NCBI RefSeq assembly: GCF_035984545.1
Contig: NZ_JAXCHP010000001.1
Location: 1,860,001-1,924,000, forward strand
Origin: Cryobacterium sp. GrIS_2_6
Lineage (GTDB): Bacteria > Actinomycetota > Actinomycetes > Actinomycetales > Microbacteriaceae
DNA: 64,000 nt
Reading direction: 5' to 3'
The notes under the pieces are model-generated. The model saw nothing but the letters and a program-made list of their open reading frames with translations. It did no database searches and was not told the DNA's origin. Shown here one piece after another: positions 1-64,000 of this stretch (the first letter of the stretch is position 1; each line of letters opens with the position of its first letter). Made by a program: the position numbers and the translations under genes.

Positions 1-96
1 GCCGAACGCACTCGCAGCATACCTGTCCGAGCGGCACGCACGCGGCCGGGCTATTCTGTCATTTTCATTCCGACGATTCTTTGAAGGAGATCCTTC

Positions 97-918
97 TTGC
101 CGTACTTCAGCACATCCGACGGAACCGAGATCTACTACACCGACCAGGGCGAAGGACAGCCGGTCCTCCTCAGCCACGGCTGGCCTCTCTCGTCCGACGC
201 CTGGCAGGTCGAGGTGAAACTGCTCGCGGACAACGGATACCGTGCCATCGCGCACGACCGTCGCGGGCACGGTCGCTCGGCGAAGACCTATACCGGTAAC
301 GACATGGACACGTATGCCAGGGACCTGGCCGAACTCGTCGAGTCGCTCGACCTGCAGAACCTCGCCGTGATCGGTCACTCCACGGGCGGCGGCGAGGTGG
401 TGCGCTATGCGGCGCAGCATGGGGTCGGCCGGGTAACCAAGGTGATCACCGCCGGCGCGGTGCCGCCGCTCATGGTGAGGACGGAGAGCAACCCCGACGG
501 CCTTCCGATCGAGGTGTTCGACGGCATCCGTGCGGGTGTCCTGAGCGATTCGTCCCAGTTCTACATCGATCTCACCGGAGCGTTCTTCGGGGCGAACCGG
601 CCCGGAAGCGCCGTTTCTGAGGGTGCCAAGCGCGAATTCTGGCGTCAGGGAATGCTGGTGAACCTCGCCGCGGCATACGACTGCGTCAAGGCCTTCTCGG
701 AAACCGACTTCACCGCGGACCTCACGGCGCTCGAGGTGCCGATCTTCATCGCCCACGGAGACGACGACCAGATCGTTCCCATCAACGACGCAGCACTGAA
801 GTCGATCGATCTGGTCAAGAACGGCACCCTCAAGGTCTATCCCGGCGCGCCGCACGGCATCTATGGCGACTACCAGGCAGAGCTCGACCAGGACATCCTC
901 GCCTTCCTCGCGACCTAG
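97..918 (+). CDS. alpha/beta hydrolase, non-heme chloroperoxidase/arylesterase type
   Basis: 273-aa cytoplasmic hydrolase of the alpha/beta fold, normal length for the bacterial non-heme haloperoxidase/esterase group. The nucleophile elbow reads GHSTGGG (about residues 92-98), the acid is in HGDDDQIVP and the catalytic His in GAPHGIYGDY near the C-terminus, so the triad looks complete. The N-terminal SDGTEIYYTDQGEGQPVL and DRRGHGRS segments are typical. The start is TTG at 97, chosen because AAGGAGAT lies 7 nt upstream. The true substrate cannot be told from sequence; ester hydrolysis or perhydrolysis is the family expectation. It stands alone upstream of an acetyltransferase gene. Confidence 0.9.
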   Translation: MPYFSTSDGTEIYYTDQGEGQPVLLSHGWPLSSDAWQVEVKLLADNGYRAIAHDRRGHGRSAKTYTGNDMDTYARDLAELVESLDLQNLAVIGHSTGGGEVVRYAAQHGVGRVTKVITAGAVPPLMVRTESNPDGLPIEVFDGIRAGVLSDSSQFYIDLTGAFFGANRPGSAVSEGAKREFWRQGMLVNLAAAYDCVKAFSETDFTADLTALEVPIFIAHGDDDQIVPINDAALKSIDLVKNGTLKVYPGAPHGIYGDYQAELDQDILAFLAT

Positions 919-969
919 GCCCCGCATGAACGGTGTGACCGGGCCTCAGCCGACGGATAGGCTCGGCTC

Positions 970-1440
970 GTGCCCGTCACCCTCGAACCCCTGTCCCCCA
1001 AACGTCTTCCGAAATGGCTGCGCCGCAGCGCGGAGGAGTACGCATCCGATCTGATCAGCCTCGGCCGTTCCCCGTCAGACGCTCATCGGCTCGCCACCCG
1101 GAGTCTGGGAAATTCCTTCCCCGGCGGACAACCGGCATCCGGTCAGTACGTGTTCGACGTGCACGACGGCCCTGGCCGCCCGGTCGGCTACCTCTGGATC
1201 GGCCGCGCCCAGGGTGAGGACGATTCGGATTGGTGGGTCTGGGACATCTCCATCAATGAGGACGAACGCGGCAAGGGGCTGGGCCGGGAGACCATGTTGC
1301 TCGCGGAACACTTCGCGAAGTCCCATGGCGCCCGGACCCTCGGCCTGAGCGTCTTCGGTTTCAATACGGTGGCGCGGCGGCTCTACGAGACGCTGGACTA
1401 TGAGACGACGTCGATCAAGATGAAGAAGACCCTCGACTGA
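970..1440 (+). CDS. GNAT family N-acetyltransferase
   Basis: 156-aa acetyltransferase. The acetyl-CoA binding motif A is visible as SINEDERGKGLGRETM (about residues 91-105), followed by the GNAT C-terminal pattern GLSVFGFNTVARRLYETLDY. The N-terminal third (PKWLRRSAEEYASDLI) resembles GNAT proteins that carry a short helical lead-in. Start is GTG at 970; no strong Shine-Dalgarno site is evident. The acceptor substrate is unknown. The gene ends 10 bp before the convergent pseudouridine synthase gene. Confidence 0.85.
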   Translation: MPVTLEPLSPKRLPKWLRRSAEEYASDLISLGRSPSDAHRLATRSLGNSFPGGQPASGQYVFDVHDGPGRPVGYLWIGRAQGEDDSDWWVWDISINEDERGKGLGRETMLLAEHFAKSHGARTLGLSVFGFNTVARRLYETLDYETTSIKMKKTLD

Positions 1441-1449
1441 GTCGCCCAC

Positions 1450-2400
1450 TCACTCCGAGGCACCGGTCTCCCGGGCACCCGTCTCCGGGAGAACCGGCAG
1501 GGTGCGCACTCCTTCGAAGTGGCGCGGATCCCCGTCGATCGGATCGGTGAAGCTCACCTCGCGCGCCAGGAGCTGCAGTGGCCGGGAGAAGTCGTCGATG
1601 GCGATGTCCTGGACCACAGGGTAGAGCGGGTCGTCGATGATCGGGATACCGAGGCCCAGCATGTGCATCCGCAGCTGGTGGGTGCGTCCCGTGCTCGGCG
1701 TCAGCCGGTAGACGGCCGCATCGCCGAGCGAGGTCTCCAGCTCGATCAGCGACTCGGCGTTGACCGGCGCCCCGGGCATGACCTCGGCCTGCCATTGGCC
1801 GCGCCGGGTGAGCAGGTGGTTGCGGACGGTGACGGGGAACTCAATCCCCGGTCGGGCCGGGGCCAGGGCACGGTAGGTCTTGTGGACTTCACCGCGCTGG
1901 AACATCGACTGGTACGCCCCGCGCCAGCGCCGCTCGGTTGCCAGCACCAGCAGCCCCGATGTCACCCGGTCCAGCCGATGCAGCGGAGAGAGCTCGGGCA
2001 GGCCGAGCTCGGCGCGCAGGCGCACCACGACGCTCTGCACGACGTGCCGGCCGCGCGGAATCGTGGAGAGGAACGCGGGTTTGTCGATCACGACGAGCCG
2101 TTCGTCGCGGTGGATCACGTGAATGGTCCCCGGCACGACCGCCTCCGCGGCCAGATCACGATGAAACCAGACGAAGGTGTGCGGCCGGTAGGGGTCGCTG
2201 GTAGCGACGGGCGTACCCGTTTCGTAGGCGAAGCGCTCCGCGGCCAGGAATCCGGTCACGTCGACGAACCCCGCCAATCGTTCCGTCAGCCAGGCGCCCA
2301 TGGTCGGCCACGGCCACGGCCGCGATGGGTCGCGCTCCGGGGTGCAGACCCAGGCCGCGTCGAGCCCGTGACGTTGCGGAAGGGGCGAACGCGGGGGCAT
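1450..2400 (-). CDS. RluA-family RNA pseudouridine synthase
   Basis: 316-aa enzyme that would isomerise uridine to pseudouridine in rRNA or tRNA. The catalytic motif HRLDRVTSGLLVLA (about residues 139-152) contains the essential Asp, and the later TGRTHQLRMHM block is the second RluA signature. No S4 domain is evident at the N-terminus, which instead starts PRSPLPQRHGLDAAWV, as in the short actinobacterial RluA-like proteins. Start ATG at 2400. Convergent with the GNAT gene. Target position on RNA cannot be predicted. Confidence 0.9.
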   Translation of the reverse strand: MPPRSPLPQRHGLDAAWVCTPERDPSRPWPWPTMGAWLTERLAGFVDVTGFLAAERFAYETGTPVATSDPYRPHTFVWFHRDLAAEAVVPGTIHVIHRDERLVVIDKPAFLSTIPRGRHVVQSVVVRLRAELGLPELSPLHRLDRVTSGLLVLATERRWRGAYQSMFQRGEVHKTYRALAPARPGIEFPVTVRNHLLTRRGQWQAEVMPGAPVNAESLIELETSLGDAAVYRLTPSTGRTHQLRMHMLGLGIPIIDDPLYPVVQDIAIDDFSRPLQLLAREVSFTDPIDGDPRHFEGVRTLPVLPETGARETGASE

Positions 2401-2445
2401 CCACTGATCGTACCCACCCGATGATCACAGGTCAGGGTCGCAGGG

Positions 2446-3234
2446 TCAGAACAGCGGCCAGGGGACCGCGGGCATCTGGCCGCGCGGGGCGGGGAACCGA
2501 CCCGCCGCCCGCAACCGGTCACAGCGGGCGGCCAGGGCCTCGAGCTCGTCCGCGTCGAGCAGTCCCCCGAGGGTGACACCGAGGTCGCCATCGAGCCCCG
2601 CGCGCACACGATCGACCCCATCGAGCTCCTCGGCGCTGAGGGCATCGCCCAGCCAGCCCCAGAGCACCGTGCGCAGCTTGTGCTCGACGTGGAACGTCAA
2701 CCCGTGGTCCACGCCGTGCCGGTGGCCATCCGGCATGGCGAGAATGTGGTTGCCCTTGCGGTCGGCATTGTTGACGACGATGTCGAACACGGCCATCCGG
2801 CGCAGTGCGACCGAGTCTTCGTGCACGAGCGTGACTGCCCGGTCCTGCTCGTCGCGGCCGTCGAAGACGCGGCGCCAGCCCGTGCCGGGCCCGACCTCCC
2901 AGGGAACCAGGTCGACGGCGTCCTGTTCGGGATCCGCGTCCTGCCACAGCTGCACCATCCCCGGGCCCATCGGACCGTCACGAAGCCAGGTCCGGGGTAC
3001 GACCTTCCACCCGAAGGCCTCGGAGACCCGGTATGCCGCAACCTCCCGGTTCGCGAGGGTCCCGTCGGGAAAGTCCCAGAGCGGATGCTCGCCGGCGACC
3101 GGCTTGTACACCACCGGGACTCCGCCGATGCTGCCGAGGAATGTCGCGTTCGAGGCCGTCGTGATACGGCCCGTGAGTTCGAGCTCACCGCGTTCAAGCC
3201 CGCCGGCCTGGAGCTCGCCGGAGCCCGGCGTCAT
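2446..3234 (-). CDS. SCO1664 family protein (PI3/PI4-kinase-like fold)
   Basis: 262-aa protein of the actinobacterial SCO1664 family. Recognisable segments are the N-terminal VPVVYKPVAGEHPLWDFPDGTL, NREVAAYRVSEAFGW and the internal FDIVVNNADRKGNHIL with the NNADRK catalytic-loop-like motif shared with phosphatidylinositol-kinase-like proteins. Biochemical function is not established. It overlaps the DUF3090 gene by 1 nt and is the third gene of a minus-strand operon (phosphatase, DUF3090, SCO1664). This trio is conserved across Actinomycetota, where it often lies near mycothiol biosynthesis gene mshC. Confidence 0.88.
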   Translation of the reverse strand: MTPGSGELQAGGLERGELELTGRITTASNATFLGSIGGVPVVYKPVAGEHPLWDFPDGTLANREVAAYRVSEAFGWKVVPRTWLRDGPMGPGMVQLWQDADPEQDAVDLVPWEVGPGTGWRRVFDGRDEQDRAVTLVHEDSVALRRMAVFDIVVNNADRKGNHILAMPDGHRHGVDHGLTFHVEHKLRTVLWGWLGDALSAEELDGVDRVRAGLDGDLGVTLGGLLDADELEALAARCDRLRAAGRFPAPRGQMPAVPWPLF

Positions 3235-3806
3235 CAGGGCTCGTCGCGCAGCACGCAGTCGTGCCCGTCCGGGTCGATGGGGTCACCGCAGAGAGGGCAG
3301 AGGGGGCGCCCGGCGCCGACGACTTCGTGGGTGCGCTTCGCGAAGGCCCTGGCCGTGCCGACCGGAATCCGCAGCAATAGCATCTGCTCGGGGTCGACCG
3401 TTGCGGCATCGACGACGGCGAGGGGGTCGTCCCCGAGGCCATCCTCGTCGACCACCACGATCGGGAACGCCTCGATCACGATCTGCACGGTCGAGGGGTC
3501 CCAGCCCAGGGTCATGGTTCCGGTGCGGAAATCCTCCTCGACGGGTTGCTCGAGCGGTTCGTTGTCAACGAGCTCCACAGGTGTCGTGGTGGGGACGCTG
3601 AAGGGATTTCCCTCAGTGGACATCAGCTGATCAAGGATCTCGTCGATGCTGTCGGCGAGGAGCGCCGACTGCTGCTTCTCCATGGCGATGCTGACGATCT
3701 GGGTTCCGCTGCGCACCTGCAGATAGAACGTGCGCGACCCCGGCCGGCCGACGGTACCGACGACGACCCGGTCCGGCCAGTCGAACTCATGCAGGATTGT
3801 AGGCAT
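3234..3806 (-). CDS. DUF3090 family protein
   Basis: 190-aa soluble protein with the family start PTILHEFDWPDRVVVGTV and the Cys-rich C-terminal tail PLCPLCGDPIDPDGHDCV, which looks like a small zinc ribbon (CxxC plus C). Function unknown. Start ATG at 3806, 9 bp after the phosphatase stop, so co-transcribed with it; its stop overlaps the start of the SCO1664 gene. Full length for the family. Confidence 0.9.
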   Translation of the reverse strand: MPTILHEFDWPDRVVVGTVGRPGSRTFYLQVRSGTQIVSIAMEKQQSALLADSIDEILDQLMSTEGNPFSVPTTTPVELVDNEPLEQPVEEDFRTGTMTLGWDPSTVQIVIEAFPIVVVDEDGLGDDPLAVVDAATVDPEQMLLLRIPVGTARAFAKRTHEVVGAGRPLCPLCGDPIDPDGHDCVLRDEP

Positions 3807-3815
3807 GGGGATATT

Positions 3816-4523
3816 TTAGGCTCCGGTTTGCCGCGGCCGCTGAGTGCCTGCCCCACCGCCGACCGGCGCATCGGCCACCGGGCCGACCGCCGCCAGCCAG
3901 GACAGGTCGCCTGCGTCGGTGTTGATGGCATGGACACTCGGGCGATGGGGCCCGTAGCGCACGATCGAGACGGATGCCGGTCCGACGTTGATCCGCTGGA
4001 ACAGGTCCAGGTGCATCCCAAGTGCGTCGGCGAGGACGGACTTGATGATGTCGCCGTGGCTCACCGCGACCCACACCGCGCCGGGACCATGCTCGTCTTC
4101 GAAGATCGCATCATGGCGGCGGATGGCCGCGACCGCCCGCGCCTGCATGGCGGCCATCGATTCGCCGCCGGGAAAGACGACCGCAGAGGGGTGCGCCTGC
4201 ACCACCGTCCACAGGGGCTCCTGGGAGAGGTCGATCAGGGTTCGGCCCTGCCAGTCGCCGTAGTCGCACTCGGTGATGTCCTCGTCCACGGGAGTCGCGG
4301 GGGCTCCGCCCTGGAGGTCGAGGATCAGCTGGGAGGTTTCCCGGCAACGCTGCAGCGGGCTCGAAACCACGCCGGCCAGAGGCACGACGGAGAGCCGCTC
4401 GCCGGCGCTCGCGGCCTGGGTGCGCCCGATCGCGTCGAGGCCGACCCCGAGAGATCGCCCTGCCAGGAGTCCGTCGGCATTCGCGGTGGTGCGGCCGTGC
4501 CGCACGAGGATGACTGTGGCCAT
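3816..4523 (-). CDS. histidine phosphatase family protein (MSMEG_4193 type)
   Basis: 235-aa phosphoglycerate-mutase-like phosphatase. The phosphohistidine motif LVRHGRTTAN is at residues 6-15; the second catalytic His lies in WVAVSHGDIIKS and SPLQRCRETSQL is the usual phosphate-pocket Arg segment. The family name comes from the mycobacterial member found in the same trio with DUF3090 and SCO1664 proteins. Start ATG at 4523. It is the first gene of the operon and so probably carries its promoter upstream, in the 4524-4651 gap. Substrate unknown. Confidence 0.88.
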   Translation of the reverse strand: MATVILVRHGRTTANADGLLAGRSLGVGLDAIGRTQAASAGERLSVVPLAGVVSSPLQRCRETSQLILDLQGGAPATPVDEDITECDYGDWQGRTLIDLSQEPLWTVVQAHPSAVVFPGGESMAAMQARAVAAIRRHDAIFEDEHGPGAVWVAVSHGDIIKSVLADALGMHLDLFQRINVGPASVSIVRYGPHRPSVHAINTDAGDLSWLAAVGPVADAPVGGGAGTQRPRQTGA

Positions 4524-4651
4524 GCGTACAGCCTAGGGAGTCGGCGACCAGTGTCGCCGAACCCATCGGGCGCCGATGCGTGCGAAGTGCCCTCCCCGCG
4601 GTGATGCGAGGATGAGTTGCCGGCTGACTCTCGGCCTGTCGCCGACTCTGC

Positions 4652-5170
4652 TCAGCTCAGCCGGGCCAGCGCCAGCCGGAACGCGTCGATCGCGTGAGCG
4701 TTGAACAGCACGAACGTGACGACATCCACGGCCGTGGAGCTCGCGGCGACCGTCTCGACGGCGATACGCGCCGCGTCGTCCATCGGCCACCCGTAGACGC
4801 CGGCGCTCACCGCAGGAAAGGTCACGCGGCGGGCACCGAGTTCGTCGGCGACCCGCAGCGACTCGACGTAGCAGGAGGCGAGCAGGTCCGATTGATCGAG
4901 GGTCTTCGCCCATATCGGGCCGACGGTGTGGATGACCCACCGGGCGGGGAGGAGCCCCGCCGTAGTCGCGACGGCGGCACCGGTCGGCAGCCCGTCCGGC
5001 AGCGTCGTGGCACGCAACCGGCGACATTCCGCGAGGATGCTCGGGCCTCCGGCCCGGTGAATCGCACCGTCCACTCCCCCGCCCCCGAGCAGCGTGTGAT
5101 TCGCTGCGTTGACGATCGCGTCCGCGGGCAGCGCCGTGATGTCGCCTCGGACCAGCTCGATGAGTGCCAT
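4652..5170 (-). CDS. macrodomain protein, O-acetyl-ADP-ribose deacetylase-like
   Basis: 172-aa single macrodomain. Hallmarks: AIVNAANHTLLGGGGVDGAI (ADP-ribose binding loop, about residues 20-39), CRRLRATTLPDGLPTGAA and the ISAGVYGWP-type loop seen here as FPAVSAGVYGWPMDDAA. It should bind or hydrolyse ADP-ribose derivatives such as O-acetyl-ADP-ribose. Length is normal. A decayed fragment of a second macrodomain gene lies at about 6816-6876. Start ATG at 5170. Confidence 0.92.
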   Translation of the reverse strand: MALIELVRGDITALPADAIVNAANHTLLGGGGVDGAIHRAGGPSILAECRRLRATTLPDGLPTGAAVATTAGLLPARWVIHTVGPIWAKTLDQSDLLASCYVESLRVADELGARRVTFPAVSAGVYGWPMDDAARIAVETVAASSTAVDVVTFVLFNAHAIDAFRLALARLS

Positions 5171-5226
5171 GATCCGACGTTACCAACCTCGTGCACGGGA
5201 GACGCACGAGGCTGATACGGCTGGAG

Positions 5227-6207
5227 CTAGGCCAGCGTCGGCTGCAACAGCCCCTCGAGGCGCTGGTAGCTGGTCTCCATTCCGCCGGTCATGCCGGTGG
5301 CCAGAACCGCGTCACGCTGCTCTGCATCGGCGTAGGTGATGACGAGTGAGAGCAGGGTTCCGCCCTCGACTTCCGTGAGGGTCAGCTCGTTGAGCGTTGC
5401 CGGGAAGTCCATCCCGATCATCGCCTCGGTCGTGACCGCGCGGTGCGGTTCGATCGATTCGAGGAGCTCACCGGTGAAGCCGAATCGCTCCTCGCCGCCG
5501 TCCCGCTGCCACTCGTAGCGGTAGCTGTCACCGACGGCTGTTGCGATCTCACAGACGGGCATCGACCAACCGTCCGGTCCCAGGAGCCACCGCTTCATGA
5601 GGGCGGCATCGTTGTGGGCCCGCCACACCTGGTCGACGGTGCCGCGGATCACCCGTGCCACTCGCACCTGGGTGTCGCTGAGGATCTGCGCCTCCGCCAG
5701 GTGGTCGGCGGCGAATGACGCCAGATCGGCCAGCACCTGGTCGATCTGGGACATCGCCTGGCGGGTGCCTTCGAGCATTCCCATCTCGATGAGCTGCTGC
5801 ATCTGGTCGAGGGAACCGAAGTACGACGTCGTCTTCAGGCGGCTGCCGCCGGTCGTCTCCTCGAAAGCGAAGTCCATTCGGGTGGTGGGGAGGTCGGCGT
5901 TGGGCACGCCCGCCGCGTCCGAGAAGCTGTCAAGCACTTCAAACGCGTGGGGAGCGTCGGTCGAGGTCCAGTCCCAGCAGCCGTAGTGCGTATCGCCCTC
6001 CGGTCCGGTCATCGCATACACGCTGCGTCCCCCGGTCAGAGCGTCGTGCCGGTAGAACGTGGCCGGATAGGTCGGCGGGCCCCAGAACCTTTCGATCTGG
6101 CGCGGATCCGTGTACGCATCCCAGAGCCGGCGGAGCGGTACCGGGAAGTCGGCGACGATCGTGATCGTGAGCTGGTCGAGGTCTTTCTCGACGGAGGTGA
6201 CGGGCAT
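5227..6207 (-). CDS. tandem SRPBCC/AHSA1-domain protein
   Basis: 326-aa protein with two AHSA1-type START-like domains. Domain 1 (about 10-155) contains FPVPLRRLWDAYTDPRQIERFWGPP; domain 2 (about 175-320) contains VARVIRGTVDQVWRAHND and LKRWLLGPDGW. Such ligand-binding domains are commonly paired with ArsR regulators in Actinobacteria; the ligand is unknown. The gene starts 14 bp downstream of the ArsR gene stop, with AAAGGAT as ribosome site, so the two form one operon that the regulator probably represses. Confidence 0.88.
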   Translation of the reverse strand: MPVTSVEKDLDQLTITIVADFPVPLRRLWDAYTDPRQIERFWGPPTYPATFYRHDALTGGRSVYAMTGPEGDTHYGCWDWTSTDAPHAFEVLDSFSDAAGVPNADLPTTRMDFAFEETTGGSRLKTTSYFGSLDQMQQLIEMGMLEGTRQAMSQIDQVLADLASFAADHLAEAQILSDTQVRVARVIRGTVDQVWRAHNDAALMKRWLLGPDGWSMPVCEIATAVGDSYRYEWQRDGGEERFGFTGELLESIEPHRAVTTEAMIGMDFPATLNELTLTEVEGGTLLSLVITYADAEQRDAVLATGMTGGMETSYQRLEGLLQPTLA

Positions 6208-6221
6208 GATGATCCTTTCGG

Positions 6222-6575
6222 TTAGGTGCCAGGTGTAGCCGGAGAGTCTTCCGCGAGCAGGCTGTCGAGGCGGTCGATGCGCGAATGCCAGAGCTCCTCG
6301 AAGTGGTCGAGCAGGCGCTGGGCCTGGCGGATGCGATCAAGGTTTCCCCGTACCATCCGCTCACGGCCACGTGCTTCCTTCGTCACCAGACTCGCCTCCT
6401 CCAACACGGCAATGTGTTTCTGCACGGCCGCGAAGGACATCTCGTAGGAGTCCGCCAACTGCGACACCGAGATGTCGGTGACCAGCGTGCGGCGCACGAT
6501 ATCTCGCCTCGTAGCGTCTGCGAGGGCGCGGAAGAGGCGGTTCACGTCCTGTTCGGAAAGCTCTGATACAACCAT
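6222..6575 (-). CDS. ArsR-family transcriptional regulator
   Basis: 117-aa winged-helix repressor. It starts VVSELSEQDVNRLFRALADATRRDIV, the standard ArsR lead; the recognition helix region is SVSQLADSYEMSFAAVQKHIAVLEEASLV. No metal-binding CxC motif is visible, matching the non-metal ArsR proteins that travel with AHSA1 genes. Promoter-proximal gene of the ArsR-AHSA1 operon. An inverted repeat covers its own start codon (see 6566-6585), suggesting autoregulation. Confidence 0.9.
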   Translation of the reverse strand: MVVSELSEQDVNRLFRALADATRRDIVRRTLVTDISVSQLADSYEMSFAAVQKHIAVLEEASLVTKEARGRERMVRGNLDRIRQAQRLLDHFEELWHSRIDRLDSLLAEDSPATPGT

Positions 6576-6585
6576 TTGATTGTAT
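6566..6585. promoter_or_regulatory. candidate ArsR operator over the start codon
   Basis: 20-bp inverted repeat with arms ATACAA and TTGTAT separated by 8 nt. The arsR start codon lies inside it. The position and symmetry suit binding by a homodimeric ArsR repressor that blocks transcription of its own operon. Binding is inferred, not shown. Confidence 0.5.
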
Positions 6586-6815
6586 GTTACCCAGCCACAA
6601 CGAATCGCGCAAGCGATTCCCGCGCTCGTCTTGACCGGTTTCGGAAACCCGGCCGTACCGCTCCAATTCGAATTCGCCGGCAGTCAGGAACCGCACCTGA
6701 ACCGGGCCTGGTTGGAGCAATTGGTCGGACTGTCCAACACGCCGGCCGGCCTGCGCATAGTCGCAGAACCGGCTGCGGCCGCTGCTCCTAGTGACGCCGA
6801 GTCGAGGCAGTTACA

Positions 6816-6876
6816 TCAGCGACACCCGGAGCGACTCGACGTAACATGACGCGAGCGGCTCCGGGTGGTCGATCGC
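6816..6876 (-). pseudogene. macrodomain gene fragment
   Basis: On the minus strand this short stretch translates to PLASCYVESLRVS, nearly identical to LLASCYVESLRVA of the intact macrodomain protein at 4652-5170 (about its residues 97-109). Flanking sequence in either direction loses the reading frame and similarity within about 30 bp. It is best explained as the last scrap of a duplicated or second macrodomain gene. The rest of 6586-6906 shows no gene I can support. Confidence 0.55.
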
Positions 6877-6906
6877 CTCACTGGCCGGGCGGGTCGGTCA
6901 CCCGGA

Positions 6907-7065
6907 TCAGCGGTTGCTTCCCCTGACGGCGCGAAGGACCCACCCGATGATCGCGATAATCAGGAGGACAGCGCCAACCCAGAGCAGGAACTGGAGGGCT
7001 TGAACGAAACCACCCACCACCAGCAAGACAACCGCGATGATGGCGACGATGACGAAGAGATTCAT
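6907..7065 (-). CDS. small hydrophobic membrane protein, 52 aa
   Basis: Two predicted membrane helices: FVIVAIIAVVLLVVGGFV (about 3-20) and LLWVGAVLLIIAIIGWVL (about 27-44), ending in a basic RAVRGSNR tail. The internal ATG at 7065 is chosen over upstream in-frame starts because AAGGGAG lies 7 nt before it and the upstream residues are unlike a protein. Short proteins of this pattern are common in Actinobacteria, but I cannot assign a function. Confidence 0.65.
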   Translation of the reverse strand: MNLFVIVAIIAVVLLVVGGFVQALQFLLWVGAVLLIIAIIGWVLRAVRGSNR

Positions 7066-7320
7066 GTGTTGCTCCCTTGACTTGCGAGAAAAACGGAGCT
7101 GCCGGGGTCTTGGGCAACCAGCGAAGTGTGTATGTGTGATGCGGCACACGATGCCATGATCCAGCCTACGCGCGGGCATCGACGTCGCAGGAGCGGAGTC
7201 CCTCCGTTCGTCCGACCACCGCAGCCACCGCGCACACACCGTGACGGCTCTGAACGGTAGCCAACCACAGTCGATTCAACGAGACTGGGGGTAAGCCCCC
7301 GAGAAAAAGGAACCTCCACC

Positions 7321-7806
7321 ATGACTCGCAGCGACATCGGCCCCCACCCGGACTCTTTCGACCTGGAAACCGCCACCACCGAGAACACGAACTATCGAAC
7401 CGTGGCCTGGAGCGGCAAGTATTTGCAGGTCACCCTGATGTGCATCCCTGCCGGAGAATCCATCGGACTTGAAATGCACCCCGACACCGATCAGTTCCTG
7501 CGCCTCGATGCGGGCGCCGGGAGGGCACAGATGGGGCCGGAGAAAGACAACCTCGTTTTCGAGCAGGACGTTTCTGACGGGTGGTGCATCCTCGTCCCCG
7601 CGGGCACCTGGCACAACGTCACCAATATCGGTGACGGACCAATGAACCTCTACGTCATCTACGCACCGGTCCACCACGCCGCCGGGAATATCCACAAAAC
7701 GGCCGCCGACGCCGCGGTCGACGAAAGAGCCGGAACGGACACACCGCCCGCCTGGACACAGCAACCCGCCTCGTCCCGACCCGACGAGGAAGCAAGCTCC
7801 TCGTAG
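7321..7806 (+). CDS. cupin domain protein
   Basis: 161-aa protein with a single cupin barrel. Motif 1 is GESIGLEMHPDTDQFLRLDAG with the metal-type residues H and E-like positions (EMHPDTDQ), and motif 2 is ILVPAGTWHNVTNIGDGP. The barrel ends near YVIYAPVHH; the last 40 residues are a hydrophilic, probably disordered tail. AAAAAGGAA precedes the ATG. Possible roles include sugar or small-molecule binding; none can be chosen. It stands alone, convergent to the patatin gene. Confidence 0.85.
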   Translation: MTRSDIGPHPDSFDLETATTENTNYRTVAWSGKYLQVTLMCIPAGESIGLEMHPDTDQFLRLDAGAGRAQMGPEKDNLVFEQDVSDGWCILVPAGTWHNVTNIGDGPMNLYVIYAPVHHAAGNIHKTAADAAVDERAGTDTPPAWTQQPASSRPDEEASSS

Positions 7807-7833
7807 CTCCCCTGAGCCCTGAGGCGGCGTCCT

Positions 7834-8808
7834 TCAGCGCCAGAACTCGGTAAGCCGCTCCGCACGGACACGGCCTTGGTCGAATCCGGCCTGGGCGGCG
7901 GACGGGCGCAACGAGACGTCCATGGCCCTGGCGCCGAACAGGTGTTCGGCGCTGCTCTCGGGGAAGATCGTTTCGACGCGGCTGCCGCCTGCGCGCAGCG
8001 CGTCGACCTGGGTTGCAAGATGCAGGCCCCACGCCACCGGCGTCAGTGCCCGGCCGCCGAACGGTGACAGCACCAGCACTCGCTCGTACCCGGCAGCCAG
8101 ATCGGCGTTCTCGGCGTTGGACCGGTAACCGCCGTCGATATATCGGCTGCCGCCGATACCGTAGGCGAAGCCACTGGCACAGCTGGCGGCCACGGCGTCC
8201 ACCAGATCGACCCCGCTGTGCCGGTCGAACACCACCGGCGCACCCGTATCCGCATTGACCGCGGTGATCTGCACCCTTCGTTCGGGCCAGTCGTGGCTGG
8301 GCAGGCGCGAGGCCACGGTGGAGCGCCACCGGGCCTGCACCGCCGGGTCTGATGCTGCGGCCAGGTCGAGCGCAACGGCACCCATTCTGCGACGCATGTC
8401 GGCCGCGTCCTCGGCGGCGGCGATGATGCGGCGAGTACGTTCCAGGTGATCGGTCACCGGGGCGGCCTCAGCGCGATGGCCGTCCGAACCGGCCGCGGCG
8501 GTGCGCTGCGCAGACACGGGCACGGCGACCAGAGTGGGCGCCAGGAGGTCAGCGGGACTCGCGCCCGCGAGCTGAGCCGCAGCTGTCGCTCCGGCCGAGG
8601 TCCCGATGATGAGATCGGCGTCGGTCACGTCGAGACCGGCCTCGTACAGGCCGGCGATGACCCCGATCAGCCATGCGTTACCCGTCGATCCGCCGCCACC
8701 GAGGACCAGGGCTGTGCGGGAAGGGTGCGGGGAGACGTCGCCTGAGATCGGCTCCGCATTGTGCAAACGGTATTGATTCATAGTCGTAGCTTTCTGAGAG
8801 GGCGTCAA
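7834..8808 (-). CDS. patatin-like phospholipase
   Basis: Predicted lipid acyl hydrolase. The oxyanion loop LGGGGSTGNAW is near residue 36, the nucleophile Ser is in GTSAGAT (about residue 70) and the dyad Asp is in DGGYRSNAENADL (about residue 226). The longest frame begins with TTG at 8808 after GGGGAG; the ATG at 8781 (MNQYRLHN) is an equally good start and gives 315 aa. A 19-codon ORF with a perfect ribosome site lies just upstream (8825-8884). Probably cytoplasmic; no signal peptide. Confidence 0.88.
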   Translation of the reverse strand: MTPSQKATTMNQYRLHNAEPISGDVSPHPSRTALVLGGGGSTGNAWLIGVIAGLYEAGLDVTDADLIIGTSAGATAAAQLAGASPADLLAPTLVAVPVSAQRTAAAGSDGHRAEAAPVTDHLERTRRIIAAAEDAADMRRRMGAVALDLAAASDPAVQARWRSTVASRLPSHDWPERRVQITAVNADTGAPVVFDRHSGVDLVDAVAASCASGFAYGIGGSRYIDGGYRSNAENADLAAGYERVLVLSPFGGRALTPVAWGLHLATQVDALRAGGSRVETIFPESSAEHLFGARAMDVSLRPSAAQAGFDQGRVRAERLTEFWR

Positions 8809-8824
8809 GCGCTCCCCGCGACGG

Positions 8825-8884
8825 CTACGTCTGTCGCGCGATCGTGAACTCGATAGGAGCGCCCAGAGTGGACAGTGTGTGCAT
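8825..8884 (-). other. 19-codon ORF with consensus ribosome site upstream of patatin gene
   Basis: Minus-strand ORF MHTLSTLGAPIEFTIARQT followed by TAG, with AGGAGGTG 6 nt before its ATG, the best ribosome site in the area. It ends 17 nt before the TTG start of the patatin gene. It may be a leader peptide that couples translation, or the 5' stub of a gene whose body was deleted. No homology is claimed. Confidence 0.4.
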
Positions 8885-8921
8885 CGGGCTCACCTCCTCA
8901 GATCGTGTCACGTTCAGGAGA

Positions 8922-8950
8922 ACTCTACCCGTTCGGGGTCGGAGAGCCAA
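8922..8950 (-). promoter_or_regulatory. candidate sigma-70 type promoter
   Basis: On the minus strand TTGGCT and TAGAGT are separated by 17 nt, directly upstream of the strong ribosome site that serves the short ORF and the patatin gene. Spacing and -10 box fit a vegetative actinobacterial promoter. No other evidence. Confidence 0.35.
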
Positions 8951-9028
8951 CCGATGAGACTTCTTTAAGATCATGCGGCGCCGATCCTGTCGCATCGGGC
9001 CCGCCGCGTGCGCCTGAGAACCCGACGC

Positions 9029-9685
9029 TCAGCGTCGAACGCTGTATCGGTGCTCGGGGCGACCGGTCGAACCGTAGCGGAGGGTCACGTCGACGTCACC
9101 GCGGGTTGCCAGGGCGGCAAGGTGCCGCTGCGCCGTCGCGCGGGACAGACCGGCGCGGCCGGCAATCAGGCTTGCGGATGATTCGCCGTCCTGGAGCAGT
9201 TCGATGAGCAACTTCTCGGTCGTGGACCGCGACACCGACGCGACTCCACCGTCCCGGCCGTGCAGCACCCGCTGGGCCCTTTCGATGGCATCCTGGTCGA
9301 GTTGGCGGTCCTCGGCGACCAGGGTGCGGAACCGACGATATGCCCCCAGCCGTTCGCTCAATCGCGCGGGTTCGAACGGCTTGATGAGGTAGTCCAGCGC
9401 GCCGGCGCGGAGGGCGCGGCGCACGGTGGCGCCATCCGACGCCGCACTGATCATGAACGCGTCAACGTCGATCTCTGCGACGAAGGCGATCCCGTCGCCA
9501 TCGGGAAGGTAGACGTCGCAGATGACGAGGTCGGGCGACAAATCCCGCACCGCTGCGCGCGCGGCCCGCACTCCCCGAACTGGCTCAAGGGCGGTGTAGC
9601 CGGCACACGCATCGACGATATCGCGATGAAGGCCGCCGACATGGAAGTCGTCATCGACGACGAGCACGGAAATCGTATCGGTCAT
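9029..9685 (-). CDS. CitB/DcuR-type response regulator
   Basis: 218-aa response regulator. The receiver domain has acidic residues in VVDDDFHVGG, the phospho-acceptor Asp in VICDVYLPDGDG, and Lys in DYLIKPFEPARL. After a linker the C-terminus carries a helix-turn-helix (SASLIAGRAGLSRATAQRHLAAL), as in CitB family regulators of C4-dicarboxylate or citrate uptake. Start ATG at 9685 is preferred to longer frames because GGAGAA precedes it and upstream translation is Arg-rich noise. It overlaps the sensor kinase gene by 4 nt. Its target was presumably the adjacent citrate-type transporter, now broken. Confidence 0.88.
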   Translation of the reverse strand: MTDTISVLVVDDDFHVGGLHRDIVDACAGYTALEPVRGVRAARAAVRDLSPDLVICDVYLPDGDGIAFVAEIDVDAFMISAASDGATVRRALRAGALDYLIKPFEPARLSERLGAYRRFRTLVAEDRQLDQDAIERAQRVLHGRDGGVASVSRSTTEKLLIELLQDGESSASLIAGRAGLSRATAQRHLAALATRGDVDVTLRYGSTGRPEHRYSVRR

Positions 9686-10597
9686 TGTTCTTCTCCTTGT
9701 GCTGGGCGGGCCGGCGCCCCCATAACCCCGGGCAGGCGGGCGCAGAACACCGCACCGTTTCCATCCCGGCCTCCGGCGTCGGCCAGCCACACCTCTCCGC
9801 CGAGGCGCGCCGCGATCTCGCTCACGAGCGGAAGGCCGATGCCCCGCCCATGCACCTCGCCCGGATCCAGGTCCGTGCTCCGCACATCACTGAACACGCG
9901 TGCCCCGTTGGGCACGCCCTGCCCGGAGTCGGCCACGGTCATGACGAGCGTGTCACCGTCGTCGAGCAGTTCCACCTCCACCCAACCAGGCTGCCGACCG
10001 CACACAGCTGCACTCACCGCGTTCTCAATGAGGTTGGCGAGCACGGTGGCCACATCCGCGGGCGCAGAGACGACCCCGCGCACGAGTGAGTCCAGACCCA
10101 CCGACAAGCGGACTCCGCGCTCACCGGCCTGCGCGCCCTTAGCTTCCACCAGCGACACCAGGAATGGCTCGGTCAGGTGCTCGCCGGCGAACGGACCGCC
10201 GGGGGTGCGTGACGCCTGCAGCACGTCGTCGAGGTAGCCCCGCGCGTCGGACACGCGGCCCGCATCCATCAGACCGGCCGTCACGTGCAGGCGGTTTGCG
10301 AACTCGTGGCGCTGCACCCGAAGTGCTTCGGTCATCGACGCCACGGTTTCCAGGCGGTCCGTGAGACTCACGATGTCGGTGCGGTCGCGGATCACCGCGA
10401 TCAGGCCCAGGTCCCGATTCGCCCGCGACACCACGTGAGTGTCGATGTAGACGACATGGTTGGCGAGTACGACCGGATCGGCGGCATCCGTTCCCCGCCT
10501 TCCCTGAGACGGCGTCTTCGGCTCACCAGCCAGGGCTGCGACCACCGGCCCCGGCAATTCGAGGTCGCGGATGCGGCGTCCGACCAGGTCCCAGATG
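9682..10597 (-). pseudogene. CitA/DcuS-type sensor histidine kinase, N-terminus deleted
   Basis: Remaining about 300 residues hold the end of a cytoplasmic PAS domain (IWDLVGRRIRDLELPGPVV through IAVIRDRTDI), the SpoOB-type phospho-acceptor segment LRVQRHEFANRLHVTAGLM with His in RHEFAN, and the ATPase domain (NLIENAVSAA, DSGQGVP, GRGIGLPLV). Members of this family are about 540 aa with two membrane helices flanking a periplasmic sensor; all of that is missing. The frame stops matching at about 10597, exactly where the remnant of a divergent CitMHS transporter begins. A shortened product could only start internally and would lack sensing. Confidence 0.85.
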
Positions 10598-10598
10598 C

Positions 10599-11876
10599 GG
10601 GCTGTTCGATCCCCTCATCCGGTTCATCACCCGCTTCCTCGGCAACGACCCGGCCAAGGTCGTCCTCGGCACGGCGATCCTAGCCGGCGCGGTGTCGCTC
10701 GACGGCGACGGGTCCACGACCTTCATCATCACGACCTCAGCGATGCTGCCGATCTACCTGCGTCTGGGCATGAGTCCGGTCGTGCTCACCTGCGTTGCAG
10801 GCCTGATGAACGGCACGCTCAACATCGTGCCGTGGGGTGGCCCCACCGTGCGGGCGGCATCGGCGCTCGGCGTGTCGCCGACGGACATCTTCGTGCCGAT
10901 GCTGCCGTCTCTTGCGACGGGAGTCATCATTGCACTGGCGTTCGCCTGGTTCCTCGGGCTTGGCGAACGCAAGCGCATCGGGTCGCTCGAGTACTCACAG
11001 GCTGCGCAGGCGAATGCCGCACCGGTGGCGTCGCCCGGCTTCTGGCGCGGCTTCTTCGGCGGCAACCGCGTCGTGCGCGGCACGGAGGTCAGTCCGGGTG
11101 CAGCGGCAACCCTGTCGACGACCGGCATCGTGACGGTGCGGCCGGGCCAGCGTGGGCCGGTGGGTCGCACGGCCCTGGCCGAACAGAAGGTGCTCGACGC
11201 CGAAGATCACGACACGATGATGGCCGACACGATGATGCGGGCGGATCGGCCGACGCTGCGGCCCAAACTCATTTGGGTGAACCTCGCGCTCACCGTCGCC
11301 GTCATGGTGCTGCTCGTGCTCGATGTCATGCCCTTGGCCTATATCTTCATGGTGGGCACCGGGGTGGCGCTCGTGATCAACTTTCCGACGCTCCGTAGCC
11401 AGGCCGACGAGATCGTCGCGCACGCCCCCAGCATCGTCGGCGTCGTCTCGATGGTGCTCGCCGCGGGCGTCCTGGTCGGAGTGCTGAACGGTACTGGGAT
11501 GGTCACGGCCATGGCTGACTGGGTCGTCCAGGTCGTGCCGGCATCGATGGGTGAGTACCTCGCGGTCATCACCGGAGTTCTCTCCATTCCGATGACCTTC
11601 TTCATGTCCAACGACGCGTTCTACTTCGGAATTCTTCCCGTTCTCGCCGAGAGCGCAGCAACCTACGTGATCTCCCCGGTCGAGATGGCCCGCGCCTCGA
11701 TCATCGGTCAGCCCGTTCACCTGCAGAGCCCGCTGGTACCGGCCATTCTTCTGCTCGTCTCTCTTGCAGGCGTCAACCTCGGCGACCACCACAGGAAAGT
11801 GCTCTGGCGGGCCTGCGTGATCTCGCTTGTCATGCTGGTCGTCGGAGTGCTTGTCGGCGCCGTCCCGTTCGGCTGA
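10599..11876 (+). pseudogene. CitMHS-family citrate/metal transporter, N-terminus deleted
   Basis: Translation from 10599 gives LFDPLIRFITRF, VSLDGDGSTTFIITTSAML and VPWGGPTVRAASALGV, hallmarks of CitMHS (Mg/Ca-citrate:proton symport). Similarity starts near what should be residue 80, so about two N-terminal helices are missing; the C-terminal half (FMSNDAFYFGILPVLAE, IIGQPVHLQSPLVPAI) is intact. The longest usable start is GTG at 10692. A hydrophilic loop of about 60 residues in the middle is larger than in Bacillus CitM. The missing 5' end abuts the truncated kinase, so one deletion removed both 5' ends and the shared promoter region. Confidence 0.85.
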
Positions 11877-11985
11877 ACGCTGGGGCATCCCCGGGCCTGA
11901 GCTCCTCCCTGAGCCACCTCGGCCCCCTGCCCGGCAAGGCTCTCTTACTTCCGTGACCGGGTGGGTGCCCGTCGGGAGCGAAACT

Positions 11986-12207
11986 TCAGAGGACCTTCGC
12001 GCCCAAGTCGATGTCGAAGCCGGCGCCGTCGGCTGCCAGGCCCACCAGGAGGATGCCTGCCCATTCAAGAGCGTGCGCCATCTCGAGCGCTCCTGCGTCG
12101 AGGGGACGCATGCCCAAGCTCTCCAGAAACGCCCTGACCTGCGCCTTCGCCTCGGCGCTGTCGCCCGCGAAGAACGCATCGAGGGGCGGCGTTCGGCCGG
12201 ACGACTG
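11986..12207 (-). pseudogene. F420-dependent NADP reductase-like gene, C-terminal fragment
   Basis: Minus-strand translation reads LDAFFAGDSAEAKAQVRAFL, ESLGMRPLDAGAL and MAHALEWAGILLVGLA, ending GFDIDLGAKVL then stop. This is the C-terminal third of the coenzyme-F420-dependent NADP oxidoreductase / NADPH-dependent reductase family. The Rossmann N-terminus is absent; upstream sequence runs straight into the start of the hydrolase gene at 12234. About 73 of roughly 210 residues remain. Confidence 0.65.
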
Positions 12208-12233
12208 TCGGCGGGTCGTGCGAGGCTGCCTCT

Positions 12234-12929
12234 ATGAAGATCGTATTGATACCTCCACTGCTGTGTTCACCACTCGCCTATGCACCGGTGATCGACACGG
12301 TCTGGAGGCATGGCCAGGTCACCCTGGCGGACACCCGCCGCGACGACACGATCGCAGCGATGGCCGAACGGATCCTGAAGGAGAACGTCGGCGAGATCGC
12401 TGTTCTCGGCACCAGCATGGGAGGCTATGTCGCCCTCGAAGTATTCCGGCAGGCCTCCGATCGTGTCGCCGGGCTCGCCCTCGTGAGCACCTCCGCGCGA
12501 GCGGACAGCCTCGAGCAGGTGCAGGCACGTGAACGCCAATCCGCACTCGTCGAGGACGGGCAGTTCGATGCTCTCGTTGACGCCGCTTTTGCCGGCGTCG
12601 TCGCAGCGGGCCGTGAGTCCGACCAGACTTTGCTGGCCGCCTGGCGCGCCATGGCCTCGCCTGTCGGCGCGGATGCCTTTCTCCGCCAACAGCGGGCAGT
12701 TATCCAGCGCGCCGATCTGCGTTCACTTCTGCCGTCGATCGAGTGTCCGACGGCGATCATCCATGGCGCCGCGGACCGTCTCATCCCCATCGACGCCGCC
12801 GAAGAAACAGCAGCCGCCCTGCCGGCGGCGTCGTTCACCGTCATCGAAGATGCCGGCCATTTTCTCATGCAGGAGCAGCCGGACGCTGCACGCGCTGCCA
12901 TCGACGACTGGCTTATGTCCCTCGGGTGA
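12234..12929 (+). CDS. alpha/beta hydrolase
   Basis: 231-aa alpha/beta hydrolase without a large lid. Nucleophile motif GTSMGGYVALEVF (about residues 58-70), acid in HGAADRLIPID and His in EDAGHFLMQEQPD give a full triad. Start ATG at 12234. Substrate unknown. It follows directly after the F420-reductase remnant and has no obvious operon partner. Confidence 0.85.
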   Translation: MKIVLIPPLLCSPLAYAPVIDTVWRHGQVTLADTRRDDTIAAMAERILKENVGEIAVLGTSMGGYVALEVFRQASDRVAGLALVSTSARADSLEQVQARERQSALVEDGQFDALVDAAFAGVVAAGRESDQTLLAAWRAMASPVGADAFLRQQRAVIQRADLRSLLPSIECPTAIIHGAADRLIPIDAAEETAAALPAASFTVIEDAGHFLMQEQPDAARAAIDDWLMSLG

Positions 12930-13008
12930 ATGCCCGGGAGTCATCGGAACCGCTCCCTGCTTCAGTCTGCTCGGCGTGTCGGTGTCGCCGCTGACGCGGC
13001 CGCCCAGA

Positions 13009-13528
13009 TCAACGAGTGTGCGTGCTGACGTACGTCTCGAGGTTCATCGGAGCCGTGCCGGTGATCTGCTCGACGCTGTCGCTGACCGGGGCCATGATGC
13101 CGCTTGCGATCGCGGTGTAGGTGCTGACCCAGGCATCCACTTGCCAGTCGGGGGCCCCGTAGCAGGCGCGGGACCGGTAGGCCTCCTCGATGCTCTCGTC
13201 ATGAAAAGTGATGTCCTGGCCGCGGATGCGGCTGATGGTGGCCGCGACCTCGGTCAGGGTGAGCGCCTCCGGGCCGGTGATTTCGTAGGGACGTGCGGCG
13301 TGCGGGGCCGGGTCGACCAGTGCCGCCACTGCCGTGCGGGCGACGTCCGCGCGGGACACGAACGACGCACCTGAACGGGTGCACGGTGCTGTTCGGAAGC
13401 CGGGGTGCTTTGGCCGGCGTGCGCACCAGCAGGCGTTGAGTGGAGCCCCGGTCGGCGAGGTCGCGGGCGACCAGACCACCGACGCCGCCGGTTGCACCGG
13501 TGGTGGCGATGGTGTGTGCAGGGGTCAT
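13009..13528 (-). pseudogene. NAD(P)-binding (NmrA/QOR2-like) oxidoreductase, internally deleted
   Basis: The 5' part (from ATG 13528) encodes the Rossmann start TIATTGATGGVGGLVARDLA and LVRTPAKAPRLPNSTV. Near 13375 the frame is lost and the C-terminal part continues in another frame: ASFVSRADVARTAVAAL, PYEITGPEALTLTEVAATIS, YTAIASGIMAPVSDSVEQIT. Family members are about 280 aa; here roughly 110 residues between the two parts are missing and the join is out of frame, so no working enzyme can be made. Confidence 0.8.
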
Positions 13529-13778
13529 GGTTCGCTCCGTTCAGCTACTGCAGTGTGTGCTTCGGATCCCCAAGGGCGTGAACAACGTAGACGAGGGAGC
13601 CTAGACCCGATATCCCAGGCCGGGACGGTTCGCCATCGTGGCTGGATCCATTCTGCACGCGGTCCGGGGCCGTGCTCATCAGTGCTCCCCGCAGGTCTCC
13701 CGGCGCGCGGGAGCTGAATTCGCGTGTCGTGTGTACGCGGTGCGACGAGCCAGCCGTCACACCCGGGGATCCAGACCG

Positions 13779-14390
13779 CTAACCAGCGGTCCAGGACGTG
13801 TGCTCGTGAGTGATCCAGACGGGTTCAGGATGCAGCGAGCGGATCAGCAGCTGGCCGTCGGTCTCGGGGTTGTCCAGTTCGCCGAACCACACCGCGGTGT
13901 CTCCGGCGATGATTGTCGGGCGCTCGCCCGTGTCGACGACAACGATCTGTGAGCCGCGGGTGTGGCCCGGCGCCGGGAGGAGGCGAATCCCGGGAAGCAG
14001 GTCGAATGGTCCATCGACGGGCACGTAGCGCACACCGGGCGGGTCCACCCATTCTCGGATGGTGTAGTTGTCTTCCGAGCGGGCATCGTCAAGTTCCTGG
14101 CGCTGGACGTAGATCGGAGTGCCGGGGAAGAGGTGGTTCCCACCGCAGTGGTCGAAGTGAAGGTGTGTGTTGACGACGATGTCCACACTATCGAGGTCGA
14201 ATGCCTGCTCGTTGAGAGAGTGGGGGCGAGGGTCGAGATCGGCCGCCGCGGGGTGGATCTCTGTGAAGCCGGTGTCGACGAGCACTCTCGCATCGGGATG
14301 TTCGATGAGGTGCACGTAGACAGGCATTGCGTAGCCCTCTGCGGTCAGGTCACCGACATGGATGGGCGTGATTGTGATGGGGGCGTTCAT
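13779..14390 (-). CDS. MBL-fold metallo-hydrolase, lactonase-like
   Basis: 203-aa metallo-beta-lactamase-fold hydrolase. The di-zinc motif HLHFDHCGGN is at about residues 75-84, a third His is in LPAPGHTRGS, and the metal-bridging Asp is in IIAGDTAVWF. The spacing and VDTGFTEIHP segment resemble N-acyl homoserine lactonases, but the C-terminus (WITHEHTSWTAG) is compact. Substrate could be a lactone or another ester. Divergent from the broken MocR gene, which might once have controlled it. Confidence 0.85.
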   Translation of the reverse strand: MNAPITITPIHVGDLTAEGYAMPVYVHLIEHPDARVLVDTGFTEIHPAAADLDPRPHSLNEQAFDLDSVDIVVNTHLHFDHCGGNHLFPGTPIYVQRQELDDARSEDNYTIREWVDPPGVRYVPVDGPFDLLPGIRLLPAPGHTRGSQIVVVDTGERPTIIAGDTAVWFGELDNPETDGQLLIRSLHPEPVWITHEHTSWTAG

Positions 14391-14502
14391 GATGCGTCTC
14401 CTTTACGAGGTGCGGATGTTGTCGTTCGTTCAGCCCAGACTCCGAGGTTCACAGCACCCAACCTAGAAGTTCTGCGGTCCAGCGTGAAGGGCCAATTGTT
14501 GA

Positions 14503-14522
14503 TCCATTGAGTGGACCATTCG
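14503..14522. promoter_or_regulatory. candidate MocR operator half-sites
   Basis: Between the divergent MBL-fold and MocR genes the minus strand carries two similar direct sites, TGGTCCA and TGGATCA, 12 nt apart. MocR regulators usually bind direct repeats of this kind. The regulator itself is now broken, so any control would be lost. Confidence 0.25.
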
Positions 14523-14535
14523 CGAGGGTGAGCGT

Positions 14536-15180
14536 GTGACGGTGCACTGGGGGCGCGGAGACCCCGACCTTCTCGTGGTGCTGGAGAGCGGTATCGCTCC
14601 GCTCGGCGTGCAGATTCAGCACCAGCTGCGCGCGGCCATCCGCGATCGACGGCTGGCCGCCCGTGAGCGCCTCCCATCGACGCGTCGTCTGGCGGACGTG
14701 CTCGGTATCTCACGAGGCACGATCGTCGACGTCTATGATCAGTTGGTGGCCGAGGGGTACCTCGAGGCGGCAGTCGGCTCCGGGACGCGGGTCGCCGAGA
14801 TGCCGGACGGCGGACCGGCCCGACAGTCGTTCCCCGTCCTCGCGACATCGGCCTCTCCCCCGCCCCGGCCCTGGCGCGGTGAGCAAGACGCTCGCGCCCG
14901 CCGTCCGACTGGGCTGGGTTCTCGCACCGCCGCGATTCGTGCCGGGGATAGTCGAGGAGAAGCGACTCAGCAGTCGCGGAGCCCTTGGATTCGACCAGGA
15001 GGCGCTCGCGCTGCTCATGGAGACCGGCAGATTCGACCGACACCTGCGTCGGATGCGGGAGACCCACTCCCGCCCGCCCTCGTGCTCGGTTTCGGCAACG
15101 TCAGCCAGCACCAGATCAGCCTCGGAATCCGCACACTCGCCGAAGCCCTCCAGAAACAGACGACCGTTCCGTCAGGTTGA
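14536..15180 (+). pseudogene. MocR/PdxR-type GntR regulator, two internal deletions
   Basis: The N-terminal GntR winged helix is intact (LRAAIRDRRLAARERLPSTR, LADVLGISRGTIVDVYDQLV). At about 14870 the frame changes and the next piece, in another frame, is VSKTLAPAVRLGWVLAPP, which includes the PLP-binding Lys of the aminotransferase-like domain, then EEKRLSSRGALGFDQEALAL and RFDRHLRRMRETH. A second deletion near 15070 returns to the first frame (ALVLGFGNVSQHQISLGIR). About 170 residues of the PLP domain are gone. Start GTG at 14536. Confidence 0.82.
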
Positions 15181-15228
15181 ACCCACTACCCCGCCGTCCA
15201 ACCGTTGGCTGAGCTCCGGTGCCACCGG

Positions 15229-15786
15229 TCAGGGAGACGCACGAGCAACCAGGGTCATGACGGTGTCGATGACGCTCGTCATCGATCGTGATTCTTCATC
15301 GATGGCCCATTCGTCGAGAGCGACCTGAAAGATGAGGATACCCAGCTCCGCGACGACGGTGGCACCGTGGGGCGACTCACCGCGCTCGATGAACGCCGCG
15401 CGAGCGGCGCGTACGAGGTCGTCGCGTTTGCGAGCATCCCGGTCGCGAAGCGAGTCGTTCGCGTGGATGATTGCGCGCACCGCCGCAGTCTGTTCCCGAT
15501 GCCCCTCGAATTGCTCGGCCGCGACTCGGTGCAACACCAGTCGGATGACGTCCATGGGCGCAAGGCCTACGGGGGCCTCGGCGATCAGCTGGGCGGCTCG
15601 TTCCGGGATCTCGTCGCCGCCGAAGATCACTTCTCGCTTGTCGGCGAAATAGCGAAAGAACGTCCTCGTTGTCAGGCCCGCCCGAGCTGTGATCTGGGGA
15701 ACGGTCGTCGCCGAGTACCCCTGTTCGGAGAACAGCTCGAACGCCGCTCCCTGGAGGCGGCCGCGCGCGTCTGGTGCCCATCGCAT
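15229..15786 (-). CDS. TetR-family regulator
   Basis: 185-aa repressor. The N-terminal helix-turn-helix reads AAFELFSEQGYSATTVPQIT and AGLTTRTFFRYFADKREVIF (residues about 13-53). The C-terminal ligand domain is unassigned. It is divergent from a quinone-oxidoreductase-like gene; two 17-bp near-palindromes occupy the gap (15803-15846), so it most likely represses both itself and the MDR-SDR operon in response to a small electrophile or similar ligand. Confidence 0.9.
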   Translation of the reverse strand: MRWAPDARGRLQGAAFELFSEQGYSATTVPQITARAGLTTRTFFRYFADKREVIFGGDEIPERAAQLIAEAPVGLAPMDVIRLVLHRVAAEQFEGHREQTAAVRAIIHANDSLRDRDARKRDDLVRAARAAFIERGESPHGATVVAELGILIFQVALDEWAIDEESRSMTSVIDTVMTLVARASP

Positions 15787-15802
15787 GACACGAGTCTACG
15801 TG

Positions 15803-15846
15803 ATGACACGACGTGTAATGGGTTATAGGATGACACGAAATGTCAT
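15803..15846. promoter_or_regulatory. paired TetR operators
   Basis: Two related 17-bp sites, ATGACACGACGTGTAAT (15803-15819) and ATGACACGAAATGTCAT (15830-15846), share 14 positions, are inverted repeats, and sit 27 bp centre to centre between tetR and the divergent operon. A weaker third half-site ATGACACGAG overlaps the tetR start codon. This is the classic layout of a TetR-controlled divergent promoter. Confidence 0.65.
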
Positions 15847-15928
15847 TGTTTGAAGAGGAGACCACAATGAAGACACCGGCGAAAATTCACCGAGCGATCC
15901 CCACGGCAGTGACGTCAGCGTTGCAGCC

Positions 15929-17029
15929 GTGAGCGGCACTGGCGTGAACGGTACTGACGTGAGCGAAGCGAACGAAGCGCTTTGGCTTCTCGATGTTCGA
16001 GGAGGTTTTGAGGTGCGAACGTCTACCCACCCGACACCGGGGCCGGGTCAGGTCGTCGTGCGAGTCCGGGCGGTAGCGGTCAACCCCGTCGACGCGATCA
16101 CCGGGCCCTTCCGTCGCCTCGTTACTCCATGGATGCGGTATCCGACCGTCATCGGCAGCGACGTGGCCGGGGAGATCGCCGCTGTTGGCGACGGAGTGAC
16201 ACGATTCCAGGTGGGAGACCGGGTCGTTGGTTACGCGGCCGGACAAGAGCGGCTGCGCAACAGTTCCGAAGAAGGGGGCTTCCAGCGGTACGTCACGGTT
16301 CTCGAGCGTGTCTGTGCCGAGCTGCCCGCCACCGTGACATTCGAGCAGGCAGCGGTTCTGCCGCTCGCGGTGTCGACCGCGGCCGCGGGACTGTACGAGG
16401 TAGACCAGCTCGCTCTGCCGCTTCCGACCACATCGCCGTCGCCTCGTGGTGAAGTCGTTCTCGTGTGGGGCGCCTCGACGAGTGTCGGCAGCAACGCTGT
16501 GCAGCTCGCGCGAGCCAGCGGCTACACGGTGATCGCCACAGCCGGGCGCCGAAACCACGACTTCGTGCGGACTCTTGGAGCGGAAGCAGTCTTCGATTAC
16601 CGCGACCACGAGGTGGATCAGCAGATCGTGGAAGCGGTAGGGCACCGCCACCTGGCCGGCACGATTGCGATCGGAAGCGGGGCGCTCAGCCACGCCCTGC
16701 GCATCGTGGGCCGCACCACCGGCACGAAGCGCATAGCGTCTGCATACCCCGACCCGCTCACACGCTCGCGGTCACTCCTCGCACGCGCGCGCGGCATCCG
16801 TGTGACGAGCATCTGGGGCGGCACCCCTGTGCAGTCCCCGGTCGGGCCAGCAATCTTCCGGGACTTCCTTCCGGTGGCACTCAGCACCGGACAATTCCGG
16901 CCGGCACCCGACCCGAGAATCTTCGGAATCGGACTGGAGCACGTGCCCGGGGCGCTGGCAGCACTCCGCAAGGGCCTCTCTGCGACCAAGCTCGTCGTCA
17001 CCATCGACCCTGAGGAGATCGACCCATGA
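15929..17029 (+). CDS. zinc-independent MDR family oxidoreductase (quinone reductase-like)
   Basis: 366-aa medium-chain dehydrogenase/reductase. The N-terminal GroES-like domain has VRVRAVAVNPVDAITGPF and GSDVAGEIAAVGDGVTRFQ; the NADP-binding motif is VLVWGASTSVGSNAVQLA. No structural-zinc Cys cluster is visible. Similar proteins include fungal-type enoyl reductases and toxin-biosynthesis-like YMR152W enzymes. GTG at 15929 overlaps the TGA of a preceding 21-codon reading frame (from ATG 15867, behind GAGGAGA), which may be the real translation start region or a leader. Followed by a 4-nt overlapping SDR gene. Confidence 0.85.
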   Translation: MSGTGVNGTDVSEANEALWLLDVRGGFEVRTSTHPTPGPGQVVVRVRAVAVNPVDAITGPFRRLVTPWMRYPTVIGSDVAGEIAAVGDGVTRFQVGDRVVGYAAGQERLRNSSEEGGFQRYVTVLERVCAELPATVTFEQAAVLPLAVSTAAAGLYEVDQLALPLPTTSPSPRGEVVLVWGASTSVGSNAVQLARASGYTVIATAGRRNHDFVRTLGAEAVFDYRDHEVDQQIVEAVGHRHLAGTIAIGSGALSHALRIVGRTTGTKRIASAYPDPLTRSRSLLARARGIRVTSIWGGTPVQSPVGPAIFRDFLPVALSTGQFRPAPDPRIFGIGLEHVPGALAALRKGLSATKLVVTIDPEEIDP

Positions 17030-17673
17030 GCACTCAACAGACGTTTCTGGTGTTCGGCGCAACCGGGCAGACCGGCAGGCATTTCATTTCGCTGGCTCTC
17101 AACGACGGACACCACGTCAAGGTACTCGCCCGAAACCCCGCAAAGCTCGACAGCACCATCCCGAACCTTGAGATCCACCAGGGATCGATCACCGATTCCC
17201 CTGACCTCGATCGGCTCGTCGACGGCGCCGATTTCGTGGTGTCGCTGCTGGGCGATGCGCAGTTGCAGAAGACGCAGAAGATCAACACCGCCTTCGTGCG
17301 GGACCTGGTGCCCGCAATGAGACGCCACGGAGTCCGCCGCTTTCTCTACCAGGCGGGCGGACTCAGCGCCCCTCCGAACCGGAGACTGTCACCGGCACTG
17401 TGGGCGATCAGAAACACCATCGCGCGCGGACACATCGGTCAGCACGAAGACAACGAAGCAGTCATGCGATACCTGGCAGACGAAGCCATGGACATCGAAT
17501 GGATGGTTCACCGGGCCGGAATCGGCTCGGACGGACCATCAAAAGGCGATCTGGAGCGATCCAGTCGCCGGGTGAGTATCGCCACCTTCCGAGACTGCGC
17601 GGCGCACGGCTACCGGCTCCTCTCGGATCCGACCGCCATTCACACCTGCGACCTCAGCAGCTATCGAAAATAA
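17026..17673 (+). CDS. NAD(P)-binding atypical SDR
   Basis: 215-aa Rossmann protein of the NAD(P)H-binding (NmrA/BVR-B-like) group: LVFGATGQTGRHFISLALND is the dinucleotide motif, followed by VKVLARNPAKL and FVVSLLGDAQLQ. ATG overlaps the stop of the MDR gene (ATGA), so the two are translationally coupled and under the same TetR repressor. Likely a flavin- or quinone-type reductase or a stress-linked epimerase; not resolvable. Confidence 0.85.
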   Translation: MSTQQTFLVFGATGQTGRHFISLALNDGHHVKVLARNPAKLDSTIPNLEIHQGSITDSPDLDRLVDGADFVVSLLGDAQLQKTQKINTAFVRDLVPAMRRHGVRRFLYQAGGLSAPPNRRLSPALWAIRNTIARGHIGQHEDNEAVMRYLADEAMDIEWMVHRAGIGSDGPSKGDLERSSRRVSIATFRDCAAHGYRLLSDPTAIHTCDLSSYRK

Positions 17674-17723
17674 CCTTGGACCCGCCAGGTCGGGGTCGAC
17701 GGCGTCGACTAGGCAAACATCCA

Positions 17724-18014
17724 TCAGGATCGGCGATCGGCCAACGCCCGCGCGCGCGGTTCGGGAACTCCGAGCAGAAGCAGGCTGGTTATTGTCGGGG
17801 CTGAGACGGCGAGTGTCTTCCGGGAGAGGTCGTTGCCGGCGATGGCGAACACGGCCGACCAGGCCACCTGGCTGAGGACATCCGCGGGGAGGTGCCGACC
17901 GAAAACGCCACTGTCTTGTCCCCGTTGGACCAGGTCGGCAAGCGCCGTGTCAACCGGTCCGAGGAGGGCATGGATGTCCTCCCCGAACTCGCCGCGTCGG
18001 AGCACGACCAGCAC
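17724..18014 (-). pseudogene. TetR-family regulator, C-terminal fragment
   Basis: Only about 95 C-terminal residues remain: GEFGEDIHALLGPVDTALAD, LSQVAWSAVFAIAGNDLS, and TSLLLLGVPEPRARALADRR. The DNA-binding N-terminus that should lie at higher coordinates has been replaced by the middle of a divergent epoxide hydrolase gene, joined at about 18015-18020. The fragment cannot bind DNA as a TetR protein. Confidence 0.7.
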
Positions 18015-18019
18015 CCGGT

Positions 18020-18658
18020 GGCGACTGGGGCGGGGCTGTCACCACGGCCCTCGGCGCCACGCAGCCCGCAGGCCTCCTCGGCATCCACCTGAACACGCCG
18101 TACGCCGTCCCGGCCCACATCCCCGCCACGCTGACACCCGAGGAGCGGCGCGCAGTGGAGGGCTTGACCCTCTATGCCGGACCTCTCGGGGGGTCGAATC
18201 ACCTGCAGGGCACCAAGCCGCAGACCGTCGGATTCGCGCTGGCGGACTCTCCGGCAGGCCAAGCGGCCTGGATCTACGAGAAATACCAGTCCAAGACGGA
18301 CAACCACGGGCTGGCGGAGGACGCCCTCAGCGTCGATTCCATTCTGGACTCGATATCGCTCTCCTGGTTCACCAACAGCGCCGCCTCGTCGGCCCGCATC
18401 TACTGGGAGAACCGATCGGCCACCATGGCCGGTCCGCACCTCACATTGCCGGTCGCCGTGACCGTGTTCCCCCGAGACATCCCCCGGTTGCCGCGAACCT
18501 GGATCGAAGACACCTACAGCGACCTGATCCATTACGCCGAGGCCGACAATGGCGGACACTTCGCCGCTCTCGAACAGCCGGAGATCCTCATCGATGAGAT
18601 CCGCGCCGGGCTGAGGAGCCTGCGTAACCGGGCAGGCAGGCTCAATGCAACCCTTTAG
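18020..18658 (+). pseudogene. epoxide hydrolase, N-terminal half deleted
   Basis: The frame enters at DWGGAVTTALGATQPAGL, which is the nucleophile elbow (Asp followed by Trp-Gly-Gly) of EHN-type epoxide hydrolases, then LNTPYAVPAHIPATLTPEE, the lid region, the acid region VAVTVFPRDIPRLPRTWIE and the His in DNGGHFAALEQPE. About 170 N-terminal residues, including the EHN domain, are missing. It abuts the TetR fragment. The first usable start is ATG-less; any product would be inactive. Confidence 0.8.
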
Positions 18659-18685
18659 TTGCACCTTGCGTGAATTTGTGCAACT
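18657..18685. promoter_or_regulatory. candidate ArsR operator of the second AHSA1-ArsR operon
   Basis: Inverted repeat AGTTGCAC / GTGCAACT with a 13-nt spacer, immediately upstream of the AHSA1-arsR operon and just past the epoxide hydrolase stop. A further TTGCA copy follows at about 18692. Position and symmetry suit control by the downstream ArsR protein. Confidence 0.45.
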
Positions 18686-18722
18686 CTGAGATTGCATTAA
18701 TCAACCGAAGGGATGAAGCATC

Positions 18723-19196
18723 ATGAGTATGAAGATCAACGAGTTGTCCGTTGTCGATACGGACAAGTTCACCGTCTCACGAACCATCACCATCGCAGCC
18801 CCCATCGAGAAGGTCTGGGCCGCGGTCACCGAGGCGCAGCACATCGCCCGCTGGTTTCCAGAGCACGCCACCCTCGCGCCGCTTGCGGTCGGCACTACCG
18901 GTGTCTTCGGCTGGTCCGACCATGGTGATTTCCCGGTCCGCATCGAAGAACTCGACCCACCGCGCATGATCGCCTACCGCTGGGGCAACAGCAACGCCGC
19001 CGCATCCACTCTCGAGTCGGGCGAGACCACCGTCTTCCGCTTCACCCTCGAAACGGTGGATGCCGGCACGCAACTCACGGTCGTCGAATCAGGGTTCGAC
19101 GCCCTCCGCGACCCCGCCGCGAGCATGGACGGCAACCGCGGCGGGTGGGACTTCGAGCTGGACGAGTTGGTCGCCTACCTCGAAGGTTCCGAGTGA
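18723..19196 (+). CDS. SRPBCC/AHSA1-domain protein
   Basis: 157-aa single START-like domain: VSRTITIAAPIEKVWAAVTE, AQHIARWFPEHATLAPL, GDFPVRIEELDPPRMIAYRW and the C-terminal WDFELDELVAYLEG helix. Ligand unknown. ATG at 18723 follows GAAGGGATG-type ribosome sequence. Its stop overlaps the GTG start of the ArsR gene (GTGA), so regulator and target are one operon, in opposite order to the pair at 5.2-6.6 kb. Confidence 0.9.
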   Translation: MSMKINELSVVDTDKFTVSRTITIAAPIEKVWAAVTEAQHIARWFPEHATLAPLAVGTTGVFGWSDHGDFPVRIEELDPPRMIAYRWGNSNAAASTLESGETTVFRFTLETVDAGTQLTVVESGFDALRDPAASMDGNRGGWDFELDELVAYLEGSE

Positions 19197-19519
19197 CCGC
19201 GTCCACCCTCGTTCCCGTTTTCGCCGCCCTCGGCGATGACACGCGCTGGAGCATCCTGGCAGCGCTCGGCGGGGCGGACGCATCGGCGTCCGCCCTCGCC
19301 GAGGTCCTGCCCGTCTCGCGCCAGGCGATCGCCAAGCACCTTGCGGTGCTGCAGGACGTCGGACTCGTCGAGCCGGTGAGAGTGGGTCGCGAAGTGCAGT
19401 ACCGGGTGCTGGGCAGCCAGTTCACGGAGACCGCGCGGCGACTCGACCTCCTCGGGGCACAGTGGGACCGCCGCCTGGCGACGATCAAGCAGATCGCGGA
19501 GGGGCTGGAGTCGGAGTGA
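19193..19519 (+). CDS. ArsR-family regulator
   Basis: 108-aa winged helix: LVPVFAALGDDTRWSILAAL and SASALAEVLPVSRQAIAKHL, VLQDVGLVEPVRVGREVQYRV. Start GTG at 19193 is chosen because it overlaps the AHSA1 stop by 4 nt; the longer in-frame start at 19145 lies inside the AHSA1 gene. It lacks metal ligands. Likely autorepressor acting at the inverted repeat at 18657-18685. Confidence 0.88.
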   Translation: MTASTLVPVFAALGDDTRWSILAALGGADASASALAEVLPVSRQAIAKHLAVLQDVGLVEPVRVGREVQYRVLGSQFTETARRLDLLGAQWDRRLATIKQIAEGLESE

Positions 19520-19535
19520 ACGCCCGTTTGCCTCC

Positions 19536-19673
19536 TCAGCTCGCAGGAGGGAAGATACAGGCGTACCCGGTGACCGCCCGCGCATGCCGGCCGAACAGCA
19601 GCCCGAACGCGCGGCGATCCCCCGTGACCGACCAGTGCAACAGCACCCGGTCGGACTCCCCCGCAGCCTCCAT
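19536..19673 (-). pseudogene. ECF sigma factor, N-terminal fragment
   Basis: From ATG 19673 the minus strand encodes ESDRVLLHWSVTGDRRAFGL, LFGRHARAVTGYA and then loses the family sequence. It matches the first 37 or so residues of the intact sigma factor at 51738-52286 with few changes. The gene was cut here; what follows is the convergent end of the ArsR gene. The whole 5' part with its upstream region is duplicated (see 19561-19798). Confidence 0.75.
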
Positions 19674-19798
19674 GACCACCCCCTTGACTATTGAATGTCA
19701 TCCGCGGCCGATTCATGACAAATTGGCCCTGATCGGGTCGAGAAAATTTCCACACGCCTTGTGCCGGTCGCGTGGGAGCCCGTGCGCATACTGGATGT
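19561..19798. repeat. 238-bp duplication of a sigma-factor 5' end and promoter
   Basis: This stretch matches 52174-52406 in the same orientation, roughly 85-90% identical by eye with a few small gaps. It covers the sigma gene start, its ribosome site, the TGTCAT/ATGACA dyad and about 80 bp further upstream. Similarity ends near CATACTGGAT on both sides. One copy keeps the whole sigma operon, this one only the beginning. Confidence 0.85.
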
Positions 19799-19831
19799 CA
19801 ACAGCCACCGGTACGCAGAAAGGGGGCCGAC

Positions 19832-20002
19832 ATGCATGACGATCTCTCCGAAGAGCACCGGCTGGACCGCGGGGCTTGGGTCCGTCAGGACGTCGAACCC
19901 AGTTTCGTGCGGTTGGCCGAAATCGCCGAGCAGTTCCGCACCGAAGCACGGAAACTGGGACTGTCCGAGCCGGAGATGCGCCGACTGATCGAAGGAGTCT
20001 AA
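19832..20002 (+). CDS. 56-aa protein ahead of DUF1648 gene
   Basis: Hydrophilic protein ending FVRLAEIAEQFRTEARKLGL and SEPEMRRLIEGV. ATG at 19832 has AAAGGGGG 5 nt upstream; its stop is 2 nt before the next ATG. The C-terminal helix resembles the tail of YtrA-type GntR regulators that commonly precede DUF1648 genes, so this could be the remnant of such a regulator now expressed from a new start. Function unknown. Confidence 0.55.
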   Translation: MHDDLSEEHRLDRGAWVRQDVEPSFVRLAEIAEQFRTEARKLGLSEPEMRRLIEGV

Positions 20003-20004
20003 CC

Positions 20005-20718
20005 ATGGGTGCACGTAGTTCTGGACGAGCACGCGTTCGTGATGTCCTCGCTGCGGTCACTGTCTGGATCCCCCTCGCCGCGGTTGCCACGACCTGGCTC
20101 ATCTGGCGCGCAGAGCTTCCGTCCGACCTGCCCCGCCAGTGGGGCAGCCATGGGGTTAGTTCGACGTGGCCGACGGGGGTGGCGGTCGCGCTCTTTGCGT
20201 TGGTCTGCTTGGGCTCGGCCCTCAGTGCAACGTTCGCGTTACGGGAGGGCGCGGCCCCGACTCGCCGCAAGACGTTTCTGTGGAGCGGATTCGCGGCGGG
20301 GCTGGCAACCGGATCCTGGCTGATGATTGCCGGATCAACGATCACCTCCGGTCCCGGCACGGAACCGCAGGTCGGTGCGTGGCCACTGCTGCTCATGGCG
20401 TTGCTCGGGTACGGCCTTATTCCGTTCCTGCTCGCGCACCGGTGGGTGGCTGCCTAACCCGAACAGCATCCGGTGGAGCTCGTGCTTGCGCCGACAGAGA
20501 CCGGTGCCTGGATCACCACCGTCACGGTTCCACTGTTTGCGATCATGAGCGTTTCACTGTTTGCCGCCGCAGCGACATTGCTCATCATTGCGACACGAGA
20601 AGGCGGGCCCGGGGTGGATGTCGTCGGTGCCGTGGTCCTTCTCGTTCTGGCCGTTCTTATGCCGGGGTTTTCTCGACTTCGAATCAGCGTGGACTGGCGC
20701 GGGCCGCCCGTGGAGTAG
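20005..20718 (+). pseudogene. DUF1648-type membrane protein with in-frame stop
   Basis: The first open part (to TAA at 20455-20457, 150 aa) has helices in VTVWIPLAAVATTWLIW, GVAVALFALVCLGSAL and LLLMALLGYGLIPFLLA, with WGSHGV as the DUF1648 core. Beyond the TAA the same frame continues for 87 codons (EQHPVELVLAPTETGAW, then two more helices) to 20718. The C-terminal domain seen in relatives stops abruptly after LRISVDWRGP. I read this as one gene broken by a nonsense codon and cut at its 3' end. The 150-aa product alone might still be made: GAAGGAG precedes ATG 20005. Confidence 0.65.
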
Positions 20719-20988
20719 CTGCGCCGACCCCGAGATTGCATTGCAGATCTCGCCCGGAGCCAGCGCCATCGTAGGAGCTGGCGCCCCGGGTCGACCGAAG
20801 GGTTACATCATGATGGCTACCCGTTCTCGCCGAATCCTGACTCGTGCTGTTCGCGGCAAGGAAACCCAGTCCATCCAGTGTGGTCACTCAGCACCGCCGG
20901 GGCGACGCTATCGGTAGCGTCGCGAGACTCTTTCCAGAAACGCCTGTAGACGGCTTTCCACACAGGGTCGTTCTGCTCGCGTCCTGCC

Positions 20989-22098
20989 CTACTTATCGGC
21001 AGCGGCCAAGTGCGCATGCGCGCGCCACGCGCTGATCGCAAACTGTGCGATCAGAATGGCTATGACCCCGACAGATACCGCGACCACCCCTTCAGCAGCC
21101 ACCTGCGTCGAGAGCGGCACCAGTGCCCACGGCAACAGGATGCCACCCGGTGCCCAGGCGGCCAAACGCCGCCAGGGGGCACCGTAACGCAGCGACTCGG
21201 CGGCACTTGCCGCGAAGAAGAGGCTGATGCCAGCGCTGAGAGAAATCGCGGCGCCCGATGGCAGGAGTTGCCCGGCATCGGCTACTGCTGTACCAAGTGC
21301 AGCGGCGAACAGCGTGATGCCTGCCACAAGCAGGAACGGCAGGTACATCACAGTGTCGCGGATTCCACCGACGCTCCCACGCAGTTGCAGTCGCTGCAGT
21401 CCGCGCTCGACAGACGAGGCGGCATAGCTGAAGTAAATCCAGGCAAGCATCGACACTGCTGCGAACCCCAGAGCGGCGGTCAGGCCTGATGATGGCGCCC
21501 AGTGGGCGTCGAGCTCAGCGATGATTGTCAGGATTGACTCAGCGAAAACGATCACTACCAACAAGCCCACTCGCTCAGCGAGATGACCGACGTCAAGTGC
21601 ATTGCGCAGCCGCACCTGCTGACCACCGAGGAAGCTCAACAAAACGATCTCGATAGCCACTGCTATAGCCCAGATCGCATATTGCCAGGGGGGCGCGGCC
21701 AGGATCGAGACAAGCCATATCGAGGCCGGAACGAGACTGTAGAGCACCGACCGCCACCATGGGTTGCCGACCGATTGGCGATTAATGAGCCCCGGCACTG
21801 CCCAGACCAGCCGTAGCAGGGTATTGCCGATAGCAAATGCGGCGGCTCGATCGCCAAGGGCATCGGGCACAGCCGCGGCCATTACACCGATTGCGGCCAT
21901 GGCGATTGCCACGGATATCCACATGGAAGGACTAATCCGCGCGCCGAACAAGCTCATTGTAATTGTGGCGTTTACCCATGCCCACCATGCGGCGGCCAGT
22001 AAACCTACGAACGCGACCGCATCCATCCATGACGGATCGCCGTGCATGGTGTGGGCAATCTGTCCGATATAGGCCACGATCACCAGGTCGAAGAACAA
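20989..22098 (-). CDS. low temperature requirement protein A (LtrA) family membrane protein
   Basis: About 370-aa polytopic membrane protein with at least nine hydrophobic segments. The family-defining start LELFFDLVIVAYIGQIA lies at the extreme N-terminus; WWAWVNATITMSLFG and HLAERVGLLVVIVFAESIL are other LtrA hallmarks. The TTG at 22098 begins inside the ELFFDLV motif, so the real start is probably upstream: a perfect AGGAGG (22160-22165) is followed 7 nt later by an in-frame ATC (22150-22152), giving about 18 more residues. No ATG/GTG/TTG lies in that stretch. Function of LtrA is poorly known; the name comes from cold growth in Listeria. Confidence 0.85.
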   Translation of the reverse strand: MFFDLVIVAYIGQIAHTMHGDPSWMDAVAFVGLLAAAWWAWVNATITMSLFGARISPSMWISVAIAMAAIGVMAAAVPDALGDRAAAFAIGNTLLRLVWAVPGLINRQSVGNPWWRSVLYSLVPASIWLVSILAAPPWQYAIWAIAVAIEIVLLSFLGGQQVRLRNALDVGHLAERVGLLVVIVFAESILTIIAELDAHWAPSSGLTAALGFAAVSMLAWIYFSYAASSVERGLQRLQLRGSVGGIRDTVMYLPFLLVAGITLFAAALGTAVADAGQLLPSGAAISLSAGISLFFAASAAESLRYGAPWRRLAAWAPGGILLPWALVPLSTQVAAEGVVAVSVGVIAILIAQFAISAWRAHAHLAAADK

Positions 22099-22237
22099 TT
22101 CGAGCCCGTGGACCCGCCGTCCCGTGTGGACGGTCGACTCTGCTATCGAGATGGAGGCACCTCCTGAACGAGCAACGGGCTGGCGAAGGAACGCTCACGC
22201 CGAAGTTTAGACCGAGTTGCGTCCCATCTCGATTCGA

Positions 22238-22267
22238 AAACGCTCCTGAGAATCCTCAGGAGCGTTT
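22238..22267. terminator. strong 13-bp hairpin
   Basis: Perfect inverted repeat, arms AAACGCTCCTGAG and CTCAGGAGCGTTT with a 4-nt loop. A-rich and T-rich ends make it usable in both directions. It lies upstream of the LtrA gene, so it would end transcripts arriving from the right, or an otherwise lost gene. Confidence 0.6.
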
Positions 22268-22452
22268 CTGTTTCGGCTTAATGACTGGTTTCGTGAACAG
22301 TTTCGCCGATGGCGGTTTGGTGGGCTGCTCACGAAGGCAGCAGCGCGGCGATCGCGCCAGATCGCGGAAGCGGTTTTCCTCCACGATTTCTGGATTTTCC
22401 TCCAGTTCCTGGAAACGCCCTAGGCCGCAGTCAAGAAAGTCGCTACTCCCTG

Positions 22453-22725
22453 TCACCATTCCGGCATACCAGAGTGCCACGGGTGTTGGGGTGGGAGTCC
22501 AACTCGCGGGTCACCCGCAAGGTCGCGGTACTCGGGTGGGAGAAGCACCGGTGCCTCGCGTGCGCTTCCGTCGAGGAGGTCCCATCGGTTCTCGTAGCGA
22601 CTCCAAACTGGAACTAACACCCGCGCTCTTTCCACTGGGGCATTGCGTTTGCCCGGCTCCGCGGACGGGTCGGTGAGCCAGTCCATGTGCGAAATCCACG
22701 CGGCTGCTCCTGAAGGAGACATCAC
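22453..22725 (-). CDS. hypothetical protein, 90 aa
   Basis: Open frame rich in Trp, Pro and charged residues (WISHMDWLTDPSAEPGK, VLVPVWSRYENRWDLLDG). Residue composition looks protein-like rather than random GC-rich translation, but no family is recognised and no clear ribosome site precedes the start. It may be a fragment. The rest of 22268-22870 shows no supported gene. Confidence 0.3.
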   Translation of the reverse strand: MMSPSGAAAWISHMDWLTDPSAEPGKRNAPVERARVLVPVWSRYENRWDLLDGSAREAPVLLPPEYRDLAGDPRVGLPPQHPWHSGMPEW

Positions 22726-22870
22726 GGTCGTTTCATTGCCCGTTTGGCTGCATCAGATCCCCGGTGGAGGCACATCGGGATGGTTCCGGCAGCAGCACTT
22801 CCACGGATCCCTTATCCCACCCGAGGATGTGCAGGAGTGATCCTCGGCCTCGGATCGGTCGTGCCGTAAA

Positions 22871-24493
22871 GTGCATCGCGTGCGCACTGATCCGAGTACC
22901 TGGTTCCTGAGCCGGGCCGAGCGCGGAAACCTGTCCACGGACGTGCATGCGGGTAGTGCCGGATCGCCGGCCTGGTCGGAGGGCAACCTCGTGGTGCCCC
23001 TGGTGCATGGCACCACCTACTTCGCCCGGCTGCACGAGGAGTTGACGGCGTTGCAGGCGGGAGACCGCGTCTGGTTCACAGACTGGCGTGGCGATGCCGA
23101 CGAGCGGATGCTGCCGGACGGGCCATCGATCGGCGATCTGCTCGCTGGGCTGGCCCGCTCGGGAGTGGAAGTGCGCGGCCTTGTCTGGAGATCCCACGGG
23201 GAAAGCGTGTCGGCCCCGATGAGCGGCCGCTCCAACGAACGGCTGGGTCGCGAGATCAACGAGGCCGGCGGCGAGGTGCTGCTGGACCAGCGCGTGCGCC
23301 TCTTCGGCTCGCATCACCAGAAGTTCTTCGTCATCCGCCGTCGGGACGACCCGTCGCGGGACATCGCGTTCGTCGGCGGACTCGACCTTTGCCACGGCCG
23401 CCGGGACGACGCCGGACACACGGGAGACCCGCAGGCGCTGGATATGGATCCGCGGTACGGCAAACGCCCGCCGTGGCACGATGCCTCCCTCGAACTGCAC
23501 GGCCCCGTGGTGGCAGACCTACTGGCGGTGTTCGCCGAGCGATGGAACGACCCTCACCCACTGGACCGGCGCACGCCCTATCGGATGCTGCTACAGCGTC
23601 TCGCCCGCATGCCCCGGCACCCCAGGCCCCTGCCGGAATCCGCGCCAGCACCGCCGCCGGCGGGCCCGCACGCCGTGCAGCTGCTGCGCACCTACGGTGT
23701 GAAGCGCCCGCCGTTCCCGTTCGCGCCTGCCGGGGAGCGCAGCATTGCCCGCGCCTACGGGAAGGCCTTCGCCCGCGCACGCTCGCTGATCTACATAGAG
23801 GACCAGTACCTGTGGTCCAGGGAAGTCGCAGCCGCTCTCGCGGCGGCCCTCACACGCAACCCCGAGTTGACCGTGATCGTCGTTGTGCCCCGGTATCCCG
23901 ACTCCGACGGGCGTCTCGCCGGGCCGGCAAGCCGGCTGGGCCAGTTGCGGGCACTCAGCATGCTCAGCCGCGCCGCGCCAGGCCGGGTCGGCGTTTTCGA
24001 CCTCGAGAACGCCGCGGGCACTCCGATCTACGTGCACGCCAAGGTGTGCATCGTCGACGACACGTGGGTCACCTGTGGCTCGGACAACTTCAATCGCCGA
24101 TCGTGGACCACCGACAGTGAGCTCACGTGCGCCGTCATCGATACCACCCCGGGCACCCCGGAAGCACCCGGCGCAGGGAACGGCCCCGATGCTTCCGGGC
24201 GCCTGGCCCGGGACCTCCGCCTGCAACTGTGGTCGGAGCACCTGGGCCTGGACCCGGACGATCCCGCGCTCGGCGACCCCGCCGCCGCGCTCCGCCTGTG
24301 GAACACCACCGCCGACGGCCTCGACGACTGGCACGCAACCGGCCACCGCGCGACCCGCCCCACGGGACGAGTGCGCCACCACACTCCCGAACCGGTCACG
24401 CGCATCCAGCGGCTCTGGGCGGTCCCCATCGGGCGCTTCGTCATGGACCCGGATGGCCGGCCCCGCCCGCTGCGAGGTACCGCGCGCTTTTAG
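22871..24493 (+). CDS. phospholipase D family protein
   Basis: 540-aa PLD-superfamily enzyme with two HKD motifs: HHQKFFVIRR (about residue 148; His-x-Lys then Asp within FVGGLDLCHG-type segment) and HAKVCIVDDTWVTCGSDNFN (about residue 387). Between them YIEDQYLWSREVA is the typical PLD segment. No signal peptide. Such actinobacterial proteins are annotated as phospholipases or phosphatidyltransferases; the substrate is not certain. GTG start at 22871. It stands alone with its own upstream gap. Confidence 0.9.
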   Translation: MHRVRTDPSTWFLSRAERGNLSTDVHAGSAGSPAWSEGNLVVPLVHGTTYFARLHEELTALQAGDRVWFTDWRGDADERMLPDGPSIGDLLAGLARSGVEVRGLVWRSHGESVSAPMSGRSNERLGREINEAGGEVLLDQRVRLFGSHHQKFFVIRRRDDPSRDIAFVGGLDLCHGRRDDAGHTGDPQALDMDPRYGKRPPWHDASLELHGPVVADLLAVFAERWNDPHPLDRRTPYRMLLQRLARMPRHPRPLPESAPAPPPAGPHAVQLLRTYGVKRPPFPFAPAGERSIARAYGKAFARARSLIYIEDQYLWSREVAAALAAALTRNPELTVIVVVPRYPDSDGRLAGPASRLGQLRALSMLSRAAPGRVGVFDLENAAGTPIYVHAKVCIVDDTWVTCGSDNFNRRSWTTDSELTCAVIDTTPGTPEAPGAGNGPDASGRLARDLRLQLWSEHLGLDPDDPALGDPAAALRLWNTTADGLDDWHATGHRATRPTGRVRHHTPEPVTRIQRLWAVPIGRFVMDPDGRPRPLRGTARF

Positions 24494-24622
24494 GCCGCGC
24501 AGTCCTAGGTCCGACGGTTTCGCCCAGGCAGCCGCATCCGCGAAATGTTCAACCTCGCTCCGGTGCCGACACAACAGCAGCCGTCACCGAATCGCAAGTC
24601 CTTGAGCAGCTTGAGTTGCGTC

Positions 24623-24900
24623 TTAGGACTCCGAGGGCACCAAGGGAAGTTCGGCTCCGTAGTTCCACGACACGATGGCCGGCTGCTCGCAGTAGAAGCT
24701 GAGCACGGAGACCAATCCAGCGTCCAGGGTGATTTGAGCACCGAAGCGAGGGGCCATTCTCAGGTACACGGCTGCCAGAATGCGCAGGAAATGGCCGTGC
24801 GCGATCAGGGCGACGTTTCCCTCCTCCATCGCAGGCAGCACCCGCGTGAGCACCCGCGATGCGCGGGCGGCGACCTCCTCGACCGTCTCACGAGGCGTGT
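24623..24900 (-). pseudogene. histidine phosphatase, C-terminal fragment
   Basis: The minus strand encodes TVEEVAARASRVLTRVLPAM, NVALIAHGHFLRILAAVYL (second catalytic His in AHGHF) and LSFYCEQPAIVSWNYGAE before a stop. The N-terminal RHG motif is missing; upstream sequence becomes the 3' end of the neighbouring membrane protein gene. About half of a cobC/PGAM-type protein remains. Confidence 0.7.
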
Positions 24901-25340
24901 CACTTTCCGAAGAGAGCAACGGCGCTTCCGAGACCGATCATCACAACGAGAAAGCTCGCGCCAATCACGCCGGCGAGTATCGCGACTGTAACCAGAGCGG
25001 AGAACCCTGCGACCTTGAGCGAGAGAAACGACGCGGACGTTGCGGGCGTGTCCCGCGCATATGCTCGATACCCCGACCAGGCAAACAGCACCGCGTAGAC
25101 GATGACCAAGCCTGCCACGGAAAGTATGCCCCACCCCGAGAAGGTCAAACCATACGGAAGCGCCATTCCGATGAGGACCGCGATTGCGGCCCCACCCGCC
25201 AGGGCCAGAACCATTGGCGCCAACAGCCATTCCCGGAGCCGCAAGGGTGTGCTGCGGAGCAAGTCGTCGCTATCTGGGCGGAGCGCCCCTACCTCCAGCT
25301 GGGCATTCGGATCTTCAGAATCCCACTCGGGCGTCGACAT
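24900..25340 (-). CDS. four-helix membrane protein, unknown
   Basis: 146-aa protein: a hydrophilic acidic N-terminus (PEWDSEDPNAQLEVGALRPD) followed by four hydrophobic segments (MVLALAGGAAIAVLIGMAL; LSVAGLVIVYAVLFAWSGY; VAGFSALVTVAILAGVIGA; FLVVMIGLGSAVALF). Start ATG at 25340 is preferred over 25367 because GTGGGGGT precedes it. Not assigned to a family. The gene ends where the phosphatase remnant begins. Confidence 0.65.
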   Translation of the reverse strand: MSTPEWDSEDPNAQLEVGALRPDSDDLLRSTPLRLREWLLAPMVLALAGGAAIAVLIGMALPYGLTFSGWGILSVAGLVIVYAVLFAWSGYRAYARDTPATSASFLSLKVAGFSALVTVAILAGVIGASFLVVMIGLGSAVALFGK

Positions 25341-25422
25341 GCGTGAACCGTACCCCCACTCTTCCACGGCGAACTGGCTTACTGGGAGGGGACGATCTCG
25401 GCGGCTCAGCGGAGATGTCGCG

Positions 25423-25917
25423 TCAGGTGTTGACCCGAGGATTCAGTTCTCGGTATTCCTTGTAGACCAGCACGATGATTGCGGCGTCCAAGACCGTGAA
25501 GAGACCTATGCCCACGGTTGGGGTGAGGACAAATGCGTAGAGCTGGTACGCCAGGAACGCGATCAAAATTCCCAGCGCATAGGGATATGCACGGTGCCAC
25601 TTCCGCACAAGACAATAGACAAGCGCCACCTTGACAGCGCCATGAGCGATCAAGAAAACGATCAGGAAAACCAGTCCACTGTGCGCGAGGTCGGAGTCCA
25701 ACCGGCCCATATTTCGAGCGATGAAGCGGAGGACGCCGGAATCGCCCTCCCGAGCCTCGCCCGCCACACCAGCGAGCAGAGCATGAGCCAGCGTCGGAGA
25801 GAGCCAAAGCAGAAGACCAGCAAGGAGTTCGATGACACCATCGACACCCTTGATGCTCACCCCGACGGCATAGAGCCGATCAATCACGGTCGGCGGGCGT
25901 CGGGACTCGGTGGGCAT
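25423..25917 (-). CDS. DUF2127 domain membrane protein
   Basis: 164-aa integral membrane protein with the DUF2127 pattern: VSIKGVDGVIELLAGLLLWL, a conserved HGAVKVALVYCLVRKWHRAY and the end VLVYKEYRELNP. Four membrane helices. Function unknown. Start ATG at 25917. Confidence 0.85.
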   Translation of the reverse strand: MPTESRRPPTVIDRLYAVGVSIKGVDGVIELLAGLLLWLSPTLAHALLAGVAGEAREGDSGVLRFIARNMGRLDSDLAHSGLVFLIVFLIAHGAVKVALVYCLVRKWHRAYPYALGILIAFLAYQLYAFVLTPTVGIGLFTVLDAAIIVLVYKEYRELNPRVNT

Positions 25918-26194
25918 CGCTGATGACCGCAGGGTTCAGAGTGATCCCCACCACCACGGCGTCGTTGATCGCCTGCACATTGTTGTCCTGCATTCTCGGG
26001 CTGACCAGGAGCATCTCACCGGACAAGCTCGACCTGCACCGCTCATGCCGCCGTCGCTCTGGTGGAGGATTCAGGAAATCGAACCTGACGAGGTGCACCG
26101 ATTTGCACATCCCCCGAAGCAGGCAATTTTACGCCTCGCCACTACTCCGCGCAATTCCCTGTCTCAGCCCCTTCCCGGAGAGGAATTCGTCGCG

Positions 26195-27430
26195 TCAGGG
26201 TGCGGAAAGGCCGAACCGCGGATAGAGCACGTCAAACCCTACATCGAGACCACCATCCAATGCGCGCACGGAATGGCCACCATTCGGGATCTCGCGCACG
26301 GTTACCGCCATCCCGGCCCTTTGCGCCGCTGCGGCGACGTCACGCTGTCCGGCCAGGATCCCGGGATCGTCACTGCCAGCGGTAAAGATCGCGACGTCGT
26401 CGGAATACTGGCGACCGGAGAGCAAGTTGATCGGGTGTTGAACGTCGTAGGCTGCCTGGTCCCCTCCGAATGCGTACTGCAGGACCTCTCCCTGGATGTC
26501 GGATCCGGGGAAGGACTCCCCGGAGATGTCGATCACGTTCGACCAGAGGCCGGGATGTTTCGCGGCCAGGGAGATCGCACATTGACCGCCGTTGGAGAAA
26601 CCGGCGATCGTCCAGAAACGGTGATCCCGGATGATGTGGAGGTTGGCTAGGGCCTAGTTGACGACATCCCGCGTCAGGAAGGTCTCGGCATTGCCGTAGG
26701 CGGCCGTGTCAAGGCACAGCGGGTCAGCGCTGGGATCCCCGAGCTGATCCGCCACGATGACGATCGGTGCGAGACCGCCGTGTTGGGCGGCATCCCGGTC
26801 CAGAGTCGCCGCGACGTATTGCGGATCAGGGTCCCTGGGCTGGCCCATCAGCATGATGACCAATGGAAGTTCCGGGGCGTTAGGGACCAGTGCCGCGGGC
26901 GGAAGATAGATCCCGGCGGGCCGCGACGAGAACCCGGATAGTGGGCTGGGAATGACCTGCGTGCCTGTTGTTCCAGTGGCCGGCATGTCGACCGGTGGAG
27001 TCCAGCTCTGCCAGAGCGGACCGGACGATGAAGCGACCGTCGAGGTACCGGTAGCAGGTGTCAAGGTAATCGGCCTTTCAATGCTGACACCGAAGACTGA
27101 ACCGACGGTGCGGTTGAGCCCGAACTCCGCGTTGATACCCAATGCCCCGGTCAACAGAAAGAGCGCGATGGACAGTGCCGCACAGAGTCTGCGGAGGGAC
27201 CGTGTATCCCAAAGATTTGCCAGCGCCAGGCCGATCGCGGCGAAAGCCGCCGTCACCCAGGAGTAGGTCACGTGGCCCAGCGATACGCCAAACAGATCCA
27301 GTCCTCGAACGAAGACCAGCCACACGAGTCCGGCCGCGAGTGCACCGGCAGCGAGAGAGGCCACGACGGTAGCGACCCAGCGCCAAGTCCGACGCTTGTC
27401 GATAAGAAGAATTACCGCGATCCCCGACAA
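26195..27430 (-). pseudogene. membrane-anchored esterase with amber codon
   Basis: One frame runs through an in-frame TAG at 26654-26656. Before it are four membrane helices (GALAAGLVWLVFVRGL, AAFAAIGLALANLW, ALSIALFLLTGALGI) and the start of a Fes/mycolyltransferase-like hydrolase domain (LPLVIMLMGQPRDPDPQY). After it come LANLHIIRDHRFWTIAGFSN with the GFSNGGQ nucleophile elbow and the His region IPNGGHSVRALDGGL. The intact paralogue at 30253-31209 has VVNWARANLHI where this has VVN-stop-ALANLHI, so a Trp TGG became TAG. The 5' start is unclear: similarity-like sequence extends to about 27510 without a normal start codon. Confidence 0.8.
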
Positions 27431-27675
27431 CGCAAAGCACGTCTCGATCAGCGGACCATCGACAATGTTGACCGACCAGAAGTCGAAGGTGCGCCCACCC
27501 CAATCGCTCAGCCGGCCTGAATCATTTGTACGGAGACAATGTCAGTCCAAAGCCGGACGTCCTATCATTTCACGCAATCAATAAGTTACGTTGTCGGGCC
27601 GCAGCCAAGGACGTCTTCTCAAAGGCAGGCGGCGCACCCCGCAGCCCGTTTTCAGCAAAATTTGAGTAGGCATCC

Positions 27676-27843
27676 TCAGGTCTGGCTGCCTCAAAGAGCA
27701 CTCAACGCGGACGCTTCGGATGCAGGCATGGAGTCCAGCTACTACGAAGTCCTCGGCGAGGGACACACGGTCGGGGCCCTCACGGGCGGCCTCACGAAGG
27801 CCTTCGATGTCCTCGCCTCACGGCTGAGATTCCCGCCGCAGTC
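27676..27843 (+). pseudogene. esterase, C-terminal fragment
   Basis: Plus-strand translation LPQRALNADASDAGMESSYY and EVLGEGHTVGALTGGLTKAF, DVLASRLRF matches the C-terminus of the esterase at 30253-31209 (DAGMVTSYYEVPGEGHSVGA and so on) almost residue for residue, including the catalytic His. Nothing of the N-terminal 260 residues is present. The frame then runs on without similarity to 27961. Confidence 0.75.
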
Positions 27844-28370
27844 CCTCACTGGGGAACTCAAGAATGCGCGCACATCTGGGCACGCCCGTTCGACGGCGGC
27901 CCAGAGCCCTCCGATCCGGGGCGGAAATCCCCATTTGGTTAAGGAGGATGAGTGCCCTTAATCGTGGATCAAATTTCGCGATCTGTTTGCGCTAAAAGTT
28001 CTCGAAGTCAACCCTGGTCAGCGTGACCTCGGCGAGAGAGTGAACGAGCACACGCACGGCGCACGTGTCGCAACTATGGCGAGAGCGATCGGTACAGTTG
28101 TGCGCCAGCTCTTACACGTCCTCTTCTTAGTCGGCCGTAGGGTTGCAGCGGTCGCGTGGCCGTCGAGAGCTATCGGGTCATGATGCAGGGAACATGAGCC
28201 GCGCCGAGGGCGACCAGTGACGCGAAGTTTCACGAATCTTTACTCGGGTGGGTGCGTGTCGTCGAGGTGATCGGTCCGGACGCAGCACCAGCCGGAACCC
28301 AGGGCGACGCTGATGGTTTCGTGGGATACACGGGGGCACCCCCGAAAGCCCGTGCCTCGCATCGTCCTGT
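27844..28370. other. gap without recognised gene
   Basis: About 525 bp between two gene remnants. No reading frame here has protein-like composition that I trust, and no repeat or RNA was recognised. It is probably decayed sequence of the same accessory region. Confidence 0.4.
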
Positions 28371-28655
28371 TCAGGCCCTTGCGCGGGCCATCCCGTTCAT
28401 CTTCTTGCCGTTCGATATCAGCAGCTTTGAGGAGTATCCGCTGCCGCGCACAGTGTGAATCATGGCTTCATGGCCTGCATCGAACTTCTTCCGCTGATAG
28501 GAAACGTAGATTTCCACGTCGGAGGATTGGTCGCCGAAATCAACCCCTAATTTCGTGCGGGATCTGCGCCTTGGTCATCAGCCGACGCGGATTTTGCATG
28601 AAGTAGCGCAACCGCTCGAACTCCGCACGCGTCACCGGAATGGCGTTCCCGGTCC
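28371..28655 (-). pseudogene. OmpR/PhoP-type response regulator, DNA-binding domain fragment
   Basis: Minus-strand reading gives VTRAEFERLRYFMQNPRRLM and TKAQI, then after a one-base shift near 28537 FGDQSSDVEIYVSYQRKKF and DAGHEAMIHTVRGSGYSSKL. This is the complete winged-helix effector domain of an OmpR-family regulator; the receiver domain is absent, replaced by an IS21 transposase remnant. Extra residues follow the usual end before the TGA at 28371. The frameshift falls in a GGGG run. Confidence 0.75.
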
Positions 28656-29116
28656 GAAATACCTCCCGAGCGTCACATGCTCCGAGTATGTGATCGTGGC
28701 GGCCGAACCCATCGCCCTTTCGGGGGAGGCGATGACCTGATCGTTGAGCCGGACGGTGACGTGCGTCAGGTCCGCGTGAACGTCGACCATCCGGCCAATC
28801 GCTGCGGGTCGACTGAGTAGTCGTTGCCGGAGACGCGAACGTGGTCTGCCCGCGGCAGCCTTTTCCGGGTGGTGAACCCGACCGGTGGTCGCGGGACGGC
28901 CCGCATCGCCACCCAGTCCTCGGTGGCCCTGTCGATCGGCCGGGCCTGCAGCGAACGATCCGAGCGGCTGTTGGCCGTCGGCAGCCACTGCTGCAGCTGC
29001 TCGTTGAAGTCCGTGATCGAGGAGAAGCTGCGGCCGGGCAGGAACGAGGTCTCCAGGAACTGGTTGGCGCGCTCCACGATCCCTTTGGACTCCGAATCGT
29101 CTTCTACGACCAGCAC
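28656..29116 (-). pseudogene. istA: IS21 istA fragment
   Basis: Encodes the middle-to-end part of an IS21 transposase: ESKGIVERANQFLETSFLPG, DFNEQLQQWLPTANSR, VRVSGNDYSVDPQRL then, after a one-base shift near 28807 (a CCC run), IGRMVDVHADLTHVTVRLND. It parallels the intact IstA at 39909-41150 (SKGMVERMNRFF, FSNDYSVDPAMIGRVVDV). Both ends of the element are missing, and its 3' end is fused to the response-regulator fragment. Confidence 0.8.
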
Positions 29117-29306
29117 TAGTCCCCTGTCGTCTGCAACTGCGTCGACTTACCTCCGCGATGAAGGGTTCGCCATAATGGAGCGCTCGCGCGATGTGCCGGC
29201 CTTACCGAACCCGAACATTGATCTCACACTTCTCGAACAGGAAGCGGGCAGTGTGGACCACGTCGGATTCTCTTCGACATCCATGACCGAATTGGGAGTC
29301 CTTTCC

Positions 29307-30047
29307 GTGAATCGAACTATTACGCGATCCAGCATCCTTGGTGTCGTTGCCATCACCGCATTCGCTGCCCTTGGCAGCACACCCGCATTCGCTGACGCGA
29401 CACCCGCACCGGCGCCTACATCCACAGCCGGTCCCACGAAAACGCTAGGCACGCTCACCAACGTGCAGGAATCAGCCGCGACCGCGACCGCGAAACGAAT
29501 CACCTCTTTGAACACTGCGATCACAAAAGTCACCGCCAACGCCTTCCTGACCGCCTCCGACAAGTCTGCCCTACTGGAGAACCTCAATACCGACCTCGCC
29601 GGCATGAACACCCTTGCGGCAAAGATCGCTGCTGACACAGAACTGGCACAGGCCAAAATCGACTACGCCACCATTTTCACTACCTACCGTGTCTACTCGG
29701 TCTCAATTCCCCAAGCCGCGTACACGGCACTTGCAGACACTGTCACCTCGAAGACGGCAGCGCAGCTCACCGCCGAACAGACCCGGCTCTCGGGCCTGCT
29801 ATCAGGAAAGGACGCTTCTAAGTCCACCGCGGCTTTGCAGGCGAGCGTGACAGACATGGCCGCCCAGATCGGTACCGCCGCCAGCGCTGTAGCCGGACTG
29901 GCCGCCGGTTCACTCGCCGCCACACCCGAACAGTACGATGGTAACCACGACGTGATGAAACCCTTCAAGGCATCCGCGACCACCGCGAGCGCAGCACTCA
30001 AACAGGCACGGACCGATGCCAAGACCATCCGCGGCGCACTCAAATAA
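29307..30047 (+). CDS. secreted helical protein, unknown function
   Basis: 246-aa precursor with a clear Sec signal peptide (NRTITRSSILGVVAITAFAA, cleavage expected after TPAFA). The mature part is Ala/Thr-rich, low in aromatic residues, and built of regularly spaced helical segments (ITSLNTAITKVTANAFLTAS; NLNTDLAGMNTLAAKI; ARTD-type tail AALKQARTDAKTIRGALK), suggesting a coiled-coil or helical bundle outside the cell. Start GTG at 29307 has GGGAG 8 nt upstream; longer frames lack this. No family recognised. Followed by a good terminator. Confidence 0.78.
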   Translation: MNRTITRSSILGVVAITAFAALGSTPAFADATPAPAPTSTAGPTKTLGTLTNVQESAATATAKRITSLNTAITKVTANAFLTASDKSALLENLNTDLAGMNTLAAKIAADTELAQAKIDYATIFTTYRVYSVSIPQAAYTALADTVTSKTAAQLTAEQTRLSGLLSGKDASKSTAALQASVTDMAAQIGTAASAVAGLAAGSLAATPEQYDGNHDVMKPFKASATTASAALKQARTDAKTIRGALK

Positions 30048-30054
30048 CGCCGAC

Positions 30055-30094
30055 CCGGCAGCGCGCCGGCACTTCTCTGCCGTCGCGCTGCCGG
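30055..30094 (+). terminator. rho-independent-like hairpin
   Basis: Arms CCGGCAGCGCG and CGCGCTGCCGG, 11 perfect pairs, 18-nt loop, 8 bp past the stop of the secreted-protein gene. No long T run follows, as is usual in high-GC Actinobacteria. Confidence 0.65.
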
Positions 30095-30252
30095 TTCACC
30101 ATAACTTGCCCTGACGCGTTCTACGGATGCAGCGCCCGCATCGGAAGCCCTGCATTCTCGCTCGGCCCCGACTCGATCGCCTCCGACAGGAATCGAGCAG
30201 CGGTCGATGCATGGGCGTTCCATAGTCAACTGATAGAAGCGAGACACAACCT

Positions 30253-31209
30253 GTGAGAATGAATTCAGGGCGCAGCAAGGCCCTCATCGCGGGTGTCACT
30301 CTCCTCGTCCTGGGAGCCGCAGGCGGGTTCATTGTCGTCCACCCGGCTTCCGCTGCCAATCAGACCTCTCAGTCCCCATCGGACGCGCCCCGGCCGGCGT
30401 CGGCCCTCGCCATCACGGGCACTATTGAGACGGTGCATATTCCGGCAACCGCATCCAATTTCGCCGCCAGGGATGCCGAGGTGTACCTCCCTCCGGCCGC
30501 CGTGGCCACCGACGTTCCGCCACTCCCCTTCGTGCTCATGATGATGGGACAACCCGGGAACCCGGACGCGTCCTACATCGGTTCAGTCCTCGACACGTTC
30601 GCCCTCACCCATGACGGTCAGGCCCCCATTGTCGTGGTTGCGGACCAACTCGGTGATCCGAGTGTCGATTCACTCTGCCTGGACACTCCGTCGCACGGGA
30701 ATGTGCAGACCTACATTGAGAAGGATGTCGTCAACTGGGCACGCGCGAACCTGCACATTGAAACTGATCGCGTCGATTGGACAATTGCGGGGTTCTCAAA
30801 CGGCGGCCAATGCGCCATTTCCCTTGCTACCAAGTTTCCGGACGTCTGGGGAAACGTGATCAGCGCGTCCGGGACGACCTTCGCCGGCACGGAATCTGAG
30901 CCCACGGTTCTCGCCGACGTCTTCGGTGGAGACCAAGCCGCCTACGACGCGACAAAACCAGCTACCTTGATGTCGTCCACGCACTACCCCGATACCGAGG
31001 CCATGTTCACCGTCGGGGCGGATGACTCCGTGATCGGTCCACCCCAGAAGGCGTTGAGTGCCGTGGCCCTGGATGCCGGCATGGTGACCAGCTACTACGA
31101 AGTTCCCGGCGAAGGCCACAGCGTCGGAGCGCTCCTCGGAGGACTCACGAAGGCGTTCGATGTTCTCGCCCCACGCCTCGGATTTCTGAACGCATCACCG
31201 CAGCCATAG
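30253..31209 (+). CDS. secreted alpha/beta hydrolase, esterase/mycolyltransferase-like
   Basis: 318-aa exported hydrolase. An N-terminal signal sequence or anchor (ALIAGVTLLVLGAAGGFIVV, residues about 10-29) is followed by the esterase domain: LPFVLMMMGQPGNPDASY, nucleophile elbow WTIAGFSNGGQCAISLATKF, and His in YYEVPGEGHSVGALLGG. The domain belongs to the broad Fes/antigen-85-like esterase group; the substrate could be a cell-wall lipid, a siderophore or another ester. GTG at 30253; ATG at 30259 is possible. It is the only intact member of three paralogues in this region. Confidence 0.85.
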   Translation: MRMNSGRSKALIAGVTLLVLGAAGGFIVVHPASAANQTSQSPSDAPRPASALAITGTIETVHIPATASNFAARDAEVYLPPAAVATDVPPLPFVLMMMGQPGNPDASYIGSVLDTFALTHDGQAPIVVVADQLGDPSVDSLCLDTPSHGNVQTYIEKDVVNWARANLHIETDRVDWTIAGFSNGGQCAISLATKFPDVWGNVISASGTTFAGTESEPTVLADVFGGDQAAYDATKPATLMSSTHYPDTEAMFTVGADDSVIGPPQKALSAVALDAGMVTSYYEVPGEGHSVGALLGGLTKAFDVLAPRLGFLNASPQP

Positions 31210-31534
31210 TCCCGCACGCCGCTATCCGGCCAGCCCTGATCAGTGGACACCTGAGAGGAGGCGGATCCCATCACTCCGACCCGACGTAGCATCTCCGGCT
31301 CTGAGGGCACCTACCTATTGGGTCTTACGACCGCTTCGTCGAGAGTTCAAATTTCGCAAGCGTTGGTACCCTATTGGGGTTGGTACTGAGCACTAGTCCC
31401 AAATCCTCGGGTGGGCAACGCGACAGAACCTTCTCGGATCATGCCGCTGGCATCACTGGTCCTCACCAAGCCCCGTCCGCGGACAACGACACTAATTCAA
31501 AAGCTCCAAACTTCAACCGCTCGATCGCCCCCAG

Positions 31535-31579
31535 GCCTTGAAACAGTGGATGGGGCACTCCGGTATCGCGATGCTGCGT
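31535..31579 (+). pseudogene. tyrosine recombinase C-terminal scrap
   Basis: Fifteen codons, ALKQWMGHSGIAMLR, match the region around the second conserved His and the segment before the active Tyr of phage-type integrases (LQxWMGHxSIxMT pattern). Nothing convincing on either side. The remaining 31210-31677 shows no supported gene. Confidence 0.3.
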
Positions 31580-31677
31580 TTGCGAGAGCCGTCAGAAACT
31601 CCTGGATGGTCTCCGGGACCCGTTCGATTTTGCGGTGCGTGTCTGGCCCTATTTGCTCGAGTTAGTGGCTTCCGGGG

Positions 31678-32337
31678 TCAGTTGAGGATGTTCACCGCGC
31701 GGGAAATGACCAGGGCGAGCAGAATGAACCCGGTCAGTGCCTGGTACGCCATCAACATTTTCGCTCGGTGCGTGAGTGGCATAACGTCCGTGGGGCTGAA
31801 CGCCATCATGTTCGTCAACGAGATGTAGGCGTAGTCCAAGTAGCTTGGCCGCCAGTTCTCGCCCCCTGGCGCCCCGTCATGTTGTGGGAAACGGAAGTCC
31901 ACAGTCGCCGTCGCCCACTGGGCTGCGTCGCGACGCGCAACTGGACCTGACCGGTCCAGCTCCCAATACACCAACGAGAATGCAATCACGTTCGTAACCC
32001 AAACCTGCAGCGCAGTGAGGAGGACATCCGGACCGTTCACTCCCCCATAGAGAAGCTGTCGGACCGTGAAGACAACGGTGACTTGATTGGCCAGGGTCAG
32101 CAATGACGCGAGCCCAATGGATAACCACCGGGACCATGTGGTCTCCCTCGATAGTCGGCGTGGGTTGAGGATCGTCAACGGGATCAGCAGGAGCAAGCCC
32201 AACAGCGGGATGACCCACCGGGGCAGAATCTGTACCTTCTCAGGAATGAGCAGATACAGAACCAGGCTCAGGATGATTGCGGCCAGGACCGGCCAGCGGT
32301 GCTCGTGCCTCACAATAGGCGTCGACGTTTCAGTCAC
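31678..32337 (-). CDS. DUF1345-like ion-channel-type membrane protein
   Basis: 219-aa integral membrane protein. Six hydrophobic segments are visible, and the C-terminal half has the DUF1345 block DYAYISLTNMMAFSPTDVMP, MLMAYQALTGFILLALVIS, reminiscent of potassium-channel pore families. Function is not established. Start ATG at 32337. Confidence 0.75.
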   Translation of the reverse strand: MTETSTPIVRHEHRWPVLAAIILSLVLYLLIPEKVQILPRWVIPLLGLLLLIPLTILNPRRLSRETTWSRWLSIGLASLLTLANQVTVVFTVRQLLYGGVNGPDVLLTALQVWVTNVIAFSLVYWELDRSGPVARRDAAQWATATVDFRFPQHDGAPGGENWRPSYLDYAYISLTNMMAFSPTDVMPLTHRAKMLMAYQALTGFILLALVISRAVNILN

Positions 32338-32444
32338 AGTCGAGAGTGTAAGCGATCCCCAATCACGTCGACGCCGTCACGGGTGAAACGACTCTTCGAA
32401 GCGCCGACGCACCGTTTGCTGTACTCGCGCAGGTTTCCGTGCGA

Positions 32445-32758
32445 CTAGGTGAGGAATGGTGTTGAACCCTGTTCCCTCATCGCCACCGCGAGAATCGTTG
32501 CTATCGCTAGCACTATCGTTGCCACTGTCAAACCGCGACCGGGCGCACCGACCGGGATCAAACCGTATGCCCGGACGGAGAGCCCGAGCCCCACTACCGT
32601 GGCGATGAAGCGGCAAACGGGAACACAACTGCGAACAAGATGCTGGCAAGCGTTATCCAAAACCCGGACTTCCGGCCCGGAGTGTTCGTCCAATCCCCCC
32701 GTGGCAATCTCAGGCCACGCGACTCGTTCCCGTCCGCGTTGAAGTGTGAGTCGTTCAC
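32445..32758 (-). pseudogene. two-helix membrane protein, frameshifted
   Basis: From GTG 32758 the frame gives NDSHFNADGNESRGLRLPRG and helix FWITLASILFAVVFPF; a one-base shift near 32615 (CCC run) leads to RFIATVVGLGLSVRAYGLIP and a last helix LTVATIVLAIATILAVA ending at 32445. Joined, this is a plausible 100-aa membrane protein with three hydrophobic segments. The shift may be a real mutation or a sequencing error. Confidence 0.55.
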
Positions 32759-32966
32759 CTGATGCCCCTCTCGTTTGTTCGGCGGCCAGTTTTGCACAAT
32801 GCCCCTGAACCTCAGGAACGTTGGGCAGGAATCGGGCGACCCGGCAGTCGATCAGTCATCTCCGGAGCGCCGCAAGCACGTCGCTACCGACGCACGGTTC
32901 ACCAGGAGTGACGGGCCAATCGGTGCGGTTCGAGATGGGAGTTGTACGGTTCTCTTGGCGGTGGAT

Positions 32967-34295
32967 CTAGTTGCCCTTCGTACAGGTTTGCTGATCAGCG
33001 GTCTGACCGGTCACGCTGGACGGGAGCACGGCATTGGCCCCAGCGGGCGCGGCCACGGGGTTCGCCGTCGGCGTTGGAACCGGTGTGGATGTGGAACCAG
33101 GTTTTGCGGTCGCGGCTGGCGTGGGAACAGGGGCCACCGGGGCGCTACTCGGGAGCACGGCCGCCCGGCCTGGGGCCCCAGAGAGCTGCAATGGTTTATC
33201 CGCGACCAAAGCCGTGTTCAAGACTGTGGCGGCACTGGACTGGGCGATCACCCGTCCTGGCTCGGCCGGGTCAGTGATGGTGGGGTACTGCACGAAGACC
33301 ATGTTCGCCAGCCCTGTGTCCTTGATCGCGAGAGCGATCTGGACCAAGGTCGTCGGATTCGTCAGCGTATCCGAGAGAACCATGTTGCCCGTTGCCGCTT
33401 TGGCCAGGGAGAACAACGCGATCGGGTTTCCCAGGACGCCGCCACTTTGGACCTTCCGGACCAGAGCGGCCATGAAGAGCTGCTGGTTACTAATCCGCCC
33501 CAGGTCACTGCCATCACCGACACCGTGCCTACTGCGCAGGAACGAGAGCGCGTCGTCGCCGACGAGGGTTTGCTGGCCCGCCGCCAAATGCAACGGAGGC
33601 GTCGTGTACAGATCGGTGACCGCCGAGGCCAGGCAGACGGTGACCCCGCCGACAGCGTTCGACATGGCAGTCACCCCGTCGAAGCTAATCTCCGCGGCGT
33701 AGGGAATCTGGACGCCGGTGAGCTTCTCGATCGTCAACACAACGCACGACAGGCCACCACGAGATAGGGTCGTATTCAGCATCACCCGGCTGGACGCCGA
33801 CGCGGTCCCACCATCGGCCTGAGGACACGCGGGGACGGCAAGCATCAGGTCCCGGGGGAAACTAATCACACTGACGCTCTGATGATTCTGCGCAATGTGC
33901 AGCAGCATGGTCACGTCGTTGTTACCCGCGCCAGAACTACCCGCGAGCTCTGCAGCCGTCCCATAGGCCCCGCCCTGGCCGGTCCGGGTGTCCGTGCCCG
34001 TCAATAGCAGGTTTACCCCGCCGGCGATCGCGGTCACGTCCGCGGCAGGGGCAGGAGCCGCCGTGTCGCCGGGCGTCTGATCAAGGTGGGCCAAATGAAC
34101 ACCGGGCTTGACGCTGCTGGCAACATCCCACGCGGCAATCGCCGCAAGGGAGCTCCCACTAACCAGAAGCACACCAAGGGTGATCCCCAAGGTCTTCGCG
34201 ACCGTCCGCCACGGCCCCCGAGGCGCCAACCGTCCATGCCGGATCGGCTGACCGGCATTCCGGTCACGCCCACGCAAGGGCCCAGCGTGCGTCAC
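32967..34295 (-). CDS. LytR-CpsA-Psr (LCP) family glycopolymer ligase
   Basis: 442-aa type II membrane protein: cytoplasmic N-terminus, one helix TLGITLGVLLVSGSSLAAIA (about residues 35-54) and an extracellular LCP domain (NLLLTGTDTRTGQGGAYG, NNDVTMLLHIAQ, VISFPRDLMLAVPACPQ, LRSRHGVGDGSDLGRISNQQ). LCP proteins transfer undecaprenyl-linked glycopolymers to peptidoglycan. The C-terminal 60 residues are Pro/Thr/Ala-rich, like a wall-spanning tail. GTG start at 34295. It sits in a region with FtsW- and UppP-type genes, which use the same lipid carrier. Confidence 0.9.
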   Translation of the reverse strand: MTHAGPLRGRDRNAGQPIRHGRLAPRGPWRTVAKTLGITLGVLLVSGSSLAAIAAWDVASSVKPGVHLAHLDQTPGDTAAPAPAADVTAIAGGVNLLLTGTDTRTGQGGAYGTAAELAGSSGAGNNDVTMLLHIAQNHQSVSVISFPRDLMLAVPACPQADGGTASASSRVMLNTTLSRGGLSCVVLTIEKLTGVQIPYAAEISFDGVTAMSNAVGGVTVCLASAVTDLYTTPPLHLAAGQQTLVGDDALSFLRSRHGVGDGSDLGRISNQQLFMAALVRKVQSGGVLGNPIALFSLAKAATGNMVLSDTLTNPTTLVQIALAIKDTGLANMVFVQYPTITDPAEPGRVIAQSSAATVLNTALVADKPLQLSGAPGRAAVLPSSAPVAPVPTPAATAKPGSTSTPVPTPTANPVAAPAGANAVLPSSVTGQTADQQTCTKGN

Positions 34296-34522
34296 GGTAA
34301 CCCTCTTCCGCCCGGTCTAACCAACCGGAACATCCACGAACAGTCGTTTCGACCGAACTGTATGCCAGCAGTGACCGGAGATTCCTGTGAAAGTGCTCCT
34401 CGACCAGCGCAATCTCACAGGAAGCCCGCCAAGCCCACCAAACGGGGGATGACGAGTGTCGCCGGATCAGGGTCAGCGTTGTTTGATGGCGTGTTCAACA
34501 CGGGAGTTCACAAATTCCATCA

Positions 34523-34960
34523 ATGACCGTCAGCCTGCATCTGCCCGACGGGACACAAACGCGAGTTCGTGTCGACATTAACCAGTACGGCCAACTACCC
34601 GCCCTGATCGTGGACCCCCGTACGAAGGACGGGCGCGTTCTGCCCGGGACGTGGCTGGGCGAAAGCCACAACAGCCGACCAGATGGAACCAGCTACCACG
34701 CGGTGCCCGACACGACCTCGCACCGACTACGAAAGCATCCTCAGACGACACCTGAAGCAAACGAAAATCGCCCGTCCGTTTCTACGAGGTCGGAGACGGG
34801 GCCCGGCAACGCAAACCTGTATCTATCAAACAACATCGACGCATGTTCTTCCCGGCGCAGCCGCGCACATTCAAGTCAGAGTTCAGAGCTCCCTTACTGG
34901 CATCCGCGCTTGGGGGGGAAAAATAGTGACACGCTTGCGCGGTGGCACGGCGCGACATGA
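34523..34960 (+). CDS. uncertain ORF
   Basis: The first 50 residues (VSLHLPDGTQTRVRVDINQY, GQLPALIVDPRTKDG) look like genuine protein; the rest (KHPQTTPEANENRPS onward) does not. Probably the 5' end of a decayed gene. No ribosome site is evident and no family is recognised. 34961-35184 contains nothing I can support. Confidence 0.25.
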   Translation: MTVSLHLPDGTQTRVRVDINQYGQLPALIVDPRTKDGRVLPGTWLGESHNSRPDGTSYHAVPDTTSHRLRKHPQTTPEANENRPSVSTRSETGPGNANLYLSNNIDACSSRRSRAHSSQSSELPYWHPRLGGKNSDTLARWHGAT

Positions 34961-35184
34961 GGGCGCCAATGTGCTCCGTTAGCCCGTTAGCCTTTCCCCA
35001 AAGCACGCGTGGCGAGGCGACAGTGGTGTCTATCTCACTGGGGACACCTGACCGCTACGCAACTCCCAGGTAATGGTATTTCGCTCCTTCGTCGGTGCAG
35101 CATCTGCCTAAGCGGCGCGGAAGACAGGGATCGGTCGGGGCCGGTCACAGGCCTGATCCCCGCGAACAAGACCGTTGATGCCGA

Positions 35185-35448
35185 TCAACTCAACTCACTG
35201 TTGTGATCGTCGAGCACTGCCGTCACAAAGTGCGCAACCGCATCATCCCAAGTCGTGAAGACGAAATGCTCGACTGGATCCACAAACTCCATCACCTCGT
35301 AGTTGCCCTCATCTTTCGAAATGAACCCGACCAGTGAAAGCGCATTGTCGCGTGCGATGCGCCGATCCGTGACGCGCCACTCGCATCCTGAGAGCGCTTT
35401 GACGTTGATATCTTCACTCGTGCGCGTTTCCAATCGTCCGGCGATCAT
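35185..35448 (-). CDS. conserved-looking hypothetical protein, 87 aa
   Basis: Small soluble alpha/beta protein: TSEDINVKALSGCEWRVTDR, RIARDNALSLVGFISKDEGN, YEVMEFVDPVEHFVFTTWDD. ATG at 35448 has GAGGAA 6 nt before it. The pattern resembles short unnamed proteins common in Microbacteriaceae; no function known. Confidence 0.65.
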   Translation of the reverse strand: MIAGRLETRTSEDINVKALSGCEWRVTDRRIARDNALSLVGFISKDEGNYEVMEFVDPVEHFVFTTWDDAVAHFVTAVLDDHNSELS

Positions 35449-36097
35449 CTTGATTCCTCTCGTTCGATAGTGCCGAGGCTACGACCGACATCTGACAGTT
35501 CTCAGAACTGCCCTGGCACCCGGCGCGAACATCATCCTGAATTCATTTGCGAGCACCACTCAGGTGGCACCCAGTGTGGAAACGAAACGTTTCCAGGGGA
35601 GAATCCCTACTCCAAAGGATGGGACTCGGCGCGCGGGGGCAATCGCGAGCGGCAACACCACGAAAGACTTTTGCCCGCTGCGAGTAGCCCGTTCATTCCG
35701 CTCTGCAGTGCACTGGCGAGTCTACGAATCGAAAAACGGCGACCGCCAATGCCGTGAACTGTCTTGTCCACGCCGGCGATACAGGCAGCGTGCGCACCTC
35801 CTCGGCTCCTTGTTGATAGCGCTCAATGTCGACGAGGCTTTTCCAGCAGAGATTTCCGAGCAGGCACAATCTGGGAGAGACATGCGACCCGACGCGACAC
35901 GAGTGGGATGAACGAGCGGTTCGGGATTCCCTCAGTAGTGTCGTGGTGGCGCCCCAGCCCATTGCCGCGCACTCTGATCTGATCCCACACCCGGCAGGAC
36001 ACTCCCCGCATATGACCGTATGTGAAGTACCGAGCAATTGTGGTCAATCCACACTAAATTCCGGCTCCGCGGCGTCCCCTGAGAAGGGGCTCGGTTC
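35449..36097. other. 649-bp gap without recognised gene
   Basis: No convincing coding frame on either strand. Two perfect short inverted repeats are present: CAGTTCT-C-AGAACTG (about 35498-35512) and GGAAACG-AAA-CGTTTCC (35578-35594). The right end supplies the ribosome site AAGGGG of the FtsW-type gene. Confidence 0.5.
35578..35594. promoter_or_regulatory. LacI-operator-like palindrome
   Basis: GGAAACG / CGTTTCC with a 3-nt centre. LacI-family repressors typically bind palindromes built on GAAACG..CGTTTC. No LacI gene or target gene is next to it, so it may be left over from a lost sugar gene. Confidence 0.3.
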
Positions 36098-37333
36098 GTG
36101 ATGAGTTCGCGCAACCCGACCGGTGCGCCACGTTCAAAGACCAACCACAGGGTTCCGTCAAATAGACCGTCACAGTCGACTCGCATTAGCGTGGGTCGTT
36201 TGATCCGCTCGGAATCCCCGAACTATTTTCTGCTCCTGGGAACCACGCTGTTCTTGGTCATCTTGGGCTTGATCATGGTCCTGTCTTCGTCATCAGTAGA
36301 TTCCTTTGTTGCTCACGAGGGTTTCTTCGGCGTTGTGCTTCATCAAGGTGCCATCGCCCTGGTCGGCGTCCCATTGATGCTCGTGCTCAGCCGGATGCCG
36401 TTGAAGTTCTGGCAGCGTATCGCTTGGCCGACGCTCATCGCTACTTGCCTCGTTCAGTTGCTCGTCTTCACCCCGCTGGGTGTGACCGTGGCCGGAAACA
36501 CCAACTGGCTGTCTATTGGCAGTTTCCAATTCCAGCCATCTGAAGCCATCAAAGTCGCCCTCGTCATTTGGCTGGGCATGCTTCTGGCACAGAAGAAAGA
36601 TCACCTCGACGACTGGCGCCACGTCCTCGTGCCCGTTTTTGGCATCGGCGGCACTGCCGTCATGCTCGTCATGATCCGCGGCGATCTTGGGACAACAGTA
36701 ATCCTCGCCGGTATCCTCTTCGGCTCCCTCTTCTTCGCCGGCGTAAAACTACGCATGCTCGCCATCCCCTTGGGGATCGGCGCCCTTGGCGCCCTGGCTG
36801 CGGCCATGGCCAGCGGAAACCGGATGGCCCGGATACTGAGCTTTTTCGGCACGGGCTGCGACGGCTCAACCGGCACGATTTCCGCCGCATGCTGGCAACC
36901 CTTGCACGGCACGTGGGCCCTCGCGTCGGGCGGTATCTTCGGCGTTGGACTCGGGAACTCCAAAGCGAAATGGTCCTGGCTTCCAGCCGCGGACAACGAC
37001 TACATCTTCGCGATCATCGGCGAGGAACTCGGTCTCATCGGCGCAGTCGTGGTGCTCGCCCTTTTCGTCCTGCTGGCCATCGCCTTCCTCCGCATCATGA
37101 ACGCCACGACCAACCCTCAAGCCAAAGTCAGTACTGCGGCCGTCATGGTCTGGATCATCGGTCAAGCACTCGTCAACATGGGCGTCGTCCTCGGATTCAT
37201 CCCTGTCCTCGGCGTGCCACTCCCCCTGATTTCTGCTGGGGGCACCGCCCTCCTCACCACCCTCATAGCGATTGGAATCGTGCTCTCCTTCGCACACAGC
37301 GAGCCGTCGCCGTCGCGTACACCCCCACCCTGA
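36098..37333 (+). CDS. FtsW/RodA/SpoVE family SEDS protein
   Basis: 411-aa SEDS-family membrane protein, about ten helices. Conserved features: NWLSIGSFQFQPSEAIKVAL, the extracellular loop region MIRGDLGTTVILAGILFG, and NDYIFAIIGEELGLIGAVVV followed by GVVLGFIPVLGVPLPLISAG. SEDS proteins polymerise glycan strands from lipid II with a partner class B PBP. No PBP is adjacent, so this is probably an accessory copy rather than the dcw-cluster ftsW. GTG 36098 or ATG 36101 are both possible starts. It lies 3 kb from uppP and close to an LCP gene. Confidence 0.9.
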   Translation: MMSSRNPTGAPRSKTNHRVPSNRPSQSTRISVGRLIRSESPNYFLLLGTTLFLVILGLIMVLSSSSVDSFVAHEGFFGVVLHQGAIALVGVPLMLVLSRMPLKFWQRIAWPTLIATCLVQLLVFTPLGVTVAGNTNWLSIGSFQFQPSEAIKVALVIWLGMLLAQKKDHLDDWRHVLVPVFGIGGTAVMLVMIRGDLGTTVILAGILFGSLFFAGVKLRMLAIPLGIGALGALAAAMASGNRMARILSFFGTGCDGSTGTISAACWQPLHGTWALASGGIFGVGLGNSKAKWSWLPAADNDYIFAIIGEELGLIGAVVVLALFVLLAIAFLRIMNATTNPQAKVSTAAVMVWIIGQALVNMGVVLGFIPVLGVPLPLISAGGTALLTTLIAIGIVLSFAHSEPSPSRTPPP

Positions 37334-37665
37334 AAGCCGGACGCCGACCACCCATAACTCGTCCCGCGCGCTCTCGTCGCAACACTGCGCGCAGATTGAA
37401 GTGGACACGGCACGGAATCGATTCTTGGTCCACCCACGGTGTCGACGCTGTGAAATCCTTCGCTGTTGTGTCTTCGATGGACCGTCCACCGAAACGGTTC
37501 ACGGCCACGACTCGGCGAACTGCCGGGCAGGATCGTCGCCGGATCAAACACGCACGGTTGCGCAACACTTTCGACCAGCCGAAACAGTGCCCTGCTCCAC
37601 CGAGTTTGTGCGTCGCATCTACCAGAACAGTTGTTTTGACGGGAACAACGCCTAGTCTCTCGAGC
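37334..37665. other. 332-bp gap without recognised gene
   Basis: Reading frames crossing this stretch are shadows of neighbouring genes. It presumably holds the end of the SEDS transcript and the promoter of the iron-permease-like gene, but no hairpin or promoter stands out. Confidence 0.4.
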
Positions 37666-38166
37666 GTGGAGAATGCGGCTAACGGCAACGAATCGATCAA
37701 CGCGGGCCACCAGAATCGGCTGGACCGATCTCGCGAAATGACACGGAACGACTGGACGAGCGTGCCCGACAAACGGTGGAGTAGCCGGGTCTTGCACAAT
37801 ATCGGCACAGTGAGTGAACACGCCGCAGCGGGATTGGTTGCCGGAAGTGCGCTCGTAGTGTGGGTCGCGGTCGGGGTAGCGGCGGAATTTCCTCCCTGGT
37901 GGGAGAACGTCCTTTACATTGCGAGCTCATCTGTGACCGTCGTGATGGTCTTCGCAATCCAACACACGCAAGCACGACAACAGTCGGTAACCCAGCGCAA
38001 GCTCGACGAGTTACTCCGAGCCCAGCCAACTGCCGACGACCGACTCATCGCGTTGGAAGGTGCGTCGGACGACGAATTGGAGGCCCTCACAGACCTCAGT
38101 CAAGAAAACCGAAAACGAGCCCTTGCGACGGATGCCCCGCCACCGATGATGGATCCCCCGACGTAG
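37666..38166 (+). CDS. low affinity iron permease family protein
   Basis: 166-aa protein with two membrane helices (AAAGLVAGSALVVWVAVGVA; VLYIASSSVTVVMVFAIQ) followed by the family segment QHTQARQQSVTQRKLDELLR and an acidic helical tail (LIALEGASDDELEALTDL). This is the COG5478 / Fet4-related family. Iron transport by the bacterial members is inferred from the yeast name only. GTG at 37666; ATG 37738 is an alternative. In similar clusters it sits beside UppP and a P-type ATPase, as here. Confidence 0.8.
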   Translation: MENAANGNESINAGHQNRLDRSREMTRNDWTSVPDKRWSSRVLHNIGTVSEHAAAGLVAGSALVVWVAVGVAAEFPPWWENVLYIASSSVTVVMVFAIQHTQARQQSVTQRKLDELLRAQPTADDRLIALEGASDDELEALTDLSQENRKRALATDAPPPMMDPPT

Positions 38167-38315
38167 GGAATCAATGTGGCCCGGGTACCGACCAGATCGG
38201 GACCTGCCTGGCCAGACCGTCCCGGTCGTTCGATTTCGTTCACGTTGAGAAACCCTTGACGTCGTCGTTGGCGGCGCACGTCGGCGCAGGTGACCGGAAC
38301 CTCTAGCCTGTTCAT

Positions 38316-39254
38316 ATGATCACCTTGATTCAAGCGGTGATTCTGGGATTTCTCCAAGGGATCACGGAATTGTTCCCCATTTCCAGCCTTGGCCATAGTG
38401 TCATCCTGCCCACACTATTCGGCTGGAACATCGACCAAAGCAGCCCCGCGTTCCTCGGGCTTCTCGTTGCGACCCATCTGGCTACCGCTATCGTTCTCTT
38501 CCTATTCTTCATTAGGGATTGGATCCGGGTTTTCCGTGGGTTCGGACGTTCCATCCGGGATCGTAAAATCGGCCCCGACGACATCTACGCGAAACTCGCC
38601 TGGCTGCTCATCGCCGCAACAATCCCCGCGGGCATCGTGGGCTTGCTCTTGGAGAAGCCCCTCCGGTCCCTTTTCGCATCCCCACTGATCGCTGCCGCAT
38701 TCCTGGTGATCAACGGCCTCATTCTTCTGACCGCAGAACGCCTCCGACGGCATCCGAACCTTGCTCTGACCGCTCGGGTGAGCGTTGATGCTGTTTCGAG
38801 CGGACGCCCCATTCCCGGGCGCTCGGCCGAGACGCAAATGTCCGAGACCGAGAGGTCCGACGCGACGATCGCCAAGCTCACCTGGAAACAGGCGTTCGGA
38901 ATCGGCGTCGCCCAGACGGCCGCCCTGCTACCGGGAATCTCCCGATCAGGATCAACCATGGTCGGTGGACTCCTCTCCGGACTCAACCACGAAACCGCTG
39001 CCCGATTCAGTTTCCTATTGGCCACACCCATCATCGGCGCCGCGGCCGCACTGAAACTCCCGGGACTGTTCAGCCCGCAGATGGCCGATCAGAGCGGAGC
39101 ATTCCTCCTCGGTGCACTCTGCTCGGCCGTTGCCGCATGGTTAGCCACGAAATTCCTCCTGCGCTTCTTCGAAACCAGAACACTCACCCCTTTCGCGATT
39201 TACTGCATCGCCGCCGGAACCATCTTCTTCGTAGTCCTGATCGCGTTCCCATAG
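38316..39254 (+). CDS. uppP: undecaprenyl-diphosphatase UppP (BacA)
   Basis: 312-aa integral membrane enzyme that recycles undecaprenyl pyrophosphate, the lipid carrier for cell-wall and glycopolymer synthesis. Signature 1, GITELFPISSLGHSVILP, is at about residues 14-31; signature 2, LLPGISRSGSTMVGGLL, at about residue 205. A 20-residue hydrophilic insert precedes signature 2. ATG at 38316. Probably an accessory copy that also could raise bacitracin tolerance. Confidence 0.93.
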   Translation: MITLIQAVILGFLQGITELFPISSLGHSVILPTLFGWNIDQSSPAFLGLLVATHLATAIVLFLFFIRDWIRVFRGFGRSIRDRKIGPDDIYAKLAWLLIAATIPAGIVGLLLEKPLRSLFASPLIAAAFLVINGLILLTAERLRRHPNLALTARVSVDAVSSGRPIPGRSAETQMSETERSDATIAKLTWKQAFGIGVAQTAALLPGISRSGSTMVGGLLSGLNHETAARFSFLLATPIIGAAAALKLPGLFSPQMADQSGAFLLGALCSAVAAWLATKFLLRFFETRTLTPFAIYCIAAGTIFFVVLIAFP

Positions 39255-39654
39255 AAGTCCGCAAGGACACCGCACGTCAAATTAGTTGAGATTCCCTTGC
39301 TGGGAGCCCACACGGTCATCACTCCATACGTCCTCGCTCGGCTGAGGAATTCTGGGCGATGACGTGCACTGCGCCCGCATCACCCGCGCCGATCCGCACC
39401 CTGAGGTCATCACGGGAGCCAAATAGCCGATGGTTCCCCCTCGTTCAGGATCTGTGATGTCGACAGCAAGCCACCCGCCCGGTCACAGTTCGCGCCTGTC
39501 TCTTTGTCAGAGGTCCCTACCCCGCCGCGACTTTGTAGATCTCAGCTGGCGTTAGAATCCGAGTTCGGAAAGTTGATCCGGCGTACCGACGGGACAGGAT
39601 CGTCGACCAAGTGATAAGAATCGCACCCTGCGAGGGACACTTTGCTGCCCTGGA
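39255..39654. other. 400-bp gap left of the IS21 stack
   Basis: No gene recognised. The left flank of the outer IS21 element; the minus strand here would continue the P-type ATPase remnant found right of the element, but the sequence is too decayed to tell. Confidence 0.4.
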
Positions 39655-39908
39655 CCACACTGTCAATGGCCAATTGGAACTGCCCGTAGGCGGCCAGCAG
39701 AATTGCCCGCTGGTGGCCACGAGAATTGCCCGGTCATGGCCAACAGATCTGCCCACCTGGGTGTTGGTGGCGTTGGCCATGCGCGGTCGGTGTTGGTTTA
39801 GTTCATTTTCGTGACGCCTTTCCCGGCGAGTGCCTGCGTGTGTTAACGCCAACTGAAAACAGGGCCAGAAACGCCAACTGAAAATAGGGCCACCAACCAT
39901 TATGGAAG

Positions 39909-41150
39909 GTGATCAAATTGGATGATTGGGCAGAGATTCGCCACCTGCATTCGACGGGGAAGCATTCGAAGCGGGAGATAGCGCGGCTGGTCGGAGTGTC
40001 CCGGGGAACGGTGGATCGGGCGTTGGCCGTGGATCGGTCGCCGACGTATCAGCGCGAGCCGACGGGGTCGAGTTTCGACGCGTTCGCCGGCCAGGTGCGG
40101 GTGTTGCTCGCGGCGACGCCGACGATGCCGGCCGCGACCGCTGCTGAGCGGGTGGGCTGGTCGGGGTCTCCGTCGCTGTTCCGGGCCAAGATCGCCGAGC
40201 TCCGGCCGGAGTATGCGGTGCCTGATCCCGCGGATCGGCTGGTGCACCCGCCCGGGTTCCAGGTCCAGTGTGATCTCTGGTTCCCGCACGAAGACCTGCC
40301 GCTGGGCCATGACCAGGCTGCTGCGCCGCCGGTTCTGGTGATGACGTCGACGTTCTCCGGATTCATCCAGGCCCGCATGTTGCCGTCTCGGACGACGCCG
40401 GATCTGCTCGGCGGGATGTGGTCGTTACTGCAGGAGGCCGAGGCCGTTCCTGCCCGGCTGACCTGGGACAACGAGACCGGCATCGGGCGCGGGAAACTCA
40501 CCGATCCCGCCGCCGCGTTCGCCGGCACGCTTGGCACGCAGATCAAGCTGCTCAAGGCTCGCGATCCTGAGTCCAAGGGCATGGTCGAGCGGATGAATCG
40601 CTTCTTCCGCAGCCGCTTCATGTCCGGTCGTGCTTTCACCTCTCCCGACGACTTCAATCAGCAGCTGGCCGGGTGGCTACCCATCGCGAATAACCGTCTC
40701 TCCCGGTCACGCAGAGGCCGCCCACAGGACCTGGTCCGCATCGACCGGGCGGCGATGCGCGGCCTGCCGCCGATGGCGCCGGAGGTGATGTTCCGCAATA
40801 GCGTCCGGCTCCCACGGGATTACTACGTTCGCGCGTTCAGCAACGACTATTCCGTCGACCCGGCCATGATCGGCCGGGTTGTTGACGTGGCTGCGAGCCT
40901 CGAGCGTGTGACCGTCCACCACGACGGGGTCCTCATCGCCAACCACCGCCGGAAATGGGCCCGGCAACTGACCGTCACCGACCCGGCACATGTCCTCCGC
41001 GCGGCAGAGCTCCGCGCACAGTTCCAAGCCCAACGCGCGCGCCGGCCCGCGGTCACGGCCGTCGTCGAGATGGCCTCGCTGGCCCGCTACGACGAGCTCT
41101 TCAGCGTTGACATCGACGCCGCGCCGACCGTGTTGGCGGTCGCGTCATGA
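39909..41150 (+). CDS. istA: IS21 transposase IstA (inner element)
   Basis: 413-aa DDE transposase. N-terminal helix-turn-helix STGKHSKREIARLVGVSRGT, integrase core with QCDLWFPHEDLPLG (first Asp), TWDNETGIGRG (second Asp) and PESKGMVERMNRFFRSRF (Glu), then the C-terminal FSNDYSVDPAMIGRVVDV domain. GTG at 39909. Overlaps istB by 4 nt (ATGA). Acts with the IstB ATPase in target selection and cut-and-paste transposition. Appears functional. Confidence 0.93.
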   Translation: MIKLDDWAEIRHLHSTGKHSKREIARLVGVSRGTVDRALAVDRSPTYQREPTGSSFDAFAGQVRVLLAATPTMPAATAAERVGWSGSPSLFRAKIAELRPEYAVPDPADRLVHPPGFQVQCDLWFPHEDLPLGHDQAAAPPVLVMTSTFSGFIQARMLPSRTTPDLLGGMWSLLQEAEAVPARLTWDNETGIGRGKLTDPAAAFAGTLGTQIKLLKARDPESKGMVERMNRFFRSRFMSGRAFTSPDDFNQQLAGWLPIANNRLSRSRRGRPQDLVRIDRAAMRGLPPMAPEVMFRNSVRLPRDYYVRAFSNDYSVDPAMIGRVVDVAASLERVTVHHDGVLIANHRRKWARQLTVTDPAHVLRAAELRAQFQAQRARRPAVTAVVEMASLARYDELFSVDIDAAPTVLAVAS

Positions 41151-41911
41151 CCGGGTCGGAAGCGGCGTCGCAGATCGAGTACTACGCTCGCGCGTTGCGG
41201 GCGCCCCGGATCAGTGAAGCGTTCCGGCGCCTGGGCGACCAGGCCCGCGACGCGGGCTGGTCCCACGAGGAATACCTCGCCGCAGTGCTCTCCAAAGAGG
41301 TCTCCGAACGCGAGGCCTCGGGGGCGGCGCTCCGCATCAAGGCCGCCCGGTTCCCCGGTCACAAGACTCTCGAGGACTTCAACTTCGACCACCAGCCTTC
41401 CGCAGACCGGAACCTGATCGCGCACCTGGGCACGAGCGTGTTCCTCACCGAAGCGAAAAATGTCGTCCTCCTCGGACCTCCCGGGACCGGGAAGACACAC
41501 CTCGCCGTCGGGATCGGGATCAAGGCCGCCAAAGCCGGCCACCGGGTCCTCTTCGACACTGCGACGGGCTGGGTGACTCGACTCCAAGAAGCCCACTCAC
41601 GGGGCAAACTCGCCGCCGAACTCATCAGGCTGCGCCGTTACAGCCTGCTCATCGTTGACGAGGTCGGTTACATCCCGTTCGACCAGGACGCCGCGAATCT
41701 GTTCTTCCAGCTCGTGTCTTCCCGCTACGAACACGCCTCGCTCATCATGACGAGCAACCTGCCCTTCGCCCGCTGGGGCGACGTGTTCGGCGACCTCACC
41801 ATCGCCTCCGCGATGATCGACCGCATCGTTCACCACGCCGACGTGATCAGTCTCAAAGGCAACAGTTACCGGCTCAAGCAACACCAACCCGCCGCGACTA
41901 CGGCACACTAG
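41147..41911 (+). CDS. istB: IS21 helper ATPase IstB (inner element)
   Basis: 254-aa AAA+ ATPase: Walker A LLGPPGTGKTHLAVGIGI, Walker B LLIVDEVGYIPF, sensor region MTSNLPFARWGDVFGD and MIDRIVHHADVISLKGNSYR. ATG overlaps the istA stop. Full length. Similar in sequence to the istB remnant split by the RIT element at 44955-48710. Confidence 0.95.
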   Translation: MTGSEAASQIEYYARALRAPRISEAFRRLGDQARDAGWSHEEYLAAVLSKEVSEREASGAALRIKAARFPGHKTLEDFNFDHQPSADRNLIAHLGTSVFLTEAKNVVLLGPPGTGKTHLAVGIGIKAAKAGHRVLFDTATGWVTRLQEAHSRGKLAAELIRLRRYSLLIVDEVGYIPFDQDAANLFFQLVSSRYEHASLIMTSNLPFARWGDVFGDLTIASAMIDRIVHHADVISLKGNSYRLKQHQPAATTAH

Positions 41912-41976
41912 AACCACACGAGAGTGGCCCTGTTTTCAGTTGGCAGAAGTGGCCCTGTTTTCAGTCGGCGTTAACA

Positions 41977-42718
41977 GCGTGAGGCGGATCGAGTCGCCCG
42001 AGGTCTGGCAGACGTGGGCGTGGTGCAGGAGCCGGTCAACGGTCGCGGTCGCGAGGGTCTTGGGCATCAGTTCGTCGAAGCCCGCGGGATGCAGGTTCGA
42101 CGAGACCGCAATGGATCGTTTCTCGTAGGCGGCATCGACGAGTCGATAGAGGCCCTCGGCTGCGTCGGCCCCGACTTCGAGCAGCCCGATGTCATCGATC
42201 ACGATCAGATCCGAGCGCAGGATCCGGGCAACGACCCGGCCGACGGAGTCGTCGGCGCGGTGCGCGCGGACGAGAGCGCCGAGGTCCTCGAGGCGGAACC
42301 ACGCGACCCTCATGCCGGCCTCGACGACTTGCTGGCCGAGGGCCTCGAGGAAGAACGTCTTCCCAGTCCCGGAGGGCCCGCAAACGACGACGTTTTCCTT
42401 CCGGCCAATCCATTCCAACGTGCGGAGGGCCTGCTGCGTCGGGGCTGGGATCGAGGACGCTGACTCATCCCACGTGTCGAACGTTTTCCCCGTTGGGAAC
42501 CCCGCGGCCCGGCGCCTGGTGGCGAGCATTGACCGGGATCGTCCGTTGACTTCCTCAACGAACAGGGCCTTGATGATCTCGACGGGTTCCCAGCGTTGCG
42601 CCCGGGCGGTCGCGATCAGTTCCGGCGCCAGGGCGCGGGCGTAGGGCATCTTCAACTGCCGCATGAGCGCTTCCAGGTCCGCGGGCAGCGCGGGCGCGGC
42701 GGCCTGGGTGACGCTCAC
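41977..42718 (-). pseudogene. istB: istB of the outer element, split by the inner IS21
   Basis: From ATG 42718 the frame encodes Walker A VVCGPSGTGKTFFLEALGQQ, Walker B LIVIDDIGLLEVGADA and SSNLHPAGFDELMPKTLA up to GDSIRLT, where the inner element begins. The lost tail lies at 39798-39840 on the minus strand and reads QALAGKGVTKMN then stop. The current frame instead runs into the inner IR and ends at 41936 (TENRATSAN), changing only the last 13 residues, so some activity might remain. Confidence 0.9.
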
Positions 42719-44241
42719 GCGCTCTGCTCCAACTCGTCATCGGCGGCTTGCCCGATCGCAGCCCACCCGGCGGTGCCCTGCGCGAGCGAGCTGGTCTCGC
42801 CCGCCGTCCGTGCCGGCGGGCGCGCGGCGCCCGCGCTGAGGAGGGAGGCGAGGTCACCGGTCGCGAAACGACCATAAGTGGCCGCCTGGCCGAGGGCCTC
42901 GTCGACCGGGGCGGTGCCGCTGATCTTGGCCAGCGCGACGGCCTCAGCCATCTTCACGTTCATCCGCGCGGTCCCGGCCGCGGCCGCCTCGAGCAACCAC
43001 GCGTGCGCGCCGGCCCCGATGGCCAGGAACTCCGTCTCGGCCGCGCTGCGCGGGGTGATCGTGTAATCGCCCGGGATCTTCTCCCGGTGATCGGGGAAGT
43101 GCGCGTCATCAATCTTCGGGCTGCCGGGCCGGGCCCTTTGGTGCCGGGCGACCTCGACGGGCCCGTCACTGCCGACATGGACAATGACGACCTGCTCGTC
43201 AGAGCCGACGCCGTGGCTGCGGACGAAGACACGGGCGCCGAGCAAGTGCGCCGGCACCGAGTACTGGCCGTTCTCGAACGTGACCATCGGCGTGTTCTCC
43301 GGGACGGCGCGGGTCAGGCCCAGCGCGACGGTGTGCGCAGTGTCAGGGACCCGGTGCAACCGGGGCCGTTCCTCCTCGAGCATCACCGACGGCTTCCGCC
43401 TGGTGGCGCGGTGCTCTCGGGTGTTGACCAGGGCCATGAATGCTTCGCAGGCCGCTTCGACCTCGGCGAACGACGCGTAGTCGGGCCGGAGGTTGGTGTC
43501 TTTGGGCACGATGTCAGCCTTGGCGAGCTTCACCGAGGACTCCACCCCGCCCTTGGACGCGGGATCCGCGGGCTGGCACGTGAGCACGCTCACCCCGTAG
43601 TGGCGGGCGAAGTCCACCGTCTGCGGATTCCGCACCGGAACCCCGGCAACATGAGACACGGTGACCGTTTTCTCGTTATCGGTCAGGACGTAGGTCGGCG
43701 CGCCGCCAAGGAGCCGGAACGAGCGATCCAGCGCGGCGAACACGCTCGGCGCCGTGCGGTCCCGTAACGCGATCACAATCCGGAACCGCGACCACGCCAG
43801 CCACGCGACGAACAACACCGTTTTCTTCCCATCGATGACGGGGCCGTCGCCGAAGTCATACTGCAACCACATCCCCGGCTCCGTGATCCACGGCCGGTGC
43901 ACCCGCACCCGGCCGAGCCGGAACGCAGCACGGACCTGCGCGACCGCGCGCCGCGTCGACCGCTCCGAACCCGCGTAGCCCAAGCCGATCAGTTTCGCGT
44001 GGGCCCGGTCCGCACGGATCTTGCCCTGCGACGCCTCCACCCATTCCTCGATCTTCGGCAAGAACGGATCCGTGACCCGGCCCCGGTAAGCGGGCTCCGC
44101 GAGCGGCCGGCCCGCGTCGCGCGCCGCGACGTGCCGGGCGACAGTGTGATGCGAGCACCCGGTGAGCTCGGCAGCAGCACGCAACGACTCAGTCAGGTCG
44201 TAGGCAGCGAGTATTTCCATGATTTCTCCGTCAAACTTCAT
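42715..44241 (-). CDS. istA: IS21 transposase IstA (outer element)
   Basis: 508-aa transposase of the longer IS21 type: N-terminal HTH AAELTGCSHHTVARHVAARD, integrase core WLQYDFGDGPVIDGKK, YVLTDNEKTVT and DPASKGGVESSVKLAKADI, then a long C-terminal region. The last 4 nt overlap istB. Intact. ATG at 44241. Confidence 0.93.
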   Translation of the reverse strand: MKFDGEIMEILAAYDLTESLRAAAELTGCSHHTVARHVAARDAGRPLAEPAYRGRVTDPFLPKIEEWVEASQGKIRADRAHAKLIGLGYAGSERSTRRAVAQVRAAFRLGRVRVHRPWITEPGMWLQYDFGDGPVIDGKKTVLFVAWLAWSRFRIVIALRDRTAPSVFAALDRSFRLLGGAPTYVLTDNEKTVTVSHVAGVPVRNPQTVDFARHYGVSVLTCQPADPASKGGVESSVKLAKADIVPKDTNLRPDYASFAEVEAACEAFMALVNTREHRATRRKPSVMLEEERPRLHRVPDTAHTVALGLTRAVPENTPMVTFENGQYSVPAHLLGARVFVRSHGVGSDEQVVIVHVGSDGPVEVARHQRARPGSPKIDDAHFPDHREKIPGDYTITPRSAAETEFLAIGAGAHAWLLEAAAAGTARMNVKMAEAVALAKISGTAPVDEALGQAATYGRFATGDLASLLSAGAARPPARTAGETSSLAQGTAGWAAIGQAADDELEQSA

Positions 44242-44469
44242 TCAGGGCCCCTTCCTGGGCGACTTTGATGCGACTAGACACCGTCATCAAATCCCAGGAA
44301 GGGGCTCCCGCCACGTAACCGGGCGGGGGTTCAGAAATAGAAGTGGGCAGATCTCATGGCCACCAACGGGCCGTTCTACTGGCCATCAGTGGGCACTTCC
44401 GTGGCCGCCTATGGGCAGTTTGGCATGGCCGCTAACACCACACTGCGGACTCGTCTGAGAGATTCGCAC

Positions 44470-44830
44470 AGGCAGCGTCAGCCAGGGTCCGGCCGATGGG
44501 TTCCAAAATCGTTAGCGTCCCGTGCATCCAAAACGGAAGTCCAATTCCCGTCTTATCCAGGCAGACCACATCGACACGGGCCAAACCCTCCACCGCCCGC
44601 AGCTCCTGGACCAAGGCCTGGCTACAAGCGAGCTTCCCGGCCGCCAGGGCGAAGGCCACGCTCGTTCGATTCGGTGGGCGTCCGGTTCTGCAAGCCAGCT
44701 TCCGCACGCAGTCGAACGTCGTGGTCGCTGAGTCCCTCCTCGGCCAGGAACGGGTCATCGAGAGGCGGCAGCGCTTGCCGTGCTGCGAGCGACGACCGCT
44801 CGGTGCATGCGGCTCGACGTGCCATCCGAT
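44470..44830 (-). pseudogene. cation-translocating P-type ATPase remnant
   Basis: Two pieces in different frames. One (about 44660-44800) reads [28 protein letters not shown], like the N-terminal cytoplasmic domain of P-type ATPases. The next reads [20 protein letters not shown] and [20 protein letters not shown], i.e. the segment ending in the phosphorylation-site Asp. About 250 residues between them are missing, and the sequence after DKTG decays. Ion unknown. The outer IS21 element sits at its left side. Confidence 0.65.
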
Positions 44831-44891
44831 CACGTCTCCGATCAATCCGATTCATCAATCGCGTGAAGTTGAGTGCCTGTGGCCTCCTTCG

Positions 44892-45236
44892 TGTCGACGC
44901 TCGTTGAATAGTAGGCCGTTGGTGCTCTTCGAAAAGTAGGCCACCGTGGTTCATCTATTCTGCGGTGTTCTCGGGCCTGGCGGAAGGCAGTGTGGTGATT
45001 CCGCTGTCTTTGAGCCGGTAGCTGGCGCCCTTGAGCGAGATGACGTCGGCGTGGTGAACGATGCGGTCGATCATGGCCGCGGCCACGACCTGGTCGCCGA
45101 AGACGTCTCCCCAGCGGGCGAAGGGAAGGTTGCTCGTCAGGATCAGCGAGGCGTGTTCGTAGCGCGATGAGACGAGTTGGAAGAACAGGTTCGCGGCGTC
45201 TTGTTCGAAGGGGATGTAGCCGACCTCATCGACTTA
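44892..45236 (-). pseudogene. istB: third IS21 remnant: istB C-terminal part and one terminal end
   Basis: Minus-strand frame from 45236 to the stop at 44955 encodes DEVGYIPFEQDAANLFFQLV, SSRYEHASLILTSNLPFARW and MIDRIVHHADVISLKGASYR. It is broken exactly at the Walker B Asp by the RIT element; the preceding residues (FAIGSKFGLIIVD) are found beyond the RIT at 48657-48710. To the left, 44892 onward (TGTCGACGCTCG, with AGTAGGCC repeats at 44910 and 44937) looks like the IS21 terminus. Confidence 0.82.
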
Positions 45237-45255
45237 TGCAGACATCTGCATAAGT
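45232..45255. repeat. 24-bp palindrome at the left edge of the RIT element
   Basis: ACTTATGCAGA-CA-TCTGCATAAGT, 11-bp perfect arms around 2 nt. It abuts the 34-bp inverted repeat and shares its ACTTATGC start. It resembles a tyrosine-recombinase core site. No copy is present at the right edge, so the two ends are asymmetric. Confidence 0.75.
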
Positions 45256-45256
45256 T

Positions 45257-45290
45257 GACTTATGCCGACTCCGTGATTATGCCGATGCGG
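45257..45290 (+). repeat. RIT left inverted repeat
   Basis: 34 bp, begins GACTTATGCCGACTCCGTGA; pairs with 48623-48656 with one mismatch (A versus T at position 20). TTATGCC recurs twice inside each repeat, suggesting two recombinase contacts. Confidence 0.9.
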
Positions 45291-45424
45291 CCGCGGATAA
45301 TCGCCAATATCGTTGGTAGCAAAGGCATTTTCCGCTGGACCCCAGAGAAATTGTCGGCATAATTCCGGCGTTGTCGGAAGCTGTTCCCGAGGAGGCACTG
45401 TGCTTCCAGATGAGGAACGAACTG

Positions 45425-46633
45425 ATGCCAGGAACACGCAGAAAAGCTGGCGCGATGGCGCCCTACATTGCCGATATCGATGCGAAGCTGACCGCGGCCG
45501 GCTACACGCCGGGCACGAGGCTGGGCCTGTTGAAGATCGTCGGCGACGTCGGCTGCTGGCTGGAGACGGAACGGCTGACGGTCGCGGATTTTGACGAGTC
45601 GGCCGTCGCGTCTTTCCGCGCCGCGCGGGCCGGTGAGGGATTCACTCAGAAACTCTTTGGCCGCTGCTTCACTTTGATGTTCGAGGTGCTGCGGGAGGAC
45701 GGGGTACTTGCGCCGCCTCCCACTGCAGTGGTCTCTCCGCTGGAGGCTCTGCTGGCGGCCTATCGTCAGTGGTTGGTCCACGACAAAGACCTGGCGGCGA
45801 TGACGGTGCTCCGCTATGAGAACCTGGCGCGGCGATTCCTGCAGATCGGTCAGCCCGCAGGAGAGCTGCTTGACACCACGATGCTGTCCGGTGTCGAGAT
45901 CTCGGCATTCATCCTGGCCGAGAGTGGACGGGTGAGTCTCGGGTCCGCGCGCGGCCGGGTCGCGGAGATGCGCGCGTTGCTGCGTTACCTCTACCTCACG
46001 GACCGGACCCGCTGGAATCTGGCGGGATGTGTTCCCTCGGTTGCCGGTTGGCGCGACGCGCACCTGCCAGTGTCGCTGAGCGCCGGGCAGGTCGAGGCGA
46101 TGGTGGACAGCTGCGATCGCAGTACCAGGACCGGCCGCCGGGACCGGGACCGGGCGATCATGCTGCTGTTGGCCCGGCTGGGACTTCGGTGCATCGAGGT
46201 CGCCCGGCTGCGCCTGGACGACGTCGATTGGCGCGCCGGGGAGCTCACGGTCCGCGGCAAGGCCCGCCGCCGCGACCTGATGCCCCTACCCGTCGATGCG
46301 GGAGAAGCGTTGGTGGATTACCTCCACGAGGTCCGGCCGTCGTCGCCGCACCGGGAGGTGTTCATCACCGAACGCGCCCCACGCAAACCGATCACGGCGG
46401 ACCTTGTCGGTGACGTGGTGCGCCGGGCAGCTCGCCGGGCCAATTGCCCGGACGCGAAGGCACACGGGCTGCGTCACGCGCTGGCGACAGAGATGTTGGC
46501 GAAAGACACTCCCCTGCTGGACATCGGGCAGGTGCTGCGCCACCGGGATCTGGCCACCACTGCCATCTACGCGAAGGTCGACATCGACTCCCTACGCGGG
46601 ATCGCCCAAGACTGGCCGGGGCAGAGGTCATGA
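45425..46633 (+). CDS. RIT recombinase A (tyrosine recombinase)
   Basis: 402-aa tyrosine recombinase. Core-binding domain about residues 90-190; catalytic domain with Arg in LGLRCIEVARLR, HxxR in HGLRHALATEM, and the final HRDLATTAIYAKVD carrying His and nucleophile Tyr. The start ATG 45425 is picked because GAGGAA lies 7 nt before it; the frame is open from 45371. Overlaps recombinase B by 4 nt. The first and longest of the trio, as in described RITs. Confidence 0.9.
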   Translation: MPGTRRKAGAMAPYIADIDAKLTAAGYTPGTRLGLLKIVGDVGCWLETERLTVADFDESAVASFRAARAGEGFTQKLFGRCFTLMFEVLREDGVLAPPPTAVVSPLEALLAAYRQWLVHDKDLAAMTVLRYENLARRFLQIGQPAGELLDTTMLSGVEISAFILAESGRVSLGSARGRVAEMRALLRYLYLTDRTRWNLAGCVPSVAGWRDAHLPVSLSAGQVEAMVDSCDRSTRTGRRDRDRAIMLLLARLGLRCIEVARLRLDDVDWRAGELTVRGKARRRDLMPLPVDAGEALVDYLHEVRPSSPHREVFITERAPRKPITADLVGDVVRRAARRANCPDAKAHGLRHALATEMLAKDTPLLDIGQVLRHRDLATTAIYAKVDIDSLRGIAQDWPGQRS

Positions 46634-47562
46634 CGACACTCACAAAATCCTTGGACGACTACCTGCGGCTGCGACGGAATTTGGGCTATCAGTTGGCTGA
46701 CGCGGCGAGGCTTCTTCCCCGGTTCGTGGCGTGGATGGACGCCAACGAGCAACCGACGGTCACTATCGCCAACACCATCGCCTGGGTCGAGACCGTGTCG
46801 GCTGAACCGGGCAGCACTGTCTGGCCGCGCCGGATGACGGCCGTTCGCGGCTTCGCCCGCTACCTCTCCGGCATCGATTCCGCGACAGAAGTCCCACCAA
46901 TCGGGTTGTTCCCCTCCCGCCGGCGCTGGAGGACACCATTCATCTATTCCGCCGACGACATCACCGCCCTGATGGGCCATGCGCAGCACGACTTGGATTC
47001 GCGACTGCCTGCGGCGACGTATTCCACCCTGATCGGGCTGCTGGCGGTGACGGGGCTACGCATCGGGGAAGCGATCCGGCTGGATCGGGCCGACGTTGAT
47101 CTCGCTGCCGGCGTTCTCCTTGTTCGGCAGTCGAAGTTCATGAAGACCCGCAAGGTTCCCGTGCTCTCCAGCACCGTTGCTGCACTGCGCACATACGCCG
47201 CTCAGCGCGACACGCACCTCCCGGCGCCGTCCACCGCGAGTTTCTTCATGACGGTGACGGGAAAGCGGCTGCTCTATCCCGTTGTCCAAACTGTCTTCCA
47301 CAGCCTGTGTTCCGAGGCGGGGATCGGGGTCGGAGCGGCCCGCGGTCCCCGCCTGCACGACCTGCGTCACACTTTCGCGGTCACGACGTTGGTCAACTGG
47401 TATCGCAGCGGCGCCGACGTTCACGTGCGACTGCCTTACCTCTCTACCTATCTCGGGCACCGCGATCCACGGTTCACCTACTGGTATCTCTCCGCTGCGC
47501 CGGAACTCCTCGCCCTGGCCGCTGAACGCCTCGAGCCTAGGGATGGGCAGGTGCAGTCATGA
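46630..47562 (+). CDS. RIT recombinase B (tyrosine recombinase)
   Basis: 310-aa tyrosine recombinase: SAM-like N-terminal domain LDDYLRLRRNLGYQLADAAR, catalytic TGLRIGEAIRLDRADV, HDLRHTFAVTTLVNWYRSGA, and YLGHRDPRFTYWYLSAAPEL with the Tyr. ATG overlaps the stop of recombinase A. Intact. Confidence 0.93.
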   Translation: MTTLTKSLDDYLRLRRNLGYQLADAARLLPRFVAWMDANEQPTVTIANTIAWVETVSAEPGSTVWPRRMTAVRGFARYLSGIDSATEVPPIGLFPSRRRWRTPFIYSADDITALMGHAQHDLDSRLPAATYSTLIGLLAVTGLRIGEAIRLDRADVDLAAGVLLVRQSKFMKTRKVPVLSSTVAALRTYAAQRDTHLPAPSTASFFMTVTGKRLLYPVVQTVFHSLCSEAGIGVGAARGPRLHDLRHTFAVTTLVNWYRSGADVHVRLPYLSTYLGHRDPRFTYWYLSAAPELLALAAERLEPRDGQVQS

Positions 47563-48548
47563 CGGGGATCACGGCGACGGTCCAGATGTTCTTCAGCGAC
47601 CGTCTGGCCAAACAGCGCCAGGCCAGCGGCCACACCGTCGCCGCCTACCGCGACACGCTGCGGCTATTGTTCGCCTTCGTCCAGTCCACGACGGGGAAGC
47701 TGCCCTCGCACCTGGACTGGTCGGATCTCGACCAGGGCGTGATCAGCGCGTTCCTGGACCATCTGGAGACCACGCGGCACAACAGCGCCCGCACACGCAA
47801 TGCCCGCCTGGGCGCGCTGCGGTCGCTGTTCCGCTACGCCGCGCTGCAGCACCCCGAACACGCGGACGTCATCGCCCGGGTGCTGGCGATTCCGCCGAAG
47901 AGGTTCGACAAAGCTACGGTGTCCTACCTCACCGCCGAGGAGGTCGACGCTCTGTTGGCTGCCCCGGACCTCAACACCTGGGAGGGACGCCGCGACCACG
48001 CCTGGCTGATGCTCTGCATCCAGACCGGGTTACGGGTGTCGGAGCTGACCGGGTTGAACTGCGCCGACATCAGCTGCGGCACCGGCTCGAACGTCCGCTG
48101 CCACGGGAAGGGACGCAAAGACAGCGCCATCCCGCTCACCGCAGCAACCGAAGCGGCGGTCCGCTACTGGCTGCGCGAGAGGGCCGGCTTGCCGACCGAT
48201 CCGCTGTTCTGCACCCGCACTGGTCGACGCCTCACCCGCGATGCCATCGAACACAGATTGATCGCCCACCACGCCGCGGCCGCCCTGACCTGCGGCACAT
48301 TGCAGTCCAAGAAGCTCTCACCCCACACGTTGCGGCACACCACCGCGATGACGTTGCTGCACGCGGGAGTGGACACCACCGTCATTGCGCTCTGGCTGGG
48401 CCACGCCGACACCCGGTCCACGGATCCCTACATCCACGCCGACATGACGATCAAGGAACGCGCGCTGGCCAAAACAACCCCGGTGTCATCGCCGCCAGGT
48501 CGGTATCGCCCTGCCGATAGCCTCCTCGCGTTCCTGGAAGGGCTGTGA
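47559..48548 (+). CDS. RIT recombinase C (tyrosine recombinase, XerD-like)
   Basis: 329-aa tyrosine recombinase with TGLRVSELTGLNCADI, HGKGRKDSAIPLT (catalytic Lys region), HTLRHTTAMTLLHAG and LGHADTRSTDPYIHADMTIK. ATG overlaps the stop of recombinase B. Ends 75 bp before the right inverted repeat. Intact, so all three recombinases could be made from one transcript. Confidence 0.93.
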   Translation: MTGITATVQMFFSDRLAKQRQASGHTVAAYRDTLRLLFAFVQSTTGKLPSHLDWSDLDQGVISAFLDHLETTRHNSARTRNARLGALRSLFRYAALQHPEHADVIARVLAIPPKRFDKATVSYLTAEEVDALLAAPDLNTWEGRRDHAWLMLCIQTGLRVSELTGLNCADISCGTGSNVRCHGKGRKDSAIPLTAATEAAVRYWLRERAGLPTDPLFCTRTGRRLTRDAIEHRLIAHHAAAALTCGTLQSKKLSPHTLRHTTAMTLLHAGVDTTVIALWLGHADTRSTDPYIHADMTIKERALAKTTPVSSPPGRYRPADSLLAFLEGL

Positions 48549-48622
48549 TTATGCCGACCTCCACGCAGCCGACCGCAGGTCACAGGCCAGGAAGACACTC
48601 GGCTCAGGGGCCGCCGTCCTAC

Positions 48623-48656
48623 CCGCATCGGCATAAACACGGAGTCGGCATAAGTC
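48623..48656 (-). repeat. RIT right inverted repeat
   Basis: Reverse complement of the left repeat apart from one base. The sequence after it (CGACGATGATCAGG) resumes the istB target gene. Confidence 0.9.
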
Positions 48657-48710
48657 GACGATGATCAGGCCGAACTTACTGCCGATCGCGAACTGCGCCG
48701 TTATTTTGGG
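48657..48710 (-). pseudogene. istB: third IS21 remnant: istB piece right of the RIT
   Basis: Minus-strand codons ITAQFAIGSKFGLIIVD lead directly into the DEVGY of the fragment at 44892-45236 once the RIT is removed. Upstream of this the istB sequence is lost. 48711-49110 shows no supported gene or IS terminus. Confidence 0.7.
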
Positions 48711-49110
48711 AGATTTGGGGTTGCGGGGGACCTGAGCATCGTCAGAGGAGCCCCAAGCGGGACCGACCAGCTCATTCTGGTCACCACAGCAATCCAGCCC
48801 GTCGCCACCGATCGGACTCCCACTCCCCAGCGAAGGCCACGTGACTCACCGGACAGGTTGACCGTAAGATCACCGCCGTGCGCATTAAGCCGGGATCGCT
48901 CGTCTCAAAGTTACCGGGGTCGACGCTCGGCGTTAGGTTGCACGCCGGTCAAGGTGACGTCGAACCCATGGTCCGCCCCGCTTGCCTTGTGGTCCGCGGT
49001 CGGAAGCTCAACGAGATGTGGAATACCTGTCTGTGTTGCCTCGGCGAATTTGCAGGGCGGTCCTCTGCCGGTCGTGGGTCATCGGGGTGCTGAGAGGTGT
49101 TGGATGAGGC

Positions 49111-50046
49111 ATGGCGAAAATCGGTTCGGGCACTGTCTCGGGGTCGACGTTGGAGGATCGGAGTGAGTCATGGGTCCCTCGTGTCGGCGCGACCTCAGCG
49201 AGGCTCCTGCGGAGTAGATCCCGACAAATCTGGACGGGATGGCTGTCGCTCCTCGCTCTTCCAATTGGAGCCTTAGCCGCATGGGCAGCCTTCGTCGTCA
49301 GCGCTCCCGATGACCCTCCTGTTGTCGAAATGGGTGTCATCATGTTCGTCGCACTCTTGGGTGCCTGTGTCAGCGTGGGCCAGCTCGTTGCCGCTCGGAG
49401 AAACCGCTCTGCGGCGGTCACGAATGCCTTCCATTTCCTCCACCATCGGTATGGGTACATCAGCGTCTACGACCTCAGTCAAGCCATGGCTTCCATCCAG
49501 GGATTCGATGTGTGGTTGAGTCACCTCTCCCCTGCCGCTGGTGACGCTAGTGACGCTAGTGACGCTAGTGACGGTACGCCGGTGGCACGGACATGGGATG
49601 AGAATATTGTTCGGCCGATTGCATCTGGCCTGACTTCACGAGGAATCCGGCTCCTTGCACTGATTCCACTGCTCCCGGGAATCGGAACGTGCATGGCTCT
49701 AGGCATGCTCGGGGCGACGGACAACTTCCCCAATCGGAGCGTTTGGCTCACTAGTTGGTCTGTCGGCGGCTCACTCGTAGTTCTCGCATGTGTGGTATGC
49801 TCAGTGGCCGTTCTCCGGGATCGCGCAGAGCTACGCCGGGGCTACACCACGGTCTTGTCAAGCTCTCGTCCCTTTGATAACCAGACTGCCTTGGACCTCG
49901 TCGACTGGAAGACGGGGTACTTGCTTCGTCGTGCTGGCGAGCCCGGCCTGACGACGGCCATCTTCCGGAACCGGCTTCGCGAGATCCGCGCAGCTCACGC
50001 TGGCCAGTCGCCGCACCGCCTCCATGGTGCGGGACGAGAAACCTGA
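49111..50046 (+). CDS. four-helix membrane protein, unknown
   Basis: 311 aa. Two pairs of helices: WLSLLALPIGALAAWAAFVV and VIMFVALLGACVSVGQLVA near residues 45-95, then LLALIPLLPGIGTCMALGM and SVGGSLVVLACVVCSVAVL near 185-235. A linker carries three tandem Asp-Ala-Ser triplets from a 9-bp DNA repeat. After the last helix the motif AELRRGYTTVLSSS resembles REIRSGYTTLFNAY of the protein at 58474-59523. No family recognised. ATG 49111. Confidence 0.7.
   Translation: MAKIGSGTVSGSTLEDRSESWVPRVGATSARLLRSRSRQIWTGWLSLLALPIGALAAWAAFVVSAPDDPPVVEMGVIMFVALLGACVSVGQLVAARRNRSAAVTNAFHFLHHRYGYISVYDLSQAMASIQGFDVWLSHLSPAAGDASDASDASDGTPVARTWDENIVRPIASGLTSRGIRLLALIPLLPGIGTCMALGMLGATDNFPNRSVWLTSWSVGGSLVVLACVVCSVAVLRDRAELRRGYTTVLSSSRPFDNQTALDLVDWKTGYLLRRAGEPGLTTAIFRNRLREIRAAHAGQSPHRLHGAGRET
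49543..49569 (+). repeat. 9-bp tandem repeat in coding sequence
   Basis: GACGCTAGT three times in a row, followed by a partial GACGGT. In frame, it encodes three Asp-Ala-Ser units in a cytoplasmic or external loop. Copy-number change would keep the frame. Confidence 0.8.
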
Positions 50047-50230
50047 ACGGGTGGCCGCGGCTCAGCCTGATGCTCAGCTCCCGGCACTTCGCTTTAGTTA
50101 TCCTTCACCGACCATTCCTTCGTGGGCGTGCCAAAACGGGACCATGACCACAATGGTCACCATTGACACGACACTGAGCCTCCACGCGGAGGGCCGGAGC
50201 ATCGAGCTGCTGAAGTCATTCATCCTGTCG

Positions 50231-50935
50231 TCAGCCATAGAGGTGTTCTGGCGTTTGTGGGCATTGTTTGTAGATGCCCTGGCCGAGGGGTCCGGGCTCC
50301 ACGTGTGCGTAGGGCTGCCATGCGACAGTGGCTGGGCCCTGGCCGGTGTAGTTGCCCATGAAGGATTCGAGCGTGGGTGGCGTGTCGACCGGGATGTGGG
50401 CGGCTTCGAGGCACGGCATGAGCACCGTCGTCTGGTACTCGTACAGGTAGGTGAGCTGCGACTCGTTCAGCGGCACCGAGTTCGTCGGGTCACTGGGAAA
50501 ACGGGTGTTGCAGACGTAGTCCGCGATCGCATGGCGCAATTCGTCGCCGTTCGCCACATAGGTCTCGATGCCGCCCTCCGGACTGGCGACCGCGGGGACT
50601 CCTGCTGCGGTCAGGCAGGCCGCGATCACCGGCGGCAGTTCCTCCAGGCTGACGAATCGTTCCCGCGTTGCCGTCGGCACGGCCACGTCGGGATAGCTGG
50701 CGACGAATCCGTCGCGTAAGGCTGTTTGGGCCTGATCGGCCAGCTCCTGCCGTGCGGTTGCGGTCATCACCGGCGGGGTGGGCGCCGGGATGGACGTGGC
50801 CGACGGTGCGGCAAGTGGAGCGGCAAGTGGTGCGGCGGCGCATCCGCTCAGAAGCAGGATGGCCAGGGCAAGCGCGAGGCCCTTCCCGGCGGCTCGCAGC
50901 GGGCGTCGTGCCGGTGCGGTGTGTGGCGTAGTCAC
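50231..50935 (-). CDS. lipoprotein, third gene of the sigma operon
   Basis: 234-aa precursor with a lipoprotein signal: GKGLALALAILLLSGCAAAP, lipobox LLSGC near residue 32. After an Ala/Pro-rich spacer the mature domain is acidic with a few Cys (ACLTAAGVPAV, DYVCNTRFPSDP, MPCLEAAHIP, KQCPQTPEHLYG), perhaps two disulfides. Located 12 bp after the preceding gene. Function unknown; possibly an extracytoplasmic sensor for the sigma factor. Confidence 0.75.
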   Translation of the reverse strand: MTTPHTAPARRPLRAAGKGLALALAILLLSGCAAAPLAAPLAAPSATSIPAPTPPVMTATARQELADQAQTALRDGFVASYPDVAVPTATRERFVSLEELPPVIAACLTAAGVPAVASPEGGIETYVANGDELRHAIADYVCNTRFPSDPTNSVPLNESQLTYLYEYQTTVLMPCLEAAHIPVDTPPTLESFMGNYTGQGPATVAWQPYAHVEPGPLGQGIYKQCPQTPEHLYG

Positions 50936-50947
50936 GATGATCTCCTG

Positions 50948-51748
50948 TCAGAGATAGAGGCGGAAGGTGCCGAGGACAGTGGTTCCGTCGCTGCCGTAAA
51001 GCGGGAAGGGTTGGCCTGTGGGGTACCTGGCCCGGAAGGCGATGAGCCAGTCGAGCACGGCCGCACCTCTGAGGTCCCTCGGGATCGAGGTGAGTGTCGT
51101 TCGCACCACATACCCGTTCACCGGCTCGCCGTTATCGTCGCCGACTGCGTAGAGCAGGTCGGGCAAGTTCGTGGCTTCAGGTCCGGGCGTGCCGAATGTC
51201 TGGCCCCGGCCGTTGGTGGGAAAGTCGGCGGGGACGTGGTTGACGTAGCTGGCGTCCACCGCATACTTGCCACCAGGGGTCGCCGTGATCACGAGTTCCC
51301 TCGGTACCGCCGCGTCGACCAGCGGGAATTCGGCCGTCTGGGTCGTGAGGCCTGCGCCGGACCCATCCTGGTACTTCATCGTCATCTCCGCCCCTTGCAC
51401 TCCCGGGACGGTCAGGGTGAAGCTGCCCGCGGACAACGTGGTGAACGTGACTCGCAGGGCGTTGGCGGGGAAGTCGGGGACCGTGAGGGGGATGGTGGCC
51501 GGCCCGGAGCTCGGCTCACCGGTATTGAGCACACCGGTCGCGACCGCCGTGCCCGCCGCGGTACCCAAACCGAGCAGCGTGACGATCACGGCGATCGTGC
51601 CGCCGCGACCGAGACCGAATCGCCTGCGGGGCCGACGCGCGATGCGCGCGAGAACCTCAGTCTTCATCTCGGCGACGAACGCGTCGAGCTCTGCACCGAC
51701 GGGCGGTTCCTCCGGGTGCGCGCGACGGATGCCGGGTTCACTGGTCAT
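50948..51748 (-). CDS. single-pass membrane protein, putative anti-sigma factor
   Basis: 266 aa: cytoplasmic N-terminus of about 50 residues (EPPVGAELDAFVAEMKTEVL, RRPRRRFGLGRG), one helix TIAVIVTLLGLGTAAGTAVA, then a 190-residue external domain. It overlaps the sigma factor gene by 11 nt, the usual place for an anti-sigma factor, but no zinc-finger HxxxCxxC motif is visible, so the role is inferred from topology and position. Confidence 0.65.
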   Translation of the reverse strand: MTSEPGIRRAHPEEPPVGAELDAFVAEMKTEVLARIARRPRRRFGLGRGGTIAVIVTLLGLGTAAGTAVATGVLNTGEPSSGPATIPLTVPDFPANALRVTFTTLSAGSFTLTVPGVQGAEMTMKYQDGSGAGLTTQTAEFPLVDAAVPRELVITATPGGKYAVDASYVNHVPADFPTNGRGQTFGTPGPEATNLPDLLYAVGDDNGEPVNGYVVRTTLTSIPRDLRGAAVLDWLIAFRARYPTGQPFPLYGSDGTTVLGTFRLYL

Positions 51749-52286
51749 GACTGCTCACCGCCGTTCTGAGTCGGGTTCGTGCTCGCTCGAGTCGTTTGCT
51801 GACCGCTCCTACGCTTGCGCCTACGAGCGCGGCCGCCTCCGCATAGGAGCGGCCCTCGATCAGGCAGAGCTCACAGATACGCCGGTCGAGGTCATCGAGC
51901 GCCTCGATCTCCGCGAGTACCCACTTCAAGCGCCGGGCCGCGAGAGCATGGTCTTCGTTCGCCGCGACATCCGCCAGGCCCTCGGGGAGCGCCTCAGTGT
52001 GGTGGGTCGCTTTCTTGCGGCGCAGGTTCAGTGCGTGATTTCGGCAGGTGACGAGCAACCACGGCAGCGCAGAGGACTCGGCGATCGTCACCGACGCGGC
52101 CTTGGCCCACGCCGTCACGAAGGTGTCCTGCACGATCTCCTGAACGTCCATCCGATCGGAGACGAGTGCCCACGCGTACCGGGTGACCGCCCGCGCATGC
52201 CGGTCGAACAGCAGCCCGAACGCGCGGCGATCCCCCTTTACCGATTGGTGCAACAGCACCCGGTCGGACTCCCCCACAGTCTCCAT
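51738..52286 (-). CDS. ECF RNA polymerase sigma factor
   Basis: 182-aa ECF sigma-70 protein. Region 2: FGLLFDRHARAVTRYAWALV, MDVQEIVQDTFVTAWAKA; region 4: LAEIEALDDLDRRICELCLI, EGRSYAEAAALVGASVGAVS. No extra C-terminal domain. The ATG at 52286 is chosen over GTG 52292 because AAGGGGG ends 5 nt before it and the duplicated copy at 19.6 kb keeps only this ATG. First gene of the sigma / membrane protein / lipoprotein operon, likely autoregulated. Confidence 0.92.
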   Translation of the reverse strand: METVGESDRVLLHQSVKGDRRAFGLLFDRHARAVTRYAWALVSDRMDVQEIVQDTFVTAWAKAASVTIAESSALPWLLVTCRNHALNLRRKKATHHTEALPEGLADVAANEDHALAARRLKWVLAEIEALDDLDRRICELCLIEGRSYAEAAALVGASVGAVSKRLERARTRLRTAVSSHDQ

Positions 52287-52308
52287 AACCACCCCCTTGA
52301 CTATTGAA

Positions 52309-52333
52309 TGTCATCAGCGGCCGATTCATGACA
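52309..52333 (-). promoter_or_regulatory. dyad upstream of the sigma gene, candidate promoter
   Basis: TGTCAT and ATGACA separated by 13 nt, 23 bp upstream of the sigma start, with conserved flanks. The same dyad, in the same place, is kept in the duplicated fragment at 19696-19720 although spacer bases differ. TGTCA-type elements are common -35 boxes of ECF promoters, so this could be the autoregulated promoter or an operator. Confidence 0.45.
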
Positions 52334-52730
52334 AATTTGCCCTGATCGGGTCCAGATATTTCCAAGGTGCCCTAGACCGACCATGTGTCGCCACGTGCAC
52401 ATACTGGATTCCATCCGCACAGGGCGCCTGACGGAGACATCAGCATCCGAGTCTCGAGTACTGAGGGCACTTTGAATCGACACGCCCTGGACGTCTATGC
52501 AGAGCACTTCGCAAAACTTGAATCGATGCCAGTCGAAAGGCGGAACCGTACGGGCCTTTCCCGTGATGGCTCATAGACTCTGGACGCAGGACACCAAAAT
52601 CGGAGGCACTATGGCTACCTCGGTAGAACAGACACAAACGTGGAAGACGTGGGCGCCGCTGATTGGTGCCGGCTATGCCCGCGTCTTCGTGCCAGTTCGG
52701 AAGCGATTCACATAATCAATCCTAAGTTAT
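52334..52730. other. gap upstream of sigma gene
   Basis: The first 70 bp belong to the 233-bp duplicated block. The rest has short frames of unclear value, including one from ATG 52612 (ATSVEQTQTWKTWAPLIGAG) that stops at 52715 just before the membrane protein frame begins; it may be the lost N-terminus of that protein. Confidence 0.35.
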
Positions 52731-53156
52731 GTGTTCGGGTTGTTCTTGATGCCGTTCTTGGCCATGGGATTCCGCGACAGCCCGTTCGTGCCCATCGCGC
52801 TAATCACCATCGTCGTCCTATTCATGGGGACTACGGCGGTCGGATTTTACGGGTTGTACGCCTTCGGCCGGGATGTGCGAAAGGACCTCGCGACCGCAGG
52901 ATTCCCCACCGATCGAAGGGCGCCGATGCAATATCCGCGCCTCTTTGAGCAGTGGCTGGACAGAAATGTATTGACGTCTGAAACCGTCGTCAGTGTCGGA
53001 AATGCACTTTACGGCGAGCACGACGACACACACACATTCGCTCTGTCGACGAACAGGCCTGAGCCGGGTGGGGTTGGAAGTGATGGCAAAGCCCATTCCC
53101 CAGGCGCGTGCCCGATCCGATCTCGCCTGCTTGGGCATCACCCCGAAATCAAGTGA
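52731..53156 (+). CDS. small membrane protein, possibly truncated
   Basis: Two helices (FLMPFLAMGFRDSPFVPIAL; TIVVLFMGTTAVGFYGLYAF) then a soluble part RDVRKDLATAGFPTDRRAPM and RLFEQWLDRNVLTSETVVSV. The last 35 residues look random, so the gene may be cut near 53050. GTG at 52731 has no good ribosome site, and the frame before it holds a possible missing N-terminus. Function unknown. Confidence 0.4.
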   Translation: MFGLFLMPFLAMGFRDSPFVPIALITIVVLFMGTTAVGFYGLYAFGRDVRKDLATAGFPTDRRAPMQYPRLFEQWLDRNVLTSETVVSVGNALYGEHDDTHTFALSTNRPEPGGVGSDGKAHSPGACPIRSRLLGHHPEIK

Positions 53157-53844
53157 GTTGTCGAAGTCACGGGCTGCGACAAGGGTGAGCTGCTCACGGA
53201 ACGGTCAAGTTCCTGAGCGAGCCAATGCCCGCGCCTATCGAAAGCAACGGTTGAAATAAGTCGCGGTCGTTCGGTGCGGAAGATGAATTTATCCGCTTCC
53301 CGGTTCACGATTCGGTCGGAATCCGCGGTGCAGTAGTAGGTGACCTTCGATATCCCATCCTGAGTGAGGCGCCTCGAGTGATTCTCGTGGATCAGTTTGT
53401 ACCGCGACGCGGACTTCGCCGTCAGCTCGACTTCGACGAGCTCCACACTATCGCCATAGTTTGCAACGCCGTCGGCCTGGTGGTCGAGCATGCCGACTGG
53501 CCGTCGGTCGCGCTGCCAGGTGTAGCCGAGAGCGAGATATCGGGCCGATACCGTCGCGACGGCGACCTCGTGCCGCGTGGTTTGCCGGAACAGGTTTGGC
53601 GGCTGTCTCCCGACCGCGTCGTGCGTCGCCCAGACGATCGACGCACCGTGGAATGTCGGCCTTGCCCGGGCAACGAGACCGGCCTCGACCATCCGCATGA
53701 TCCAGTGTTGGGCCTTCCTCGTGCTGATCGGCTCCGCTGAACCCAGCATCGCGCCCAGTGCCACCGGATCGCATCGACCTCAGCCAGACGCACCGTGCCA
53801 GGCCAGTGGATCATCGCCAGATCACGCTCTGTCACCTGCACCAT
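53138..53844 (-). pseudogene. replication-relaxation (Replic_Relax) family protein, frameshifted
   Basis: From ATG 53844: VQVTERDLAMIHWPGTVRLA, then a one-base shift near 53765 (missing G in a CCGG run) to VALGAMLGSAEPISTRKAQH, WIMRMVEAGLVARARP, and later ALGYTWQRDRRPVGMLDH, VELVEVELTAKSASRYKLIH. The order (winged helix, then a PD-(D/E)XK-like ExELT core) matches plasmid and ICE-borne replication-relaxation proteins. If the shift is a sequencing error the protein is about 235 aa and complete. Its leader is interrupted by an IS21 element. Confidence 0.65.
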
Positions 53845-53964
53845 GCCGCTTGGCGAGTAGTCGTAGTTGGAACCTCTAGTCCACTCAGGTGGTACTGGTT
53901 TTCTGGCGAGGTGGTACTGGCAGCGGGTCGTTGACCGCCGCTGCCAGCACCGCCCCGGTGAGTC

Positions 53965-54732
53965 CTATTCCCAGTGTTCCTTGTTGGCGCGGGCGGTGTC
54001 GTCGCGTAGCTTGCGCATGTCGACGCGGCCCAGGTTGATGGTGCGGGAATGGTTCGCGAGCCGGTTCACGATCGAGTCCGCCGCCACTCGATCCGGGAGG
54101 GCCTCGACCCAGTAGGCCGGCCCGGACTGGGAGGCGATCACGGTCGGTAGGCGGTGCTCCCTGTTCGCCAGCACCGCGAACAGGTCGCTGGCGGCGTCGC
54201 TGTCGATGCCGACGGTGAGGAAGTCGTCGATGATGAGCAGGTCGACGTCGGAGAGCTCGTTGAGCAGTCGCTGGTGGGCGATGCCATCGCCTCGGCTGAT
54301 GATCAGGCGCCGGGCGAGGTCGTCCATCCGTGCGTAGGTGACGGTGTGCTCGTTCAGGCAGGCGGCGATCCCGATCGCGCAGGCGAGATAGCTCTTGCCG
54401 CCGCCGCTGGGCGAGATGATGAGCAGGTTCGTCGGATCGGCCCGCCAGGAATGAGCCGCGTATCGGCGCATCCGGACCGGGGTGATGCCACGGCCTTCGC
54501 GGTAGTCGAGCTCAGCGACCGACGCGTTCGGGATCGGGAACTTCGCCTGCCGGATGAGTTTCTCGATCCGGCTGTGTCGTCGCTGCTCGAGCGCGTAGTC
54601 GATCGCGGTCAGAAACAGCTGTTCCGGGGTGAGGGTGTCGTTGGTCTCGTCCCGGATGAGTTCCTCGAACCGGGTCGCGACGTGGGTGACCCTCAGGGCC
54701 CGGAATTTGTCGTAGTCGATGCTGGTGAACAT
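53965..54732 (-). CDS. istB: IS21 helper ATPase IstB
   Basis: 255-aa AAA+ ATPase: Walker A LLIISPSGGGKSYLACAIGI, Walker B DLLIIDDFLTVGIDSDAA, SQSGPAYWVEALPDRVAADS. ATG at 54732 overlaps the istA stop (ATGA). Intact and full length. Confidence 0.93.
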   Translation of the reverse strand: MFTSIDYDKFRALRVTHVATRFEELIRDETNDTLTPEQLFLTAIDYALEQRRHSRIEKLIRQAKFPIPNASVAELDYREGRGITPVRMRRYAAHSWRADPTNLLIISPSGGGKSYLACAIGIAACLNEHTVTYARMDDLARRLIISRGDGIAHQRLLNELSDVDLLIIDDFLTVGIDSDAASDLFAVLANREHRLPTVIASQSGPAYWVEALPDRVAADSIVNRLANHSRTINLGRVDMRKLRDDTARANKEHWE

Positions 54733-56327
54733 CAGAGTTCTTCCGTTCCGCGGGCGTAGTGGGAGGCGTCGCGGACATAGACGTCCAGAAGGGTGTCGCG
54801 GAACGCGACGGTGCTGGCCGGTTTCCGTGTCGAGGCCGCGGGGATGAGCGGGCCGGGCCGTTTGCGGTCGCTGTCGATCGCGGCCATCATCCGCTTCAGC
54901 GTCGAATACGTGGCGTGGCCGCGCTGGTTGATCAGCTCCTGGCAGGTCGCTTCCAGCCGCCCCCGGTTCCTTTTGCCGAGGCCCTCGAGGATGTTCTGGC
55001 AGTCCAGATACCCCTGCGCCTCGATCTTCTGCCGGTCGAGGACCTGCTCGATGACCGTCACTGTCGCCGGGCCGAAGGAGCGGGCGCGGTCCACGAACCA
55101 GCGCCGGGACCACAGCCCCTCGATGTCGCGGTGCTGGGTCGGGACATGCTCGGGGAGGGTGGAGTACTGGCCCTTCCGGCCGAGCTTGCGGGCGTGTTCG
55201 GAGACGATGTCCTGACCGTCGAACACTGTCACCCGTGATGACGTCAGCCTCACCCGCAGCAGCCGGCCCGCCATCTTGAACGGGACGGAGTAGTGCTGCC
55301 CGTCGCAGCTGAGGTGGTAGTTGCGGCCGGCCTTGAGTTCTTTCCACTCCACTTCCTCGAACCGGTCGCCCGGCAGTGGGCCCAGCTGGGCGGCTTCCTC
55401 GGCCTGAAATACCTCCCACCGGGTGGTGTCGTTCGCCCGGCGGATGTCATGGTTGATCTCCTTCACCCGCACTGCGATCTCGGCGTTCAACTCGCCGAGG
55501 GTGGTGAAGACATCCTCGGCGAGGTAGCCGATGACGCGTTTGTTCACGACGTTCACCGCCGATTCCACGGCCGCCTTGTCACGCGGGCGGCGAACTCGGG
55601 CGGGAACGACCGCGGTGCCGTAGTGGTCGGCGAGCTGCTGGTAGCGGGCGTTGACGATCCGTTCCGTGTCTCCCTGGGTGCGCCGGTGGGTCGCGGTGGT
55701 GGGATTGTCCGGGACGAGGATCTGCGGGACGCCGCCGAAGAAAGAGAACGCCCTCACGTGGGCGTCAAGCCAGGCCTCGGACTTCATGTTCGTCGTCGCG
55801 TGGCAGAACAGCGCCCCGGAAAACGGCAGCACCGCCAGGAACAGATAGGCGCGGGTGGTCTCACCGGTGACCGCGTCCGCCAGGTCGATGGTGTCGCCGG
55901 CCCAGTCGATGAGCATCGCCCGGCCGGGCTCGTGCTGCAGCGTCGCGACCAGGTCATTGGTCCGCAGGTGCTCACCGAACAGGTGGCAGTACTGCGCATA
56001 CCCATACTTCTTGCTCTGCCCGCTGACACCGACATACTTGCGCCAGCTCTGCTGCAGGGTGAAGTGCCGGTTGGCTTTCATCGACCGCAGCACGGCGGGA
56101 AAGTCCGGGGCCTCGTACTCGTCAGAGACCCGTTTACGCCCGTCGGGGAAGAGCGCCTGAATGTCGGTGTCGGTCATCGATTCCGCCGACCCCGCCGTGA
56201 TGCTGCGAGCGGTGATGGTCTTCTTCACCGCCGAGATGTCGCGCCGGGAGCACCCGACGATCTCGACGATCTCGTTGTAGCTGCGCCCCTGGAGCACGAG
56301 CTCCATGATCTTCCGGTAGTTGGCCAT
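54732..56327 (-). CDS. istA: IS21 transposase IstA
   Basis: 531-aa transposase: N-terminal HTH QGRSYNEIVEIVGCSRRDIS, integrase core MLIDWAGDTIDLADAVTGE, LVPDNPTTATHRR and PRDKAAVESAVNVVNKRVIG, then C-terminal DGQHYSVPFKMAGRLLRVRL. Intact. ATG at 56327. Confidence 0.94.
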   Translation of the reverse strand: MANYRKIMELVLQGRSYNEIVEIVGCSRRDISAVKKTITARSITAGSAESMTDTDIQALFPDGRKRVSDEYEAPDFPAVLRSMKANRHFTLQQSWRKYVGVSGQSKKYGYAQYCHLFGEHLRTNDLVATLQHEPGRAMLIDWAGDTIDLADAVTGETTRAYLFLAVLPFSGALFCHATTNMKSEAWLDAHVRAFSFFGGVPQILVPDNPTTATHRRTQGDTERIVNARYQQLADHYGTAVVPARVRRPRDKAAVESAVNVVNKRVIGYLAEDVFTTLGELNAEIAVRVKEINHDIRRANDTTRWEVFQAEEAAQLGPLPGDRFEEVEWKELKAGRNYHLSCDGQHYSVPFKMAGRLLRVRLTSSRVTVFDGQDIVSEHARKLGRKGQYSTLPEHVPTQHRDIEGLWSRRWFVDRARSFGPATVTVIEQVLDRQKIEAQGYLDCQNILEGLGKRNRGRLEATCQELINQRGHATYSTLKRMMAAIDSDRKRPGPLIPAASTRKPASTVAFRDTLLDVYVRDASHYARGTEEL

Positions 56328-56499
56328 ACTGCCTCCGTCTCATCGAAGCAGCGACACCGTTGTGCCCCCGCTTCGACTAGAGAATCGGAAAAGGTCAGGC
56401 CGTACCAACTACCCAGAACGAGGGGTACCAACTACGTGGACTGAAGGTACCAACAAGGGCTACTCGCCACCGCTCCCCGTCCCTCACAACTTCAGCCGC

Positions 56500-56605
56500 T
56501 CACCCGTTTTTTCTTCATGTTTTTTCTCTTTGTTTTTTCTTTTTCTTTCATTCATATTTCTTTCATCTACCTCTGACTCTTTCCCTGTCCCACCACCTCC
56601 CCTTT
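56500..56605 (+). other. polypyrimidine tract
   Basis: Over roughly 100 bp the plus strand is almost only T and C (runs such as TTTTTTCTTC and CTTTTTCTTTC), far below local GC content and unlike coding DNA. It lies about 30 bp past the IS21 target duplication, in what was the leader of the replication-relaxation gene. Easily melted or triplex-forming DNA of this kind is seen at plasmid origins and transfer origins. Confidence 0.6.
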
Positions 56606-56687
56606 GCTTCCCAACCCCCCACACAATGCCGTTGAGTGTGGGGGGGGGTTGGGAAGCGAGCGCAGCGAGGGGGTGGCGGTGGGACAG
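56585..56687. repeat. large imperfect hairpin, candidate oriT or origin
   Basis: Outer arms CTGTCCCACC (56585-56594) and GGTGGGACAG (56678-56687); inner arms GCTTCCCAACCCCCCACAC (56606-56624) and its complement at 56636-56657 with three extra Gs; 11-nt loop. The whole structure spans 103 nt. A second repeat, TCGTTTACC / GGTAAACGA, follows at 56709-56745. No T run, so a simple terminator is less likely. Position next to a replication-relaxation gene suggests a cis site for replication or conjugation. Confidence 0.5.
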
Positions 56688-56845
56688 GAAAAGAGTGCCC
56701 TCGGGTAGTCGTTTACCTATTCGCTCTCGATGACGGGGTAAACGACCGGCCAGACGAATGCGCGCACGCCGCCGCGACATTCTGAAGGCCCGCTCGTCCT
56801 GACAACGCCGACACCGTGGCTGGCGCGAGTACTCCCGGCGAATGC

Positions 56846-57484
56846 CTACTCCGTCGAGCCGCGCAGGCCTTGGACCTTCGCTTCGATTGTTTCTATGTGC
56901 CGGCCATGCCCGAGCCCAATCACTGAACCGAATCCGCGTCGGACGATAAGCGGGACGACCACAGAATGGTCTCCCCTTGTGTCGAACGACAGCTGGAGGG
57001 TGGGCGTCGTGCTGCTGAAGATCGCCGTCATCACGAGACGAATGTCTCTGACGTCGCTCCAGCGGAGGTCGAAGAGTCGGACGCTGTTCCCCTCTCGTGA
57101 GGACTGCCAAACGCTGATGCCCGTTGAGGTCACGCCAAGAGCGGCAGCCCATTCGAAGACGACCTCCCCACCAGGAGTCTCGAGGGCCTTCCTCGAGTCT
57201 GCTGTCTGGGCGACGTAGACGACCAGGGCGTCGGGCTCGCTGGCCTGGATCGCTGCGAGAGTGGCCGCGTCTTGCCGTCGGGTGCCCATTGCTCTAACGA
57301 GGACCACGTAGAGCACAACCATTGCGACTGTGAAGCCGCCGATGATGGCGACTGGAATAAGCACGTCTGCCCCAGTGGGTGGCGGACCCGATGCGGCCGC
57401 CAATATGAGTCGACCGCCCACAAGGATGACACCAAGCGCGAGCAAGCCGTCCCACCAGAACCATCGACGCTTCACATACGGCAT
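56846..57484 (-). CDS. membrane protein with C-terminal PH-like domain
   Basis: 212 aa from ATG 57484. Two helices (GLLALGVILVGGRLILAAAS; LIPVAIIGGFTVAMVVLYVV) then a soluble domain: TLAAIQASEPDALVVYVAQT, WAAALGVTSTGISVWQSS, LRWSDVRDIRLVMTAIFSST, PTLQLSFDTRGDHSVVVPLI. The alternating strands, W-S-D-V element and closing helix (IETIEAKVQGL) suggest a PH/bPH-like fold. The C-terminal domain is related to that of the protein at 58474-59523. A longer TTG start at 57538 exists; GGGAGG sits 11 nt before the ATG. Confidence 0.75.
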   Translation of the reverse strand: MPYVKRRWFWWDGLLALGVILVGGRLILAAASGPPPTGADVLIPVAIIGGFTVAMVVLYVVLVRAMGTRRQDAATLAAIQASEPDALVVYVAQTADSRKALETPGGEVVFEWAAALGVTSTGISVWQSSREGNSVRLFDLRWSDVRDIRLVMTAIFSSTTPTLQLSFDTRGDHSVVVPLIVRRGFGSVIGLGHGRHIETIEAKVQGLRGSTE

Positions 57485-57568
57485 GCCGTTCGTTTCCCTC
57501 CCGATTGCGACTCGTTGCCCGTCACGTCGGCCGGCCAAACTGAATTGTCAGCGGGCCAAGCCACGTCG

Positions 57569-57712
57569 TCAGCCAGTATGCGCCGTCGCAATGACCGTGA
57601 TCACAACCACCGCGATCGTGAACACGGCAACGATCAGCCAGCCCTGCCACGTTCGCGGACCCCATCCGCCACCCAGTTTCTTCGGACCAAACCACGGTTC
57701 ATGTTCCGCCAC
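57569..57712 (-). CDS. small membrane protein, 47 aa
   Basis: GTG 57712 with GAGGGGG 5 nt upstream. Sequence: charged start AEHEPWFGPKKLGGGWGPRT, then WQGWLIVAVFTIAVVVITVI as a single helix and a short tail. The WFGPK...GWGPRTWQGW pattern occurs in unnamed small proteins of Actinobacteria. Upstream of, and in the same direction as, the PH-like membrane protein gene. Confidence 0.6.
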   Translation of the reverse strand: MAEHEPWFGPKKLGGGWGPRTWQGWLIVAVFTIAVVVITVIATAHTG

Positions 57713-57922
57713 TGCGTCCCCCTCGAGCTCGAATATCGCCACTCCTGCTCAGCGCGGTGCAATCTTGTCAGTCATCGCCGAAATGATCCCGAGCGACACG
57801 GCGGCCCCACCTATTGCGCGCCCGGACCAACGACCATCCCGTTCTCTTATCGCATCCGGCGCCGAAGCGAGGCGCCAGAGCGACACGCTGAGCCATTCGA
57901 CGGTCGCCGGTATGCTGCGCAG

Positions 57923-58401
57923 ATGGGGAAGCGTAGATCGCTGGCGGATCGAATCCAGGCACGATTCGATTCGATCCCGCTCCCCGCGAGCTCCCCACAC
58001 CGCACTCAGCGCCCTGTCAGCGCGCGAGACCGACGGGTAAAACGGTTCGCGCTCATCAGTCTCGCCATCTTTGCTTTCGGAATGTCATTCATGCTGATGA
58101 CCTATGGAGTGGCGGCCGGGATCTGGTGGAAAGACTCTTCCGCTGCAACCTGCACCGTGAACGCAACGTCGCACCACGACACCTATGGAAATCCGGCTTC
58201 CTGGGCGTGGTCTACGACGTTGACACCACCTGCGGGCCCCTGCAAGTCACCGGCGGAGGCGCGCTCAGCGAGAAGGAAGCGGAAACCCTCGGTGAGTCCA
58301 TCCGATCGGGAAACGAGTACCAATTCGAGCTTCGAGGCTGGATCGGATGGCCCAACGAACGCAGGGCCATCGTCGCGGTAACCGGCGTGACTCGCCACTA
58401 A
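57923..58401 (+). pseudogene. membrane-anchored protein, frameshifted
   Basis: From ATG 57923: basic N-terminus GKRRSLADRIQARFDSIPLP, helix FALISLAIFAFGMSFMLMTY, then external ATCTVNATSHHDTYGNP. At about 58190, in an AAA run, a missing base shifts the frame to SGFLGVVYDVDTTCGPLQV, SEKEAETLGESIRSGNEYQF and ELRGWIGWPNERRAIVAVTG. The joined protein (about 158 aa, two Cys) resembles single-pass actinobacterial proteins with a TC..DC extracellular domain. It could be intact if the indel is a sequencing error. Confidence 0.6.
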
Positions 58402-58473
58402 ATAGTTCTTTTGGTCAGGTATTCCATACCCTACGATCTGCACGCGGGCCGCTTCACCAGAGCCCCCAACACT

Positions 58474-59523
58474 TCAGCGCGAATCCGTTCCAGGCTTAAG
58501 ACGAAGGCCTTCAAGACGCCTTGCGATTTCGGCAACATAGTGCCGACTCGCCGGAAACATTCCTCCTCCGCGGGGCGTCCGCAATACGAGCGTCGCCCGG
58601 CCTCCCTGGATCGAGCTACTGCTCACCCGAATCACCAAAGCGGGCAACGATCTCATCCCAGCCTCGACCCAACCGACCGTGCATTCTGCTACCTCGTTCC
58701 AGCCCACCGTCACCGGTTCGGACTCGATCCGCTCCACAAAGGTCACTCCTGTGTCGCTAGCGACGAGAGCCAAAGTAGTGGACTTCGACCGCGCAATGAG
58801 TTTGTCGGTCGTCTCCATCTTTGGACCAGGCACGAAGGACAGCGTAGGGAATGCGTCGCAAATCAGTGCGTTCGGGAATTGGGCACCGAGCGCAGCCAGG
58901 GTGGACTTCCTTCGACTGATCCACACACCGCGGACGGTCAGCCACACAACTACGCTGAGAACGGTCACGCCAAGCAAAGAATAGCCGGGAAGGACTGCTG
59001 TTTTCGAACCATCAGAAGCCTGCGCGACCAGTCGGCTCGACTGCAGAAGAACAAATGCAGCACCGGTGACTGCGACTCCAAGGGTCGCAGCGAACGCTGC
59101 ATTCCGCTTAGTCCACACTCTTGGCGGTGCCACGATTGCCCCCTGCCACTTGCGTAGCGCCTTCAGCGATCGCACCTGCGGATAAGGATCGCTGGCCGCA
59201 CGGATCACATCGCCCGTTTCGGGATCGCGCTGCTCGAGCTGCTGATATGCGTTGAACAGGGTCGTGTATCCCGACCGGATTTCACGATTGTTTTTCCGAT
59301 AGAAGGGGATTCCCACAGCGAAGAGGGATCCAAAGACGTACGCGCCCCAAAACCCCAGCAGCGTGACGAGAACCGACTTGTCCACGCGACCAGCGAACGC
59401 CAGCACAGCCGAACCGAGAGCCGCGAACATCGGGACCACCATAAAAATGGTCAGCCGAAGGCTGATCTCCCCATATGCGTATGCGGTTCGTCCTGGCAGT
59501 AGCCGTGCGGACTCACTGCTCAT
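58474..59523 (-). CDS. membrane protein with C-terminal PH-like domain
   Basis: 349 aa. Four helices in two pairs (LTIFMVVPMFAALGSAVLAF; LVTLLGFWGAYVFGSLFAV; then FAATLGVAVTGAAFVLLQSS; LLGVTVLSVVVWLTVRGVW), with a cytoplasmic REIRSGYTTLFNAY segment between the pairs. The C-terminal domain (STLAALGAQFPNALICDAFP, ALVASDTGVTFVERI, VGWNEVAECTV, LPALVIRVSS) matches the layout of the 56846-57484 protein. ATG 59523 has GGGGGA 5 nt upstream. Function unknown. Confidence 0.8.
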   Translation of the reverse strand: MSSESARLLPGRTAYAYGEISLRLTIFMVVPMFAALGSAVLAFAGRVDKSVLVTLLGFWGAYVFGSLFAVGIPFYRKNNREIRSGYTTLFNAYQQLEQRDPETGDVIRAASDPYPQVRSLKALRKWQGAIVAPPRVWTKRNAAFAATLGVAVTGAAFVLLQSSRLVAQASDGSKTAVLPGYSLLGVTVLSVVVWLTVRGVWISRRKSTLAALGAQFPNALICDAFPTLSFVPGPKMETTDKLIARSKSTTLALVASDTGVTFVERIESEPVTVGWNEVAECTVGWVEAGMRSLPALVIRVSSSSIQGGRATLVLRTPRGGGMFPASRHYVAEIARRLEGLRLKPGTDSR

Positions 59524-59729
59524 CTTTGTCCCCCGTGGTCTGCCAATACCCCTCTATTGCATTTGGCGATCTCAGTGTATGTCGCCGTCGTCGACCCCAG
59601 ACCAGTGGACTCTTCCCCGCCCGGCTCCGTTGTCGAGAGTTGTCCACAGGTCTCGTTCGCGCGCGCGTACTGCTTATGTTCTGTTATTTGCGGGTTTGGG
59701 GGCCAGTGATTATTGCCTTCGGGGGCCAT

Positions 59730-60583
59730 CGCCCGATGGACTCAGCGCCTCAATCAAAGGCATCGTCATCCTCACCGGATCGATCTTTAAATACGCAATG
59801 CGGCACCACTGGACGACGGCAAACCCGGTCGACGGCGTCGATCGACCGAAGGCGACGAAGAAACCGATGGTGATTCTGGGCCACGCTGAAGTCGAGCGCC
59901 TGGCGGCATCAGCCAAGCGTCTCACGGAGGACCAGACCGATCGCGCCTTGGTCCTCACGCTTGGTTATGTCGGCCTCCGGATCAACGAAGCCCTCGCACT
60001 TCAGGTTGGCAAGCTTGATCTCGATGCCCGTCGCGCCACGATCATGCAGACCTGGTCTCAGGGCGCAACCCGCTACCTCGGCACCCCGAAGTCGGGCAAG
60101 GCGCGCACTGTGTCGCTGCCCGGGTTGCTGGTCGCCGAGCTGCGGCCACTGGTTGAGGGCCAGCCGCCTGACGCGTTTGTCTTTCGTGCGGCCCGAGGCG
60201 GCGACATACACGAGTCGAACTGGCGAGGGCGAGTCTGGGCCAAAGCCGTCACTCTAGCTGGTCTGGAGTCCAAGAAGCCGACCCCGCATGATCTCCGCCA
60301 CGCTGCCGCGTCGATGATGATTGCAAGCGGAGCCGACGTGAAGGTCGTCCAACTGCAGCTCGGGCACGCACGCGCCACGGAAACTCTCGACGTCTATGCC
60401 CACCTGTGGCCCGATCGCCTCGACGTGGTGTCGGACGCCGTCGAACTCGCTCGTGCCGCCGCCTTGGGCGCGTCAGAACCTCCTAGTGATGAGGTCGGGC
60501 ACCGGCGAAAGCTTAGGTGCCCAACGACTGACCCTCAGTCCCATCCGCTGCTCCATTCTGCTGGTCCGCAGCAATCTTCTTGA
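59730..60583 (+). pseudogene. tyrosine integrase, N-terminal part missing
   Basis: From about 59736 the frame reads LSASIKGIVILTGSIFKYAM, RHHWTTANPVDGVDRP and the catalytic domain with VLTLGYVGLRINEALALQVG (Arg), GTPKSGKARTVSLP (Lys), HDLRHAAASMMIASG (HxxR) and LGHARATETLDVYAHLWPD (His, Tyr). The N-terminal arm-binding and about half of the core-binding domain are missing, though the frame stays open upstream to 59363. The catalytic residues all remain, so partial activity cannot be excluded. It points toward tRNA-Pro 590 bp away. Its tail overlaps a convergent gene by 71 bp. Confidence 0.75.
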
Positions 60584-60773
60584 GGTATTTCTTGATCAGC
60601 CATCGCACGCGAAACCAGAAGTACAAGTACAACGCAGTCAAAATGAACGAGGCGATGACTAGTGGATCGCCCACTGCGCGAGGTAAGGACATGCCAAGAA
60701 TGAATGTTGCGACCGCGCCCACGAGCAAGCCGAAGCGGACCACAACCAAAATGACGACCTGATTACCTTTCAC
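60513..60773 (-). CDS. small two-helix membrane protein, 86 aa
   Basis: GTG at 60773 overlaps the stop of a 45-codon ORF. Helices VVRFGLLVGAVATFILGMSL and LVIASFILTALYLYFWFRVR, then a basic stretch RWLIKKYLKKIAADQQ and hydrophilic tail. No family recognised. Its 3' end overlaps the integrase remnant on the other strand, which suggests that the integrase frame has no strong constraint there. Confidence 0.65.
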   Translation of the reverse strand: MKGNQVVILVVVRFGLLVGAVATFILGMSLPRAVGDPLVIASFILTALYLYFWFRVRWLIKKYLKKIAADQQNGAADGTEGQSLGT

Positions 60774-60907
60774 CCAACGACTCCCGTCAACAATGCGATC
60801 ACTTCGTCTGCCCGTGCGTCTTCATTGACGACGACCTGGCAGTACGTTTGCTTCCTGCCCATCACTCCGTACAGTGCGTTCTGAGTGGTGTCATCTTTGC
60901 ATGCCAC
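60770..60907 (-). CDS. 45-aa ORF coupled to the two-helix protein
   Basis: GTG 60907, then ACKDDTTQNALYGVMGRKQT and YCQVVVNEDARADEVIALLT. The stop overlaps the next GTG (GTGA), the coupling used elsewhere in this window. It looks like real protein but could be the 3' end of a truncated larger gene. 60908-61132 otherwise shows only the hairpin at 61003. Confidence 0.4.
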   Translation of the reverse strand: MACKDDTTQNALYGVMGRKQTYCQVVVNEDARADEVIALLTGVVG

Positions 60908-61002
60908 GCGCCGGAAGACGCCGCCACTTCACGGCCTATCTGCGAAGTCGCTGGCAGCAACCTCGCTGATTTTGGATGTCGTCCTTCGCCGGACTCAGAA
61001 GC

Positions 61003-61034
61003 ACTCGACGATCGTCGATCGTCGATCGTCGAGT
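61003..61034. repeat. 32-bp palindromic tandem repeat
   Basis: Arms ACTCGACGATCG and CGATCGTCGAGT (12 bp, perfect) with an 8-nt centre; internally three GATCGTC units. Located between the integrase and the tRNA-Pro terminator. Could be an integrase arm site, a terminator or a protein-binding array. Confidence 0.6.
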
Positions 61035-61132
61035 CAACATCGCGGCTTCCCAAATTGCTTCAGATTCTTCAGGTCACGGGGTGAAGGAGGCCAGTCATCA
61101 TGACTAAATCATGACTGCGGGGGAAATGACAA

Positions 61133-61170
61133 AGCCCCGGACCACGCTACTTCCGCGTGATTCCGGGGCT
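61133..61170 (-). terminator. terminator of the tRNA-Pro transcript
   Basis: AGCCCCGGA / TCCGGGGCT arms with inner ACGC/GCGT pairing, 6 bp after the tRNA 3' end on the minus strand. On that strand it is followed by TTTGTCATTT, giving a short T tract. Confidence 0.75.
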
Positions 61171-61175
61171 AAATG

Positions 61176-61249
61176 TCGGGCTGACAGGATTTGAACCTGC
61201 GACCCCCTGACCCCCAGTCAGGTGCGCTACCAAGCTGCGCTACAGCCCG
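61176..61249 (-). tRNA. tRNA-Pro (GGG)
   Basis: 74 nt. Acceptor arm CGGGCTG / CAGCCCG with discriminator A; D-arm GTAGCGCAGCTTGGTAGCGC; anticodon loop CTGGGGG gives anticodon GGG; T-loop GGTTCAAATCC. CCA is not encoded. The 3' end faces the integrase remnant, the usual orientation for an attachment site in a tRNA gene. Confidence 0.95.
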
Positions 61250-61362
61250 TCACCCTCCGCCAACACACTTCGAGAAGCGCATTCTGCAGGAGACAACTTA
61301 GAAAGCTTACCGCCTCCGGCGACCTCTTGTGCGCACAACGGATGCCCGGCGGCGCCCGTCCC

Positions 61363-62997
61363 TCAGCGCGGCGCCCACCGGGGCGAACGACGGCTCCCGC
61401 CAGCGGACCGCCCGGCCCTGAACTCACGGCGCAGCTGCCGCCATATCCGGGGCAGCAGAACGGCGTCGCCGAGGAGCGGACGGCGGTGTTGCACGATGAC
61501 CGAACCGAATCCGGGGGCCGGGGGGCTGAAGCTGAGGCGCTCCGGAAAATTCGCGAGAGTCCAGCCGTGCACGCCCAGGTCGACCGCGGAGACCGAGCCG
61601 GGTGCGGACGGTGAGGCCGGTGAGGCCGGCCCGGACGCGGCGCGGGCCGGCGCGGCCACGCCGCGGGGGGCATCCGCTTCGGTGGGCAGGGCCGCCACTC
61701 CCCCGGCCCGACCGCCACGGAAGTCGCCGAGGGCACTCGTGCGGATGAGCGCGGTGGACCCGACCCAGAAGGAGGCCCCATACCGGGACGCACCGCGGTG
61801 CAGGAGGCTGCGGATCCCCGGGAAGAATCGCCCGGTGCACTGGCCGCCCTGCGGGAACGACGGGGTCTGGACCACGGCGACACCGCGGTGCTCCGGTTCG
61901 TCCAGGAAGTAGATCGAGCGCAGGCCGTAGTCGCTGAGGAGCTGGGCGTCCGGCCCGAGGGTGAGCAGGTAGTCGGTCTCGGAGACATCAGCGGTGGAAG
62001 TGGCACCGATCTGGTCCACGTAGCCGGCGAGGCTGCCGTCGAAGATGTCCAGTTCGGCGGAGAACGTCCAGGCGAGGCGGCGCTGGAGGCGCAGCATCCG
62101 CTCGGGGGTCTGCGGGATGTGCTCGGAGATGGCCCGGTCGAGGTCCGCCGCGATGCTGGCGAAGGCGGCGGCGGGACCGCCGAGGATGTGCGTGCTGAAG
62201 ACGGCGCTCGACGGGTCGGTGACGGCCTCATCGAGGCGTTGCCGGGCCAGCCAGGCGACGGCCCAGCGGTAGTCGGCGGCGAGGCCGTCGATGAGGTCTT
62301 CGGCCACCTCGTGGACGTCGGTCGCGTCGTGGTCCCAGGCGAGTTCGAGCTCCAGCACGAACAGGGCATCCTCGAACCGGGCGCGTGGTTCGGCCAGGGC
62401 ATCGGTAAGCCGGCGAACGATCATCAGGGCCTCGGCCTGAGCGCTCGGCTCTGAGGTGGCGTCGAGCAGCAGCACGACCCGAAGGGTCGGGTATTCCTGC
62501 AGGGCGGCGGACCAGAGCGACGCGCGCAGGGCGTGCGACCCCGTTCTGGCACCCGCGCTGTCGCCAGCGGCGACGAGTACGGTCAGGGCCTCCTGGCGTG
62601 CGGTGAAGTGACGCTCAAGTTCCCTGCGCGGAACCCGAACGTGCTCGTTCAGCCGGATCAGGGCGCCCTGGCGTGCAGCGAGGTAGCAGAGGAGCGCGAT
62701 CACACACAGGGTCGCGCCGGCCACGGACAGCGCGCGGTCGAGGATCGACCAGGGCGCGTCGTCGATTCCCGTCTGCCGGAGGATGACGACGGCGAGCAGG
62801 GCAGCCCAGCAGACCGCCACGGCGAAGATGGCGGCGCGACCGCAGGCGATCTCGGAGACGCTTCGGCGCGATGATCGGACGTCGGGCGGCGCGATGCGGG
62901 CATCCGGTGGTGCGGTCGACGCGAGTGGTGCCGCGGTCGGCACCGTTCGTGCGGCGAAACGTTTTCGGCTCAGCGAAGCAGGGAACTTCGTATGCAT
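61363..62997 (-). pseudogene. GT2/cellulose-synthase-like glycosyltransferase, C-terminus cut
   Basis: 544 aa from ATG 62997 (GAGGA 6 nt upstream). Basic N-terminus, helices ACGRAAIFAVAVCWAALLAV-like near 55-75 and VAGATLCVIALLCYLAARQG near 90-110, then the catalytic domain: RVVLLLDATSEPSAQAEAL, ETDYLLTLGPDAQLLSDYGL (donor-site region), FWVGSTALIRTSALGDF and VIVQHRRPLLGDAVLLP. Relatives carry four to six further membrane helices after this; here the frame ends within 40 residues (RAGRSAGGSRRSPRWAPR). The usual ED motif in the region after FWVG is not clear. The truncation makes function doubtful. Confidence 0.7.
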
Positions 62998-63187
62998 GGA
63001 TAATCCTCGGGTAAGGCTTGAATGACGAAATCCCCGATTCGGGCGGGGATCCGACACGTGTGGCGCCGCAAGGGCGCTAGCCCGAATGTAGAGCAGGCGC
63101 CGGGTGGGCGACAGTCCCCGCTTCGGGGCGAAGCGCATCCGCTGCCGCCTGTCGACACGACAACCGAAATGAGCGCTTAAACGACGG

Positions 63188-63223
63188 ATGCGTCGCCTCC
63201 CCGCGGGGGGAATGGCGACGCAT
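63188..63223 (-). terminator. terminator after der
   Basis: ATGCGTCGCC / GGCGACGCAT arms (10 bp) with an inner CCCC/GGGG pairing, 28 bp past the der stop on the minus strand. Confidence 0.7.
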
Positions 63224-63250
63224 GCGTCAGGTCGCGCCTGGAACGACTGC

Positions 63251-64000
63251 TTAGCGCTTGCGCTTCTCGCGGACGCGCATGCTGATGTTGATCGGGCTGC
63301 CCTCGAAGCCATAGACCTCGCGGAGGCGACGCTGGATGAAGCGACGGTAGCCCGGGTCGAGGAACCCGGTGGTGAAGATGACGAAGGTCGGCGGGCGGCT
63401 CGAGGCCTGGGTGCCGAACAGGATGCGCGGCTGCTTGCCACTGCGCACGGGGTGCGGGTGCTCGGCGGCGAGTTCGGCCAGGAAGGCGTTGAACTTGCCG
63501 GTGGCGACGCGGGTGTCCCACGACTCGAGGGCAACCTCGAGGGCGGGGACGAGCTTCTCCATGTGGCGGCCGGTCTTGGCCGAGATGTTTACGCGGGGGG
63601 CCCATGCCACGTGGGCGAGGTCGAGTTCGATCTCGCGCTCGAGGTAGCGGCGACGGTCGTCGTCGATCTGGTCCCACTTGTTGAAGGCGAGCACGAGGGC
63701 GCGGCCGGATTCGAGGACGAGGTCGATGACGCGCACGTCCTGCTCGGAGATGACCTCGGTCACGTCGATGAGCACGACGGCGACCTCGGCCTTTTCGAGC
63801 GCGGCGCTCGTGCGCAGCGAGGCGTAGAAGTCGGCGCCCTGGGAGAGGTGCACGCGACGGCGGATGCCGGCGGTGTCGACGAAGCGCCAGACCTTGCCGC
63901 CGAGCTCGACCTGCTCGTCGACCGGGTCGCGGGTGGTGCCGGCGAGCTCGTTGACGACAACGCGCTCTTCGCCGACGACCTTGTTCAGGAGGCTGGACTT
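63251..64000 (-). CDS. der: ribosome biogenesis GTPase Der (EngA), 3' part
   Basis: The second G domain and C-terminal KH-like domain, running off the window end. Visible motifs: G1 remnant [10 protein letters not shown]2 [13 protein letters not shown]3 [10 protein letters not shown]4 NKWDQID, G5 SAKTGRH; then the KH-like region [40 protein letters not shown] and the basic end [10 protein letters not shown]. Essential for 50S subunit assembly. The first G domain and start are outside the window. Confidence 0.95.

Follow-up and report, generated by a model that had tools for sequence, protein, structure and literature searches.

A RIT element in the Walker B codons of a Cryobacterium istB gene suggests that its family homes on conserved motifs of fellow mobile elements

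The interrupted istB locus

The window analyzed here, a 64,000-nt stretch of the genome of Cryobacterium sp. GrIS_2_6 (contig NZ_JAXCHP010000001.1, positions 1,860,001 to 1,924,000), harbors a complete recombinase-in-trio (RIT) element, E, at 45260-48653 (+). The element proper extends over 3,394 bp from arm TTATGCCGAC to arm GTCGGCATAA and carries three tyrosine recombinase genes, ritA (45371..46633, +, 420 aa), ritB (46630..47562, +, 310 aa), and ritC (47559..48548, +, 329 aa), which are adjacent on the same strand with 4-nt overlaps. All three products match PF00589 (E 2.7e-25, 3.3e-21, and 9.9e-31, respectively), and the catalytic R, HxxR, H, and Y are readable by eye in each translation. 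The terminal inverted repeats (45254..45290 and 48623..48659) are 37 nt long and 95% complementary. The first 6 nt of the left repeat form an inner core, GTTGAC (45254..45259), and the last 6 nt of the right repeat form the right outer core, GTCGAC (48654..48659). On the downstream side of istB, a 20-bp palindrome, P (TTATGCAGACATCTGCATAA, 45234..45253), separates the inner core from the left outer core, ATCGAC (45228..45233), which consists of codons of the istB motif. The layout of the window locus is ATCGAC-P-GTTGAC-E-GTCGAC. The second core and the palindrome, which lie between istB and the left repeat, are not mentioned in an earlier note made on this DNA.

The left flank encodes, on the minus strand, a 91-aa piece of the IstB ATP-binding domain that runs from DEVGYIPFEQ to the istB stop (44955..45233, -; PF01695 160-235, E 6.5e-32) and is cut at Walker B. 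An intact istB from an Arthrobacter plasmid (L188) aligns with this flank at 86% DNA identity along 228 nt that extend to the core, and its Walker B codons are uninterrupted. The right flank (-) reads GLIIV followed by the start of the Asp codon, about 17 bp in all (about 48654..48670). From 48671 on, the DNA is similar to a second locus of this genome (G000:C1:2202595, 78%), and istB therefore lacks most of its 5' part. The earlier description of a complete RIT splitting istB between GLIIVD and DEVGYIPFEQ is thus accurate as to the completeness of the element and the break in the Walker B codons, and needs correction on the right side, where only the short remnant is left. With its 5' part missing, this istB is not a complete gene directly behind its own istA; the istA at 42715-44241 (-) lies downstream of the broken gene and has its own istB at about 41981-42664 (-).

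A search of the window's genome for further copies of the RIT returned none, leaving the single copy described here. The same genome contains 20 istB copies with readable, uninterrupted Walker B codons. The earlier proposal that a preference for istB is caused by its many genome copies does not draw support from these counts, one RIT being present despite 20 readable istB copies, and conservation of the codons would explain the preference equally well.

Assembly of the locus sample

All loci (designated L plus a number) were found through similarity to the RitC of the window. The sample comprises 124 loci: 59 + 19 + 16 from genomes, 29 from plasmids, and the window. The 59 species-genome loci are all those returned by that search, the 19 are every place outside the window's own that the searches of further genomes gave, and the 29 plasmid loci were picked by hand (best plus spread) from 356 matching plasmid records. 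From 14 genomes with 29 RIT rows, some already in the sample, only L211 and L212 were taken; two new genomes lie outside the sample. Removal of L109 (same as L042), L119 (same as L067), L211 (same as L098), L170 (a near-copy of L169), and L087 left 119 distinct loci. L087 contains the same RIT as L086 (100% over 3,543 nt) in another bin, with a right flank of the same gene kind and a different left flank. A similarity search of viral contigs returned no RIT.

Target genes were named for 82 of the 119 distinct loci. The other 37 have contig ends that are too short, worn ends, or no recognizable gene (L041, L044, L046, L048, L053, L057, L059, L061, L067, L069, L073, L078-L082, L089, L091, L094, L095, L098, L099, L112-L115, L123, L126, L127, L160, L175, L181, L184-L186, L220, and L221). 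One of them, L041 from Cryobacterium algoritolerans, is on a contig that starts within the RIT. Targets were assigned by hand, as was the side of P, with flank genes identified by frame choice on codon G+C plus motif searches. Most assignments rest on Pfam or NCBIfam. Comparison with verified pieces by tblastn or at the DNA level supplied those of L043, L047, L054, L065, L070, L071, L075, L083, L088, L090, L122, L172, L173, L202, and L218, and a readable motif alone those of L049, L074, L077, and L085. Pfam gave nothing useful for L097 (two pieces), L061, the N-part of L159, the right flank of L059, L171, L043, or L077. NCBIfam subsequently named L097, L171, and L159; L043 was assigned from sequence and L077 from the reading ...VRYAD, and neither database provided a target for L061 or L059. 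Matches to RVT_1 are weak in L203 (E 0.038) and L206 (E 0.064), the latter of which also matches the pieces from L076 and L092. In L043, L077, and L168, the target makes up just one of the two flanks. Automatic calling of inverted repeats gave 68 calls, 19 of which were set aside by hand, some of those loci being settled later by other means. The gap-permissive aligner used for DNA identities scores unrelated genes at 70-80% (24 pairs), so low values from it mean merely "not detectably alike"; for two key pairs (window/L042 and L066/L068), protein and blastn values replace its target identities.

Cores and the palindrome side

The layout core-E-(reverse-complement core)-P-core was measured on 33 cut-out elements under the assumption of a 20-bp P. 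In 32 of the 33, the inner core has a length of 6 bp, the exception being L049, which has too little flank. Among those 32 elements, the two outer cores of one element differ at a mean of 0.38 of 6 positions, versus 3.94 between different elements. Compared with the left outer core, the inner core shows a mean of 0.84 differences if the outer core is reverse-complemented and 3.91 if it is left un-complemented. A repeat of 5-6 bp might be taken for an ordinary target-site duplication, but it is better read as a recombination core.

Within each of 10 target classes, which together hold 41 hand-scored elements, the palindrome keeps to one side of the target gene without exception (classes with one scored member and loci with the same target half on both flanks are left out of this table); a coin-flip simulation reached this result in 0 of 20,000 trials. 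E itself lies either way round relative to the target, and both orientations occur within istB, IS256, reverse transcriptase (RT) YADD, and ArdC targets. In five loci (L071, L093, L172, L202, and L218), one and the same half of the target borders the element on either side, an arrangement that needs a further rearrangement. Four of these belong to a scored class, and in each the half that touches P is the one that the class predicts (L071, N-P-E-P-N; L093, C-E-C; L202, N-E-N; L218, C-P-E-P-C). The layout and the fixed side of P are direct observations.

Recurrent insertion within lineages

Target choice was compared with descent in a quick tree of 64 RitC rows (L202, also in IS701, was found later and is absent from it). 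The target labels change 25 times on this tree, whereas shuffled labels change 45.8 times on average, a value as low being obtained in 0 of 200 shuffles. The clade of the window comprises 12 rows with support of 100. Inspection of RIT flanks for istB Walker B sequence, the check that the earlier note had proposed, places nine of the 12 at the istB Walker B codon; of the remainder, two are at an Asp codon of IS701 and one is in a cellular GDPD gene. The observed clustering on the tree, together with this mixed clade, shows that target specificity is inherited along lineages and sometimes switches. The idea of istB as a preferred landing site is supported for the lineage of the window. For RITs in general, the idea has to be widened, because the conserved motifs hit by the remaining lineages are different ones and belong mostly to other mobile enzymes. 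The probe TCGACGATGA does not serve as a general signature: most cores in the clade read (A/G)TCGA(C/T), but that of L117 is GTGGAT and that of L180 is CTGGAC.

The composition of this clade bears on the possibility that specificity is for a short core only, e.g. RTCGAY, with mobile genes being hit as common and tolerant sites and the motif itself not recognized. The members in IS701 Asp codons have TCGAC (L159 and L179) and the member in GDPD has ATCGAC (L116), as such specificity would predict, and L066 and L068 share a GTTCCA core in different IS256 genes. A 6-bp core is, however, expected about every 4 kb per strand, at least 1,000 times in a 4.3-Mb genome, yet nine of the 12 clade members occupy an istB copy. 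Flanking target sequence or target abundance must therefore contribute, and recognition of the core by itself is a doubtful, if possible, account of the pattern. It is more a refinement of the favored explanation than a contradiction of it.

A second alternative would also place related RITs at one codon: a RIT would have entered IS21 a single time, long ago, and each of the other families likewise, and would since have been copied or passed on together with its host element, so that a shared site reflects one event. L162 and L163 (ritC 97%, target 94%) may indeed stem from one event, so the istB insertions count as eight or nine independent ones, and L169 and L170 (99% and 99%, with unlike surroundings) may likewise be one insertion event. 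Elsewhere, near-identical RITs occupy clearly different targets. The window and L042 are 91% alike in ritC DNA, whereas their istB C-parts share 47% protein identity over 75 aa and give no match to each other by blastn, and the two elements are oppositely oriented. L066 and L068 are 98% alike in ritC and 73% (DNA) or 72.5% (protein) in their IS256 C-parts. That RITs 91-98% alike sit at the same codon of far less similar targets argues that insertions recur at one codon, and the repeated use of one codon by separate insertions is read directly from these loci. Together with the mixed orientations within istB, IS256, RT YADD, and ArdC, it makes a single old event very unlikely.

Target genes across RITs

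Transposase, IstB, recombinase, or group II intron RT genes account for 71 of the 82 named targets. By hand tally, these are istB (9), IS256 (18), group II intron RT (15, with 13 at YADD and 2 at FFD), IS701 (7), ISL3 (4), IS3/IS481-type integrase core (4), IS66 (3), IS1380 (3), IS1634 (1), istA (1), tyrosine recombinase (4), serine recombinase (1), and the ritC of another RIT (1). Further named targets are ArdC (5), an AAA ATPase (1), DUF222/HNH (1), and DUF932 (1), genes that are often found on mobile DNA. Three of the 82 are cellular, namely a GDPD gene (L116), a solute-binding protein gene (L086), and an SRAP gene (L167), indicating that a core match outside mobile genes can suffice.

Break sites usually fall at one or two conserved motifs per target family. 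In istB, they map to PF01695 157-160 of 238 by Pfam in eight loci (window, L042, L110, L117, L161, L162, L163, and L180) and are placed by sequence in L043. Junction-cut IS256 pieces (L045, L058, L060, L063, L064, L066, L068, L072, L118, and L120) end at PF00872 253-256 of 379, the IS256 genes that were hit ranging in Pfam E-value from 9e-3 to 4e-77. ArdC is broken at PF18818 51-57 in four loci, at HEL-GH, group II RT at YA-DD or, in two loci, at FFD, and tyrosine recombinases at HDLRH. RT, IS701, IS66, ISL3, integrase core, and IS1380 are each hit at two motifs. Many of these motifs (IstB Walker B, RT YADD, HxxR, HExxH, etc.) contain what we take to be catalytic residues.

Proximity to such sites was scored for elements with at least 1.5 kb of flank among the loci fetched first. 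In this set, a motif site predicted from the remaining loci is no more than 30 nt away for 29 of 64 RIT ends (18 of 37 elements), versus five of 840 mock positions in the same flanks; the real rate is lowered because families with one member cannot score, and raised because L170 contributes both of its ends to the 29 through prediction from its near-copy L169. Near-random insertion, with losses from essential or useful genes leaving survivors in dispensable mobile genes, is the least credible reading: RIT regions are rich in mobile genes (31 of 141 annotated non-RIT neighbors are transposases, recombinases, IstB, or RT, some of them targets, in a hand count over the 25 plasmid loci that come with gene tables), but it would scatter breaks along genes rather than cluster them at one or two motifs per family, and it accounts neither for the excess of real ends over mock positions nor for the matching outer cores.

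Proposed mechanism

The recurrent codons, matching cores, and fixed palindrome side make it highly probable that RITs of this family are site-specific integrators, the core being a 6-bp codon stretch within a conserved and often catalytic motif of an enzyme that another mobile element encodes, with a two-core E-P circle as the likely donor. For the lineage of the window, the attachment core would be the (I/V/L)-D codons of the IstB Walker B motif. The donor circle would contain E, the reverse-complement core, P, and the core, and thus two cores of opposite orientation. One of them would recombine with the matching core in the target, yielding target-CORE-E-rcCORE-P-CORE-target. Because a circle of the form E-rcCORE-P-CORE reads alike from both strands, integration at CORE would always leave P on one particular side, in whichever direction E runs. 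We infer this circle and the order of its steps, together with the roles of the three recombinases and ongoing movement, from comparison of sequences.

In 17 of 32 elements, the one in the window among them, the inner core and the reverse complement of one or both outer cores disagree at 1-3 bases, which makes the simple circle model incomplete. Such departing cores (in the window, and GGCCTC in L169 versus AGTTTC in L170 although ritC is 99% alike) suggest that the inner core may be exchangeable, perhaps brought from the last site, like the 6-bp spacers described, in the accessible parts of the source, for strand-biased circularizing integrative elements (SEs) (PMC10214605).

More broadly, RITs are probably general active-site-homing hyperparasites. 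Each lineage would specialize in a single enzyme family of its fellow mobile elements and settle in the codons of conserved, mostly catalytic motifs there (IstB Walker B, DDE transposases, group II intron RT YADD, tyrosine-recombinase HxxR, or ArdC HExxH), break the enzyme, and change host family via a new 6-bp core.

Relation to known systems

Inteins and homing introns sit in codons that are the most strongly conserved of their gene family, so the site is on offer in many species, and they splice out, so that the gene is spared. A RIT, by contrast, is without known splicing and breaks its target gene. If the proposed reading is correct, RITs would be tyrosine-recombinase elements that aim, as inteins and homing introns do, at codons unable to drift. 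They may also hold IS elements and group II introns in check, since each insertion costs another mobile element.

Tn554-type elements have a tnpA, tnpB, tnpC set and use one chromosomal site in radC. RIT lineages differ in using different sites, mostly in mobile genes. The two kinds of element share tyrosine recombinases and site-specific insertion (PMC10214605, in its accessible parts), and Tn554 makes no target duplication, going by the title of a reference.

The published accounts of RITs, in the parts accessible, describe three overlapping tyrosine-recombinase genes, a length of about 3.5 kb, and ends formed by an inverted repeat together with a palindromic sequence (PMC3414803). The window element has the same three-gene layout, and its 3,394 bp, 37-nt inverted repeat, and 20-bp palindrome agree in size and end structure (PMC3414803). 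It is a RIT. Subgroup traits on record are a double CB domain in RitA and an extra C-terminal helix in RitC (PMC8138268, partial text). Insertions were already known, from the accessible text, in IS66 tnpA and, in two genomes, in radC (PMC2864759), as well as in a Tn6049-like transposase gene (PMC3414803). The target rule is here counted as a new property of RITs, and it, the 6-bp core, and the palindrome-side rule appear here and not in the accessible parts of earlier RIT descriptions (PMC3414803, PMC2864759, PMC10214605). A full-text search, which most subscription journals and the dedicated Ricker 2013 paper lie beyond, found no statement that RITs target conserved motifs of mobile genes.

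SEs and GInts resemble RITs, according to the accessible text, in having several tyrosine recombinases or related proteins, target specificity, and circular forms. The ends of SEs carry 6-bp spacers, and one SE was seen to insert into insJ of an IS3 element (PMC10214605, PMC5385486). They have four core genes and median lengths of 15.7 kb and 34.9 kb (PMC10214605, accessible parts), whereas the RIT described here has three genes and no cargo between its repeats. The four-gene set with its Srap/GinD partner is absent from this element, where only the three recombinase genes were recognized between the inverted repeats. A palindrome with a reverse-complement core is a feature of RITs here, and none was found in the accessible SE and GInt descriptions (PMC10214605, PMC5385486).

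Target choice, the way of moving, and the need for three recombinases are open questions for RITs (PMC3414803, PMC10214605, both in part): a 2012 paper found the need for three enzymes hard to understand (PMC3414803), and in a table from 2023, RIT target specificity, empty site, and movement all appear as not tested (PMC10214605). A fixed core, motif, and palindrome side make these questions testable by one plasmid assay, and the different cores of RITs offer a natural series on how tyrosine recombinases change site.

Loci fetched later

Loci L179-L187 and L202-L222 were fetched once the pattern had already been seen. Targets were named in five of nine later plasmid loci (all but L181, L184, L185, and L186) and in 13 of 16 later genome loci (all but L211, L220, and L221). 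Sixteen of these 18 targets are transposase, IstB, recombinase, or RT genes and two are mobile-associated (ArdC and DUF932). Thirteen of the breaks lie at a motif known from the first loci and five at a new one (L182, L183, L204, L207, and L212). Within this later set, the RIT of L219 recurs as a second copy in L218.

Surroundings of RIT loci

At four recombinase-in-trio (RIT) loci from other genomes or plasmids (L168, L183, L184 and L185), a sequence resembling GGACTAACCCGCTCCG immediately adjoins an end of the element, the version in L185 being GGACGAACCCGCTCCG. IS91-like ends may adjoin these RIT ends, because IS91-type transposase genes are annotated inside the fetched stretches of both L184 and L185. 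Five further loci (L071, L093, L172, L202 and L218) have matching target-gene halves on the two RIT flanks, both N-terminal or both C-terminal, in mutually inverted orientation. These flanks look as if they had arisen by recombination between two RIT-bearing copies, or by DNA inversion at the 6-bp target cores. At L074 (3479-7089), by-eye reading indicates a RIT apparently inserted close to the ritC start of a second RIT.

The loci L169 and L170 are near-copies, with ritC genes and istA targets each 99% alike and the identical istA codon hit. Their genomic surroundings are dissimilar, and the inner core reads GGCCTC in L169 and AGTTTC in L170.

The RIT of the window lies in a stretch rich in mobile genes (41000-60500), which includes additional istB genes at about 41186-41887 (plus strand), 41981-42664 (minus) and 54010-54705 (minus), as well as a tyrosine recombinase gene at about 59780-60406 (plus). 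Elsewhere in the same genome, G000:C1:2202595-2202787 is 78% similar to window 48671-48865, a similarity that starts where the istB remnant right of the RIT ends.

In Cryobacterium algoritolerans, a RIT whose RitC is 99% identical to that of the window occupies a 3,314-bp contig (L041) that starts inside the element and ends 7 nt beyond its right arm, the way repeat-element contigs do.
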